A DNA stretch of 64,000 bases, taken from contig NC_135571.1 of the NCBI RefSeq assembly GCF_964340395.1, positions 1,761,611 to 1,825,610 on the forward strand, read 5' to 3'. The notes under the pieces are model-generated. The model was given only the letters and a program-made list of their open reading frames with translations. It made no database searches and was not told the DNA's origin. Source of the DNA: Glandiceps talaboti. Lineage: Eukaryota > Hemichordata > Enteropneusta > Spengelidae. Position 1 is the first letter of the stretch, and each line of letters opens with the position of its first letter. The position numbers and the translations under genes were made by a program. Shown one piece after another: positions 1 to 64,000 of this stretch.

Positions 1-3000
1 TCCACGGCCAAACCAAATCATCTCTTTTACGTTTCATAATATCAAACATGTAATTTAGAGTGGTTTTTGAAAAATTAAAATCAATATTTCTGAAAACATT
101 AATAAAAAAATTAATAAAAACTGCCATACTTTGGTTATAAACTGAAATTCAGGATTTCTTACCACTCGCAACACTTTAATTTATGCATTAATAATGATAG
201 GTCACCTGTAGAGGGCAGTATACATCGCCAAAAGTCGCCAAAAGTCGATTTCTTCACAAAGGTCAAAAAAGCCGAAATTGGGGCCGTTTGGACTGCAAAA
301 ACGCATTATTGCGTAATAGTTGAAAAATGCGACTTTTCTTCTTTTAATCGATAATAGCGTGTCCACGGCCAAACCAAATCATCTCTTTTACGTTTCATAA
401 TATCAAACATGTAATTTAGAGTGGTTTTTGAAAAATTAAAATCAATATTTCTGAAAACATTAATAAAAAAATTAATAAAAACTGCCATACTTTGGTTATA
501 AACTGAAATTCAAGATTTCTTACCACTCGCAACACATTAATTTATGCATTAATAATGATAGGTCACCTGTAGAGGGCAGTATACATCGCCAAAAGTCGAT
601 TTCTTCACAAAGTTCAAAAAAGCCGAAATTGGGGCCGTTTGGACTGCAAAAACGCATTATTGCGTAATAGTTGAAAAATGCGACTTTTCTTCTTTTAATC
701 GATAATAGCGTGTCCACGGCCAAAACCAAATCATCTATTTTACGTTTCATAATATCAAACATGTAATTTAGAGTGGTTTTTGAAAAATTAAAATCAATAT
801 TTCTGAAAACATTAATAAAAAAATTAATAAAAACTGCCATACTTTGGTTATAAACTGAAATTGAGGATTTCTTACCACTCGCAACACATTAATTTATGCA
901 TTAATAATGATAGGTCACCTGTAGAGGGCAGTATACATCGCCAAAAGTCGCCAAAAGTCGATTTCTTCACAAAGTTCAAAAAAGCCGAAATTGGGGCCGT
1001 TTGGACTGCAAAAACGCATTATTGCGTAATAGTTGAAAAATGCGACTTTTCTTCTTTTAATCGATAATAGCGTGTCCACGGCCAAACCAAATCATCTATT
1101 TTACGTTTCATAATATCAAACATGTAATTTAGAGTGGTTTTTGAAAAATTAAAATCAATATTTCTGAAAACATTAATAAAAAAATTAATAAAAACTGCCA
1201 TACTTTGGTTATAAACTGAAATTCAAGATTTCTTACCACTCGCAACACATTAATTTATGCATTAATAATGATAGGTCACCTGTAGAGGGCAGTATACATC
1301 GCCAAAAGTCGATTTCTTCACAAAGTTCAAAAAAGCCGAAATTGGGGCCGTTTGGACTGCAAAAACGCATTATTGCGTAATAGTTGAAAAATGCGACTTT
1401 TCTTCTTTTAATCGATAATAGCGTGTCCACGGCCAAACCAAATCATCTCTTTTACGTTTCATAATATCAAACATGTAATTTAGAGTGGTTTTTGAAAAAT
1501 TAAAATCAATATTTCTGAAAACATTAATAAAAAAATTAATAAAAACTGCCATACTTTGGTTATAAACTGAAATTCAGGATTTCTTACCACTCGCAACACT
1601 TTAATTTATGCATTAATAATGATAGGTCACCTGTAGAGGGCAGTATACATCGCCAAAAGTCGCCAAAAGTCGATTTCTTCACAAAGGTCAAAAAAGCCGA
1701 AATTGGGGCCGTTTGGACTGCAAAAACGCATTATTGCGTAATAGTTGAAAAATGCGACTTTTCTTCTTTTAATCGATAATAGCGTGTCCACGGCCAAACC
1801 AAATCATCTCTTTTACGTTTCATAATATCAAACATGTAATTTAGAGTGGTTTTTGAAAAATTAAAATCAATATTTCTGAAAACATTAATAAAAAAATTAA
1901 TAAAAACTGCCATACTTTGGTTATAAACTGAAATTCAAGATTTCTTACCACTCGCAACACATTAATTTATGCATTAATAATGATAGGTCACCTGTAGAGG
2001 GCAGTATACATCGCCAAAAGTCGCCAAAAGTCGATTTCTTCACAAAGGTCAAAAAAGCCGAAATTGGGGCCGTTTGGACTGCAAAAACGCATTATTGCGT
2101 AATAGTTGAAAAATGCGACTTTTCTTCTTTTAATCGATAATAGCGTGTCCACGGCCAAACCAAATCATCTCTTTTACGTTTCATAATATCAAACATGTAA
2201 TTTAGAGTGGTTTTTGAAAAATTAAAATCAATATTTCTGAAAACATTAATAAAAAAATTAATAAAAACTGCCATACTTTGGTTATAAACTGAAATTCAAG
2301 ATTTCTTACCACTCGCAACACATTAATTTATGCATTAATAATGATAGGTCACCTGTAGAGGGCAGTATACATCGCCAAAAGTCGATTTCTTCACAAAGTT
2401 CAAAAAAGCCGAAATTGGGGCCGTTTGGACTGCAAAAACGCATTATTGCGTAATAGTTGAAAAATGCGACTTTTCTTCTTTTAATCGATAATAGCGTGTC
2501 CACGGCCAAAACCAAATCATCTATTTTACGTTTCATAATATCAAACATGTAATTTAGAGTGGTTTTTGAAAAATTAAAATCAATATTTCTGAAAACATTA
2601 ATAAAAAAATTAATAAAAACTGCCATACTTTGGTTATAAACTGAAATTGAGGATTTCTTACCACTCGCAACACATTAATTTATGCATTAATAATGATAGG
2701 TCACCTGTAGAGGGCAGTATACATCGCCAAAAGTCGCCAAAAGTCGATTTCTTCACAAAGTTCAAAAAAGCCGAAATTGGGGCCGTTTGGACTGCAAAAA
2801 CGCATTATTGCGTAATAGTTGAAAAATGCGACTTTTCTTCTTTTAATCGATAATAGCGTGTCCACGGCCAAACCAAATCATCTCTTTTACGTTTCATAAT
2901 ATCAAACATGTAATTTAGAGTGGTTTTTGAAAAATTAAAATCAATATTTCTGAAAACATTAATAAAAAAATTAATAAAAACTGCCATACTTTGGTTATAA

Positions 3001-6000
3001 ACTGAAATTCAAGATTTCTTACCACTCGCAACACATTAATTTATGCATTAATAATGATAGGTCACCTGTAGAGGGCAGTATACATCGCCAAAAGTCGATT
3101 TCTTCACAAAGTTCAAAAAAGCCGAAATTGGGGCCGTTTGGACTGCAAAAACGCATTATTGCGTAATAGTTGAAAAATGCGACTTTTCTTCTTTTAATCG
3201 ATAATAGCGTGTCCACGGCCAAACCAAATCATCTCTTTTACGTTTCATAATATCAAACATGTAATTTAGAGTGGTTTTTGAAAAATTAAAATCAATATTT
3301 CTGAAAACATTAATAAAAAAATTAATAAAAACTGCCATACTTTGGTTATAAACTGAAATTCAGGATTTCTTACCACTCGCAACACTTTAATTTATGCATT
3401 AATAATGATAGGTCACCTGTAGAGGGCAGTATACATCGCCAAAAGTCGCCAAAAGTCGATTTCTTCACAAAGGTCAAAAAAGCCGAAATTGGGGCCGTTT
3501 GGACTGCAAAAACGCATTATTGCGTAATAGTTGAAAAATGCGACTTTTCTTCTTTTAATCGATAATAGCGTGTCCACGGCCAAACCAAATCATCTCTTTT
3601 ACGTTTCATAATATCAAACATGTAATTTAGAGTGGTTTTTGAAAAATTAAAATCAATATTTCTGAAAACATTAATAAAAAAATTAATAAAAACTGCCATA
3701 CTTTGGTTATAAACTGAAATTCAAGATTTCTTACCACTCGCAACACATTAATTTATGCATTAATAATGATAGGTCACCTGTAGAGGGCAGTATACATCGC
3801 CAAAAGTCGCCAAAAGTCGATTTCTTCACAAAGGTCAAAAAAGCCGAAATTGGGGCCGTTTGGACTGCAAAAACGCATTATTGCGTAATAGTTGAAAAAT
3901 GCGACTTTTCTTCTTTTAATCGATAATAGCGTGTCCACGGCCAAACCAAATCATCTCTTTTACGTTTCATAATATCAAACATGTAATTTAGAGTGGTTTT
4001 TGAAAAATTAAAATCAATATTTCTGAAAACATTAATAAAAAAATTAATAAAAACTGCCATACTTTGGTTATAAACTGAAATTCAAGATTTCTTACCACTC
4101 GCAACACATTAATTTATGCATTAATAATGATAGGTCACCTGTAGAGGGCAGTATACATCGCCAAAAGTCGATTTCTTCACAAAGTTCAAAAAAGCCGAAA
4201 TTGGGGCCGTTTGGACTGCAAAAACGCATTATTGCGTAATAGTTGAAAAATGCGACTTTTCTTCTTTTAATCGATAATAGCGTGTCCACGGCCAAAACCA
4301 AATCATCTATTTTACGTTTCATAATATCAAACATGTAATTTAGAGTGGTTTTTGAAAAATTAAAATCAATATTTCTGAAAACATTAATAAAAAAATTAAT
4401 AAAAACTGCCATACTTTGGTTATAAACTGAAATTGAGGATTTCTTACCACTCGCAACACATTAATTTATGCATTAATAATGATAGGTCACCTGTAGAGGG
4501 CAGTATACATCGCCAAAAGTCGCCAAAAGTCGATTTCTTCACAAAGTTCAAAAAAGCCGAAATTGGGGCCGTTTGGACTGCAAAAACGCATTATTGCGTA
4601 ATAGTTGAAAAATGCGACTTTTCTTCTTTTAATCGATAATAGCGTGTCCACGGCCAAACCAAATCATCTATTTTACGTTTCATAATATCAAACATGTAAT
4701 TTAGAGTGGTTTTTGAAAAATTAAAATCAATATTTCTGAAAACATTAATAAAAAAATTAATAAAAACTGCCATACTTTGGTTATAAACTGAAATTCAAGA
4801 TTTCTTACCACTCGCAACACATTAATTTATGCATTAATAATGATAGGTCACCTGTAGAGGGCAGTATACATCGCCAAAAGTCGATTTCTTCACAAAGTTC
4901 AAAAAAGCCGAAATTGGGGCCGTTTGGACTGCAAAAACGCATTATTGCGTAATAGTTGAAAAATGCGACTTTTCTTCTTTTAATCGATAATAGCGTGTCC
5001 ACGGCCAAACCAAATCATCTCTTTTACGTTTCATAATATCAAACATGTAATTTAGAGTGGTTTTTGAAAAATTAAAATCAATATTTCTGAAAACATTAAT
5101 AAAAAAATTAATAAAAACTGCCATACTTTGGTTATAAACTGAAATTGAGGATTTCTTACCACTCGCAACACATTAATTTATGCATTAATAATGATAGGTC
5201 ACCTGTAGAGGGCAGTATACATCGCCAAAAGTCGCCAAAAGTCGATTTCTTCACAAAGTTCAAAAAAGCCGAAATTGGGGCCGTTTGGACTGCAAAAACG
5301 CATTATTGCGTAATAGTTGAAAAATGCGACTTTTCTTCTTTTAATCGATAATAGCGTGTCCACGGCCAAACCAAATCATCTCTTTTACGTTTCATAATAT
5401 CAAACATGTAATTTAGAGTGGTTTTTGAAAAATTAAAATCAATATTTCTGAAAACATTAATAAAAAAATTAATAAAAACTGCCATACTTTGGTTATAAAC
5501 TGAAATTCAAGATTTCTTACCACTCGCAACACATTAATTTATGCATTAATAATGATAGGTCACCTGTAGAGGGCAGTATACATCGCCAAAAGTCGATTTC
5601 TTCACAAAGTTCAAAAAAGCCGAAATTGGGGCCGTTTGGACTGCAAAAACGCATTATTGCGTAATAGTTGAAAAATGCGACTTTTCTTCTTTTAATCGAT
5701 AATAGCGTGTCCACGGCCAAACCAAATCATCTCTTTTACGTTTCATAATATCAAACATGTAATTTAGAGTGGTTTTTGAAAAATTAAAATCAATATTTCT
5801 GAAAACATTAATAAAAAAATTAATAAAAACTGCCATACTTTGGTTATAAACTGAAATTCAAGATTTCTTACCACTCGCAACACATTAATTTATGCATTAA
5901 TAATGATAGGTCACCTGTAGAGGGCAGTATACATCGCCAAAAGTCGCCAAAAGTCGATTTCTTCACAAAGGTCAAAAAAGCCGAAATTGGGGCCGTTTGG

Positions 6001-9000
6001 ACTGCAAAAACGCATTATTGCGTAATAGTTGAAAAATGCGACTTTTCTTCTTTTAATCGATAATAGCGTGTCCACGGCCAAACCAAATCATCTCTTTTAC
6101 GTTTCATAATATCAAACATGTAATTTAGAGTGGTTTTTGAAAAATTAAAATCAATATTTCTGAAAACATTAATAAAAAAATTAATAAAAACTGCCATACT
6201 TTGGTTATAAACTGAAATTCAAGATTTCTTACCACTCGCAACACATTAATTTATGCATTAATAATGATAGGTCACCTGTAGAGGGCAGTATACATCGCCA
6301 AAAGTCGATTTCTTCACAAAGTTCAAAAAAGCCGAAATTGGGGCCGTTTGGACTGCAAAAACGCATTATTGCGTAATAGTTGAAAAATGCGACTTTTCTT
6401 CTTTTAATCGATAATAGCGTGTCCACGGCCAAAACCAAATCATCTATTTTACGTTTCATAATATCAAACATGTAATTTAGAGTGGTTTTTGAAAAATTAA
6501 AATCAATATTTCTGAAAACATTAATAAAAAAATTAATAAAAACTGCCATACTTTGGTTATAAACTGAAATTGAGGATTTCTTACCACTCGCAACACATTA
6601 ATTTATGCATTAATAATGATAGGTCACCTGTAGAGGGCAGTATACATCGCCAAAAGTCGCCAAAAGTCGATTTCTTCACAAAGTTCAAAAAAGCCGAAAT
6701 TGGGGCCGTTTGGACTGCAAAAACGCATTATTGCGTAATAGTTGAAAAATGCGACTTTTCTTCTTTTAATCGATAATAGCGTGTCCACGGCCAAACCAAA
6801 TCATCTATTTTACGTTTCATAATATCAAACATGTAATTTAGAGTGGTTTTTGAAAAATTAAAATCAATATTTCTGAAAACATTAATAAAAAAATTAATAA
6901 AAACTGCCATACTTTGGTTATAAACTGAAATTCAAGATTTCTTACCACTCGCAACACATTAATTTATGCATTAATAATGATAGGTCACCTGTAGAGGGCA
7001 GTATACATCGCCAAAAGTCGATTTCTTCACAAAGTTCAAAAAAGCCGAAATTGGGGCCGTTTGGACTGCAAAAACGCATTATTGCGTAATAGTTGAAAAA
7101 TGCGACTTTTCTTCTTTTAATCGATAATAGCGTGTCCACGGCCAAACCAAATCATCTCTTTTACGTTTCATAATATCAAACATGTAATTTAGAGTGGTTT
7201 TTGAAAAATTAAAATCAATATTTCTGAAAACATTAATAAAAAAATTAATAAAAACTGCCATACTTTGGTTATAAACTGAAATTCAGGATTTCTTACCACT
7301 CGCAACACTTTAATTTATGCATTAATAATGATAGGTCACCTGTAGAGGGCAGTATACATCGCCAAAAGTCGCCAAAAGTCGATTTCTTCACAAAGGTCAA
7401 AAAAGCCGAAATTGGGGCCGTTTGGACTGCAAAAACGCATTATTGCGTAATAGTTGAAAAATGCGACTTTTCTTCTTTTAATCGATAATAGCGTGTCCAC
7501 GGCCAAACCAAATCATCTCTTTTACGTTTCATAATATCAAACATGTAATTTAGAGTGGTTTTTGAAAAATTAAAATCAATATTTCTGAAAACATTAATAA
7601 AAAAATTAATAAAAACTGCCATACTTTGGTTATAAACTGAAATTCAAGATTTCTTACCACTCGCAACACATTAATTTATGCATTAATAATGATAGGTCAC
7701 CTGTAGAGGGCAGTATACATCGCCAAAAGTCGCCAAAAGTCGATTTCTTCACAAAGGTCAAAAAAGCCGAAATTGGGGCCGTTTGGACTGCAAAAACGCA
7801 TTATTGCGTAATAGTTGAAAAATGCGACTTTTCTTCTTTTAATCGATAATAGCGTGTCCACGGCCAAACCAAATCATCTATTTTACGTTTCATAATATCA
7901 AACATGTAATTTAGAGTGGTTTTTGAAAAATTAAAATCAATATTTCTGAAAACATTAATAAAAAAATTAATAAAAACTGCCATACTTTGGTTATAAACTG
8001 AAATTGAGGATTTCTTACCACTCGCAACACATTAATTTATGCATTAATAATGATAGGTCATCTGTAGAGGGCAGTATACATCGCCAAAAGTCGCCAAAAG
8101 TCGATTTCTTCACAAAGGTCAAAAAAGCCGAAATTGGGGCCGTTTGGACTGCAAAAACGCATTATTGCGTAATAGTTGAAAAATGCGACTTTTCTTCTTT
8201 TAATCGATAATAGCGTGTCCACGGCCAAACCAAATCATCTCTTTTACGTTTCATAATATCAAACATGTAATTTAGAGTGGTTTTTGAAAAATTAAAATCA
8301 ATATTTCTGAAAACATTAATAAAAAAATTAATAAAAACTGCCATACTTTGGTTATAAACTGAAATTCAAGATTTCTTACCACTCGCAACACATTAATTTA
8401 TGCATTAATAATGATAGGTCACCTGTAGAGGGCAGTATACATCGCCAAAAGTCGATTTCTTCACAAAGTTCAAAAAAGCCGAAATTGGGGCCGTTTGGAC
8501 TGCAAAAACGCATTATTGCGTAATAGTTGAAAAATGCGACTTTTCTTCTTTTAATCGATAATAGCGTGTCCACGGCCAAACCAAATCATCTCTTTTACGT
8601 TTCATAATATCAAACATGTAATTTAGAGTGGTTTTTGAAAAATTAAAATCAATATTTCTGAAAACATTAATAAAAAAATTAATAAAAACTGCCATACTTT
8701 GGTTATAAACTGAAATTCAAGATTTCTTACCACTCGCAACACATTAATTTATGCATTAATAATGATAGGTCACCTGTAGAGGGCAGTATACATCGCCAAA
8801 AGTCGCCAAAAGTCGATTTCTTCACAAAGGTCAAAAAAGCCGAAATTGGGGCCGTTTGGACTGCAAAAACGCATTATTGCGTAATAGTTGAAAAATGCGA
8901 CTTTTCTTCTTTTAATCGATAATAGCGTGTCCACGGCCAAACCAAATCATCTCTTTTACGTTTCATAATATCAAACATGTAATTTAGAGTGGTTTTTGAA

Positions 9001-11690
9001 AAATTAAAATCAATATTTCTGAAAACATTAATAAAAAAATTAATAAAAACTGCCATACTTTGGTTATAAACTGAAATTCAAGATTTCTTACCACTCGCAA
9101 CACATTAATTTATGCATTAATAATGATAGGTCACCTGTAGAGGGCAGTATACATCGCCAAAAGTCGATTTCTTCACAAAGTTCAAAAAAGCCGAAATTGG
9201 GGCCGTTTGGACTGCAAAAACGCATTATTGCGTAATAGTTGAAAAATGCGACTTTTCTTCTTTTAATCGATAATAGCGTGTCCACGGCCAAAACCAAATC
9301 ATCTATTTTACGTTTCATAATATCAAACATGTAATTTAGAGTGGTTTTTGAAAAATTAAAATCAATATTTCTGAAAACATTAATAAAAAAATTAATAAAA
9401 ACTGCCATACTTTGGTTATAAACTGAAATTGAGGATTTCTTACCACTCGCAACACATTAATTTATGCATTAATAATGATAGGTCACCTGTAGAGGGCAGT
9501 ATACATCGCCAAAAGTCGCCAAAAGTCGATTTCTTCACAAAGTTCAAAAAAGCCGAAATTGGGGCCGTTTGGACTGCAAAAACGCATTATTGCGTAATAG
9601 TTGAAAAATGCGACTTTTCTTCTTTTAATCGATAATAGCGTGTCCACGGCCAAACCAAATCATCTATTTTACGTTTCATAATATCAAACATGTAATTTAG
9701 AGTGGTTTTTGAAAAATTAAAATCAATATTTCTGAAAACATTAATAAAAAAATTAATAAAAACTGCCATACTTTGGTTATAAACTGAAATTCAAGATTTC
9801 TTACCACTCGCAACACATTAATTTATGCATTAATAATGATAGGTCACCTGTAGAGGGCAGTATACATCGCCAAAAGTCGATTTCTTCACAAAGTTCAAAA
9901 AAGCCGAAATTGGGGCCGTTTGGACTGCAAAAACGCATTATTGCGTAATAGTTGAAAAATGCGACTTTTCTTCTTTTAATCGATAATAGCGTGTCCACGG
10001 CCAAACCAAATCATCTCTTTTACGTTTCATAATATCAAACATGTAATTTAGAGTGGTTTTTGAAAAATTAAAATCAATATTTCTGAAAACATTAATAAAA
10101 AAATTAATAAAAACTGCCATACTTTGGTTATAAACTGAAATTCAGGATTTCTTACCACTCGCAACACTTTAATTTATGCATTAATAATGATAGGTCACCT
10201 GTAGAGGGCAGTATACATCGCCAAAAGTCGCCAAAAGTCGATTTCTTCACAAAGGTCAAAAAAGCCGAAATTGGGGCCGTTTGGACTGCAAAAACGCATT
10301 ATTGCGTAATAGTTGAAAAATGCGACTTTTCTTCTTTTAATCGATAATAGCGTGTCCACGGCCAAACCAAATCATCTCTTTTACGTTTCATAATATCAAA
10401 CATGTAATTTAGAGTGGTTTTTGAAAAATTAAAATCAATATTTCTGAAAACATTAATAAAAAAATTAATAAAAACTGCCATACTTTGGTTATAAACTGAA
10501 ATTCAAGATTTCTTACCACTCGCAACACATTAATTTATGCATTAATAATGATAGGTCACCTGTAGAGGGCAGTATACATCGCCAAAAGTCGCCAAAAGTC
10601 GATTTCTTCACAAAGGTCAAAAAAGCCGAAATTGGGGCCGTTTGGACTGCAAAAACGCATTATTGCGTAATAGTTGAAAAATGCGACTTTTCTTCTTTTA
10701 ATCGATAATAGCGTGTCCACGGCCAAACCAAATCATCTATTTTACGTTTCATAATATCAAACATGTAATTTAGAGTGGTTTTTGAAAAATTAAAATCAAT
10801 ATTTCTGAAAACATTAATAAAAAAATTAATAAAAACTGCCATACTTTGGTTATAAACTGAAATTGAGGATTTCTTACCACTCGCAACACATTAATTTATG
10901 CATTAATAATGATAGGTCATCTGTAGAGGGCAGTATACATCGCCAAAAGTCGCCAAAAGTCGATTTCTTCACAAAGGTCAAAAAAGCCGAAATTGGGGCC
11001 GTTTGGACTGCAAAAACGCATTATTGCGTAATAGTTGAAAAATGCGACTTTTCTTCTTTTAATCGATAATAGCGTGTCCACGGCCAAACCAAATCATCTC
11101 TTTTACGTTTCATAATATCAAACATGTAATTTAGAGTGGTTTTTGAAAAATTAAAATCAATATTTCTGAAAACATTAATAAAAAAATTAATAAAAACTGC
11201 CATACTTTGGTTATAAACTGAAATTCAAGATTTCTTACCACTCGCAACACATTAATTTATGCATTAATAATGATAGGTCACCTGTAGAGGGCAGTATACA
11301 TCGCCAAAAGTCGATTTCTTCACAAAGTTCAAAAAAGCCGAAATTGGGGCCGTTTGGACTGCAAAAACGCATTATTGCGTAATAGTTGAAAAATGCGACT
11401 TTTCTTCTTTTAATCGATAATAGCGTGTCCACGGCCAAACCAAATCATCTCTTTTACGTTTCATAATATCAAACATGTAATTTAGAGTGGTTTTTGAAAA
11501 ATTAAAATCAATATTTCTGAAAACATTAATAAAAAAATTAATAAAAACTGCCATACTTTGGTTATAAACTGAAATTCAGGATTTCTTACCACTCGCAACA
11601 CATTAATTTATGCATTAATAATGATAGGTCAACTGTAGAGGGCAGTATACATCGCCAAAAGTCGATTTCTTCACAAAGGTCAAAAAAAAC
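1..11690. repeat. Satellite array, ~351/361-bp monomers with higher-order structure
   Basis: About 33 head-to-tail, nearly identical monomers; the window begins inside the array. Two monomer lengths alternate, about 351-352 and 361 bp. The difference is a single or doubled CCAAAAGTCG block before the motif GATTTCTTCAC. Diagnostic variants recur every 1,786 bp (five monomers) in the first 6 kb and every 2,859 bp (eight monomers) in the second half, so the array has higher-order organisation. Each monomer carries a short inverted repeat (ACGCA..TGCGT). The short open frames in the monomers exist only because the array is homogeneous and are not called as genes. The last monomer decays near 11,690. 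Confidence 0.95.
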
Positions 11691-11870
11691 GAAAACAATT
11701 TTGTAGATGAAATGGATTATTTCAATTTGTCCTCACAGAAATAAAACAAACCCAAGTCTTAGTTTATTATACCAATATTTTATTGCCTTCAATATTTTTA
11801 CTTTGATGTGACAAAAGTACATATTGACAGGAAATTTAACTGATAAGGTTCTCTGCCTTTTGAGTATGCA
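11691..11870. other. Unique spacer after the satellite
   Basis: Unique AT-rich sequence between the satellite and a TGTA microsatellite. I see no gene in it. Confidence 0.6.
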
Positions 11871-11901
<31 letters not shown>

Positions 11902-11988
11902 ATGTATGTATGTATGTATGTATGTATGTATGTATGTATGTATGTATGTATGTATGTATGTATGTATGTATGTATGTATGTATGTATG

Positions 11989-12018
<30 letters not shown>
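11871..12018. repeat. (TG)n/(TATG)n microsatellite
   Basis: A short TG run followed by about 33 TATG repeats. Open frames on both strands here are repeat artefacts. Confidence 0.95.
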
Positions 12019-12019
<1 letters not shown>

Positions 12020-13508
12020 TAAATGCCGTCCGGCTAAATACACGCCGAAGTAGGATGCGTGTATTACCTGGATGGTATTTGTCGTGTACTCCGGCTATTT
12101 ACTCCCTTTTGTCATATTCTTCCCAGGAAGAATTCCATACACCTATCGTCTATGTTTTGATTTTTGATAAGAAGACTGACGCCTAAAGCCGACATGTGTC
12201 AACAAAGTGGATACACGCCTGTGTCAACACTCAATGTCATACACATATATCGTTACATTGTGACAAAAAAGCCTACACCATTCAAACTTTTCAAATGTCG
12301 TGTATTACGAAGCAATATAGTGTACATCAAACTGAAATCCAATAACACTTGATATATCATAAGTCCGTCATCAAACTACAAAAATACAGACCTCAATTAT
12401 TACGAAATGTTGCTTTCTCCCTGCCATTATACCGTCTATCACTTGCAAGGTAATGTCTATTATTACCAAAATAGTGTTCAACGTGTGAACGGAAGTTTTA
12501 TCTGTTCAGTCACAGTCAGGGGTCATGTTTTTGTTATGCTTGTCTGTGTCTAATCACTCTTCCCTGGATGACATTAATTGGATCTCATACACAGAAAATA
12601 CACTCCTGCCACCGACATGAGATAAATTTGTTACTCTGCTGATACACCGGTCTTCACGTTTTTCCTTTGGTCAATAGCCTCATTTGTAACTGTCAGTCGA
12701 AATTTAACGCCCAGCCGGTGTACAAAATGAAGTAAACCTATTCCATTTGCAATACACTAACGTGTCACTAGTCATAAACACTCTGCGGCAAAATCCAGTG
12801 CACACATATACTATATTGTATACTACCTGCTGTCTACCCGACGATGTCTGTTATTGTTACCGTTGGCTGCGCTGTTCGTAGAACACAGCACAGCGCCACC
12901 AACGGTGATAATTGGACTGGCGCCTAAAACGTGATCGTGTGCCTTTATAGGGTATCTTTGCTATGGGATATTGCATCATGGGAGATTGTAAAAATAATAT
13001 ATTCAAATTAGACATTGAATATTCATGAACTCTGATTGCCTACACCCTTCAGTGTAAAAAATCCCATGAAGATTTCTCTGAAATTGTTAAATCATGAAAT
13101 GACTCTCCAGAACCCATAGTGTATGAAAATGTCTATTTCCTGAAGTGGTGTTCCCCTTTAATTGAAAATCTTATAAACTGAGTTTGTGCCACTTTAAGTA
13201 AAACTACAATGAAACTCTGATATCACATATAGACATCTGATTTTTATTTCTCTCTGATATGCAAGTCACAAATTTGTAGACGGTAAAAAAGTACATGCAG
13301 GAATTAAATAAATTATCAAACACTTTCAACCTAAAAGGAAACCTGAATGTAATCTGGAATATACAACAAAATGTAAACGATACTCTGAATATATATCAAA
13401 TGTTTTCCAGTTAACTACTGCTCTGGCAACTGAGGTCTCGGCTTATGAAATCAGACTACTACTGAGGAAACTGTGCTTTCAGGCAATTAAGGTAGAGACA
13501 GACTAGAA
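12019..13508. other. Gene-free interval
   Basis: No coding region recognised. The only structure I see is the short GC-richer hairpin at 12,859-12,906, listed separately. Confidence 0.5.
12859..12906. repeat. 48-bp imperfect palindrome
   Basis: ACCGTTGG at the left end mirrors CCAACGGT at the right, with further pairing around GCGCTGT/ACAGCGC. Its function is unknown; it may be the core of a small foldback element. Confidence 0.6.
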
Positions 13509-13509
13509 A

Positions 13510-13790
13510 TATTTTACCATGCACGAGCCAGGTTCAACAAAAAATATGGAATATATACTCTGGTCATTCGACGTCACAACAACGAATGCCTATGTCATGA
13601 CAACGTGTGCCTACGTGACTGGTTCTGCTGTGTTCGCAATATGGGTCAAAACACCCGTTACTTTCCCTGATTTTTTACATTACTGGTGCTGGTATAATTA
13701 TATTATCCTCAATATAACCTAGCCACTCATAGTGACAAGGGCCCCTTAGGTTACTCAAATTTTTCTTGGCTGAACGAAGAAAAATATAGG
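13510..13790. repeat. Dispersed duplicated segment, copy 1
   Basis: Shares order and wording with 14,455-14,775: a stretch around CTGGTCATTC, then CTACGT, ACTTTCCC, and finally ACTCATAGTGACAAGGG and TTGGCTGAAC. The copies are clearly diverged. No protein is supported. Confidence 0.7.
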
Positions 13791-14024
13791 GGAATAATAT
13801 CTAATTATTGCAGCATGTTGATATCAGCTGGTGAATGCACTTTGAATTGATTTCATTGGACCCACACTCACACTAGGGTGGTGTTTCTGATAGCTGCCAT
13901 GATATTGCTGAGTACAATTTTTGGGATTTTAAATGTTTACACCGTCATGATCACAGGGTGATTATATTTGCATAATAGAAGCACCAATCTTGCCCACTTG
14001 TAATCTAATAAACAAAATAACTAT

Positions 14025-14425
14025 GTATTAGTTTGTGTTTATCTTAGTAAACCGAAGCTTAGCTTGCCAGAGTAGTATCAACCTTACTGTAAGTGCAATT
14101 AAACCAAAGCACATTCAATTTTACTTTTTTAGTTTTTGTCTATCTTAACTTAGACCTAGCTTGCCAGAGTAGTAGTATCAACCAGTGCAATAAACCAAAG
14201 TCCACTCAAATCTAGCTTTCCATATCAACATGTCACAAAAGCTAACTTTTAGTTTGTGTCTATCTCAGTAAACCGAAGCCTTGCTTGCCAGAGTAGTAGT
14301 TACAACCATACTGTAGTACAATAAACCAAAGTCCACTCAAAATAATCAAGTTTTACTTTTACTTTGTGTCTATCTTTAATGTAAGTAAACTGATACTTAG
14401 ATTGCCAGGGTAGTATGAAGACTGA
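14025..14425. repeat. Degenerate tandem repeat (~4 units)
   Basis: The block GTGTCTATCT..AGTAAACCGAAGC..TTGCCAGAGTAGTA..AACCAAAG recurs about four times at roughly 90-130-bp spacing, with small insertions and deletions. Confidence 0.75.
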
Positions 14426-14454
14426 CGGTATGTTGATGTAAATTATTTTAAAAG

Positions 14455-14775
14455 CACCATTATACCATATACAAGCCAAGTTGAACACATCTGAACAAGA
14501 ATATGAAGTTTACACCCTGGTCATTCTACATCATGACAACTTGTGTCTACGTCACTGACTCTGCTATACTCAAAATATGAGTCGAATCTCAAAAATTGCC
14601 ATTACTTTCCCCAATTTTTCACATATTATGATTTTGAGAAGGTAGAAATGTTATTCCCAATATTTCGCTTCATTCAGATGGAAAAATACTCACACCCTAA
14701 GTGTTTATCAGTACTCATCTAGCGACTCATAGTGACAAGGGTCCTTAAGTTACTCATATTTTCCTTGGCTGAACA
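14455..14775. repeat. Dispersed duplicated segment, copy 2
   Basis: Diverged copy of 13,510-13,790, about 1 kb away in the same orientation. The degenerate tandem repeat lies between the two copies. Confidence 0.7.
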
Positions 14776-14957
14776 AATTTCCAGCTTTACAGTATTTTCA
14801 TGAGAAGTTGTCTCAAACTACACAAAATAATTTGGGGACGAGAGGAAAGTTACATACAGGTAGTTAGAACTACACTAATTTGTAGAAGTTTTAAAAAAAA
14901 AAAAATGAAATTGACTGGCAAGTTAGGCTTGATGATAGAGCTACAGAGGCTTATATG

Positions 14958-15331
14958 TACAACTGCTGACATCAGACCGTGGACAAACGGAACCTGTTAC
15001 AAACAGGGAAAGTAAACAACTGAATTGGATGAATAACACTTGGCACAACAATTGGAACAGCTGAGACATGTAATACATTTCATCATTTGATAAGAACAGT
15101 TTGGTGGCCACTTTACATAATAGTTCATATTCACAAACAAATTTCCAGTTCCCCTGGCATTTCATGTACACATAAAGAGGTCATAAAACTGTTCTTATCA
15201 AACCATGAAATGTAATAGAAGTCTCTGCAGTTCCAACATGCTGTGCCAAGTGTTATTAATCCACTTCATTTGTTTACTTTCCATGTTTGTAACAGATTCT
15301 ATTTCTCCATGGTCTGATGTCGACAGTTGTA
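14958..15331. mobile_element. Foldback MITE family A, copy 1
   Basis: Terminal inverted repeats TACAACTG.TGACATCAGAC at the left and GTCTGATGTCGACAGTTGTA at the right. The arms continue inward (GGACAAACGG, AACTGTTCTTATCAAA). There is no transposase frame. TA at both ends fits a Tc1/mariner-type non-autonomous element. Two more copies lie at 56,726 and 59,376. Confidence 0.85.
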
Positions 15332-15841
15332 CAATAAAATTATGCTAAAAATTAAATTTTTTGTCACAAAATCAAATATTGGTAAAGTCCTTTTCATAAT
15401 ACAATGTACTACAATAAATTTTGACAAGTCAAATTCTTTTTTATAAGCAAGTTTCAAAAGTTACAATTTTTAAAGATGACATTTTCATCAAATTTTGTTC
15501 CACAGAAAACCCTCTTTCCTTTTCGATTGAAAATGATTTAAATTTTGTTAAGAATCCTCAAAGTACGGCAGCCGTCTGATTCATACGCATGTGCCTCGGG
15601 GTCCCATGCTACAAAACCAGTTAGTATCTAAGGGCATTCAAACAAAAATGTATGGGTTTACGAAAGGTTTGATTTTCTCCAAATTTAACTCTGGTGTCAT
15701 GCAATAAGCCAAGTTCAACATTGTGGTCTGAATTTGAGATAACACGTAAGAGTTCTTACAGTGATCCCGATACAATGAATCATGTTTGTGACAACAACGG
15801 GCTCATATTTCTCGGTACCGGTAATAGCATTTTATCTCTAG
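15332..15841. other. Gene-free interval
   Basis: AT-rich single-copy-looking sequence with no recognisable gene or repeat. Confidence 0.5.
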
Positions 15842-16227
15842 ACTCTCTTACAGCCCTCGGAGCTTCGCTTTACTAAAATTAAAGCTAAACGAATTATTTT
15901 GTATGTACCGATGCCAGCTAATTAACTGTACTCGAATATCCTTGTACTGTGCGCCCTCATCGACCATGATAGAGATAACCATTCGTTGACGCGTGACTGC
16001 GACGCTCCGTGTTATCGCGAAGCCCCGAGGGCCTCGGACTTCGCGAAAATACGGAGCGTCGCAGTCACACGTCAACGAACATATATCTCTATGTGGTCGA
16101 TGAGGGCTCACAGTACAAGGTTGTTCGAGTACGATGGAGTACGTTATGTAGATGGTATCGGTACATACAAAATAATTCATTTAGCGTCGATTTTAGTAAA
16201 GCGAAGCTCCGAGGACTGTGAGAGAGT
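15842..16227. mobile_element. Long foldback element (about 190-bp arms)
   Basis: The left arm starting CTCTCTTACAGCCCTCGGAG is mirrored by the right arm ending CTCCGAGGACTGTGAGAGAG. Pairing continues inward to a GC-rich centre (GCGAAG..CTTCGCG near 16,015-16,050). No coding capacity. Most likely a foldback MITE. Confidence 0.85.
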
Positions 16228-16235
16228 ATATTGTA

Positions 16236-16494
16236 CCTCATGCTAGAGGGTCAAAATAGAACAAGAAGGTTGACTTATTCTCAGTACCTGTAATAACATT
16301 TTACATCATGCTAGAGGGTCAAAATAGAACAAGAAGGTTGACTTATTCTCAGTACCTGTAATAACATTTTACATCATGCTAGAGGGTCAAAATAGAACAA
16401 GATGGTTGACTTATTCTCAGTACCTGTAATAGCATTTTACATCATGCTAGAGGGTCAAAATAGAACAAGAATGTTGACTTATTCTCACACACAC
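16236..16494. repeat. 68-bp tandem repeat x4
   Basis: CATGCTAGAGGGTCAAAATA recurs at 16,239, 16,307, 16,375 and 16,443. The copies are nearly identical. Confidence 0.95.
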
Positions 16495-16819
16495 CTATAG
16501 TAATGCATGTGAAGCATGTGGAGAGGAAGTTATGGTGTCAATCAAGAAATCAAATGTTCGTTATTTTTATGATGCACCTAGGCAGTAATATTTACTATTT
16601 CCGGTACCGAGAATCAGGATATATATTGGGACAAGCAGTGAACATTTAGCTTTTGCACAACTAAAGAATTGTAGTATGAACATTCTAAGTTGACAAAATC
16701 CAGAAAACTTATCACATAATAGAAATCTTTACAGATCACACATTATTGGCAGGCAGCAAACTTTACTCAGATAGTATTTCACTAAAACATACCATATATG
16801 TGAACACTTTTTCTACAGG

Positions 16820-17112
16820 ATAGACTGTCGACAGTCGTTCGTGCCTTTTTTGCGATGTTTTATCTAAAAATAAAGTCGTCGCCTCACTCCAATCCGAAGC
16901 TATACTATAACTGCGTACTGATAGCAACAGCGAGTCTGTTCCTATCAGTACACGTTAGTATTCAGTGCTACGAAGCGAGGTGACGCCTATGGCACTCGCT
17001 GTTGCTATTAGTAGACGGTTATAGTATTGCTTCAGATTGGAGCGAGGCAGCGACTTTATTTTAGATCAAACATGGCAAAAAAGGCACGAACGACTGTCAA
17101 CAGTCTATATAC
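16820..17112. mobile_element. Foldback element B
   Basis: ATAGACTGTCGACAGTCGTT at the left mirrors AACGACTGTCAACAGTCTAT at the right. The arms also share GGCACGAA, the TAAAGTCG block and CCAATC/GATTGG. A paired, imperfect centre lies around 16,925-16,990. No coding frame. Confidence 0.85.
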
Positions 17113-17603
17113 AGGATTGAAACCCTTAAAATTATCTTATGAAAACATACATATCGGTTCTTTCTCTGCTAGACAGAAATACTAAAAATTATTTAGGGTA
17201 CAATAAGCTAAGTATATGTACAAATATAAGCATGATATAGTGACTGTTTTTTTTACATTGATTACAGGGGATTTACCATGAGCATGTAGTTTGGAATTCA
17301 TGACATGAGACTGGACACTTGGATTTGTAGATTTACATATTATTTAAATATTCAAATATTCAAATATTCAACTTTACATTGACCACAGAATGAAATACTT
17401 TCTGTAAGAGGTCAGTCTCTGCTGTATATTTAGTGTATTTACCTTAAAGTGGCCGTATGGATAAGAAATGGGTTATATATTTTTTACTTTTAATTCATGA
17501 AACAACTCTATTTTTTTATACTTGGAAAAACTATGTGAACTAATGTGAAATTCTTGTGAATAGTAATGTTACATTCTAAAATGTTTTTATACGTATGGCA
17601 ATA
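17113..17603. other. Gene-free interval
   Basis: AT-rich sequence with a short (ATTCAAAT)n stretch near 17,345. No gene seen. Confidence 0.5.
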
Positions 17604-18117
17604 CAGGATCTGAATCTCTTTCTGAATCTGAATCTATCTGAATCTGAATCTATCTGGATCCGAATCTGAATCTATCTGAATCTGAATCTGAATATATCTG
17701 AATCTGAATCTATCTGAATCTGAATCTGAATCTGAATATATCTGAATCTGAATCTGAATCTATCTGAATCTGAATCTATCTGAATCTGAAATCTGGATCT
17801 GAATCTATCTGGATCTGAACCTGAGTATATCTGAATCTGAATCTGGAATCTGAATCTATCCGAACCTGAATCTGAATCTGAATCTATCTGAATCTGAAAT
17901 CTGGATCTGAATCTATCTGAATCTGAAATCTGGATCTGAATCTATCTGGATCTGAAATCTGGATCTGAATCTATCTGAATCTGAAATCTGGATCTGAATC
18001 TATCTGGATCTGATCCCAAGTATATCTGAATCTGAATCTGGAATCTGAATCTATCTGAATCTGAATCTATCCGAACCTGAATCTGAATCTATATCTGAAT
18101 CTGAATCTCAATGAACA
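17604..18117. repeat. (TCTGAA)n-based minisatellite
   Basis: Six-base TCTGAA units interrupted by CTAT and CTGGAT variants form higher-order blocks over about 510 bp. Confidence 0.95.
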
Positions 18118-18845
18118 TTTATGAAGTTCTTGTTTGTAACTCAACTTGCAAAACGTTAAAAAGATATTTAGACTATTAAGTTATTGCACGTATAATAACA
18201 AACTTCTTTACACAGTTTTTAGCTTTTTATAATTCATTGACTTATAAGCATGGACTTGGTTGACGCCATTTCACATTGTTTTTTTCAGTTAGGAATACCC
18301 ATTAGTCATCCATATTGTCACTTTAACATACACCTTATAGTCAATCTCACTGATATCTTATCTAGTAGAAACTACAAGCTCTTGGTGAATCCCCTGTATA
18401 AATTATATAATATATACATGATGTTGGGTTTGAGAGTTCTGTGGTGTTCACAATTGTCACCATATATATAACAATTGCAGAATACTGAGAGCTATTGACA
18501 AATAATGACTAAGTTAGGGAGTCTAACCACATCCATATCCATAAGCTAACCCTAACCAAAACTCCCTAGCTGATACAAATATGTTTATTGTATCCTGTCC
18601 ACTGTGTTGACATTAGTTGATCAGAATCCCTAGTAACTCAATTCATATAAAATTTTTGAAAGTAGACACTTTCTCAACGAGTTGTTCAAACTGTGCGATA
18701 ACATATACTTCACTAGTTTCACACCTTAGCAGACTTTTTGTACATAAAAGTTGTTGTTATCCACAAAAGTAAATTTTTTAGAATACAGTAACAGTTAAAT
18801 ACATTATCAAGTTCACAACACTTTTCAACCACTGATCAATATCAC
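18118..18845. other. Gene-free interval
   Basis: No gene, RNA or repeat recognised. Confidence 0.5.
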
Positions 18846-18980
18846 TACATGAAAAGTAGCGTGTTCGGTTTTGTATACATGACGGTCATACAACGGAAAT
18901 GAGTCATTTCCGGATTTTCAGCAATGCCGTTGTGACCGTCATGTAAATGGAACTGAAAATGCTACCCTTTCATGCAGTGT
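18846..18980. mobile_element. Short foldback element C
   Basis: The arm starting CATGAAAAGTAGC is mirrored by an arm ending GCTACCCTTTCATG. Inner pairing is ACATGACGGTCA with TGACCGTCATGT, around a loop containing TGAGTCATTTCCGG. Confidence 0.75.
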
Positions 18981-19162
18981 ATGTACATTGTATTGTATAT
19001 TATAGCACCAGACTGAGTACTAAAACTATTTCAACGCCAGGACCGTTTGCTGCGATGAATATTGTTGTCCACATGGTAATCTCTCAAATAATTCTACTTT
19101 TTCAAGTTTATCGTCAAGTGAAAATTCATCCGTGTTTGTAAACCATAGTATTCAATTCAAAA

Positions 19163-19517
19163 ACTTTTGTTCCAAAAACAACTTGAGAATTTTACCTGAA
19201 ATTTTCAACTGCACACTTCAGTCTTTGTCAAGAGGACATTCCGACAACATAAACATTTGTAAATATCCTAAACACTGAGACTAGATATTTTGAACGGGGA
19301 ATGAAGGAAGCTATCTACATCCGGGCACTTAAACCATCACTTAACAGAGACGGAGGGCGATATAAACTTTCAGGCACCTATGACCCCTTATTAGGCTCAT
19401 GTGTCTGCAAGGTCACTTGTACTGAATAGTGGATCAATCTGTTGATAAAGACTGAAATGTGCAGTCAAAAATTTCAGGTAAAATTTTCAAGTTGTGTTTG
19501 GAACAAAAGTTAAAGGG
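19163..19517. mobile_element. Foldback element D
   Basis: The left arm (TTTTGTTCCAAAAACAACTT, then TTTACCTGAAATTTT) is mirrored by the right arm (AAAATTTCAGGTAAAA, then GTTTGGAACAAAAG). The roughly 200-bp spacer is unpaired. No protein. Confidence 0.8.
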
Positions 19518-19739
19518 GCACAGTCCGAGTTTAGACGGTTTTTGGGTGCATGTTTTGTTGCCTACGGAGTGTACTCAAAATATATATCGAAGTTTTTTTC
19601 TTTCAAGTTCGAAATCGAAATTCCACACCTGTGATAATTCGGTACAATCAATCTGATTATTATCACATTCCACAATCATTTCTGTATCAGTGCTAGATCA
19701 TTTCAATAACACAGTGGTCTATTTGTAGCAATCAATACC

Positions 19740-20345
19740 AATATATGAAATGCTAAAATGCAGTTTCTGCGGTTGGATCTGGAATCATTCCGATGAAATC
19801 ACTAGAATGTGGTTTTGGTATTCGGGTCTGGTATCAATTCAGTGAACTAATGAAGATGTGGTTCCAGCTTTAGGCTGTGGAATCACTTCTATGAATCACT
19901 AAAACAAAGTTTCTGCATTTGGATCTGGCACCATTTCAATGAAACCATTAAAATATGGTTTCTACATTCAGATCGGTGATCAATTCCAAATAGTCACTGA
20001 ATTGTCAGTTCTCTCTTTGTTTGGACCGTGAACGATAATTCCGACGCACTCAGTAAAATGTAATTTCTACGGTCGGATCTGGGACCATTTCGATGACTAC
20101 AATATAATTACTTCATTCAGATCTGGCAACATCTCAATGAACCCACTAAAATAAAGTTTCTTCGAAAAGATCTGGCACGTACCACTCCAACGAAATCACA
20201 AAATTACGGTTTAAACATTCGGATCTGGAATCATGTTTATGAACTCACTAAAATGCAGTTTCAGCATTCAGACCTCGCACCATTTTGATGAAATTACTAA
20301 AATGCGGTTTCAGCATTCGGATCCGGTATCATTTCAATACTGCTA
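19740..20345. repeat. Degenerate ~50-bp tandem repeat overlapping the end of the TBC1D15-like CDS
   Basis: A unit built on AAAATG-GGTTTC--CATTCGGATCTGG-ATCATTTCAATGAA recurs about 12 times at roughly 50-bp spacing, with considerable divergence. The gene-proximal unit contains the last codons and the stop (20,297-20,299, minus strand) of the TBC1D15-like gene, so the array forms its 3' UTR and extends beyond. Confidence 0.8.
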
Positions 20346-20518
20346 TTGTTAGAATCAATACAGTCCATATGTCCGTTGTTATGTTCATCGCTATGGAGAC
20401 CAAGTATGTCCTTAATGGTGCCTGGCAACTGTTCACACTGTGTTAGCTGTAGATAAATACCCTCTGCTTTCTTCAATGTGTCTTCTATGTCAATACCAAG
20501 AGACAGTTCATTGATATG
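20297..20518 (-). CDS. TBC1D15: TBC1D15-like terminal exon
   Basis: [20 protein letters not shown] follows NDILK exactly as in the family. A poorly conserved tail ends [10 protein letters not shown] and a TAG stop. The last dozen codons lie in the old 50-bp tandem repeat. Confidence 0.93.
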   Translation of the reverse strand, partial: HINELSLGIDIEDTLKKAEGIYLQLTQCEQLPGTIKDILGLHSDEHNNGHMDCIDSNNSSIEMIPDPNAETAF

Positions 20519-23500
20519 CTACAAGAAAAGAGTAATACAGAGAAAATCAAAATGGAATTTTTCAACAAATAATGATGTGTATACGTAGTGATCTCTTTGT
20601 ATTTACAAATACAAGTCCTGTCATGACAGAGATTATGGTATAGAGCCTGTAGAGGCAGTGAGACAGCTTAGAATGTCTCTTACCTTAAGAATGTTATTAA
20701 ACCCACAATCATTCTGTATCAACAGTGTTTTTGCTAAGGTTTGGGAACCCCGGTAACAGAAAGGGGGAAAGAGGTAAAACTGGTAGTGCTTCCCATGCAA
20801 TGTATCATAATTTTGGTGGGGAACCCCGGTAAAATGATGTTGGAACCCCTGTAGATTTTACCTACTTACCGCCCTTAAATAAAACACTGATCAATGTTTG
20901 TTTTTCTGTGTCTAATATACCCCTTACCTTAAGAATGTCATTAAATCCACAATCATTCTGTATCAATGTTTGTTTTTCTGTGTCTAATATACCCCTTACC
21001 TTAAGAATGTCATTAAATCCACAATCGTTCTGTATCAATGTTTGTTTTTCTGTGTCTAATATACCCCTTACCTTAAGAATGTCATTAAATCCACAATCAT
21101 TCTGTATCAATGTTTGTTTTTCTGTGTCTAATATACCTCTTACCTTAAGAATGTCATTAAATCCACAATCATTCTGTATCAATGTTTGTTTTTCTGTGTC
21201 TAATATACCCCTTACCTTAAGAATGTCATTAAATCCACAATCATTCTGTATCAATGTTTGTTTTTCTGTGTCTAATATACCCCTTACCTTAAGAATGTCA
21301 TTAAATCCACAATCGTTCTGTATCAATGTTTGTTTTTCTGTGTCTAATATACCCCTTACCTTAAGAATGTCATTAAATCCACAATCATTCTGTATCAATC
21401 TTTGTTTTTCTGTGTCTAATATACCCCTTACCTTAAGAATGTCATTAAATCCACAATCGTTCCGTATCAATGTTTGTTTTTCTGTGTCTAATATACCCCT
21501 TATCTTAAGAATGTCATTAAATCCACAATCGTTCCGTATCAATGTTTGTTTTTCTGTGTCTAATATACCCCTTATCTTAAGAATGTCATTAAATCCACAA
21601 TCGTTCCGTATCAATGTTTGTTTTTCTGTGTCTAATATACCCCTTATCTTAAGAATGTCATTAAATCCACAATCGTTCTGTATCAATGTTTGTTTTTCTG
21701 TGTCTAATATACCCCTTACCTTAAGAATGTCATTAAATCCACAATCGTTCTGTATCAATGTTTGTTTTTCTGTGTCTAATATACCCCTTACCTTAAGAAT
21801 ATCATTAAATCCACAATCATTCTGTATCAATGTTTGTTTTTCTGTGTCTAATATACCCCTTATCTTAAGAATGTCATTAAATCCACAATCATTCTGTATC
21901 AATGTTTGTTTTTCTGTGTCTAATATACCCCTTACCTTAAGAATGTCATTAAATCCACAATCATTCTGTATCAATGTTTGTTTTTCTGTGTCTAATATAC
22001 CCCTTATCTTAAGAATGTCATTAAATCCACAATCGTTCCGTATCAATGTTTGTTTTTCTGTGTCTAATATACCCCTTATCTTAAGAATGTCATTAAATCC
22101 ACAATCGTTCTGTATCAATGTTTGTTTTTCTGTGTCTAATATACCCCTTACCTTAAGAATGTCATTAAATCCACAATCGTTCTGTATCAATGTTTGTTTT
22201 TCTGTGTCTAATATACCCCTTACCTTAAGAATGTCATTAAATCCACAATCATTCTGTATCAATGTTTGTTTTTCTGTGTCTAATATACCTCTTACCTTAA
22301 GAATGTCATTAAATCCACAATCGTTCTGTATCAATGTTTGTTTTTCTGTGTCTAATATTGAAAGACATATGAGTAAATGATAGTTACTGCATGGAAGACC
22401 GGTCCACATCACCTGAAGAAAAAATACAAACATTCATTAGTAAACCACTCCATTGAAAGAATGGTATTCAAACCCCACCTGGCTTATCTTAGAATTAAAC
22501 CAACTCATATTCAGGTAATTTAACAACCTTATCATAACATGCATATCAGTCATTTCCCCATTTACAGTCAAACAAATCTCTTCTTATGTCAACAGTGCTC
22601 AAACTGAAGTAGAGCCAGGATTTGAACTATACATGTATGTCAACACAATAATCTGTAAATTGTGATTACATCCTGTACATTGGCAACATTTATGTTCCAT
22701 TAATTAGCCCCACCAAACCCTGATAATTCGGCAAAACAGGGGTTGTTCCCTAACGCACTGAATATGTCATGTATTTCAGTTTGCAATACTATATTACCAT
22801 TCTTGTCATGACGGTAACAAAAATATCATTGTGTACAAATGTAGTTAAATTCATTCAAGAATGGTATAGACACTGGCCTTCTATAAACAGACACCAAGGC
22901 AGTATACATAAATACAGCCAAGATCACTATTTTGTCTAAAAAACACAGTCTGGTCAACATCAATAGAGTTCAATCAATGGTTGATTTTTCCCCTTTGAAA
23001 ATGCTACTAAGTGAGAGGCTGGGTGTCTCTTTATGAATCGGTTGTAATCGGCATAAAAACATCGTTATGCACAAAAGTGTGCCTGGTGAATGAAGTTCAT
23101 TCAAGAATGTTATTTAGAGACACTATAACAAACACCAAGCTACACTACATAAATACAGCCAAGATCACAATTTTGTCTAGAAAGTACAGTCAGCTCATCA
23201 TTAGAATAGAACCAATCTGATGAAAATCCGATGTAGTGTACACACGTGGCTTCTTTTTGGCTGTTACATTTACTGTCATTTGTTCTTTTGTGAACACTCA
23301 TTACATACATCTGACACAATACCAAAGGTTTTCCCCGAACAAAATCTCGAGCTTACTAAACAACTAGAATCCATCTTACAATATAACACTGGTTCAAATA
23401 CAATGTTGCAGCAAGGACTATACTTTACACAAAACAGTGGTTTTAGTTGTAGTACCATCAAATGATTACAGATTAGTGAAGAGGCAAGTCAGCGAATCAG

Positions 23501-23739
23501 AAAATTTGAACTGAAGGTGAAAAGTTGTCATTTGGATTTGAAATATGCTTACCTCCCAGAGTCTCATGATATCTGCGAAGGAAAATTCTCTTTTGAACTT
23601 TATCAGCAGCCATCGGAAACAGAAGTACAAGTTGCTAGAATCTTTAGAATCTGTATGGAAGGAAAATATGAAAATCAATGGAGTCACAGGTCTATGGGAG
23701 ATATAGGGACTTTGACAAGACTTTAATACATACCAGGCC

Positions 23740-23796
<57 letters not shown>

Positions 23797-26700
23797 AACA
23801 GATAGACAGATGGCCTGACAGATTGAAAGTCAGGCAACCAGAGAGACAGCCAGATAAGAAGGTAGACAGTTAGTCAGATACTGAGATTGGCAGAAAGTCA
23901 GATAAGAGAGACAGTCAGCCACCCAATCAACCAACTAACCTACCAGACACGATAGGCAGAAGGGACTGATAGACAGACAGACAGACAGACCACCAACCAA
24001 CAACAGCCAGCAAGCCAAACAGCCAGAGAAACAGACAGACAGACAAATACCCACAAACAGCTCAACAGACAAGACTGGCAGAAAGCAGGCAGATAGAGAG
24101 ACAAAGCTAGATAGTCAGCCAACCATACAAATGGACAGATAGACAAACAGCTAGCCAGTCAGTTAGAGACAATGGCAGCAAGGCTGACAAAGAGAGAGAG
24201 ACAGAGACAGAGACAGAGACAGAGACAGACAGACCCATTTGTGCATACACTTACCTAGGTAGTTATAAAGCTCTGGGTCCAGGAAATGTAAAAGAGTATT
24301 TAGATTTATGAGTTGCTGTTTCATCCCTTCTTGGTCCAAGTCAAAATTATTTCTCTGAAATCACAAAATAAAACAAACTGAATGAAACAACTTTCCCTTT
24401 TATCAGATATTGACTATGTGTTATAAGGTTAAACGCTTTTATACACCAGACAGCATCAACTTACAATGCCTTCCACATCCATAAAAGAACTTTGAATGAA
24501 TCTACTTACCACGCCTTCCATGTCAATGAAACTGATAATAAATCTACTTACCACGCCTTCCATAGCCATAAAACAACTGATAATAAATCTACTTACCACA
24601 CCTTCCATGTCAATGAAACAACTGATAATAAATCTACTTACCACACCTTCCATGTCAATGAAACAACTGATAATAAATCTACTTACCACGCCTTCCATGT
24701 CAATGAAACAACTGATAATAAATCTACTTACCACGCCTTCCATGTCAATGAAACAACTGATAATAAATCTACTTACCACACCTTCAATGAAACAACTGAT
24801 AATAAATCTACTTACCACACCTTCCATGTCAATGAAACAACTGATAATAAATCTACTTACCACGCCTTCCATGTCAATGAAACTGATAATAAATCTACTT
24901 ACCATGCCTTCCATGTCAATGAAACAACTGATAATAAATCTACTTACCACACCTTCCATGTCAATGAAACAACTGATAATAAATCTACTTACCACACCTT
25001 CCATGTCAATGAAACTGATAATAAATCTACTTACCACACCTTCCATGTCAATGAAACAACTGATAATAAATCTACTTACCACACCTTCCATGTCAATGAA
25101 ACAACTGATAATAAATCTACTTACCACGCCTTCCATGTCAATGAAACAACTGATAATAAATCTACTTACCACACCTTCCATGTCAATGAAACTGATAATA
25201 AATCTACTTACCACGCCTTCCATGTCAATGAAACAACTGATAATAAATCTACTTACCACGCCTTCCATGTCAATGAAACTGATAATAAATCTACTTACCA
25301 CGCCTTCCATGTCAATGAAACAACTGATAATAAATCTACTTACCACACCTTCCATGACAATGAAACAACTGATAATAAATCTACTTACCACACCTTCCAT
25401 GTCAATGAAACTGATAATAAATCTACTTACCACACCTTCCATGTCAATGAAACAACTGATAATAAATCTACTTACCACGCCTTCCATGTCAATGAAACAA
25501 CTGATAATAAATCTACTTACCACGCCTACCATGTCAATGAAACAACTGATAATAAATCTACTTACCACGCCTTCCATGTCAATGAAACAACTGATAATAA
25601 ATCTACTTACCACGCCTTCCATGTCAATGAAACAACTGATAATAAATCTACTTACCACACCTTCCATGTCAATGAAACAACTGATAATAATCTACTTACC
25701 ACGCCTTCCATGTCAATGAAACAACTGATAATAAATCTACTTACCACGCCTTCCATGTCAATGAAACAACTGATAATAAATCTACTTACCACGCCTTCCA
25801 TGTCCATAAAGCCAACAAAACACCAGAACGCATCCACTTCATCTTCCATGACAACTAGGATAGGTGATAACAGATCACTCATTCCTTGCACGTATCCTAA
25901 CATAGTCAAAGTCAAAGTCAAAGGTATTAGACCATAGGAAACATTTTGTCACATTTCATATATATTTACGATAAACATCCAATCAATCAGACATTACTAT
26001 AAAAAGCTAGTGATCTCCACTGTGCGGAGATGTCAACGAAATGTCCAAATATTCAGGTGGAGTCCTGCAATGCTGAAATATTGAGAAGTCCCATTTTTGT
26101 ATCGGGACAACTTTTGCCTCCTTTACTGTTTATAAGTATGAACCCAAGTACAAACTGTTGTCATATGACAGCATGAATTCTCACGTGCTGCACCCCATCT
26201 CTGGAATGCACTGCCACTGGAAATACGACAACCAACAGCTAACGTCTTCAAAAAGAACTTAAAGACATATCTGTTCTCCAGAGCATTCTAACTGTACAGC
26301 GCCTCTGTACTCTACATCGTAGTGGAAACTGGTACTTCATAAATTCACTAATTGATTGATTGTAAGTTTAGCAATGTAACTAGATGGGTACATATGCTTC
26401 ACAAAGTAGAATGCTATCTTTAATCTACAATAAAAGTAACACCCCAAAACTATATAAACTCAGCTTGTGCCCCTTTAAAACGATTGTAAACTTACCTAAG
26501 TCAAAGTTATACTGACAATATGTCATAAGTATATCATATAACATTGCAATGTTAGGATTATTTGCACCTTCATAACATGGATGAGTTCTGTCTGTCCGAC
26601 TTACGTCTTTATCTGTAAGACAAAACAAACAACGGTTGTTGAAACTTACAAAATATCATATCTTGTTATGACATTTAGAAAGTTCACACATTAATCATCT

Positions 26701-29700
26701 TGTTTTTGTTAGCTTCATGGTTAACTTTTGTCTGACAATTTATCATCTGTGCACTGACTGTCTCTGCCAGTTAATTAACTTACCAACTAAACATAAATTT
26801 TCTGTAAGTTAATTAACTTACCAACTAAACACAAATTGTCTCTGTGAGTTAATTAACTTACCAACTAAACACAAATTGTCTCTGTGCGTTGCATTCCTTT
26901 TAGCTTGTTCATCACTGATAGATTTCCATTGTAGTTTCATTCTAAAATAGTCGTCTCTGTCAGAAAACGAAATAGATCATATTAATTCTGAGTACATGCA
27001 ATACCATTTCACCTCAGGGACAATCACACAAGCTCAATAAATGAACATTGTTCGCTTAGGCCAAAAACCCCCTCCCCTCCCCTCCCTACATGGACATTCA
27101 CAAGTGCGACATCGACACGTTTATATATGATGTAAACTATATGATGATAATTGTGATGGTCACACCACTATGAATCATAGTACCATACTATCATAGTATG
27201 ATTGATGCAATGTAAAAATATGGTAAACATTAAAATATAAACCGGATACCTAGGCTAGCACTGTAGATCACATTAACATTAAAATATAAACCGGATACCT
27301 AGGCTAGCACTGTAGATCACATTAACCTTAAATTAACCAACCTATCAACCCCTCAGGAGTAAATACAGAACCTGTTATCATTGAAGGCGTGAAAGTTGTC
27401 GAAATTTGGTTAGAAGTGGGACAAGTCTTCACAGAAGACACCCCCCCCCCCTCCCCCAATACTTTACTTCTATGTGACTGAATGAAGACATCCATGGAGG
27501 CAAAACAGAACATTGTAAATACATAAATGACAAACTGCACTGCAAATGAAATAGACTACTGTGATTCATATCAATCTGTGATGTCTCTATTTTTGCAAAA
27601 ATATACCCCTACAGAATGGACTGCCTTAAAGTTTTCTAAGTCAGTGTTGTAGCCAGAGGGGGTTTTTGGGTCATTTGACACATATGTTTTGGACCTGACC
27701 CACAATTTCTGAAGTGACGGGTCACAGATGACCCACACTAAAACTGTATGCAAATGTGTTTAGCAACATGACCATGCCTATAGCAACAGCCAAATGATCG
27801 CGTGTATTGCATCGATAACAACAGGGTTGGATAGGCAACTGCATAATCATTCAGCAAATATCTAACATTGATCAACATGTGGGTCAATATTTTAAAAAAC
27901 TGTACAGTTGTGCTACAACGCCATTGGCAAAAAAATTTATGATGACCAAGAAAAATGAAAGTTCGGGACACTATGTTCCACTCTTTCAAAAGTCTGGCTG
28001 CAACACTGATTTCTTTGAATAGTGGACAGGTTGAATAACCGACTAGTTTTGTACTTACTCTCTCTGTTTCCTCAACTCCAGTCTGTCTTTTTTGGTTGAA
28101 CTCCATTCATAATAATTTAATAAAAATTTCCATACTTCCTTTCTGTTAGAATGATAAAGCCCCTTGAGAAGAAAAAATAATAACATGTTAGCAGTTCAAA
28201 TATAAATTACTTACAAAGCTATAACATTCAGGTTGTTTTAAATACTTTGTTAAGGGAGGAGCAAACACATTGAGTATGTCAGCAGGTGTTATGGCTTTGG
28301 ACATGGAAAATTCACAAACAAAATGGCTGCCAGGCAGCCATATTGGATCGTATCACGATGAAAATGAATATACACATGTATGTCATAGAACACTGTCCTA
28401 ATACCAACTTTGAATGAGATCTGTTCAAGTATGTCAGAGTTATGGCTTTGGACAGGGAAAATTCGCAAACAAAATGGCAGCTAGGCGGCCATATTCGATC
28501 GTATCATGAAACAAATTGACGTGCATATGTACGTACCGGGGGTATGCCATTGTATGTTGCCCCTGTACCAAGTTTGAAAAAAATCGGTCCAGGCATCTCC
28601 AGGAAACGGCTCTGGACGGACAGTCAGACGCACGGACACATGGACAGACGGAACCCAATCCATAAGTCCTTGTCTCGGACTTTGTCTGGCGGGGACTAAT
28701 GAAGCTAATCACCCTTAAACTTACCCCATGAAATATTCTCTGTATCAGTTCATGTATCCTTATTACCCTTCCATCAGAGTCTAAATGATGCTGCCATTCT
28801 TCTGGTATGACAGGATCTTCTCTTCTCACATCAGGTCTGGGTCCCAGTGTGCTCTGTAACACATCAAAAATAAAGTACAAAGTTAATTAAAAATAACACA
28901 CCAGGTCTGGGTCCCAGTGTACTCTGTAACACATTAAAATAACACCACTAAAATCTCATGGATTTTTCAACCATACATTTTACGTAAGTTTGTCTTTTTC
29001 ATCACTGGTTTATATGTCTCTTTATATGTTTACTTTTGAAGAAACTATTTACTGCATATTCCATCCACTTATCATCTGACAGAAGATAAGTGAAATTTAA
29101 AGTACACACATTATACTAAATTGATGTAAGTGAATATAAAATGACTTCTGTTGACTTTATGCTCATGTCAAAGTTTGTATACACCAACAACATAATAGTA
29201 CAGGGAAATTGGAGTTAGCTTGGCATTTCACTTATGGGACATTGCTTACATGTACACACAATCAGATAATTTAAAATGCAAAATATATAATTACACACAT
29301 GCTGTGCACAGTTTGGATGTAGCAAACTGCTGGCACAAGGCTACGCATCTGTGGAGGGGCATTAGTCGAGATCCACCAGCATGCTAGAAATGGTTTAGCC
29401 CAATACTTCACGATGGTGGATTTTGACAAACACGGCTGCATGTGTTGATTCATGTTTGCTTGCAAATAAGTTTTAGCATGTATTTGTATTTAGTACACTG
29501 TTTTTAGTCAAAAGCAGGGCTTCAGATTCAGACAGTAGCCCTGTCTACACGGCACTAAAAATCCTACCCGAGGTAGGATTCAGGATAGTTTGAAGCCTGT
29601 GTAGACGCAAACGCGTCCTGAACCTGTCCTGAAACTGTCCTGACTTAGGACACCTTTGAAAGGTTTCCTGAAACCCTCCTGACTTCGTCCTATGTACTGT

Positions 29701-32700
29701 CAGGACGGAAGGCGCGACATCTACGCTGTAACCTTCCCACGTGTAGACACAAATCTATCCTACCTCAGGTAGGACTTGGGACTGCCTCAGGTAGGACGAC
29801 CTACGTGTAGATGGGGCTACTGTCAGTGTAACATTCATAAAATACAACCTATAATTCCTACCTGTGTGATCAGTTCATATCCTGGTTCTGTACGTGGGTT
29901 GATCTCTACTCTAGGAAGGTCTGGCATCAAATCAGCCATTTCATCAATAGGTCTGTGTTGTGCTGTTTGTGTCATGAGGGAGTCTTTCAAGAAGTTTGTC
30001 ACCTTAGAGAAACCACCCATTGTAGCCGAGTAGGGGTCTTTGAAGAATTTCTACATTGTGAAATAACATGAATGAATTAGTTGTATGTATGAAAATGCAC
30101 AGATGCACACACGCACAGATGATGCATGGATGGACAGATGATGCATGGACACACACACAGATGGACAGATGGAGCCCATTGTAATAGCACCCCCTTTGAG
30201 GGTCAAGCGGACCTCAACACTGAGCTAACATGGTGTTAGAGACAAAACCCCTTCCAGTTATTAACATGCTGGATAGGTATTAGTGCCAGACATAACAATG
30301 TACTATAAACCTAAATATTTCCACCACCAAAAAATTTTGTGATGTTAAAGTCTTCAACTCGTTCTCAAAGACTAATTTGTATGAATTACTAAGCCCGGTG
30401 TACTGTTTATGTACAAGAGGCATTTAGTTACTACTTACATGTACTTTCATACAAGAATGACTGTTCATGGGCTCTGAGTTCATACCTAGTAATGAGATTT
30501 CTACTCACAAGAGTCAAACTATTTCTTGGAAGCGAATCAAAATTTGTTGTGATTAGGAGTGTACTACAATGGGCTATTTGTCATGTATATTTTTATGTTT
30601 TTTTCAGTGAAATAGGTAACAATACATGTAACGAAATTATATACAAAACAAAGAGAAAAAATGTTTAATATTATTACTACTGTAAACCCAAACTTTATAC
30701 ATTTAGATGGAGTAGAGCAATTTACATATATACTACAATCAAAACATAAGGATATTATAACTGCTCTTTTCATATACCTGAATAGTAGTAAAATAGACAA
30801 ACACTAGAACTATTTTATACTTTCATATTTATAACTTAGTTATTTACTTAGATTATTATTAACTTTATTTCTTTTAAATACCAAATTAGAAATGTACAAT
30901 TTTCTAAACGGTTGAAATAAAGTTTTACCTTATCTTATCTTGTAAGTGTTCAGCAGAACTTTTCAGGTTTACAGTATGTACAGCACTAGAATATCTTTCT
31001 GATATGTTAGCTTGAAGTCAACATGATGTCAACACTTTATGGTCTGGTTGCTATTCATTTGTTTTGAATCTAAAGAATTTGCCACTAACAAAATTTAGTA
31101 GTATGATATTGATATGTGTATTAGCATGAGTATATTGTATGGCAATGAAAGCTCTGTGCCAATCACTATCACTTGTGAGTGAAATACCAGCTGTTTCAAC
31201 CAGGTCAAAGGTCAAGGAAAATACAATTGTAGCTGGTACCTCTAAATTACACTGGGAATAAGTGTTATCTGGCAGTGTGGGTTTTATATCACATTGATTA
31301 TTTACTACATTTTAAGGCAAGGTTTTCGATCCTAGGTTCTAGCATTAGTGTTGTCTTATATCTGAAATTATAGTTTTGTCCAAAGTGTAGTCAAAACAGC
31401 ATCATTTATAGATGAACCTGCTATCAGTTTGCCTTTCAAATTGGCTATACCTCTTATCTGAAGAGTCACTGAAACTATAGTAATATATGTACATTGTAAC
31501 ATGTATCAATGACAGCTGTACTGGGTACAAACAGAGTGTTACAGTGTAACACTCACAGACATGGTTTCATTTTCACAATGTTTTGGATAACATCTCAGAC
31601 AACTTTTACTTACAAACAGTTGAGAGAAAAACTGCACATTTTTTTAAAAAATTTGATTAACATCCCTGATTGTATACTTACAGAGACATAGCCAGCTGAT
31701 TGTATACTTACAGAAACATAGCCAGCTGATTGTATACTCACAGAGACATAGCCAGCTGATTGTATACTTACAGAGACATAGCCAGCTGACGTCTCACCAA
31801 ATATATGCAATTCATGGATTGACTTGGATAAAGCATGGCTGTCATGTGGTGTCACTAAAAACTGACGAGGGTCGTCTGTTGATCTGTAAAAGTGTCAATA
31901 AATGTAAAATTAACACATTGGGTGGTTAAATACAGCAATGACTTTGCTAATGATGTGTCTGTCAGTGTCTGTCTGTCTTTCTGTGCTTGTCTGTCTGTCT
32001 GTGTCTTTCTGTGCTTATCTGTCTGTCTGTCTGTCTGTCTGTCTTTCTGTGCTTGTCTGTCAGTCTGTCTGTCTGTCTTTCTGTGCTTGTTTGACTGTCT
32101 GTCTTTCTGTGCTTGTCTGCCTGTCTGTCTTTCTGTGCTTGTCTCTCTGTCTGTCTGTCTGTCTGTCTTTCTGTGCTTGTCTGCCTGTCTGTCTGTCTGT
32201 CTTTCTGTGCTTGTCTCTCTGTCTGTCTGTCTGTCTGTCTGTCTTTCTGTGCTTGTCTGCCTGTCTGTCTGTCTGTCTGTCTGTCTTTCTGTGCTTGTCT
32301 CTCTGTCTGTCTGTCTATCTGTCTGTCTGTCTGTCTGTGCTTGTCTGTCTGTCTGATATTGTTTGTTATCTATCTGTGCTTAAGTGCCCGCCTGTGTGTT
32401 TTTTCTTCCTCTGTCTGAAACTGATCAGTACACCAGCCTACACAATAACTGCGTGATAAATGTACACATGAAAGTATAATAACTACGTACCTTGTAATAT
32501 TGACATATCTTTCAATATTTCTCATCATTTCTTTACTACCTCCTTCATGAAAATGTAGAGCTGGTAAAGTGACACCATCTTTGAGTACAAACAGTAAATA
32601 AGACCACCCAAGTGACGGCTTGGAACGTTTAATACTACGGAGATCATTTAGGTAAAACTTCATAGCATATTTACTTCTCCTTGTTGGTTGCTGTACTGTT

Positions 32701-35700
32701 ACTTTTTCTGTGAAGAAAATAAAATAAATTATAATATACCTAGTGATAATGCTGTGCCATGATTCGCTAGAATCAGTCACGTGATAGGAAAATAGAATGA
32801 CTATTTCCCTAGGGAAATAGTTCCATCAACTTTTACATGGTCACGTGACCACCGTGCGTTCACAGCAGGTCAAAATGGCAGCTTCTGACGATGTTGTCTG
32901 CCACCGCGAGTTCACAGCATGAGGTATATTATAAAACACATATTGCCTGGCCTATATTCGGGCTATAGCACCCGTTCATTACCCCCTCGTGACTGTGACT
33001 TACCAGAATCACATGCTATTTTACTCGGCCTTTGGCCTCGGGAAATAGCATGTGATTCTGGTAACTCACAGTCCCTCGGGTGTAATAAACGGGTGCTATA
33101 GCCCTCATGGCCAGGCAATATGTGTTCAATATTATACATGTACCAGAGATTACTTGCACTGGTGTTTGTGCATACTAGTGGTATTCTCACTGCAGTGCAA
33201 CACTGAAAACATTACTGCATACCTGCATGCAAATGACATGCAAATGAGAATGTGATTGTTCACTACACACAAAATCGCATGATCACGCTGTATGATTTTT
33301 ATGGAAATTTGCGGTTTAGATAACATATATGTAATAATAACATAACCCCTTGCCAATTGAGTTCCAGTGTGGGTACTCAGGGGTATCTGCATTCATGCTT
33401 GCAGTGTTTTCTGCTGCACTTTCACTCACTACGCTCATGAAAGTACGGGCGTAGAAATAGCTGACTTATCACCATAGTTACAAAGATGGGAATAGTTGTA
33501 ACATTTATAATTGACAAAACAGACAATACAATGGGTACATGTATGTACATTTTATTAAACAAATGAAACACTGGGACAAAACAGTAGCTAGACACTGTTT
33601 AAGAATGGGAAGAAAAGACCTACCACGATGAGATCGGCCAACTGTTTAGTAGGGGAAAAAAAGTGTATATAGTAAGAAGTGAACAGTTGGAAAATAAGAT
33701 AACTACAATATACCAAACATTTATTCATTTTTGATATTTTTTCAATCTAATTTTTTGCACCAGAATGTATAGATACTTACCGGTACAGTGAGTTATCTAT
33801 GATGTTAACACTACATGACTTGAGTTATCTATGACGTTAACACTACATGACTTGAGTCATCTATGACATTAACACTACATGACTTGAGTCATCTATGACA
33901 TTAACACTACATGACTTGAGTTATCTATGACGTTAACACTACATGACTTGAGTCATCTATGACATTAACACTACATGACTTGAGTCATCTATGACATTAA
34001 CACTACATGACTTGAGTTATCTATGACGTTAACACTACATGACTTGAGTCATCTATGACATTAACACTACATGACTTGAGTCATCTATGACATTAACACT
34101 ACATGACTTGAGTCATCTATGACATTAACACTACATGACTTGAGTCATCTATGACGTTAACACTACATGAGTTGAGTCATCTATGATGTTAACACTACAT
34201 GACTTGAGTCATCTATGACGTTAACACTACATGACTTGAGTCATCTATGACGTTAACACTACATGACGAGTCATCTATGACATTAACACTACATGACTTG
34301 AGTCATCTATGACATTAACACTACATGACTTGAGTCATCTATGACGTTAACACGTCATGACTTGAGTCACCTATGACATTAACACTACATGACTTGAGTC
34401 ATCTATGACATTAACACTACATGACTTGAGTCATCTATGACGTTAACACTACATGACTTGAGTTATCCATGACATTAACACTACATGAGTTGAGTTACTA
34501 TGACGTTAACACTACATGACTTGAGTCATCTATGACATTAACACTACATGACTTGAGTCATCTATGACGTTAACACTACATGACTTGAGTCATCTATGAC
34601 GTTAACACTACATGACTTGAGTCATCTATGACATTAACACTACATGACTTGAGTCATCTATGACATTAACACTACATGACTTGAGTCATCTATGACATTA
34701 ACACTACATGACTTGAGTCATCTATGACGTTAACACGTCATGACTTGAGTCATCTATGACATTAACACTACATGACTTGAGTCATCTATGACATTAACAC
34801 TACATGACTTGAGTCATCTATGACGTTAACACTACATGACTTGAGTCATCTATGACGTTAACACTACATGACTTGAGTCATCTATGACGTTAACACGTCA
34901 TGACTTGAGTCATCTATGACATTAACACTACATGACTTGAGTCATCTATGACATTAACACTACATGACTTGAGTCATCTATGACATTAACACTACATGAC
35001 TTGAGTCATCTATGACGTTAACACGTCATGACTTGAGTCATCTATGACATTAACACTACATGACTTGAGTCATCTATGAAGGTAACACTACATGAGTTGA
35101 GTTATCTATGACGTTAACACTACATGAGTTGAGTTATCTATGACATTAACACTACATGACTTGAGTCATCTATGACAGTAACACTACATGACGAGTCATC
35201 TATGATGTTAACACTACATGACGAGTCATCTATGACGTTAACACTACATGACTTGAGTCATCTATGACGTTAACACTACATGACTTGAGTCATCTATGAT
35301 GTTAACACTACATGACTTGAGTCATCTATGACGTTAACACTACATGAGTTGAGTTATCTATGACATTAACACTACATGACTTGAGTCATCTATGACAGTA
35401 ACACTACATGACGAGTCATCTATGATGTTAACACTACATGACGAGTTATCTATGACGTTAACACTACATGACTTGAGTCATCTATGACGTTAACACTACA
35501 TGACTTGAGTCATCTATGACATCAACACTACATGAGTTAAGTCATCATTGCCTCAACTGTAGGGGGTGCTGTGTATTGCCTCAACTGCCTAGGGGACGCT
35601 GTGTATTGGAAAGGTCTACAAGAAAGTACAAAGCTTACCTTGTTCTTGACCAGTTTGTTTTTTATATCCTACAGCATTAATCACTGCCCACTCTTTGTCA

Positions 35701-38700
35701 GGCTGTTCATCGTCTATCTCATGATCATTCAGGGGGTTCCACTCCATGAATTGCAGATCTCCCTACAATGCAAACATCATATTTCTGTTGTGAAATTGAC
35801 TGTATCAATATGTTGCAGTAGTTTATGGTTCATACTCTGATTGGAAGTACTATAATACAGTCTTTTACCTTATCAATAAGTCGGACTCGTCCACCAAGAA
35901 GTGTGTCTTCATCCTCAGAAGTACCAACAGCTGTATGGATAAACACACCACCCTTCTCAAACACTGTCTGCAAAAAAAAGAGAGAGAGAGAGAGAAAGTG
36001 AGAGACTGTATTCTCCAAAATTAAAGAACGATGAAGCCTTATTATAACATGTAATAACAAGGGAGGGAGACAAGGTGGAGAGATCTTGTACAAAACTATA
36101 ATGTGCATACATGTCCATACTTCAAACATACATTTTGGCATGGAACCTCATAAGGTACAATGCACATGTACATGTATTATCTGATACTGGGAAACATCAA
36201 GGTAGATTTTACCCACATGTACTTGCCATGCGCCAAGAACAAAAACAGTGTCTCAATGTACACGTAAACAAAATTTGCTGTCATGGTGGTTGGAAAAAAA
36301 CATTTGTTGTGGGGTCCAAATCCTCCCCGCCAATCAAATGGTTTATCCCTAACAACAACATGGTTTTTATTTACATTTGTATGTACAGTTTGTGTCACAT
36401 ATATAAATATTAGTAAACTTTAACAGTATGGTAAATGTACATGTATCAATTCAAATCAGAAGTCAACATATATATTTACTCTTTGTACACTTTATATAAC
36501 TTTTGATATTTACAATGTACACCTATTGCATTTTTTCTGTGGCCATACTTTCACAGGGCTTGAAATTAACAGTATTCCCATGTCAACAGACTACCAAATT
36601 AAAATGAAATTTGTGTTCACAGCAGTTCATTGAAGTGTATATGTGTGTGTACGTGTATGTACGTGTGTCGCTATGATTAGTATTCAGCTTCCGAGCCGAA
36701 CATGGCAGACGATGTTCAGCGCTGTGTATATTATACGTTGTTTTGCGTTTCTCGGTCTACAAATTCACTAGAATTGGCAAAACTATAAAATAATAACAAT
36801 AATGTACGCCCTCCCAATCCATAATGGACTCAAGCAAACTTTGCACTCCATAATGGGCTCGGCTGTCGCCTCGCCCATTATGTCGTTCAAAGTTTGCTTT
36901 CGTCCATTATGGGCTGGGAGGGCGTACATTATTGTTTAAACATTAAAGACCTACCAAAACAAGAGAGGGATAAACTAAACTGAAAAGTCAGTATACTGGA
37001 TGTACGATGGTTTTTTTTACGTCTTAGTATCGTAACATCTTTTATAACTAAAAAACATGCACACGTACATCTTATTGCAAAGATCTGTAAATTACTTTCC
37101 TACGTGATTTTGAAAGAGTGGGAAGAGTTGAAAATGGGACGAATTGAAATTATTGGGGTGAAGTGAATCGCAATCAGTTCTGTCATATCAAGTCACACTG
37201 CAATGTATGCTGGGAGAAGTCACACTGCAATGTATGCTGGGAGTTGGGGATTTAACATTGTAACTAAGAGACACTGTGATATTTTTAAAGATACAACAAT
37301 AATTTTTTAGCTTCATTTTTGTCTACCAATGTATCTACTTTTATTATTTTAGTGTAATTGATATCTGAGATTCTCAATGCAAAGAAATGTATAAATAACT
37401 GACTAAATAACTAAATACATAGAACATATATAGGTACATACATACATACATATACACATACATAAATACATACATACATACATACATACATACATACATT
37501 TAATACATCTAAATGCTATGTGTTGTCCATAAAGCGCCATGGAGCCAAAGCCATTCGTTTTTATACTATGTGCAATACGCTATTGAAATCTGTGAACTCT
37601 ATCAATTATTTAGGTGTACTTTTCAGCGACAATTTATCATTCTCACCCCATATCACACATATTTGTTCTAAAGCTAGTCGTACTCTTGGATTCCTCATGA
37701 GAAACCTTCGCAACTGTCCAACAAAGTTACGCGAAACTGCATACATATCGATGTGTCGTTCTAGCTTAGAATATGCAGCCCCCATTTGGGATCCATACTT
37801 AGTAAAGGACATTGTAAGAATTGAAAAGATCCAGCGATGAGGTGCTCGTTTTGTTAAACGAGACTATTCTAGAAGATCCAGTGTAACAAACATGCTACAG
37901 AGTTTGAAATGGGAACCATTAGCAGATAGACGACAAAATGCTAGATTAATATTACTATTCCAAATTGTAAATGGGGAAATAGCAATCACTAGAGACACCA
38001 GTCTTCTAGCACCAGGTAGAAGAGGCCGTTTTAAGCACCTTGGGTTTAAACACCAAGCATATCAGCACAGTTTCTTTCCTAAAACCATTAGGGACTGGAA
38101 CTCACTAAGCCCTGATATGAAAGTCTGTCAGGACACTGATACTTTCAAGGCAAATCTACATAAACACTACTACTAGGTTTTTGTATGCACCCCTTCCCCC
38201 AGCTGTGATATCCGTAAGGAGATTAGCTGGTATTATATAGATAGATAGATACATACATACATACATACATACATACATACATACATACATACATACATAC
38301 ACACATACACATACATACATACATACATACATACACACATACACATACATACATACATACATACATACATACATACATACATACATACATACATACATAC
38401 ATACATACATACATACATACATACATACATACATACATACATACATACATACATACATACATACATACACACATACACATACATACATACATACATACAT
38501 ACATACACACATACACATACATACATACATACATACATACATACATACATACATACATACATACATACATACATACATACATACATACAAATGTATACAC
38601 ATACATACATTAAATGAGACATAACACGTACATTCTTTGTGCTATATCATATGTTAACATGTAAAAAGTTGGAGATCATCCAAGCACACATAATTTTTGC

Positions 38701-39254
38701 CTATGTTTACTATAAAAGTCTGTACCTAGTCAAATCTGAAATCGTGAAGGAAGCTGAGAGAACGGGTAATGAAACTTGACAAGTAAAGCAGTCCCAAGGT
38801 TTTAACTCCTCGTCCCTTCCTGGTTAACTGACGTGTACTTTGGTATCACAATACTTTGGCATCGTCGGGATCAGTAACTGAGTAAGGCTGAAATCTCACT
38901 CGCAATATATCAAGCTGACCAAATATTGGCCCTTTCTATGCCAAAGAGAATAAGTCGAATTTATGTGCCCCGACTCTAACGATCTTGTCAGTGGTTATTA
39001 TGTTAAAAGATGAACGCCATCATGTGACTTTGTATTACTAATGTTATTTATATTATCGGTTTGTTGACAAATTTCAAAAGATGTATTTCTACATAAACAA
39101 CACGATCTCACACTTGAAATCTCCTCTGTAGATATAAAATGATACTGGGAGATCTCGTACAGAATTGTGATAAGTTTGAAGACGTTTGTACTGATTTATT
39201 AAAAAAAATCTACGACGACATACGTACCTTACACTTCAGTCGAGCAGTCGCCAT
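20297..39254 (-). CDS. TBC1D15: TBC1 domain family member 15/17-like Rab GTPase-activating protein, complete, 16 inferred exons
   Basis: Exons in transcript order: 39254-39228, 35967-35869, 35762-35639, 33641-33624 (18-nt microexon, less certain), 32707-32491, 31883-31772, 30050-29862, 28853-28725, 28162-28059, 26956-26862, 26612-26496, 25896-25790, 24354-24255, 23650-23553, 22412-22296, 20518-20297. All junctions are GT-AG and phases agree throughout, giving about 624 aa (family about 650-690). The N-terminal half holds the Rab-binding-type region of this family ([22 protein letters not shown]). The C-terminal half is a TBC domain with the arginine-finger region [10 protein letters not shown] and the glutamine finger YVQGM, so GAP catalysis should be intact. 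In other animals these proteins act on Rab7-type GTPases at endolysosomes and mitochondria. TBC1D15 versus TBC1D17 cannot be separated here, and a pre-duplication ancestor is possible. Several exon ends are embedded in tandem repeats. Confidence 0.93.
20680..20745. repeat. Decayed outlying copy of the 72-bp exon-end repeat
   Basis: Contains TCTTACCTTAAGAATGTTAT and CCCACAATCATTCTGTATCA. It resembles the 72-bp unit but is separated from the main array by about 140 bp. Confidence 0.8.
20885..22355 (-). repeat. 72-bp exon-end/splice-donor minisatellite, 20 units
   Basis: Exact 72-bp spacing of the exon end and donor from 22,296 down to 20,928. Each unit (minus strand) holds the coding end of the TBC exon, a donor-like site and 15 bases of intron. 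Fourteen units keep GTAAG. Six (around 22,080, 22,008, 21,864, 21,648, 21,576 and 21,504) read ATAAG instead. The unit is 24 codons without a stop, so both strands stay open through the array; the plus-strand frame is an artefact. Confidence 0.97.
22296..22412 (-). CDS. TBC1D15: TBC1D15-like exon ending in a 72-bp repeat
   Basis: 39 codons: [20 protein letters not shown] then [19 protein letters not shown], end of the TBC domain. The proximal donor is AAG before GTAAGA. The last 57 or so bases plus the donor repeat 20 times towards lower coordinates. Confidence 0.95.
22413..23552. other. TBC1D15-like intron with a ~243-bp tandem duplication
   Basis: No other gene seen. The blocks CATTCAAGAATG, then ACACCAAG, then ACATAAATACAGCCAAGATC occur near 22,800-22,990 and again near 23,040-23,230, an old two-copy duplication. 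Confidence 0.7.
23553..23650 (-). CDS. TBC1D15: TBC1D15-like exon, TBC domain
   Basis: Encodes [19 protein letters not shown] and [10 protein letters not shown], nearly identical to the family ([17 protein letters not shown]). Confidence 0.97.
23736..24232. repeat. (CAGA)n-derived low-complexity intron
   Basis: CAGACAGA runs degrade into CCAGCCA/CCAAC-rich sequence and end in (GAGACA)n. They occupy most of the intron between two TBC exons. Confidence 0.9.
24255..24354 (-). CDS. TBC1D15: TBC1D15-like exon, TBC domain
   Basis: Encodes [20 protein letters not shown] and [18 protein letters not shown]-type microsatellite begins about 20 bases after the donor. Confidence 0.95.
24465..25805 (-). 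repeat. 45-bp exon-end/splice-donor minisatellite, ~30 units
   Basis: The unit (minus strand) is GACATGGAAGGCGTG, then GTAAGTAG and TTTATTATCAGTTGTTTCATT: exon end, donor and early intron. Units are 45 bp, many are 42 bp and one is shorter, all multiples of three. A one-base deletion near 25,690 is the only break of frame in the array. G/A variation at the CACGCC/CACACC position is frequent. Confidence 0.97.
25790..25896 (-). CDS. TBC1D15: TBC1D15-like exon, glutamine finger, ending in a 45-bp repeat
   Basis: Encodes [20 protein letters not shown] through [15 protein letters not shown], the most conserved TBC segment. Its last 15 or so bases and the donor GTAAGT head an array of about 30 copies. 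Confidence 0.95.
26173..26355 (+). mobile_element. 3' end of a CR1/Jockey-like LINE
   Basis: Frame 26,173-26,291 reads [20 protein letters not shown] and [13 protein letters not shown] then stop, the typical end of a LINE second open frame (WN.LP..IR....FKK.LKTYLF). A short 3' UTR follows and ends in GATTGATTG. The rest of the element is missing (5' truncation). It lies antisense in a TBC1D15-like intron. Confidence 0.85.
26496..26612 (-). CDS. TBC1D15: TBC1D15-like exon, arginine-finger region
   Basis: Contains [16 protein letters not shown] (IxxDxxR-type arginine finger) and [13 protein letters not shown], leading directly into the glutamine finger on the next exon. Confidence 0.95.
26768..26890 (-). 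repeat. 40-bp exon-end/splice-donor duplication, 3 copies
   Basis: AATTTGTGTTTAGTTG plus GTAAGTTAATTAACT occurs three times (spacing 40 and 38 bp). The exon-proximal copy is the real exon end. Each copy also carries a CACAG or TACAG that could act as an acceptor. Confidence 0.95.
26862..26956 (-). CDS. TBC1D15: TBC1D15-like exon ending in a 40-bp repeat
   Basis: Encodes [19 protein letters not shown] and so on to HRDNLCLV, joining D of DKDVSRTDR. The exon end and donor are the first of three tandem copies spaced 40 and 38 bp. Those spacings do not keep frame, so use of a distal donor would shift the frame. Confidence 0.93.
27222..27326. repeat. 49-bp tandem duplication
   Basis: CATTAACATTAAAATATAAA through CTAGCACTGTAGATCA occurs twice in direct succession in an intron. 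Confidence 0.9.
27640..27980. repeat. Dispersed repeat fragment
   Basis: Shares AACATGACCATGCCTATAGC and AACAGCCAAATG with 52,028-52,060, marking a dispersed repeat family present twice in the window. Confidence 0.55.
28059..28162 (-). CDS. TBC1D15: TBC1D15-like exon, TBC domain
   Basis: Encodes [20 protein letters not shown], the conserved TBC motif A region (G...R...W.FLL..Y.W). Confidence 0.95.
28270..28695. repeat. Two-copy ~153-bp repeat ending in a GGACAGAC-rich tail
   Basis: ATGGCTTTGGACA, AAACAAAATGGC and GCCATATT are repeated at 28,290 and 28,443. The second copy continues into TTTGAAAAAAATCGGTCCAG and a CGGACAGTCAGACG tail, which looks like a dispersed non-coding element. Confidence 0.7.
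28725..28853 (-). CDS. TBC1D15: TBC1D15-like exon, entry to TBC domain
   Basis: 43 codons, [15 protein letters not shown] to IQRIFHG, matching the family stretch ending MIFRGG. The 3' splice site and first exon bases have a diverged duplicate 70 bp upstream in the intron. Confidence 0.93.
28831..28945 (-). repeat. 70-bp duplication of a 3' splice site
   Basis: CCAGGTCTGGGTCCCAGTGT plus the adjoining CTCTGTAACACAT is present at the TBC exon start (28,831-28,865) and again 70 bp further into the intron (28,901-28,935). Confidence 0.92.
29533..29822. mobile_element. Foldback MITE with CAGTAGCCC termini
   Basis: The left end CAGTAGCCCTGTCTACACGG is mirrored by a right end of CGTGTAGATGGGGCTACTG. 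The interior is rich in TCCTGA/TCAGGA and CTACCTC/GAGGTAG blocks. No transposase. I saw no clear target duplication. Confidence 0.85.
29862..30050 (-). CDS. TBC1D15: TBC1D15-like exon
   Basis: 63 codons from [17 protein letters not shown] to GYELITQ. Matches the family signature KKDPYTAT-GFSKVTNY. Phase 0 at both ends. Confidence 0.95.
30051..31660. other. TBC1D15-like intron, nothing recognised
   Basis: About 1.6 kb of AT-rich intron without a coding exon, RNA gene or structured repeat that I could identify. Confidence 0.5.
31665..31795 (-). repeat. 30-bp exon-end/splice-donor repeat x4
   Basis: The unit (minus) is AGCTGGCTATGTCTCT plus GTAAGTATACAATC. Donors fall at 31,771, 31,741 (GTGAGT), 31,711 and 31,681. 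Ten codons per unit with no stop, so each extra unit would add ten residues. Confidence 0.95.
31772..31883 (-). CDS. TBC1D15: TBC1D15-like exon ending in a 30-bp repeat
   Basis: 37 codons from [15 protein letters not shown] to ETSAGYVS, joined in phase 0 to [13 protein letters not shown]. The exon end and donor (TCT before GTAAGT) form the first of four tandem copies, so more distal donors at 31,741, 31,711 and 31,681 are alternatives. Confidence 0.88.
31955..32372. repeat. (CTGT)n with TTTCTGTGCTTGT higher-order unit
   Basis: CTGT repeats punctuated regularly by TTTCTGTGCTTGT fill the intron between two TBC exons. Frames here are artefacts. Confidence 0.95.
32491..32707 (-). CDS. TBC1D15: TBC1D15-like exon (N-terminal Rab-binding-type region)
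   Basis: Contains [20 protein letters not shown] and [15 protein letters not shown], hallmark stretches of the TBC1D15/17 N-terminal half. The donor AAG before GTACGT splits an Arg codon. Confidence 0.92.
32936..33125. mobile_element. Foldback element E
   Basis: ACACATATTGCCTGGCC..GGGCTATAGCACCCGTT mirrors AACGGGTGCTATAGCCC..GGCCAGGCAATATGTGT. Pairing continues through CCAGAATCACATGCTATTT to a centre at GGCCTTTGGCC. Intronic, non-coding. Confidence 0.9.
33624..33641 (-). CDS. TBC1D15: Possible 18-nt microexon
   Basis: Flanked by a good acceptor (CCCCTACTAAACAG) and donor (GTAGGT). The length is a multiple of three and it fits the phase-1 junction between exons 3 and 5, adding about six residues (VGRSHR). 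Skipping it also keeps frame. Not proven by sequence alone. Confidence 0.45.
33786..35542. repeat. 32-bp minisatellite, ~54 units, AP-1/CRE-like sites
   Basis: The unit is TGACTTGAGTCATCTATGAC plus RTTAACACTACA. Most units contain TGAGTCA, the AP-1/bZIP heptamer, and many contain TGACGT with GTTAAC. A few units have lost three bases (ATGACGAGTC). The array lies in a TBC1D15-like intron, and its low-coordinate edge abuts a donor-like GTAAGTATC (minus, about 33,778). Confidence 0.93.
35543..35612. repeat. 33-bp duplication next to the 32-bp array
   Basis: ATTGCCTCAACTG..AGGGG..GCTGTGT occurs twice in succession just before exon 3. Confidence 0.7.
35639..35762 (-). CDS. TBC1D15: TBC1D15-like exon 3
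   Basis: 41 codons plus one base, starting [15 protein letters not shown]. Acidic and probably loop-like. The donor is G before GTAAGC. Confidence 0.85.
35869..35967 (-). CDS. TBC1D15: TBC1D15-like exon 2
   Basis: 33 codons beginning [15 protein letters not shown], matching the conserved EGVYIHS stretch near the family N-terminus. The acceptor tract is a CT repeat ending TTTGCAG. Confidence 0.9.
36797..36940. mobile_element. Foldback element F
   Basis: AACAATAATGTACGCCCTCC mirrors GGAGGGCGTACATTATTGTT. Inner arms share CCATAATGG and GCAAACTTTG. It lies in TBC1D15-like intron 1. Confidence 0.9.
37420..37503. repeat. (ATAC)n microsatellite
   Basis: CATACATA repeats immediately before the LINE fragment. 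Confidence 0.9.
37503..38176 (+). mobile_element. C-terminal part of a CR1/Jockey-like LINE reverse transcriptase
   Basis: Two adjacent frames read [33 protein letters not shown] and then [27 protein letters not shown], the thumb and C-terminal part of a LINE reverse transcriptase. A single TGA at 37,838-37,840 splits them. The polymerase core and 5' part are absent (5' truncation). The end (HKHYY, stop) is followed by a short UTR, GATA repeats and a long ATAC array, the kind of tail such LINEs carry. Antisense within TBC1D15-like intron 1. Confidence 0.9.
38237..38590. repeat. (GATA)n/(CATA)n microsatellite
   Basis: About 350 bp of CATACATA with ACACAT interruptions, directly after the LINE tail. 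Confidence 0.97.
39228..39254 (-). CDS. TBC1D15: TBC1D15-like exon 1 (start codon)
   Basis: Encodes MATARLKCK and ends AAG before GTACGT. The start codon sits inside AAAATGGCGAC, a good initiation context. It joins exon 2 in phase 0. Confidence 0.8.
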
Positions 39255-39275
39255 TTTGATGTATGACGTCACCTT
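39250..39275 (-). promoter_or_regulatory. YY1-like motif over the start codon and palindromic CRE
   Basis: The start codon of the TBC1D15-like gene is inside AAAATGGCGAC, a YY1-type motif common at start codons. Ten bases upstream is a perfect palindromic CRE, TGACGTCA (39,264-39,271). Binding is inferred only. Confidence 0.5.
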
Positions 39276-39534
39276 GTAAATCAGCTGTCATGAGGTATTA
39301 TGGGTAATGTCCACCCGGTCACGAGTCGAGTGAGTCAGGATAGCACGAGTGAGTGAGTGCATCACCGATCAAGTTCGCTGTCCGTCACGCCCGCTGTTCG
39401 TCACGGTATCAATATTATGACTGGTTGTGACGTGGACACATGCTTTACTAATAAAATAATAATCTAACTGTGGCAACGCTTTCATCTGTACCCCAGGCAG
39501 TGAAAGAAACTTTGGAAAGGCGTATTGCCATGTA

Positions 39535-39665
39535 CATATTGTCTGTCTGTCTGTCTGTCTGTCTGTGTCGGTTTGTCTCTCTTTCTCTAGTCTCTGTCTC
39601 TGTGTCTCCCTCTCACTCTCGCTCGCTCTCTCTGTCTTCATTTTTCCCTGTCTCTCTTTCTCTAT
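39535..39665. repeat. (CTGT)n and (TCTC)n low-complexity block
   Basis: CTGT repeats followed by CTCTCTNTCTC-rich sequence between the TBC1D15-like and CARD genes. Confidence 0.85.
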
Positions 39666-39985
39666 GGAGACTTTTTTTTGAACATGCAAACCTCAGTCGT
39701 TACCTTGTACTTTGCAAAAATTGCATACTTCATGATCATTAACCTACCATACATTTAATTTTGAGACAGTCAATAGCCAAGCGAATGTATGTGTGTGTGT
39801 GTGTCAAAATATCTCTGTAGAAGTTACAGTGTGTAAAGTGCAGGTAATTCAGCCATACTGTTGTATAGTAATATATTGGTTTGAGTAAAATTGGGGCAAT
39901 TTTCAAGTACTCTATGGCTTTCGATAATGTGTATGGTTTGAAATTTTATGCCATTAAATGGCCGTCAACATGTCCTTATTTTTTT

Positions 39986-39987
<2 letters not shown>

Positions 39988-40030
<43 letters not shown>

Positions 40031-40036
40031 TGTGTG
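39988..40036. repeat. (TG)n microsatellite
   Basis: About 24 TG units. Confidence 0.95.
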
Positions 40037-40309
40037 ATTACATGTTTTTTGGAATCTTTGCGAAGTTTGGAAAGCTTTCATACAGATTTTAACACTTTTT
40101 GAGACATTGAAACATCTGTGATTGAACAGTGTCATAGTCGCCTGTATTTAGCATTGCATCATAGATTTATGTCTAGTTTTGATGAGCTTGTAACTTTGTA
40201 TTGTAGTATTTTACTGTAAAGTTGTTATTTTCTTGACCTTTCACTTTTCCCATCTTGTTGTAGATGGTGATGAAGAATTAAACCAGCAATGTATCGATAA
40301 CATTTCAAA

Positions 40310-40394
40310 AGAACAGTCTCGTGTTCTTGTGTGTGAGAGCCGATGCGTGTGCAGTGATAACACGAGGCTCAAATGGTCGAAAGGTTGATGACAC

Positions 40395-40480
<86 letters not shown>

Positions 40481-40509
40481 ACTGTTTTAGCAGATTGATA
40501 CTCACCGAG

Positions 40510-40553
<44 letters not shown>

Positions 40554-40605
40554 TTATATAGAGTTGTCTGATGATCGCACTATGCGTGAAACTCCGGCTT
40601 GGTGG
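40310..40605 (+). mobile_element. Remnant of Penelope-type terminal repeat with hammerhead-like core
   Basis: Between two (TA)n tracts it carries GCACTGTTTTAGCAGATTGA and TACTCACCGAGTT, matching 60,893-60,940 in inverse. It then has TCTGATGATCGCA and TATGCGTGAAACTCCGG, matching the hammerhead-bearing repeat at 62,230. The core CTGATGA and GAAA are present; the third helix is degraded. No protein part remains. Confidence 0.75.
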
Positions 40606-40780
40606 AATTAGGGGAGGGTTTTTTTTTCCAACTCGGTTCTCGGGGAGGGCCATCTTTTAGAAAATGGGATTTGATGAGGGTCACATTTTCATATTGTCTG
40701 ACTATGCATTATTTTGTGCATCCCACCGCTGCCACCAGTTCGACATCCACTGCTTCTACATCGATTAGTAGAACTACAAT

Positions 40781-40781
<1 letters not shown>

Positions 40782-40857
<76 letters not shown>
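40782..40857. repeat. (AG)n microsatellite
   Basis: About 38 AG units. Confidence 0.97.
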
Positions 40858-40860
<3 letters not shown>

Positions 40861-41192
40861 ACATCGCATTATGGCAATATGATCACACTTAACAGGATAA
40901 CAGTGTCTTCCTCGACATTTTAGTATACGTATAATAAATGACGTCATCGATTATCTTGAGGTCTGGCGATGGCTGATGGTAAAATATATGCTTCAATCAT
41001 TAGAATACAACGTGTCTTTTAATCTACAGTAACTATGCCCGTAAAAACTATAAATTCACCCTGTTCTCCTAACGTAACTGTTTATCTATATTAAACTATG
41101 CAGTATACTCAATTCATAAACGACGGCACAGTCTTGGTGTCACGAGCAAGTCATTAGCATAATAACAAAAATACCGTGCATTGATAAACACA

Positions 41193-41295
41193 GTGTAATT
41201 GTTCGCCACCATGGTCGACTCCGGTCCAAGAAAAAAATAGTTTTACTGAACAGAAATCGTTGATTCAATGGTTGGAAACTTGGGCTAAGCAAAAG
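41193..41295 (+). other. Candidate 5' exon of the CARD gene
   Basis: Contains the perfect initiation context GCCACCATGG (ATG at 41,211). This opens only nine codons, MVDSGPRKK, before TAG directly after a seven-A run (41,231-41,237). In another frame the exon ends NSFTEQKSLIQWLETWAKQK exactly at AAG before GTAAGT, phase 0, compatible with the exon at 42,839. It is either a 5' UTR exon with a short upstream frame, or a coding first exon whose A-run differs by one base (error or polymorphism). Confidence 0.45.
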
Positions 41296-42847
41296 GTAAG
41301 TTATCGTTCGTCGTATTTTGTAATTTATGCATACTGCTTATGTGATAAGTGTGATTACTTTATACACAGCATGGCTGTATAACGGTACACGAAGCTTAGG
41401 GTCATGTATATTGAGCTTCATTATTAGATCCGGGATGGTACACCTATTGTAACCATGGTAACCATTGTTAGTGACATTGTGTTGATGACGAAGTATGGCA
41501 GCAGAACAATTAAACACAATAAGCAAAAGAATACTTACATGACTGCTACATGAAGACGAAAATCAAGACAGTGATATTTGAAGTAAAGATTTTACTTTAA
41601 GATTCATAATATTTTCGCTAGTCCGTTTTAGGTGTTACATTTATGAGCATTACTTGTATGGCTTGTGTTGTATTGTTAAAGGTTCACTTAGAAAACAGGG
41701 TTAAATTCTAGGTTTGGAAGACACAGTTGTGTGGCAGGCCTTTAGAAAAAAATGGTCTAGAGAAAAAGGAACAATCCTATGTAATCCTCTTAGCTTCACT
41801 GATAATATAAAACTAATGTGAGAACCTGGGATTGAAACCCTGGCATTTAAGGACTGACTTTGTGAGCGCGACTGTACAATATCTTTGATCGAAAATTGCC
41901 TAAACGTTAAGTTCAAACGTTTAGTTAGTATTTCCAATACGACGTGTCGACCAGCCCTACCAGCCAACACCCAAGATAACTGGTCAGGGCTTAATGAAAC
42001 GGCGCATCTCACAGTTTAAGTTTAGAATGTCGTGATTTTCATAAAAGGCTAAATTTTGTTCTGTTAGGTGGGAGTTTTAATATAATCCACAGTGTTTTGC
42101 CCTGTATACTCGATATATCACGTCATACACGAGAACAGGGCATTGAATATTTACGACGCTCTGTTTATTTGTACAATACCTTGGTCATAATGATTGTATT
42201 TACGATGCTTTAGTCGATATGCTCATCTTGCCCCGAGAGATGACCTCAGGGAAGACACAATAAGACGAGCTGACCCTTTCACAAATGTAAGAAAAGACAG
42301 CCGCTACCATTATTAGCAAAGACATCAACTAGTCCCGTTATTGTCTGTTCATAAAGCGACACTGAACAACAGTTTCAATGGAGTGTGTGGCGGTATACGT
42401 ATTGAAACCCACAGACGTTAAAAACAGCGATGACTGCTCATACAATGTATAAAACTAGCTAAAACGTCAACAGGGGAAACGGGGGTTGTGGCTGTTTTTA
42501 TCTCAGCTGCATTTGCATGCTTAGAGGACTCGGAGAGTCATTTTCTCCGACTCCGGATCGCACGATTACTCTAACATAAACTCTTAGATTTAGCTTGGAA
42601 AGGGTGTGTTGTAAAGTGCTGCAGCAGGCATAATGGAAAGTAAGCAAACGTCAGAACTTGAGTTGATCAAATTGAACCAATTGTCCTCAGAATTGTTTGG
42701 ACAACACGATTCAAAAGACGAAGTTTTTCGTCAGTATTGATTTCATTTGTTATCTTACTTACCAAAACTCATATTTTTCTCCGAGGTGAATTTTTGTCTG
42801 ACAACTTTTTTTTGTTGGTATTGTTTGTATCTATGCAGGAGATTACA

Positions 42848-46746
<3,899 letters not shown>

Positions 46747-46749
46747 GTA

Positions 46750-47335
<586 letters not shown>

Positions 47336-49148
47336 GACATGTAGATAGACAGACAGACAAGCCTATGCCAACAGACATGAATCAGTTTACCAACGATATA
47401 TGACTACACTATAACATCACTAATTTATGACAAAATTATTTTAAGTTCACTGATCATTTCTACGACTTTGGAGCGTGAGCTGTGATAGTACATGTCAACT
47501 AGCCAGACACGATTTATATTGACATAGGGCGCCCTCATACACAAGATATCATGACGAAAATCTACCTCGAATGACCTTGGGAAGTTGAACAAGATAATAA
47601 TTTGCTGTTATACGTCAGGACCATGGTTACTACGTGCACATAGGATGATAAATATTTTGAACAGTTTTTGTGGCAAAAAATAGCTTAGTTTCATCAATGT
47701 TTCTATTAAAGTCAAAGGCGACAGGTACTACAATTTCTAAAAAAAATTTGATAAACGATTGTGAAGTATTATTTCAACACTGATCATTGGAATATTAATG
47801 AAAAGACTTCACTTTGACTGAAAAAATTACATGGACGTTTACTTCATTACAGGTACACATTCAGTAAGCAGCTGAGTGGTCCAAAATTATCTTTCAAGAT
47901 GGACAACCCCCACCGCACCCTTCTCTCCACACACAAGGCATCTTTGTAAAAACTTCTCCATTTCCATGACAATGCCAGTTTTTAATCAAAATCCTAGCTA
48001 TAAATGAGAGTTTTTCTATGATCATGTGCAAAGACGTTATGTACAATGTAAGACTTTAAGTTCTATTCATTTAAACAGGAATGTGTACTATGAACACTGC
48101 AAAGAAGCACACAATGGGGAACTTGCAAACCCGCCATGTTGAATGCTGCATCATGGGAAATGTGATACTACTACTAATGAATTGGTATTGTAAACAATAC
48201 TGTTACATTGTTTGCAACCACGAATGATCAATTCATAGTCACCCTGATTTTTGTGGGAGGTTAATTTTATCAGTAGCTCCAGATTAGGTATTACGATAAC
48301 CATAGATAATCCCATAGTCCTTTGCGTCTGAGCATACTCAGTCTGGATTGCAAGTTCCCTATTCGATAGTTCTAACATTAACGTAAACTTTAATATTTTC
48401 TGGAGTAATTTGATATCATTCCAAAATCATTGTTAATTTACATTTAGGATACCACGAACTGTTTGTCTAGAGTGTCATTTACAAGAAGAGATTCGACTTT
48501 AAAAGATTATTTCTTTAATAAATTTGAAACTAATGCAACAATGGTTTGAAACGACGAACGTCTAGAATGTTCTCAAAGTGTGTTCACCATGTTATGTTTA
48601 ATAAAATAAATAAATAAAAAGAAAATATATTTCTGATATTTGTGTAAAAGATGTATATACGTGTATTAACAGTCACTTGTTTCCCTAGTTCTGCCATAGA
48701 CAATAGAGAGGTCCCTCTCTATTGTCTTTGGTTCTGCCTTGGAATATTTCCACCAGGATAAAATAAAATGTTTAACATAATGATACACCATGCAACACAG
48801 TCCCCCTATCCATAGAGGGACTGTGGATAACACTAACAGCAACGGTTGCTTTTTGTGAGTTTGCGCACAGATTTGCGCGATCATAGAAACAAATATAATT
48901 CTGTTCCTTCCCTATATAGTTAGCTAAACATATCTATATTATCGTTATTATCGAAATTTTATTTCCTCCTTATGGAAATATTCCAAGACATACATGTAAG
49001 TTGGGAAACGAGTGCATGTGATATAGAGTATAACAATGTATGCATGAGACTACAACATCCGGGACTTTGGAACAAGAAGTACATGTCACCGAAACATAAT
49101 ACCCATGATCCTATGCGAGAGTGACCATCCTGTCGATTATGTTGAGCG
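47336..49148 (+). other. Probable CARD-gene 3' region and intergenic spacer
   Basis: Two acceptors (47,852 TTCATTACAG; 48,078 TTTAAACAG) would each end the protein after four codons. Polyadenylation signals AATAAA occur at 48,517 and near 48,600. The region has no other coding exon I can support. Confidence 0.4.
48698..48825. repeat. Two adjacent short hairpins
   Basis: A perfect 14-bp stem AGACAATAGAGAGG (48,698-48,727, two-base loop) is followed 68 bp later by CACAGTCCC..GGGACTGTG (48,796-48,825). They could be a decayed foldback element. Confidence 0.6.
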
Positions 49149-49572
49149 ATGGGATTAGTGTGGATATCGAAAAGAAGTAAATGTGGATGTGTTTCAAGTA
49201 CATCTTCAAGTATCGACAGTAGCCATACACGTCAGCCACTTTTCAAATTACCTCCGATTTCGTCGCCAACCTGTCCTTTCGGCGGATCAGCACAAGCTAG
49301 TGGTTCGGGATCGAGTGTTCGTGGTCCTTCGACTCGTACGTGGGATGCAACGCACTATAAGCTATTGAACTTCAATTTACACAGGGGCAGAAATACTGTT
49401 GCAGAATATGTTGCTCGTTCCCTAAGCGCTACTGAACTGCAGGTAACCATACAGCGTGTACTGGAGATACTATTTTACCCCACACCAGCCCTACATAAAC
49501 CCTTTGAATTAGACCCACCAAGAATTATACAAGATGGCGTCATCGAGATGTCAACAATGAGAAATTGGATAG
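49149..49572 (+). CDS. Unknown-protein gene exon 1
   Basis: 141 codons plus one base, ending MRNWI before GTATGT. Codon pattern and Ser-rich start suggest a real coding exon. Confidence 0.7.
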
Positions 49573-52500
49573 GTATGTGCATTAACTAGGTTGTTGTACA
49601 GGCTATTTTTCATCCCTATTCTTTACTTAGTAAAAATGTCATAACTTTGTTAAAAATATTGGCTCCATATTTACACAGTGTGTTCTTTATAAATTCAACA
49701 TATCAACAAACACATTAAAATATTGTTTGTTTATGTTATGATGAAATTTGACACGTGTGTACATGTATATTAATGTCATTTTTTTCATATTTTTAAATTT
49801 TTACAAGGTAATTGTTGTTTTTTTCGGGTTTTTTTCACTACTGTCATCATAAATTTTAAATTCGTATTCAACTTTGCTGAAATTTAATTCCATTTGGTTG
49901 CTATTATCTGTCAAAATTGCAATTTTTGTAAACCTGTATCCCATTTACAATGAAGCAGTGTTCCCTGGCCGTTAAACTGTTGGGAAATTCCAACCATATG
50001 TTTCTTGTCCTTGTCTAATCTTTGAAAATTAGGTATCATTTTAAAGCCAAATAAATTTTCTACATTACACTTCCAATTACATATGTACACTCATCCAAAC
50101 ATCACATATACAGCTATGATGGTATGTAAGTATTACAAGTTTCACAGCAATATCCCCAACTTCAACGAATTATGAATATCCCATTATATTTTGTAGAAAA
50201 TGATGAAATCCTACAATATGCGCTTGACCTGTTGCAAGAATGTGAGGAAGACTTCAACCTCCACACAGCATCCATTGAAGAATATACTGCATTGAAAGTA
50301 TGCTATCATTTCATCAAAAACACTATTGGTTTTGAAAGGGTCTATCTTTACTTTCAATTTGATTTTATTTTAATTGATACACTATACAAGAATGTATACA
50401 AGATACATTAATCCGTCTGTTTTGTGTTTGTTCCTATAACACAGCACTACATATACAACGACTTTAAAGTCAAGGAAAAAACAACATTAACTGAAGATGT
50501 TATTGTTGGGATAAAGAAGCTCGTGTTGGACATCTTCAAATGTTGTGCAGAACGTGAAAGCAGAGAGGAAGTTTTTGATCACCTCATATATGACATGATG
50601 TCACTTATCATTATGGGTGAAACATGTCGCCTAGACTACAGAATTAGGTAGGTAAACGTGATTTTAGATGTGATTATTAACTTATTATTATTATTTTTTT
50701 ATGGTAGTAAGTGGGAAGGGTGGACTCCGAACACCATCAATATTAATATTAGTATGACGTTGGATTGACCACATGACCTACACTGTTGGTCGTTCTAGCA
50801 AACTTAAAAATATGTGGAAGTTTTTCCCCGGTTGGTTCAAACTTAGTTAATTTATTTGGTTTATACATCAACTGTCAACATGTATCACCTTTCTAATAGC
50901 TAGCTGTGTTATATGTTCTTGGTACACACCACATGTCTAGTAGCTAACTAGTTGTGTTACATATTGTTGGTACCATTTCATTGTCCTTGTGGTGTATTTA
51001 TTTGTATGTTTTAGACACATGGGCCCTCTACAATTTAACAGCAAAATGTGTACATAACAAGTGAAGAGCAAAACTTCATCTTTTAATTTTGCATTCAATG
51101 TAAACAATGTACATGTAGATTTTTGCATAACTTTTGCAAACAGTTACTGTCACTAGAATGTATGTTATTCACTAGGAAAAATGTACTCTAATTACTTTCC
51201 AGTTTATATGGAGCAACCAAGAGACAGTTTGAAATCTGTGGATCACAAGTGACATCATTCAGTAATGTTCTATTGGCATATGAGCCCAACCTACATCAAT
51301 ATCCAGTTATGTTAAGTGAGGTATGTATTAATAATACAAGTACCTAATTAATTTCAGTTGATAGTGGTACTATTACTAGATTAACTAGATTATTAATTTT
51401 TTTTAGCACAACTGAACTGAAGGTTCAGTAGTGCAATAGGCATCACGAAGTGTCTGTCTGTGTGGATGTATGTGTAAACAACTTAAAGTAAAAAACTGCT
51501 GGACCGATTGCTTTGATATTTCGTGATCATGTTACTTCTGGTGTCTATTTGGGAAATTGATAAAATGAAAATGATTGCTGCAGACATGTGGGTTTTGGGT
51601 CAAAAAATGTGATCTTTGGTCAAAAAACTCTAAACTCCAAAACTACTGGGTAGATTGGTATGAAATTTGGTGGAAACATTCTTAGGGGTGAGTAAATTAA
51701 GGTTTGTTCATCATATGATTCCTTCAGTAATTTATTAGGAATGAAAATGTGTCTTTTTGGTCAAAAACCTATAATTCCAAAACTTCTCAGCAGATTGGAC
51801 TGAAATTTAAAAGGAATGGATCTGTAGGTGTATAGATGAAGAATTTTTAAGCATATCACGATCTCATCAGTAATATGCAAATACGGTATAAAATGTGAAA
51901 TTTGGTCAAAAATTTATATCTCAAAAAGTACTAGGTCAATGAAGCTGAAACTTGGTGAGAGGTTTCCAGAAGTCTTAATCTACAGATTTTGTTCTTAATA
52001 ATTGGACAGAATTGGTTGTAGCTAACATGACCACGCCCATAGCAACAACTAAATGGGAGTATATTTTGGTCGAAAACAACCAGACTAATGATTCTCCTTT
52101 CCTTGTTTATGTTATGTAGAACAAAAGTGGTTTGCCCGAAAAAAAATCAACTGCATCAAGCCGTCCTTACAAGAAACCACATATGGAACATAAGAAAATC
52201 TCACAGGTTATTGGCCACGCTGTCAGTGTTGCAGATGAATCTGTATTTGAAACAGATGATTATAAAATTGTGTACCATATTTCTCTTAAGGGTTTAGGCA
52301 AGCTTATTATTACTCGTACACATGTTGCAAAGAACACCCTTAAGAAAATAAAGGAGGGCTGTCTGGTGAAAAAAAAAGTTGTGCCATCTCCTTCAAATGT
52401 TGAGCCATCTCCTCTGAAAGTTGCGCCATCTTCTTCAGATGTTGAGCCATCTCCTCTGAAAGTTGCGCCATCTTCTTCAGATGTTGAGCCACCTCATTCC

Positions 52501-52809
52501 AAAATTGCGCCATCGTCTTCAGATGTTGAGCCACCTCCTTCAGATGTTGAGCCATGTCATATTTATGCTGAACTGTCTCCTTCACATGTGGTTGAATCGA
52601 CCATTCACCTTGACAGCCACCCTGTCCACCTTTTTGTTTATTTGTACATACCAATTTTAATTCTGGTGAAACTTTGTAATTTTATTCACGAACCTACTGT
52701 AAAAGATGTACCAAAAAAACAAACAAGAAAATCAAAACCAATCTTAAAACGTCCAAGTAAGAGGAAGCAATATGAATCGACTCCCACAAAGAAAAGGAAG
52801 AAAACCTAG
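49149..52809 (+). CDS. Unrecognised protein with Pro/Ser repeats and basic tail, 5 exons
   Basis: Exons 49149-49572, 50197-50297, 50445-50647, 51203-51320 and 52120-52809 join in frame (GT-AG) to about 511 aa. I do not recognise the family. Residues 1-70 are Ser-rich and low complexity. Roughly 75-300 look globular and mostly helical (HYKLLNFNLHRGRNTVAEYV, EEVFDHLIYDMMSLIIMGET). After residue 300 comes a Lys-rich stretch, then about five imperfect 14-residue repeats (VEPSPLKVAPSSSD), a hydrophobic segment VYLYIPILILVKLCNF, and a strongly basic tail (KRPSKRKQ, PTKKRKK) that could be a nuclear localisation signal. The start has a good context (GCGATGG) and a TGA in frame just upstream. AATAAA at 53,088 may be its poly(A) signal. 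Confidence 0.72.
50197..50297 (+). CDS. Unknown-protein gene exon 2
   Basis: ENDEILQYALDLLQECEEDF to YTALK; helical and acidic. Acceptor TATTTTGTAG. Confidence 0.75.
50445..50647 (+). CDS. Unknown-protein gene exon 3
   Basis: HYIYNDFKVKEKTTLTEDV to GETCRLDYRI. Acceptor CTATAACACAG, donor GTAGGT. Confidence 0.75.
51203..51320 (+). CDS. Unknown-protein gene exon 4
   Basis: LYGATKRQFEICGSQVTSF then LLAYEPNLHQYPVMLSE. Donor GTATGT. Confidence 0.72.
51395..52075. repeat. Dispersed element with ~150-bp internal repeats
   Basis: TTGGTCAAAAA, CTCCAAAACTACTGG, AGATTGG and TGAAATTTGG recur three to four times at about 130-160-bp spacing. The end, ACATGACCACGCCCATAGCA, is shared with 27,766. It lies in the last intron of the unknown-protein gene. 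Confidence 0.7.
52120..52809 (+). CDS. Unknown-protein gene exon 5 (terminal)
   Basis: 229 codons plus stop. Contains the 42-bp (14-codon) tandem coding repeat around 52,380-52,560, a hydrophobic stretch and the basic C-terminus. Confidence 0.72.
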   Translation, partial: NKSGLPEKKSTASSRPYKKPHMEHKKISQVIGHAVSVADESVFETDDYKIVYHISLKGLGKLIITRTHVAKNTLKKIKEGCLVKKKVVPSPSNVEPSPLKVAPSSSDVEPSPLKVAPSSSDVEPPHSKIAPSSSDVEPPPSDVEPCHIYAELSPSHVVESTIHLDSHPVHLFVYLYIPILILVKLCNFIHEPTVKDVPKKQTRKSKPILKRPSKRKQYESTPTKKRKKT

Positions 52810-52917
52810 GTGATTCTAGTCTCTTTGCTAAGAGAGAGCTAGCAGAGCTATAGAGCTAGATGGACTGTCTTATTTTTTGAACTTGTCCATCTACTTTTAA
52901 GCTCCACTATCGAAAAC

Positions 52918-53003
52918 ATACATACATACATACACACATACATGCATGCATACACACACATACATACATACATACATACATACATACAAACATACATACA
53001 TAC

Positions 53004-53034
<31 letters not shown>

Positions 53035-53052
53035 CATACATACATACATACA
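52918..53052. repeat. (CATA)n microsatellite in the probable 3' UTR
   Basis: CATACATA repeats with a few CATGCATG and ACAC changes, before the AATAAA at 53,088. Confidence 0.95.
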
Positions 53053-53093
53053 GTAACACTATAAGATAAACTCGGTTGAAGATTTTTAATAAA

Positions 53094-53855
53094 GTATTTT
53101 GAAATGAATATGAATTCGTGAACGGTTTGTGTCATATAATATTAACAATACATTGCTAAGAATAATCATGGCCATGGTAAAAACATTGCACAAATTTTTA
53201 CATCATCTTTGCTCCGATCTCTAGAAAATAATTTACCTCAATTCATTTATACTGGGCAGTGTCTTATTGATGTTACAAATTCCTTCTTGTTTAGAAATCA
53301 TTATATTTTATTAATTTTAAATGTGAAGAAAAATTCAAAAGTCAATAATGCTTATATTTGATGGGAAATTTAGGAAGGACTCAGAATGCTTTATTTAATA
53401 TATTTGCACTTAGAATTTCTGTCCCGTATACTGTCTCGCAAGTGTCGAATGGTTTTGTCTTTTGTCGGGTGGACTAATTTTTCAGGAAGGTTATAATATA
53501 CCGATGAAGTCTGTGTGTCTGTGCATGCGTGTGTGTGTGTGTGTGTATCACGATTTCCGAAAAAATGGCTGCATCAATTCAAACGAAATTACATAGACAT
53601 GTTCCGTAGGGTAATGGCCAGAACTGATTAGGTTTTGGTAATAATCCGATGAATATTAATGACCAATTTGAGTAATTAATCGATCGAACGAGTATAAAGT
53701 TGGCCTCAGATTCAGATTCAGGTAGCATTATCTTATGAACTTATATCGCATTAGATAAACTGTGATCAAAATGATTGTTAAGATTGGGAGAAAAAAACGT
53801 CGAAATCACCTAATATAAATAGATACTGAAAATGCAATTAAGAGACATCAAACGT
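53094..53855. other. Intergenic, nothing recognised
   Basis: AT-rich, with a short TG run at 53,527. No gene or structured repeat seen. Confidence 0.5.
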
Positions 53856-53859
53856 AGCC

Positions 53860-54560
53860 ATAAGAATGAGGATTGAGTATTTATTTTGGATTTTAAATCC
53901 ATAAATCAATCTCATCATGGCTTCCTCCTTGAAAAATCAACGTTCAACAACATTATCGAAGTCTGTGTTTGTCACCAAATACGTTGTAGAAAGCTAAAAG
54001 ATGTGCAACAATTCAATGAACTGCAAACAAGGACCTGGTATATGTTGTTGTGTCACATTGATTTTTCAAGTAGAAGTGATGATAAAATTTTGTAAATTAA
54101 ATAGCCAATATAAATACCTAATTCTCATCCTTATGGTCACGTTTATAAAAAATATGTATTTTAGATCTAAATTTAGTTTAAATATATAGGCATATATGAA
54201 ATGTTCCCACGTTTATGGATAAATTCTGAATAAATAAATGTACTAGCGTTAGACTCGATTGACTTACTGTGGACATATGGATGAGGATTTGGCATATAGT
54301 TTTAGATATTTTATTTATAAAACAATCATGGCTTCATAGTTGAAAAAATTAATGTGAAACACCAAAGACCAAGTCTGTGTTTGTAACTCAATACATTGGA
54401 AAAATCTAAACTATGTGTAAAAAGTTTGTTATTGTACGAACATATTGAAACACAGGCTTGGTCTTGTGTAGTTTTACATCGACTTTTCAAGTAGCAAGCT
54501 GTGATAATTTTTTTTTTCATAAATTGAAAATCTAAATCCTCGTTCATATGGTTATTTTTG
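53860..54560. repeat. Two-copy ~410-bp diverged tandem duplication
   Basis: GAGGATT..AATCA..CATGGCTTC..TTGAAAAA..AAGTCTGTGTTTGT..TTTTTCAAGTAG occurs at 53,868-54,110 and 54,280-54,540. Confidence 0.75.
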
Positions 54561-55554
54561 AGTCTAGAAACTAACAGTTGTTAAGTGACTATAAGTACAC
54601 TGTAAATAATAACACTCTGATGACTCTTATTGTTATAACAGCTAAAATAAACTGGCGCCAAAATGTAAAAGCATTGCCTCTTCGGCAAGCTGTGTGCACG
54701 CCAGAATAAATACGTTTATCTAGATACCATGCATAGTATCGTAGTCTACAAGCGTCAGTTAAAACTTTTTGCGCGAGTTTTTATCGAATTAAAACATATT
54801 ATTGGATCAACGAGTCACATGAACCATATCAACTTGTCAATATGTTGAGATTGGCGTCATCATATCAAACTATTTTTTAAATATAAAATACTCCAGAAGG
54901 TTACTTACATCATTATAACAAGGTAAGGAATGCATTTACAAAGTATTCGGAAGAGGTACTTTAAACCTAATAAAAATTCGGTGGTTTTCTTTTTTGCTTT
55001 GTTTTTTTTCCGATAAATTACATGTATAATGTCCGACTCAATATTGAAAGCGGATATCCTCAAATTTTGGCATCAACATTTGACGTCATCACCTCATGAC
55101 GTCATCAACACGTGACAAAACGCTGGCTCATGGACAATGGAAGTTATAATTGCTTACGCTTGATAAATAGTAGTCGTTAATCACTGTCTCTAGAAAGTCC
55201 AATATTGCCACAATATTTCAAGATGGCCGCCATATCGTGGGTTCTTGTAGGCTCTTACTTTGCATAATTAAGAAACCTACTTTGCATATCAAAAATGCAT
55301 ATTTTGCATAACCGTTTGCATCTAACAGTTACATTTAAAAAATGTTTCCTTTAAGTGCTTGTGTACTGATAGAAAGTTAGCTATACAAACTAAAGCATAC
55401 AATGGTTATGTATTGAAATATGTATGTAAAATATTAATAGACCATGCAGGCAAAGTTTTAGTTAAGAGTCGTGCAATCAGAAAATAAAAGAGAACTCTAT
55501 ATTCTGTCTTGTTAAATGGTGCAATATAAATATGCCAAGAGAAAACACACTAGT
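54561..55554. other. Intergenic, nothing recognised
   Basis: AT-rich. Short TGACGTCATC-type motifs cluster at 55,081-55,108. No gene seen. Confidence 0.5.
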
Positions 55555-55775
55555 ACATGTATTATATTTGCACAAACAGACCGGAAACGGTATTCTGACA
55601 TGGAAGGGAGGGTGTTGACCTCATTTCACGGTGAAAACAGACCGGAAGTATTCTAACATGAAAGCGAGGTTGTTGACCTTGTGCTGTCATTTGCATAAAC
55701 ATCCCGGAAATGGTATTCAACCGGAAATTACTATTCTGACATGAACAGGGGGTTCTTGACCACATCCTATCATCT
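55555..55775. repeat. Degenerate ~75-bp tandem repeat x3
   Basis: ACAGACCGGAA, TATTCTGACATG and GGTTGTTGACC are repeated three times with divergence. Confidence 0.75.
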
Positions 55776-56725
55776 GCTTGTACGGTACCGACTTAAACTA
55801 CCTAACTATGACGGAGCGTTAACGTGAAACACTTGTATAAAGAGGGCGCACTTCATGTTCCCGTTGTTGGCAGGAGATCTCGACAGTTTGTGGTGCTTTT
55901 TTGGTTGTCTTTCGGTAAGGGTGGTGGAAGACGTCCAATCCTTTGCATACTATTCAGTCCATTTGTTGAGCGTATTGTAATGTGTTCTGGGATTACTAGC
56001 CAGTAATTTCTGCCCTCTGTCGGTGTATCTTGCAACTGTTGTTTGTCTAGATAACAAAATAGGTGGTAATGAAGCATAAACTTTAATACTGAGAATGCCT
56101 TACTGTTAGTTTAAACATGTCTGGCTTTGCTAAATTGTCTGTTTTTACACTGATAATGAGAAGCTATATACCAATGAAAGAAACTTTATACTTTTTTATT
56201 ACTTTGTTCACGAAATCTCAAACTCATTCTCAGTTCAAACCAGGGCAAAAAATTAGGGGTCATCGTATAAATTTTAACAAAAGGGAAAAAAATAATGCTC
56301 AACAGACAACTTGGTGTAGCCGAAGAGGGCGTTTAACCATAGAAATATTTACAATCGTTCAAATGCAATGTTGACAATTACAAAGTATATCAATACAAAC
56401 AGATTAGGGTAGTGATGACGTAATCATGAGCAAATTTTCTCCATAAACCTTAACTGGAAATCTCCAAAATAGGCTTCAATTTTATCAAGTGCACGTCATC
56501 TTTACGAAATTTCAAAGTGGAGTAAAGTTACCGAGGTAATATTTTATCACCCAAAATCATACGTGCTAGTAAGTTGACAGCAGTAATCAATACATATACC
56601 AAGGCAGGAATATGTCTGACTAGGAGCTTCCTTAAAATATGGGAGAAAAAACACATCTACATCCCATAGTTAACACTAGCCTGTAAAGCAAAACTTATGT
56701 GGTTGGTGATATCCACAGTTATAAA
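55776..56725. other. Intergenic, nothing recognised
   Basis: No gene or structured repeat that I could support. Confidence 0.5.
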
Positions 56726-57088
56726 TACAACTGCTGACATCAGACTGTGAACGAACGGAACCTGTCACAAACAGGGAAAGTAAACAGATGAATTGAATTA
56801 TTACACTTGGAACAGCATGTTGGAAGTACAGAGACTTGTATTACATTTTATGGTTTAATTAGATCAGTTTTATGGCTTCTTTATGTCTACATGAAATGCC
56901 AGGAAACTTCTAATATGTTTGTGACTGTGATCTATTTCGTAAAGAGGGCACCATACAACTGTTCTTATCAAATGGTGAAATGTAATACAAGTCTCTGTAC
57001 TTCCAACATGCTGTGCCAAGTGTCACTACTCCAATTCAGTTGTTTACTTTCCATTCTCTTCGTCCACGGTCTGCTATCGGCGGTTGTA
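56726..57088. mobile_element. Foldback MITE family A, copy 2
   Basis: TACAACTGCTGACATCAGAC to GGTCTGCTATCGGCGGTTGTA-like right end. Same interior as copies 1 and 3, non-coding. It lies 47 bp from an exon of the membrane-protein gene. Confidence 0.87.
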
Positions 57089-57134
57089 AGTTGTAAGGCC
57101 TTGCATAGAGAGGATCTAACGTACGTATACTTAC

Positions 57135-57228
57135 TAAGACCAAGGAGTTCTGTTAACTGATTGTGATCTGTAGACGGTATCATGATTACTGGAGACGTAC
57201 CATTCTGACATGGGTCTTTATAATACAT
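57135..57228 (-). CDS. MS4A-like exon, cytoplasmic tail
   Basis: 31 codons plus one base, acceptor TTTTTTTTTAAAG, donor GTAAGT. Confidence 0.6.
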
Positions 57229-57327
57229 CTTTAAAAAAAAAAGAAAGGGGAAATAGGTCACCAATACATAAACATGCACACACGTGTGCCCAAGTGCACA
57301 CATATCGCATATACATACATACATACA

Positions 57328-57358
<31 letters not shown>

Positions 57359-59259
57359 GCACATACATACATACATACATACATACATACATGCATGCAT
57401 GCATACATACATACATACACACACACGCGCGCGCGCACACATGTATATAGAATGATATAAACAATCATACACGCGCTGGCCTGTACACATAATATCAATT
57501 ATCTACATGTAAATTATTACAATTTTAGTGTAAAGAAATTGCTCGAGCCAGCTCATGTCATTACAAATCTTACCGCTAGACATTGAACTAAACTTGTGTG
57601 TAATAAGTCAAAGGAATCCGTCGTATACCTGAACAATTATATAAGATTGATGTAATATTTATTAGATACTAACAGTGTGGTTGGTGGGTAGGAGAGACTC
57701 CATGTAATATGTGCATCAACGCTGGACATAAATTGTTATTACTGCGGAAAGCTAGCTATCGGCTAACTGTGATAGACATATACAAGTAAAACTATTGTGA
57801 AAGTTGATTAACGTGGTGGAGTACACATGTGAGTGGTAGTTGTGCCTTTTTTATGTTGATATAATCACCATGTGCTCAAAATATACCAAAACTATGAGAT
57901 TGAATGTGTTCCCACTTGCCAAAAACTTGCCATCAGACAGCGTAATTCCACCAACGACCCTTGTTACCTTATTTCAAAGTAAAACGTTTCATCAGTATTT
58001 ATAGTTTGTATTTATAGTTTGGCTTGCCATACTCAGGCGTCTTGCATCACTACTGCATACTTACGTTTGGTTTGTAGTCGCAAGAACCGAAATAACAACA
58101 GGCGAATACGCTTAAAACAGCTACAACAAACTCAGCCAGGGCAACGGCTATAACGGCACAGTCTACGATCTTCTGAGACATCTAAATAAAACGCAATAAA
58201 ACCAAGGCCATATAGTATCAATTCAAGCTTAATTTTAGAAAATCGTATAACAATATCTCCTACACTAGACATCGAATATGTATAAGTTTGTCGTTTGCAT
58301 ACACATGCAGATATACAGCTAAAATGATGTTGGTTTGGTGTTTCACTCATGTAACATGACATTTAATACACACACTCAGACAACTTCTAATGCAAAAAGA
58401 AACAATTACATAGATGCCGCACACAGTGGAGATGTAGAAGTAGTCAAGTTGAAATGTTAATTATCAGTCACAAAATAAACAATTGCAGCCATTAAAATCA
58501 TCAAGTCCATGTGTAATGTTTTCATTTTAGGCCTGTCTTTACTGCCCTGTCAAAGTATATCAATGCTTATCACTGGCCAATGTGATTGGGTAAAGGATCC
58601 TGCTGTGTTTATTGTGTCTCTGTTACTGTTTAGTCTAGAGTTGAAATATGTCTATCTTTGTGTCAAATACGTAATGTCCCATGAAACACCAAGCCTACAT
58701 CATTTTAGCTGTAATGTCCCATGAAACACCAAGCCTACATCATTTTAGCTGTAATGTCCCATGATAAGTGAAAGACCAAGCCTACATCTTTTAGCTGTAA
58801 TGTCCCATGAAAGACCAAGCCTACATCATTTTAGCTGTATTGTCCCATGAAACACCAAGCCTACATCATTTTAGCTGTAATGTCCAATGAAACACCAAGC
58901 CTACATCATTTTATCTGTAATGTCCCATGATGAGTGAAACACCAAGCCTACGTCTTTTTAGCTGTAATGTCCAATGATGAGTGAAACACTAAGCCTACAT
59001 CTTTTTATTGAGCACTGTTTACCTCTCCAGTATAGCCACATTACATATACTGAGTTAATAATATATATATATATATATTTACTTACTGGCTATCTCTCCC
59101 AGAATATACAATATAAAGTACAGTAATGAATACAATTCATAATTATTGACAAACCTGTCCATAGTCTCCTTGGTTAATATATGCAACTACAGTTACAGGC
59201 ATTAATACCATGGAACTTAAGATAGCTATTACCACGGAGAGCAGCATAAATAATATTGT
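57135..59259 (-). CDS. Multi-span membrane protein, MS4A-like, partial (3 exons found)
   Basis: Exons in order 59259-59155, 58181-58065, 57228-57135 join in phase. The first encodes a transmembrane helix (TILFMLLSVVIAILSSMVLM then PVTVVAYINQGDYGQ). The second encodes another (IVDCAVIAVALAEFVVAVLS, VFACCYFG), followed by a Cys-rich end. The third is a polar tail, MYYKDPCQNGTSPVIMIPST. The helix, loop, helix and Cys pattern, with LAEFVVAVLSVFxC, resembles the last two helices of MS4A/CD20-type four-span proteins. That is inference; other four-span families are possible. The 5' exons (first two helices) and the last exon were not found, so the gene is incomplete in this reading. Confidence 0.65.
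57308..57440. repeat. (CATA)n/(CATG)n/(CG)n microsatellite
   Basis: CATACATA runs with a CATGCATG core and an ACGCGCGCGC end, in an intron of the membrane-protein gene. Confidence 0.95.
58065..58181 (-). CDS. MS4A-like exon, fourth membrane span
   Basis: 39 codons, phase 0-0, acceptor TTTTATTTAG, donor GTAAGT. Confidence 0.7.
58668..59010. repeat. ~40-bp tandem repeat x8
   Basis: TGTAATGTCCCATGAAACAC and CAAGCCTACATCATTTTAGC repeat with small insertions (ATGAGTGA). A single inverted copy lies at 58,320-58,365 in the same intron. Confidence 0.92.
59155..59259 (-). CDS. MS4A-like exon, third membrane span
   Basis: 35 codons, phase 0-0, acceptor TTTCTGTTCCAG, donor GTTTGT. Confidence 0.65.
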
Positions 59260-59375
59260 CTGGAACAGAAACAATAAGAAAACGTTAGGTTTATTCTCAA
59301 TTGGTTTTGGTAGTAAAGACAAGGTTCAAAAGACAAGGTAGCCTACCTGTATTGAGCAAAGAAAAGTTTTGTGTA

Positions 59376-59728
59376 TACAACCGCTGACACCATACCGTGG
59401 ACAAACGGAACCTGTTACAAACAAGAAAGGTAAACAACTGAATTTGATTAATAACACTTGGCTTAGCATTTTGGAACAGCAGAGGTTTGATAAGAACAGT
59501 TTTATGGTCTCTTTATGTGTACATGAAATGCCAGGGGAACTGGAAATTTGTTTGTAAACTTTAACTATTATGTAAAGTAACTATAAAACTGTTATTTATC
59601 AAATTTTGGAATGTAATATAAGTCTCTGTACTTCCAACATGCTGTGCCAAGTGTTATTAATCCAATTCAATTGTTTACTTTGTTTGTAACAGGTTCCATT
59701 CGTCCACGGTCTGATGTCGACAGTTGTA
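59376..59728. mobile_element. Foldback MITE family A, copy 3
   Basis: TACAACCGCTGACACCATAC at the left, GTCTGATGTCGACAGTTGTA at the right. Same interior as copies 1 and 2. Confidence 0.87.
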
Positions 59729-59921
59729 TGTTTTTATAGTTACAATACATACTGAAACACACGACAATATGTTGGCTCCATACAGCAATATTTGTAAACC
59801 CGGGACTAACACAGTTGACATCGGGACTTATCTTGACTGTCTCGTACAAATGGTCACAAGTGAACTGAGCCCCGAACTTTCAAATACGTCACCAGGGGCG
59901 TCCTTATAATCCCTCCCTCTA

Positions 59922-60880
<959 letters not shown>

Positions 60881-60892
60881 TATATATATATA

Positions 60893-61102
60893 TATAACTC
60901 GGTGAGTATCAATCTGCTATAAGACAGTGCTCTATACCGCAGTGGCAGAGCGTAATAGTTTTGGTGGTACTGGAACTCTTTCTTGGGTGTAACTCGGAGT
61001 TTCACGCATATTGCGATCATCAGACACTCTGAGGCCTACTCTCTGGGTGTGCTGTATATATAGAGTGTAGACAATAGAAATACCATCACTATTGTCTGTG
61101 TC
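60893..61102 (-). mobile_element. Left terminal repeat of the Penelope-like element
   Basis: About 150 bp from TAATAGTTTTGGTGGTACTG to TACCATCACTATTGTCTG, present inverted at 62,166-62,305. An outer part, ACAGTGCTCTATACCGCAGT, is also inverted at 60,520-60,560. Confidence 0.85.
60987..61027 (-). ncRNA. Hammerhead ribozyme motif (minus-strand copy)
   Basis: Exact reverse complement of the motif at 62,233-62,273: stem I GTGT/ACAC, core CTGATGA, stem II CGCA/TGCG, core GAAA, very short helix III CTC/GAG. Confidence 0.7.
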
Positions 61103-61231
61103 GGTGGGTAGGTGTTGTATGTGTGGAGGTGTTGGTTGTTATTGTGTGGGTTATTGGGTGCGGACAAGTAAGTGTTGGCGGGTTGTTCCATGTTGGGCTT
61201 TGATGTTCCGTTAGTTAACGGGTTTAATAGT

Positions 61232-62165
61232 TTAGGTGATAGATGCTCTGTTGAAGTTGGACAAATAAAACTTATTCTCGTGTCGGCATTTGGATATCAA
61301 CTCAGTTCTTTTGTTTAGTGTGGAGCTTTTGTCTGCTTTAATAATAGTTAGTTTTTCGGTTAAACACAGGTTGCATCGTTTTGTTTTATTGGTGTATGCT
61401 TGGGCTTTCTTGTTGATGGACCAGGATACGGAAAAAGGCTCATTGTTTCTTTTCAGTTTCCAAATGTGTTTTGATAGTTCTGTGCTGTTTTCGTGTTTTT
61501 CATGTTTGAATGACTGTTTGTGGTTGGCGTATCTCTGTTTGAAGTTGTTCTCTGTTAGACCGATATATACTTTTGTTTGTTTTCCGTGGACGGTGGCTTG
61601 GTATACGATGTTTTCCGTTTGGCATTCGCCGTTCAGAGGGCAGGTGTCTTTCTGTCTGCAATTACAGGGTTTTTGAGTGGGTTTAGTTTCGCTGTTGGAG
61701 ATGGTGGCGTTATGCGCTTTGATTATGGTAGCCATGTTTGGCATGCAGCTATAACTGACTTTGACATTGTTTCTGTTGAATATTTTGTGTAACTTAGAGT
61801 CTGCTGGGAAATGTTTTGTGATTAGGTTGAGGAATCGTTTGCCTACATTGGTGGCTACATTTTTGCTGTATGGTGGGTTAAACCAGATGGTGTTTCTATT
61901 TCTGTTTTTCTTGTTTTTCTGCGTCGGGGTGCTGGTGTACGTGATGTTCTCTTTGTGGCCGCTGGTTTTTAGTGCATTTTGGTACAGTGGGGCTGCCTGG
62001 TTGAAGATGTGTTCGTCGGATGATATGTCGGAAATTCTACGGCCGATGGCTGACGATATGTTCTTGATGATGCTGGGTGGGTGGTTAGACTGTGTGTGTA
62101 TGTACATGGGGTTGTCGTTGGGTTTCTTGTAAGGGTAATATTTACCGTTGTTGAGGTTGAGCAGA
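61232..62165 (-). mobile_element. Penelope-like element, GIY-YIG endonuclease part
   Basis: The minus-strand frame reads KYYPYKKPND, QSNHPPSIIKNI, RISDISSDEHIF, then a Cys cluster (CNCRQKDTCPLNGEC), then the GIY-YIG core VYQATVHGKQTKVYIGLTEN, FKQRYANHKQSFKHE, and a CNLCLTEKL end. This is the C-terminal part of a Penelope-like (Neptune-type) protein. The frame is open over about 300 codons. The reverse transcriptase is not present between the flanking terminal repeats, so this is a truncated or internally deleted copy. Its terminal repeats are inverted with respect to each other. Confidence 0.9.
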
Positions 62166-62305
62166 CAATAGTGATGGTATTTCTATTGTCTACACTCTAT
62201 ATATACAGCACACCCAGAGAGTAGGCCTCAGAGTGTCTGATGATCGCAATATGCGTGAAACTCCGAGTTACACCCAAGAAAGAGTTCCAGTACCACCAAA
62301 ACTAT
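62166..62305 (+). mobile_element. Right terminal repeat of the Penelope-like element
   Basis: Inverted partner of 60,953-61,102, almost identical over about 140 bp. Followed by a (TA)n tract. Confidence 0.85.
62233..62273 (+). ncRNA. Hammerhead ribozyme motif (plus-strand copy)
   Basis: GTGT, CTGATGA (62,237-62,243), T-CGCA-ATA-TGCG-T, GAAA (62,257-62,260), CTCCGAG, TT, ACAC. GTGT pairs with ACAC (stem I), CGCA with TGCG (stem II) and CTC with GAG (minimal stem III). Predicted cleavage follows 62,269. Penelope-like elements are known to carry hammerhead motifs with very short helix III. Confidence 0.72.
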
Positions 62306-63548
62306 ATATATATATATAATTATATAAGGTATGTTTCACCATTACCAATAATAGAGTGTTGCAATTGAGGTTTTACGCACAGATTTTCACCCGAGCAAAA
62401 TGGCTTTCCAAACCCTAAAGTGTATCGTCGTATATTGAAGTGTGAAAAAAATATCTTTGGTATGTTGGTGACCATCGATTATATACTTTTGATAATTTTC
62501 ATCTTTCTCTGTCGACGTTCTAATCTGCCCTAAGAGTATTATGGGATGTACATATGATAACATATATTGCTATGGTTTAATATTTCTCCTGTTAAATATT
62601 TTAATAACCATACTTTAGACTTTAAGTTCAACCTTAAGATCTCAATGACATACCTGTAGTTGTCGACATGCCGAGCTCTCGCTATGACGTATATGAAATA
62701 TGCTATTAGTCACGTTTTGACTCTTGAGGGCGCGTATGATCAAAGGATTTTTTGACGGCATTTGAACTCTCGATTGTAAATTACAAACTTTAATGTTAGT
62801 ACGATCGATATTACTCTTGTCTTTTAAAAATACTAAAAATCTCAAGGAAATTACGTCATTCTAGTAATGGAAAATATTTCTTTGTCGAGAATGAAGGCAC
62901 ACTAACAGAAATGTACTAGTTTTTCGAACGATTTTACAAAAAACCTGCCGGGTAACTCAACTCACGCGGATGATCATTCGAGAACGTTATCTGAGTGAAT
63001 TGAAGTTATACAAACTCTGTAAATCTATGCTATAAATCATACACTGTCGTCGTTTATCGTGACAGTTTCTCAAATAAAACGAGACGATTATTATTCTGCA
63101 TCGAATCTGGCTACGAAAGAGGTGAAGTGTGTTCAATAAATAAGGCGTTTAAAGTCTCTCTTCCAGACTTAGTGTCTCGATCACGATATTGTAAAATAGT
63201 CCGGGTTTGAACTTCAAAAAGGACGTAATTAGTCATAATAACTTAAGTATTTTGCACATGAACGAGAACATCGATTCATGTATATGCAAAATCGGGTCGT
63301 TGAGGGCGGGAACAATAAGTTGTTTATACTCAAATATTTGTTATTCTTTTAATGACGGTAATATTTTAATGTAAATGTGAGTTCTGTATAATCAATATTT
63401 GTTTCTTTTTTTAAAGACGCACCCTTTCACATTTTACTATGATAAACAATAAATCAATAATTGCTCATAACAATGTTCAGGATGTTATCGCTGCACTATT
63501 TGGTAGTCGCGGATCGTATATAGTTATTAAAAACATTAGAATACGTAC
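62306..63548. other. No gene recognised
   Basis: AT-rich sequence with no exon, RNA or repeat I could support. Confidence 0.5.
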
Positions 63549-63605
63549 ATGTTTAGACTTTCTCCTGTAGACGGCTAGACCTCCGACAACACCAGTGATA
63601 GTTAT
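63549..63605 (-). CDS. Possible 57-nt exon with a membrane-like segment
   Basis: Between TTCATCTAG and GTACGT lies [19 protein letters not shown], hydrophobic then basic. It could be an upstream exon of the membrane-protein gene or chance. Confidence 0.25.
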
Positions 63606-63639
63606 CTAGATGAATAAAGGTAATATACTTCAAAATGGA

Positions 63640-63650
63640 CTCAGAGAGAC

Positions 63651-63693
<43 letters not shown>

Positions 63694-63770
63694 GATATAA
63701 AGATTCAGAGATACAATGATACAAATATACAAAGAGCCAATTTGTATCAAAGAGCCAGACAGACGGACGG

Positions 63771-63815
<45 letters not shown>

Positions 63816-63838
63816 GCCAGCCAGACAGACAGACAGAC

Positions 63839-63891
<53 letters not shown>

Positions 63892-63925
63892 GATAGATAG
63901 ATAGATAGACAGACAGTCAGCCAGA
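63640..63925. repeat. (CAGA)n and (GATA)n microsatellites
   Basis: GACAGACA runs on both sides of a short AT-rich insert, then GATAGATA. Frames are artefacts. Confidence 0.97.
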
Positions 63926-64000
63926 AGGGTTCGAAACAATACAAGTATGGTAGGTGACGTAGACATTGACAAACAAGATAGACTGATCGATTGAAGGTCT

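Follow-up and report, generated by a model that had tools for sequence, protein, structure and literature searches.

Tandem arrays spanning four splice donors of a TBC1D15-like gene in the hemichordate Glandiceps talaboti resemble amphioxus mirages

In the 64,000-nt stretch of Glandiceps talaboti DNA that was analysed (the window), four splice donors of a single TBC1D15-like gene were found to lie within tandem arrays. The donors are those of exons 15, 12, 10, and 6, and each repeat unit in the four arrays runs from the end of the exon across the donor into the start of the intron. The initial annotation had reported these arrays with 20 copies of 72 bp, about 30 of 45 bp, 3 of 40 bp, and 4 of 30 bp; the observation was confirmed, and the copies now number 21, 31, 3, and 4, respectively. 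The four donors probably represent minisatellites of the type named 'mirages', in which the exon-proximal donor would be the one mainly used and the remaining copies would be spliced out together with the intron.

The TBC1D15-like gene and its arrays

The coding span of the TBC1D15-like gene (20297..39254, minus strand) was defined by a complete open reading frame, Pfam and PDB matches, and the NCBI model of Glandiceps talaboti. Read on the minus strand, the gene is intact, with 16 exons, including a predicted exon E4, running from the ATG at 39254 to the TAG at 20297, and with introns that are all GT-AG. The exons form a single frame of 624 amino acids, or 618 amino acids without E4, which is a predicted, frame-neutral microexon of 18 nt (33624..33641, minus strand) missing from the NCBI isoform examined. 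The Pfam analysis of the protein revealed a RabGAP-TBC domain (2.3e-49) and the PH_RBD Rab-binding domain, and its best PDB matches were pig TBC1D15 (top) and shark TBC1D15. The top protein match was the NCBI entry 'TBC1 domain family member 15-like isoform X2 [Glandiceps talaboti]' of 618 amino acids, which was identical to the gene reading over 618 residues, the sole difference being the six residues of E4. The second-best match was that of Ptychodera flava (83%), and the Branchiostoma entries among the matches listed reached at most 58%. On these identities, amphioxus, to which the mirage pattern had pointed, was rejected as the source in favour of a hemichordate of the family Spengelidae. 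The window also holds two neighbour genes, LOC144453078 and LOC144453003, which both match NCBI proteins of Glandiceps talaboti; by eye, the product of LOC144453078 (42848-46749) resembles a CARD-type and coiled-coil protein. The comparison of the window with Rfam yielded no matches.

The arrays were located by TRF and then split at the donor to count copies, and the exon ends were placed by the gene reading together with this splitting. The 72-bp unit of array A1 consists of the last 63 bases of exon 15 (22296..22412, minus strand) and 9 intron bases. A1 contains 20 whole copies (20919..22358, minus strand; TRF call, 20890-22358) and, on the intron side, a 21st copy (20675..20918, minus strand) that is split by an insert of 167 bp (20723..20889, minus strand); the joined flanks of this copy amount to exactly 72 bp. 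The insert has imperfect terminal inverted repeats (CAGTGTTTT...) and TTGAT on each side, and in these features resembles a non-autonomous DNA transposon of small size. After splitting at the donor, GTAAG was intact in 15 of the 21 copies, and the six losses were all changes from GT to AT. The sequence GTAAGAG is present in both the exon copy and the 21st copy; among the 19 whole copies between them, 18 carry TAAGGGG (12 with GTAAGG and 6 with ATAAGG) and one carries GTAAGAG. Intact A1 units carry AAG/GT at the exon end.

The end of exon 12 (25790..25896, minus strand) lies inside the 45-bp unit of array A2 (24455..25804, minus strand), which has 31 copies spaced at 41-45 bp (45 bp in 21 of the 30 spacings) and an intact GTAAG in every copy. 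Array A3 (26759..26890, minus strand) comprises three copies of 38-40 bp, each with the donor as GTAAG, and the end of exon 10 (26862..26956, minus strand) is contained in its 40-bp unit. The 30-bp unit of array A4 (31666..31789, minus strand) includes the end of exon 6 (31772..31883, minus strand); GTAAG is found in three of its four copies and GTGAG in the fourth, GT being kept in all. These counts agree with the earlier statement that most copies hold an intact donor. The arrays had also been described as independent, which stood in so far as their units, judged by eye only, are unlike each other; the four units share no sequence but the donor (by eye), which suggests separate events. The copy numbers may be off.

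A fifth site with a duplicated 3' splice site had been noted as well, and was found again at exon 8, the acceptor of which matches a copy 70 bp upstream at 35 of 40 bases (28810..28953, minus strand). Splicing to the upstream copy would bring in a stop 19 codons on. The stop codon of the gene (TAG, 20299-20297) lies inside a degenerate 49-bp array that also covers the 3' flank (20192..20334, minus strand; TRF, 75% matches). The initial annotation had called this an older 50-bp array; the position of the stop codon stands, and the word 'older' reflects the lower copy identity alone.

Several other repeats were observed in the window. Its left end (1-11664) is occupied by a 361-bp satellite with 32.7 head-to-tail copies (96% matches). 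A 68-bp array of 3.8 copies (16230-16487) has TTATTACAGGTACTGAG on its minus strand, an acceptor-plus-donor-like site by eye, and another complex array at 58671 was inspected by eye for splice-like signals; neither array could be matched with a gene. Intron 3 of the TBC1D15-like gene contains a 32-bp array of 55 copies (33789-35546) away from annotated splice sites, and a donor-like CCGGTAAGTATC adjoins its intron-downstream edge. Reading frames at 37538-38173 resemble the final part of the reverse transcriptase of a non-LTR retrotransposon. In LOC144453078, a long GA microsatellite (46747-47309) starts no more than about 10 bases past the donor of exon 7 (AAG/GTACGT), and a coding exon of LOC144453003 includes a 42-bp tandem repeat (52374-52555) encoding a repeated PSPLKVAPSSSDVE-like peptide.

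Donor overlap and splicing outcome

Local duplication of splice sites was assessed by comparing the 40 bases centred on each site with its surroundings within 600 bp, for 52 sites of three genes. For five sites, a nearby copy agreeing at 35-39 of the 40 bases was present, all of them in the TBC1D15-like gene (4/15 donors and 1/15 acceptors), and the other 47 sites reached at most 24 of 40, giving a cleanly bimodal distribution. In the two neighbour genes, the same test detected duplication at none of 11 donors and none of 11 acceptors; the comparison of donors between the TBC1D15-like gene and its neighbours gave a P of 0.11.

Next, the arrays, each collapsed to a single unit and with microsatellites excluded, were placed at random in 200,000 trials; the resulting P values concern one gene in a window picked for its oddity. 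For the eight complex arrays, 0.33 donor overlaps were expected and four were observed (P 1.2e-4; exact, 1.6e-4), and the P value was 3.0e-4 with intron length as the denominator. The five arrays with at least three copies gave a P of 5e-6 (exact, 1.6e-5), with a cut-off that was picked after the data had been seen. When two-copy pairs, the unit lengths of which (88, 99, and 69) are estimates, and the stop-codon array were added, the 12 duplications gave an expectation of 0.66 against the observed four (P 2.9e-3). Donor overlap above random placement is thus supported within the TBC1D15-like gene (P about 1e-4 for eight arrays).

At the protein level, the NCBI isoform examined, one of two clustered sequences, lacks repeat residues at each of the four array junctions. 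Since this isoform equals the gene reading minus E4, the exon-proximal donor is used in it at all four arrays, in a model that may rest on homology. The Ptychodera flava protein aligns gap-free with the isoform at the four junctions, and no array-like residues were seen there in the aligned proteins of relatives; at the exon 10/11 junction, one isoform from Asterias is longer by five residues, which are unlike the translated A3 unit. A search covering proteins of up to 1.75x query length revealed no repeat-bearing protein. Two further candidates were rejected. Donor sliding at A2, where there are two extra residues with respect to vertebrates, was ruled out because Ptychodera has the same two residues, and coding use of the entire A2 was ruled out because one copy, of 44 bp, breaks the reading frame beyond the third donor.

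The predicted outcome of splicing was then counted for every GT[AG]AG site, including the first. The protein would be full-length for 14 of the 16 sites in the A1 region, 3 of the 31 in A2, one of the three in A3, and all four in A4. As later donors of A1 and A4 would keep the protein full-length, in-frame repeat-bearing isoforms are possible at these two arrays, with 24 (A1) or 10 (A4) amino acids added per unit. The reading frame of A1 remains open for 477 codons beyond exon 15 and ends within the 167-bp inserted element, and on intron retention the frame would end 42 (A3), 136 (A2), and 160 (A4) bases into the intron. The unit lengths of 72, 45, and 30 bp are divisible by three, unlike that of 40 bp; by simple counting, three or more of four units would be so divisible with a chance of 1 in 9, and the observation therefore says little. 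The U1 pairing energies of the copies were equal or near to those of the exon copies, except for the A1 copies with AT and the last A2 copy. The array donors ranged from -7.3 to -10.7 kcal/mol and the other donors of the gene from -6.8 to -12.4 kcal/mol. The idea that weak donors attract arrays was not borne out, as the array donors as a group were not the weakest by U1 energy.

Chance is a possible, if rather improbable, explanation of the arrays: minisatellites would arise anywhere in a repeat-rich region, four of them happened to include donors, and they were tolerated without any bias toward junctions. The window is indeed rich in tandem repeats (53 TRF rows), and complex arrays that are purely intronic occur in the TBC1D15-like gene as well (at 27226, 33789, 35547, and 37190); moreover, the two neighbour genes have none of their 11 donors in arrays, and the window was selected for its oddity. 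Chance is opposed by the four overlaps observed against the 0.33 and 0.66 expected, and by several unrelated amphioxus genes that, in excerpts of two sources, show the same structure (PMC3087553, PMC3902484). That the repeats were collapsed or expanded as an artefact of assembly is extremely unlikely. Array lengths do hinge on the assembly, and one amphioxus mirage is described as aberrantly assembled in a draft genome (PMC3087553, excerpt), but the copies have individual differences, and an unrelated insert with a target duplication interrupts the terminal copy of A1.

The route proposed in the initial annotation, by which the duplications create alternative donors or new introns and yield mRNAs with a variable number of repeats, appears unlikely. 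Its part on new introns was not supported, because the acceptors of the four introns fall outside the arrays; no acceptor was found inside the arrays by eye, and no new intron between duplicated AGGT sites was seen at any of the four. The part on alternative donors may hold, by frame, at A1 and A4, with the full-length outcomes counted above, the units divisible by three, and the long open frame of A1 all in its favour. The donor of most copies is also about as strong as that of the exon copy by U1 pairing, and in human polyubiquitin, tandem AG/GT sites are spliced to a variable number of monomers (PMC10809524, excerpt). Against it, the NCBI isoform examined uses the exon-proximal donor at each array and lacks repeat residues, the full-length sites are few in A2 and A3, and GT is lost in 6 of the 21 A1 copies. 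A function of the arrays, in which many U1-binding sites at the start of the intron would aid splicing or suppress early polyadenylation, seems very unlikely. It would fit the retention of GT in every copy of A2, A3, and A4, and U1 energies close to those of the exon copy in all but the last A2 copy, but the array donors are not the weakest group of the gene, the same GT losses in A1 count against it, and recent homogenisation alone would keep the copies similar.

Origin and upkeep of the arrays

For the four donor arrays as mirage minisatellites with mainly exon-proximal splicing, the likely origin is as follows. Each array would have been started by a separate tandem duplication across an exon-intron junction, and would then have grown by slippage or unequal exchange. 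Such duplications would be tolerated, and would survive, because the first donor still works and the mRNA stays as it was. Under protein selection, which holds it constant, the exonic copy may feed intact sequence back into the array; this feedback, together with exchange between copies, would keep the array uniform and still able to expand, and purely intronic duplications would decay. Feedback from the exonic copy would explain an excess of arrays at exon edges.

Direct repeats flanking the arrays were compared with shuffled sequences. At A2, 17 of 20 bases match between exon sequence upstream of the array and the intron just past the last donor, which was equalled in 0 of 500 shuffles, and at A3, CAGAGACA flanks both sides, once in the exon and once in the intron (8/8 bases; 17 of 500 shuffles). 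No outstanding flanking direct repeat was detected at A1 or A4, where 435 and 498 of 500 shuffles, respectively, matched as well. Duplication between short direct repeats thus fits two of the four arrays. The likeness between intron and exon at A2 (24420-25849; 17/20) may be the repeat that seeded the array or else an older copy, now worn.

In three arrays, divergence was greatest in the copy lying deepest in the intron. In A1, it had 93.1% identity to the exon copy, compared with an interior median of 97.2%; in A2, 64.4%, a value lowered by a 40-base cut, compared with an interior median of 97.8%; and in A3, 90%. The last copy of A4 is identical to the exon copy, counter to this edge pattern. 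Within A2, identity declines with distance (rho -0.39, P 0.036), and the interior copies of A1 showed no trend by distance. Similarity between adjacent copies did not clearly exceed that between distant copies (A1, P 0.07; A2, P 0.51).

A broader proposal, which we put forward tentatively and consider doubtful, is that one genome-wide process, common to acorn worms and lancelets, both forms and maintains arrays at junctions; in it, the exon copy, preserved by selection, would serve as master template for renewal of the array, and exon edges in these deuterostomes would act as nurseries of minisatellites. If arrays at donors exceed those in introns genome-wide, a mutational bias at junctions or a selection-anchored maintenance of repeats would be at work, and one chromosome-scale genome would suffice to tell why arrays gather at junctions. 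The gene also offers a natural test of donor choice, with up to 31 near-identical donors in succession.

Comparison with known systems

The founding paper on mirages reportedly appeared in Nucleic Acids Research in 2002. The four arrays share with amphioxus mirages a unit that spans the exon-intron boundary, here at four donors, and the retention of the splice signal in many copies (GTAAG or, in A4, GT, as counted above). The name was given to tandem repeats over exon-intron boundaries in amphioxus Adh3, and such repeats are also described in the globin genes BflGb6 and BflGb9 (PMC3087553, excerpt) and in troponin C and PGBD5 (PMC3902484, excerpt). In these excerpts, splicing is suggested to be undisturbed by mirages, and mirages are proposed as a route to new introns. 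The trait of an unchanged mRNA and protein agrees here with one NCBI protein isoform, the second clustered sequence aside. The globin mirages are described with homogenised inner copies from which the edges are excluded (PMC3087553, excerpt), and this may be compared with the GTAAGAG at both ends of A1; edge divergence is present at the intron edge of A1, A2, and A3 and absent in A4. Length instability between haplotypes or tissues is a further mirage trait, and the Glandiceps arrays are known from one assembly stretch. Unlike the amphioxus mirages, the present ones have a hemichordate host, with four donor arrays and one acceptor duplication in a single gene and at most 31 copies.

Tandem duplication that copies splice signals is also known from vertebrate ATP2A1, potato RdRp, and the 24-bp arrays of fission yeast (PMC4974935, PMC3443670, excerpts). 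Unlike these cases, the Glandiceps gene multiplies an existing donor, and no new intron was seen. The polyubiquitin UBC array likewise consists of tandem units each with an AG/GT site, comparable to the AAG/GT of A1, but its repeats are coding monomers present in variable number in the mRNA (PMC10809524, excerpt), whereas the NCBI TBC1D15-like isoform examined is without repeats. Internal tandem repeats of human segmental duplications, which alter gene structure, provide another likeness in the expansion of minisatellites inside genes; the section headings of that source name no donor-centred arrays (PMC2812944).

Donor-spanning arrays themselves are therefore already known from amphioxus. Among the matches listed from the open-licence PMC literature, mirages were reported in lancelets only, with no report from hemichordates. 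Mirages in a hemichordate gene would extend the phenomenon beyond cephalochordates. As far as our literature searches go, what is new here is the occurrence of mirages in a second phylum and of four donor arrays in one gene.
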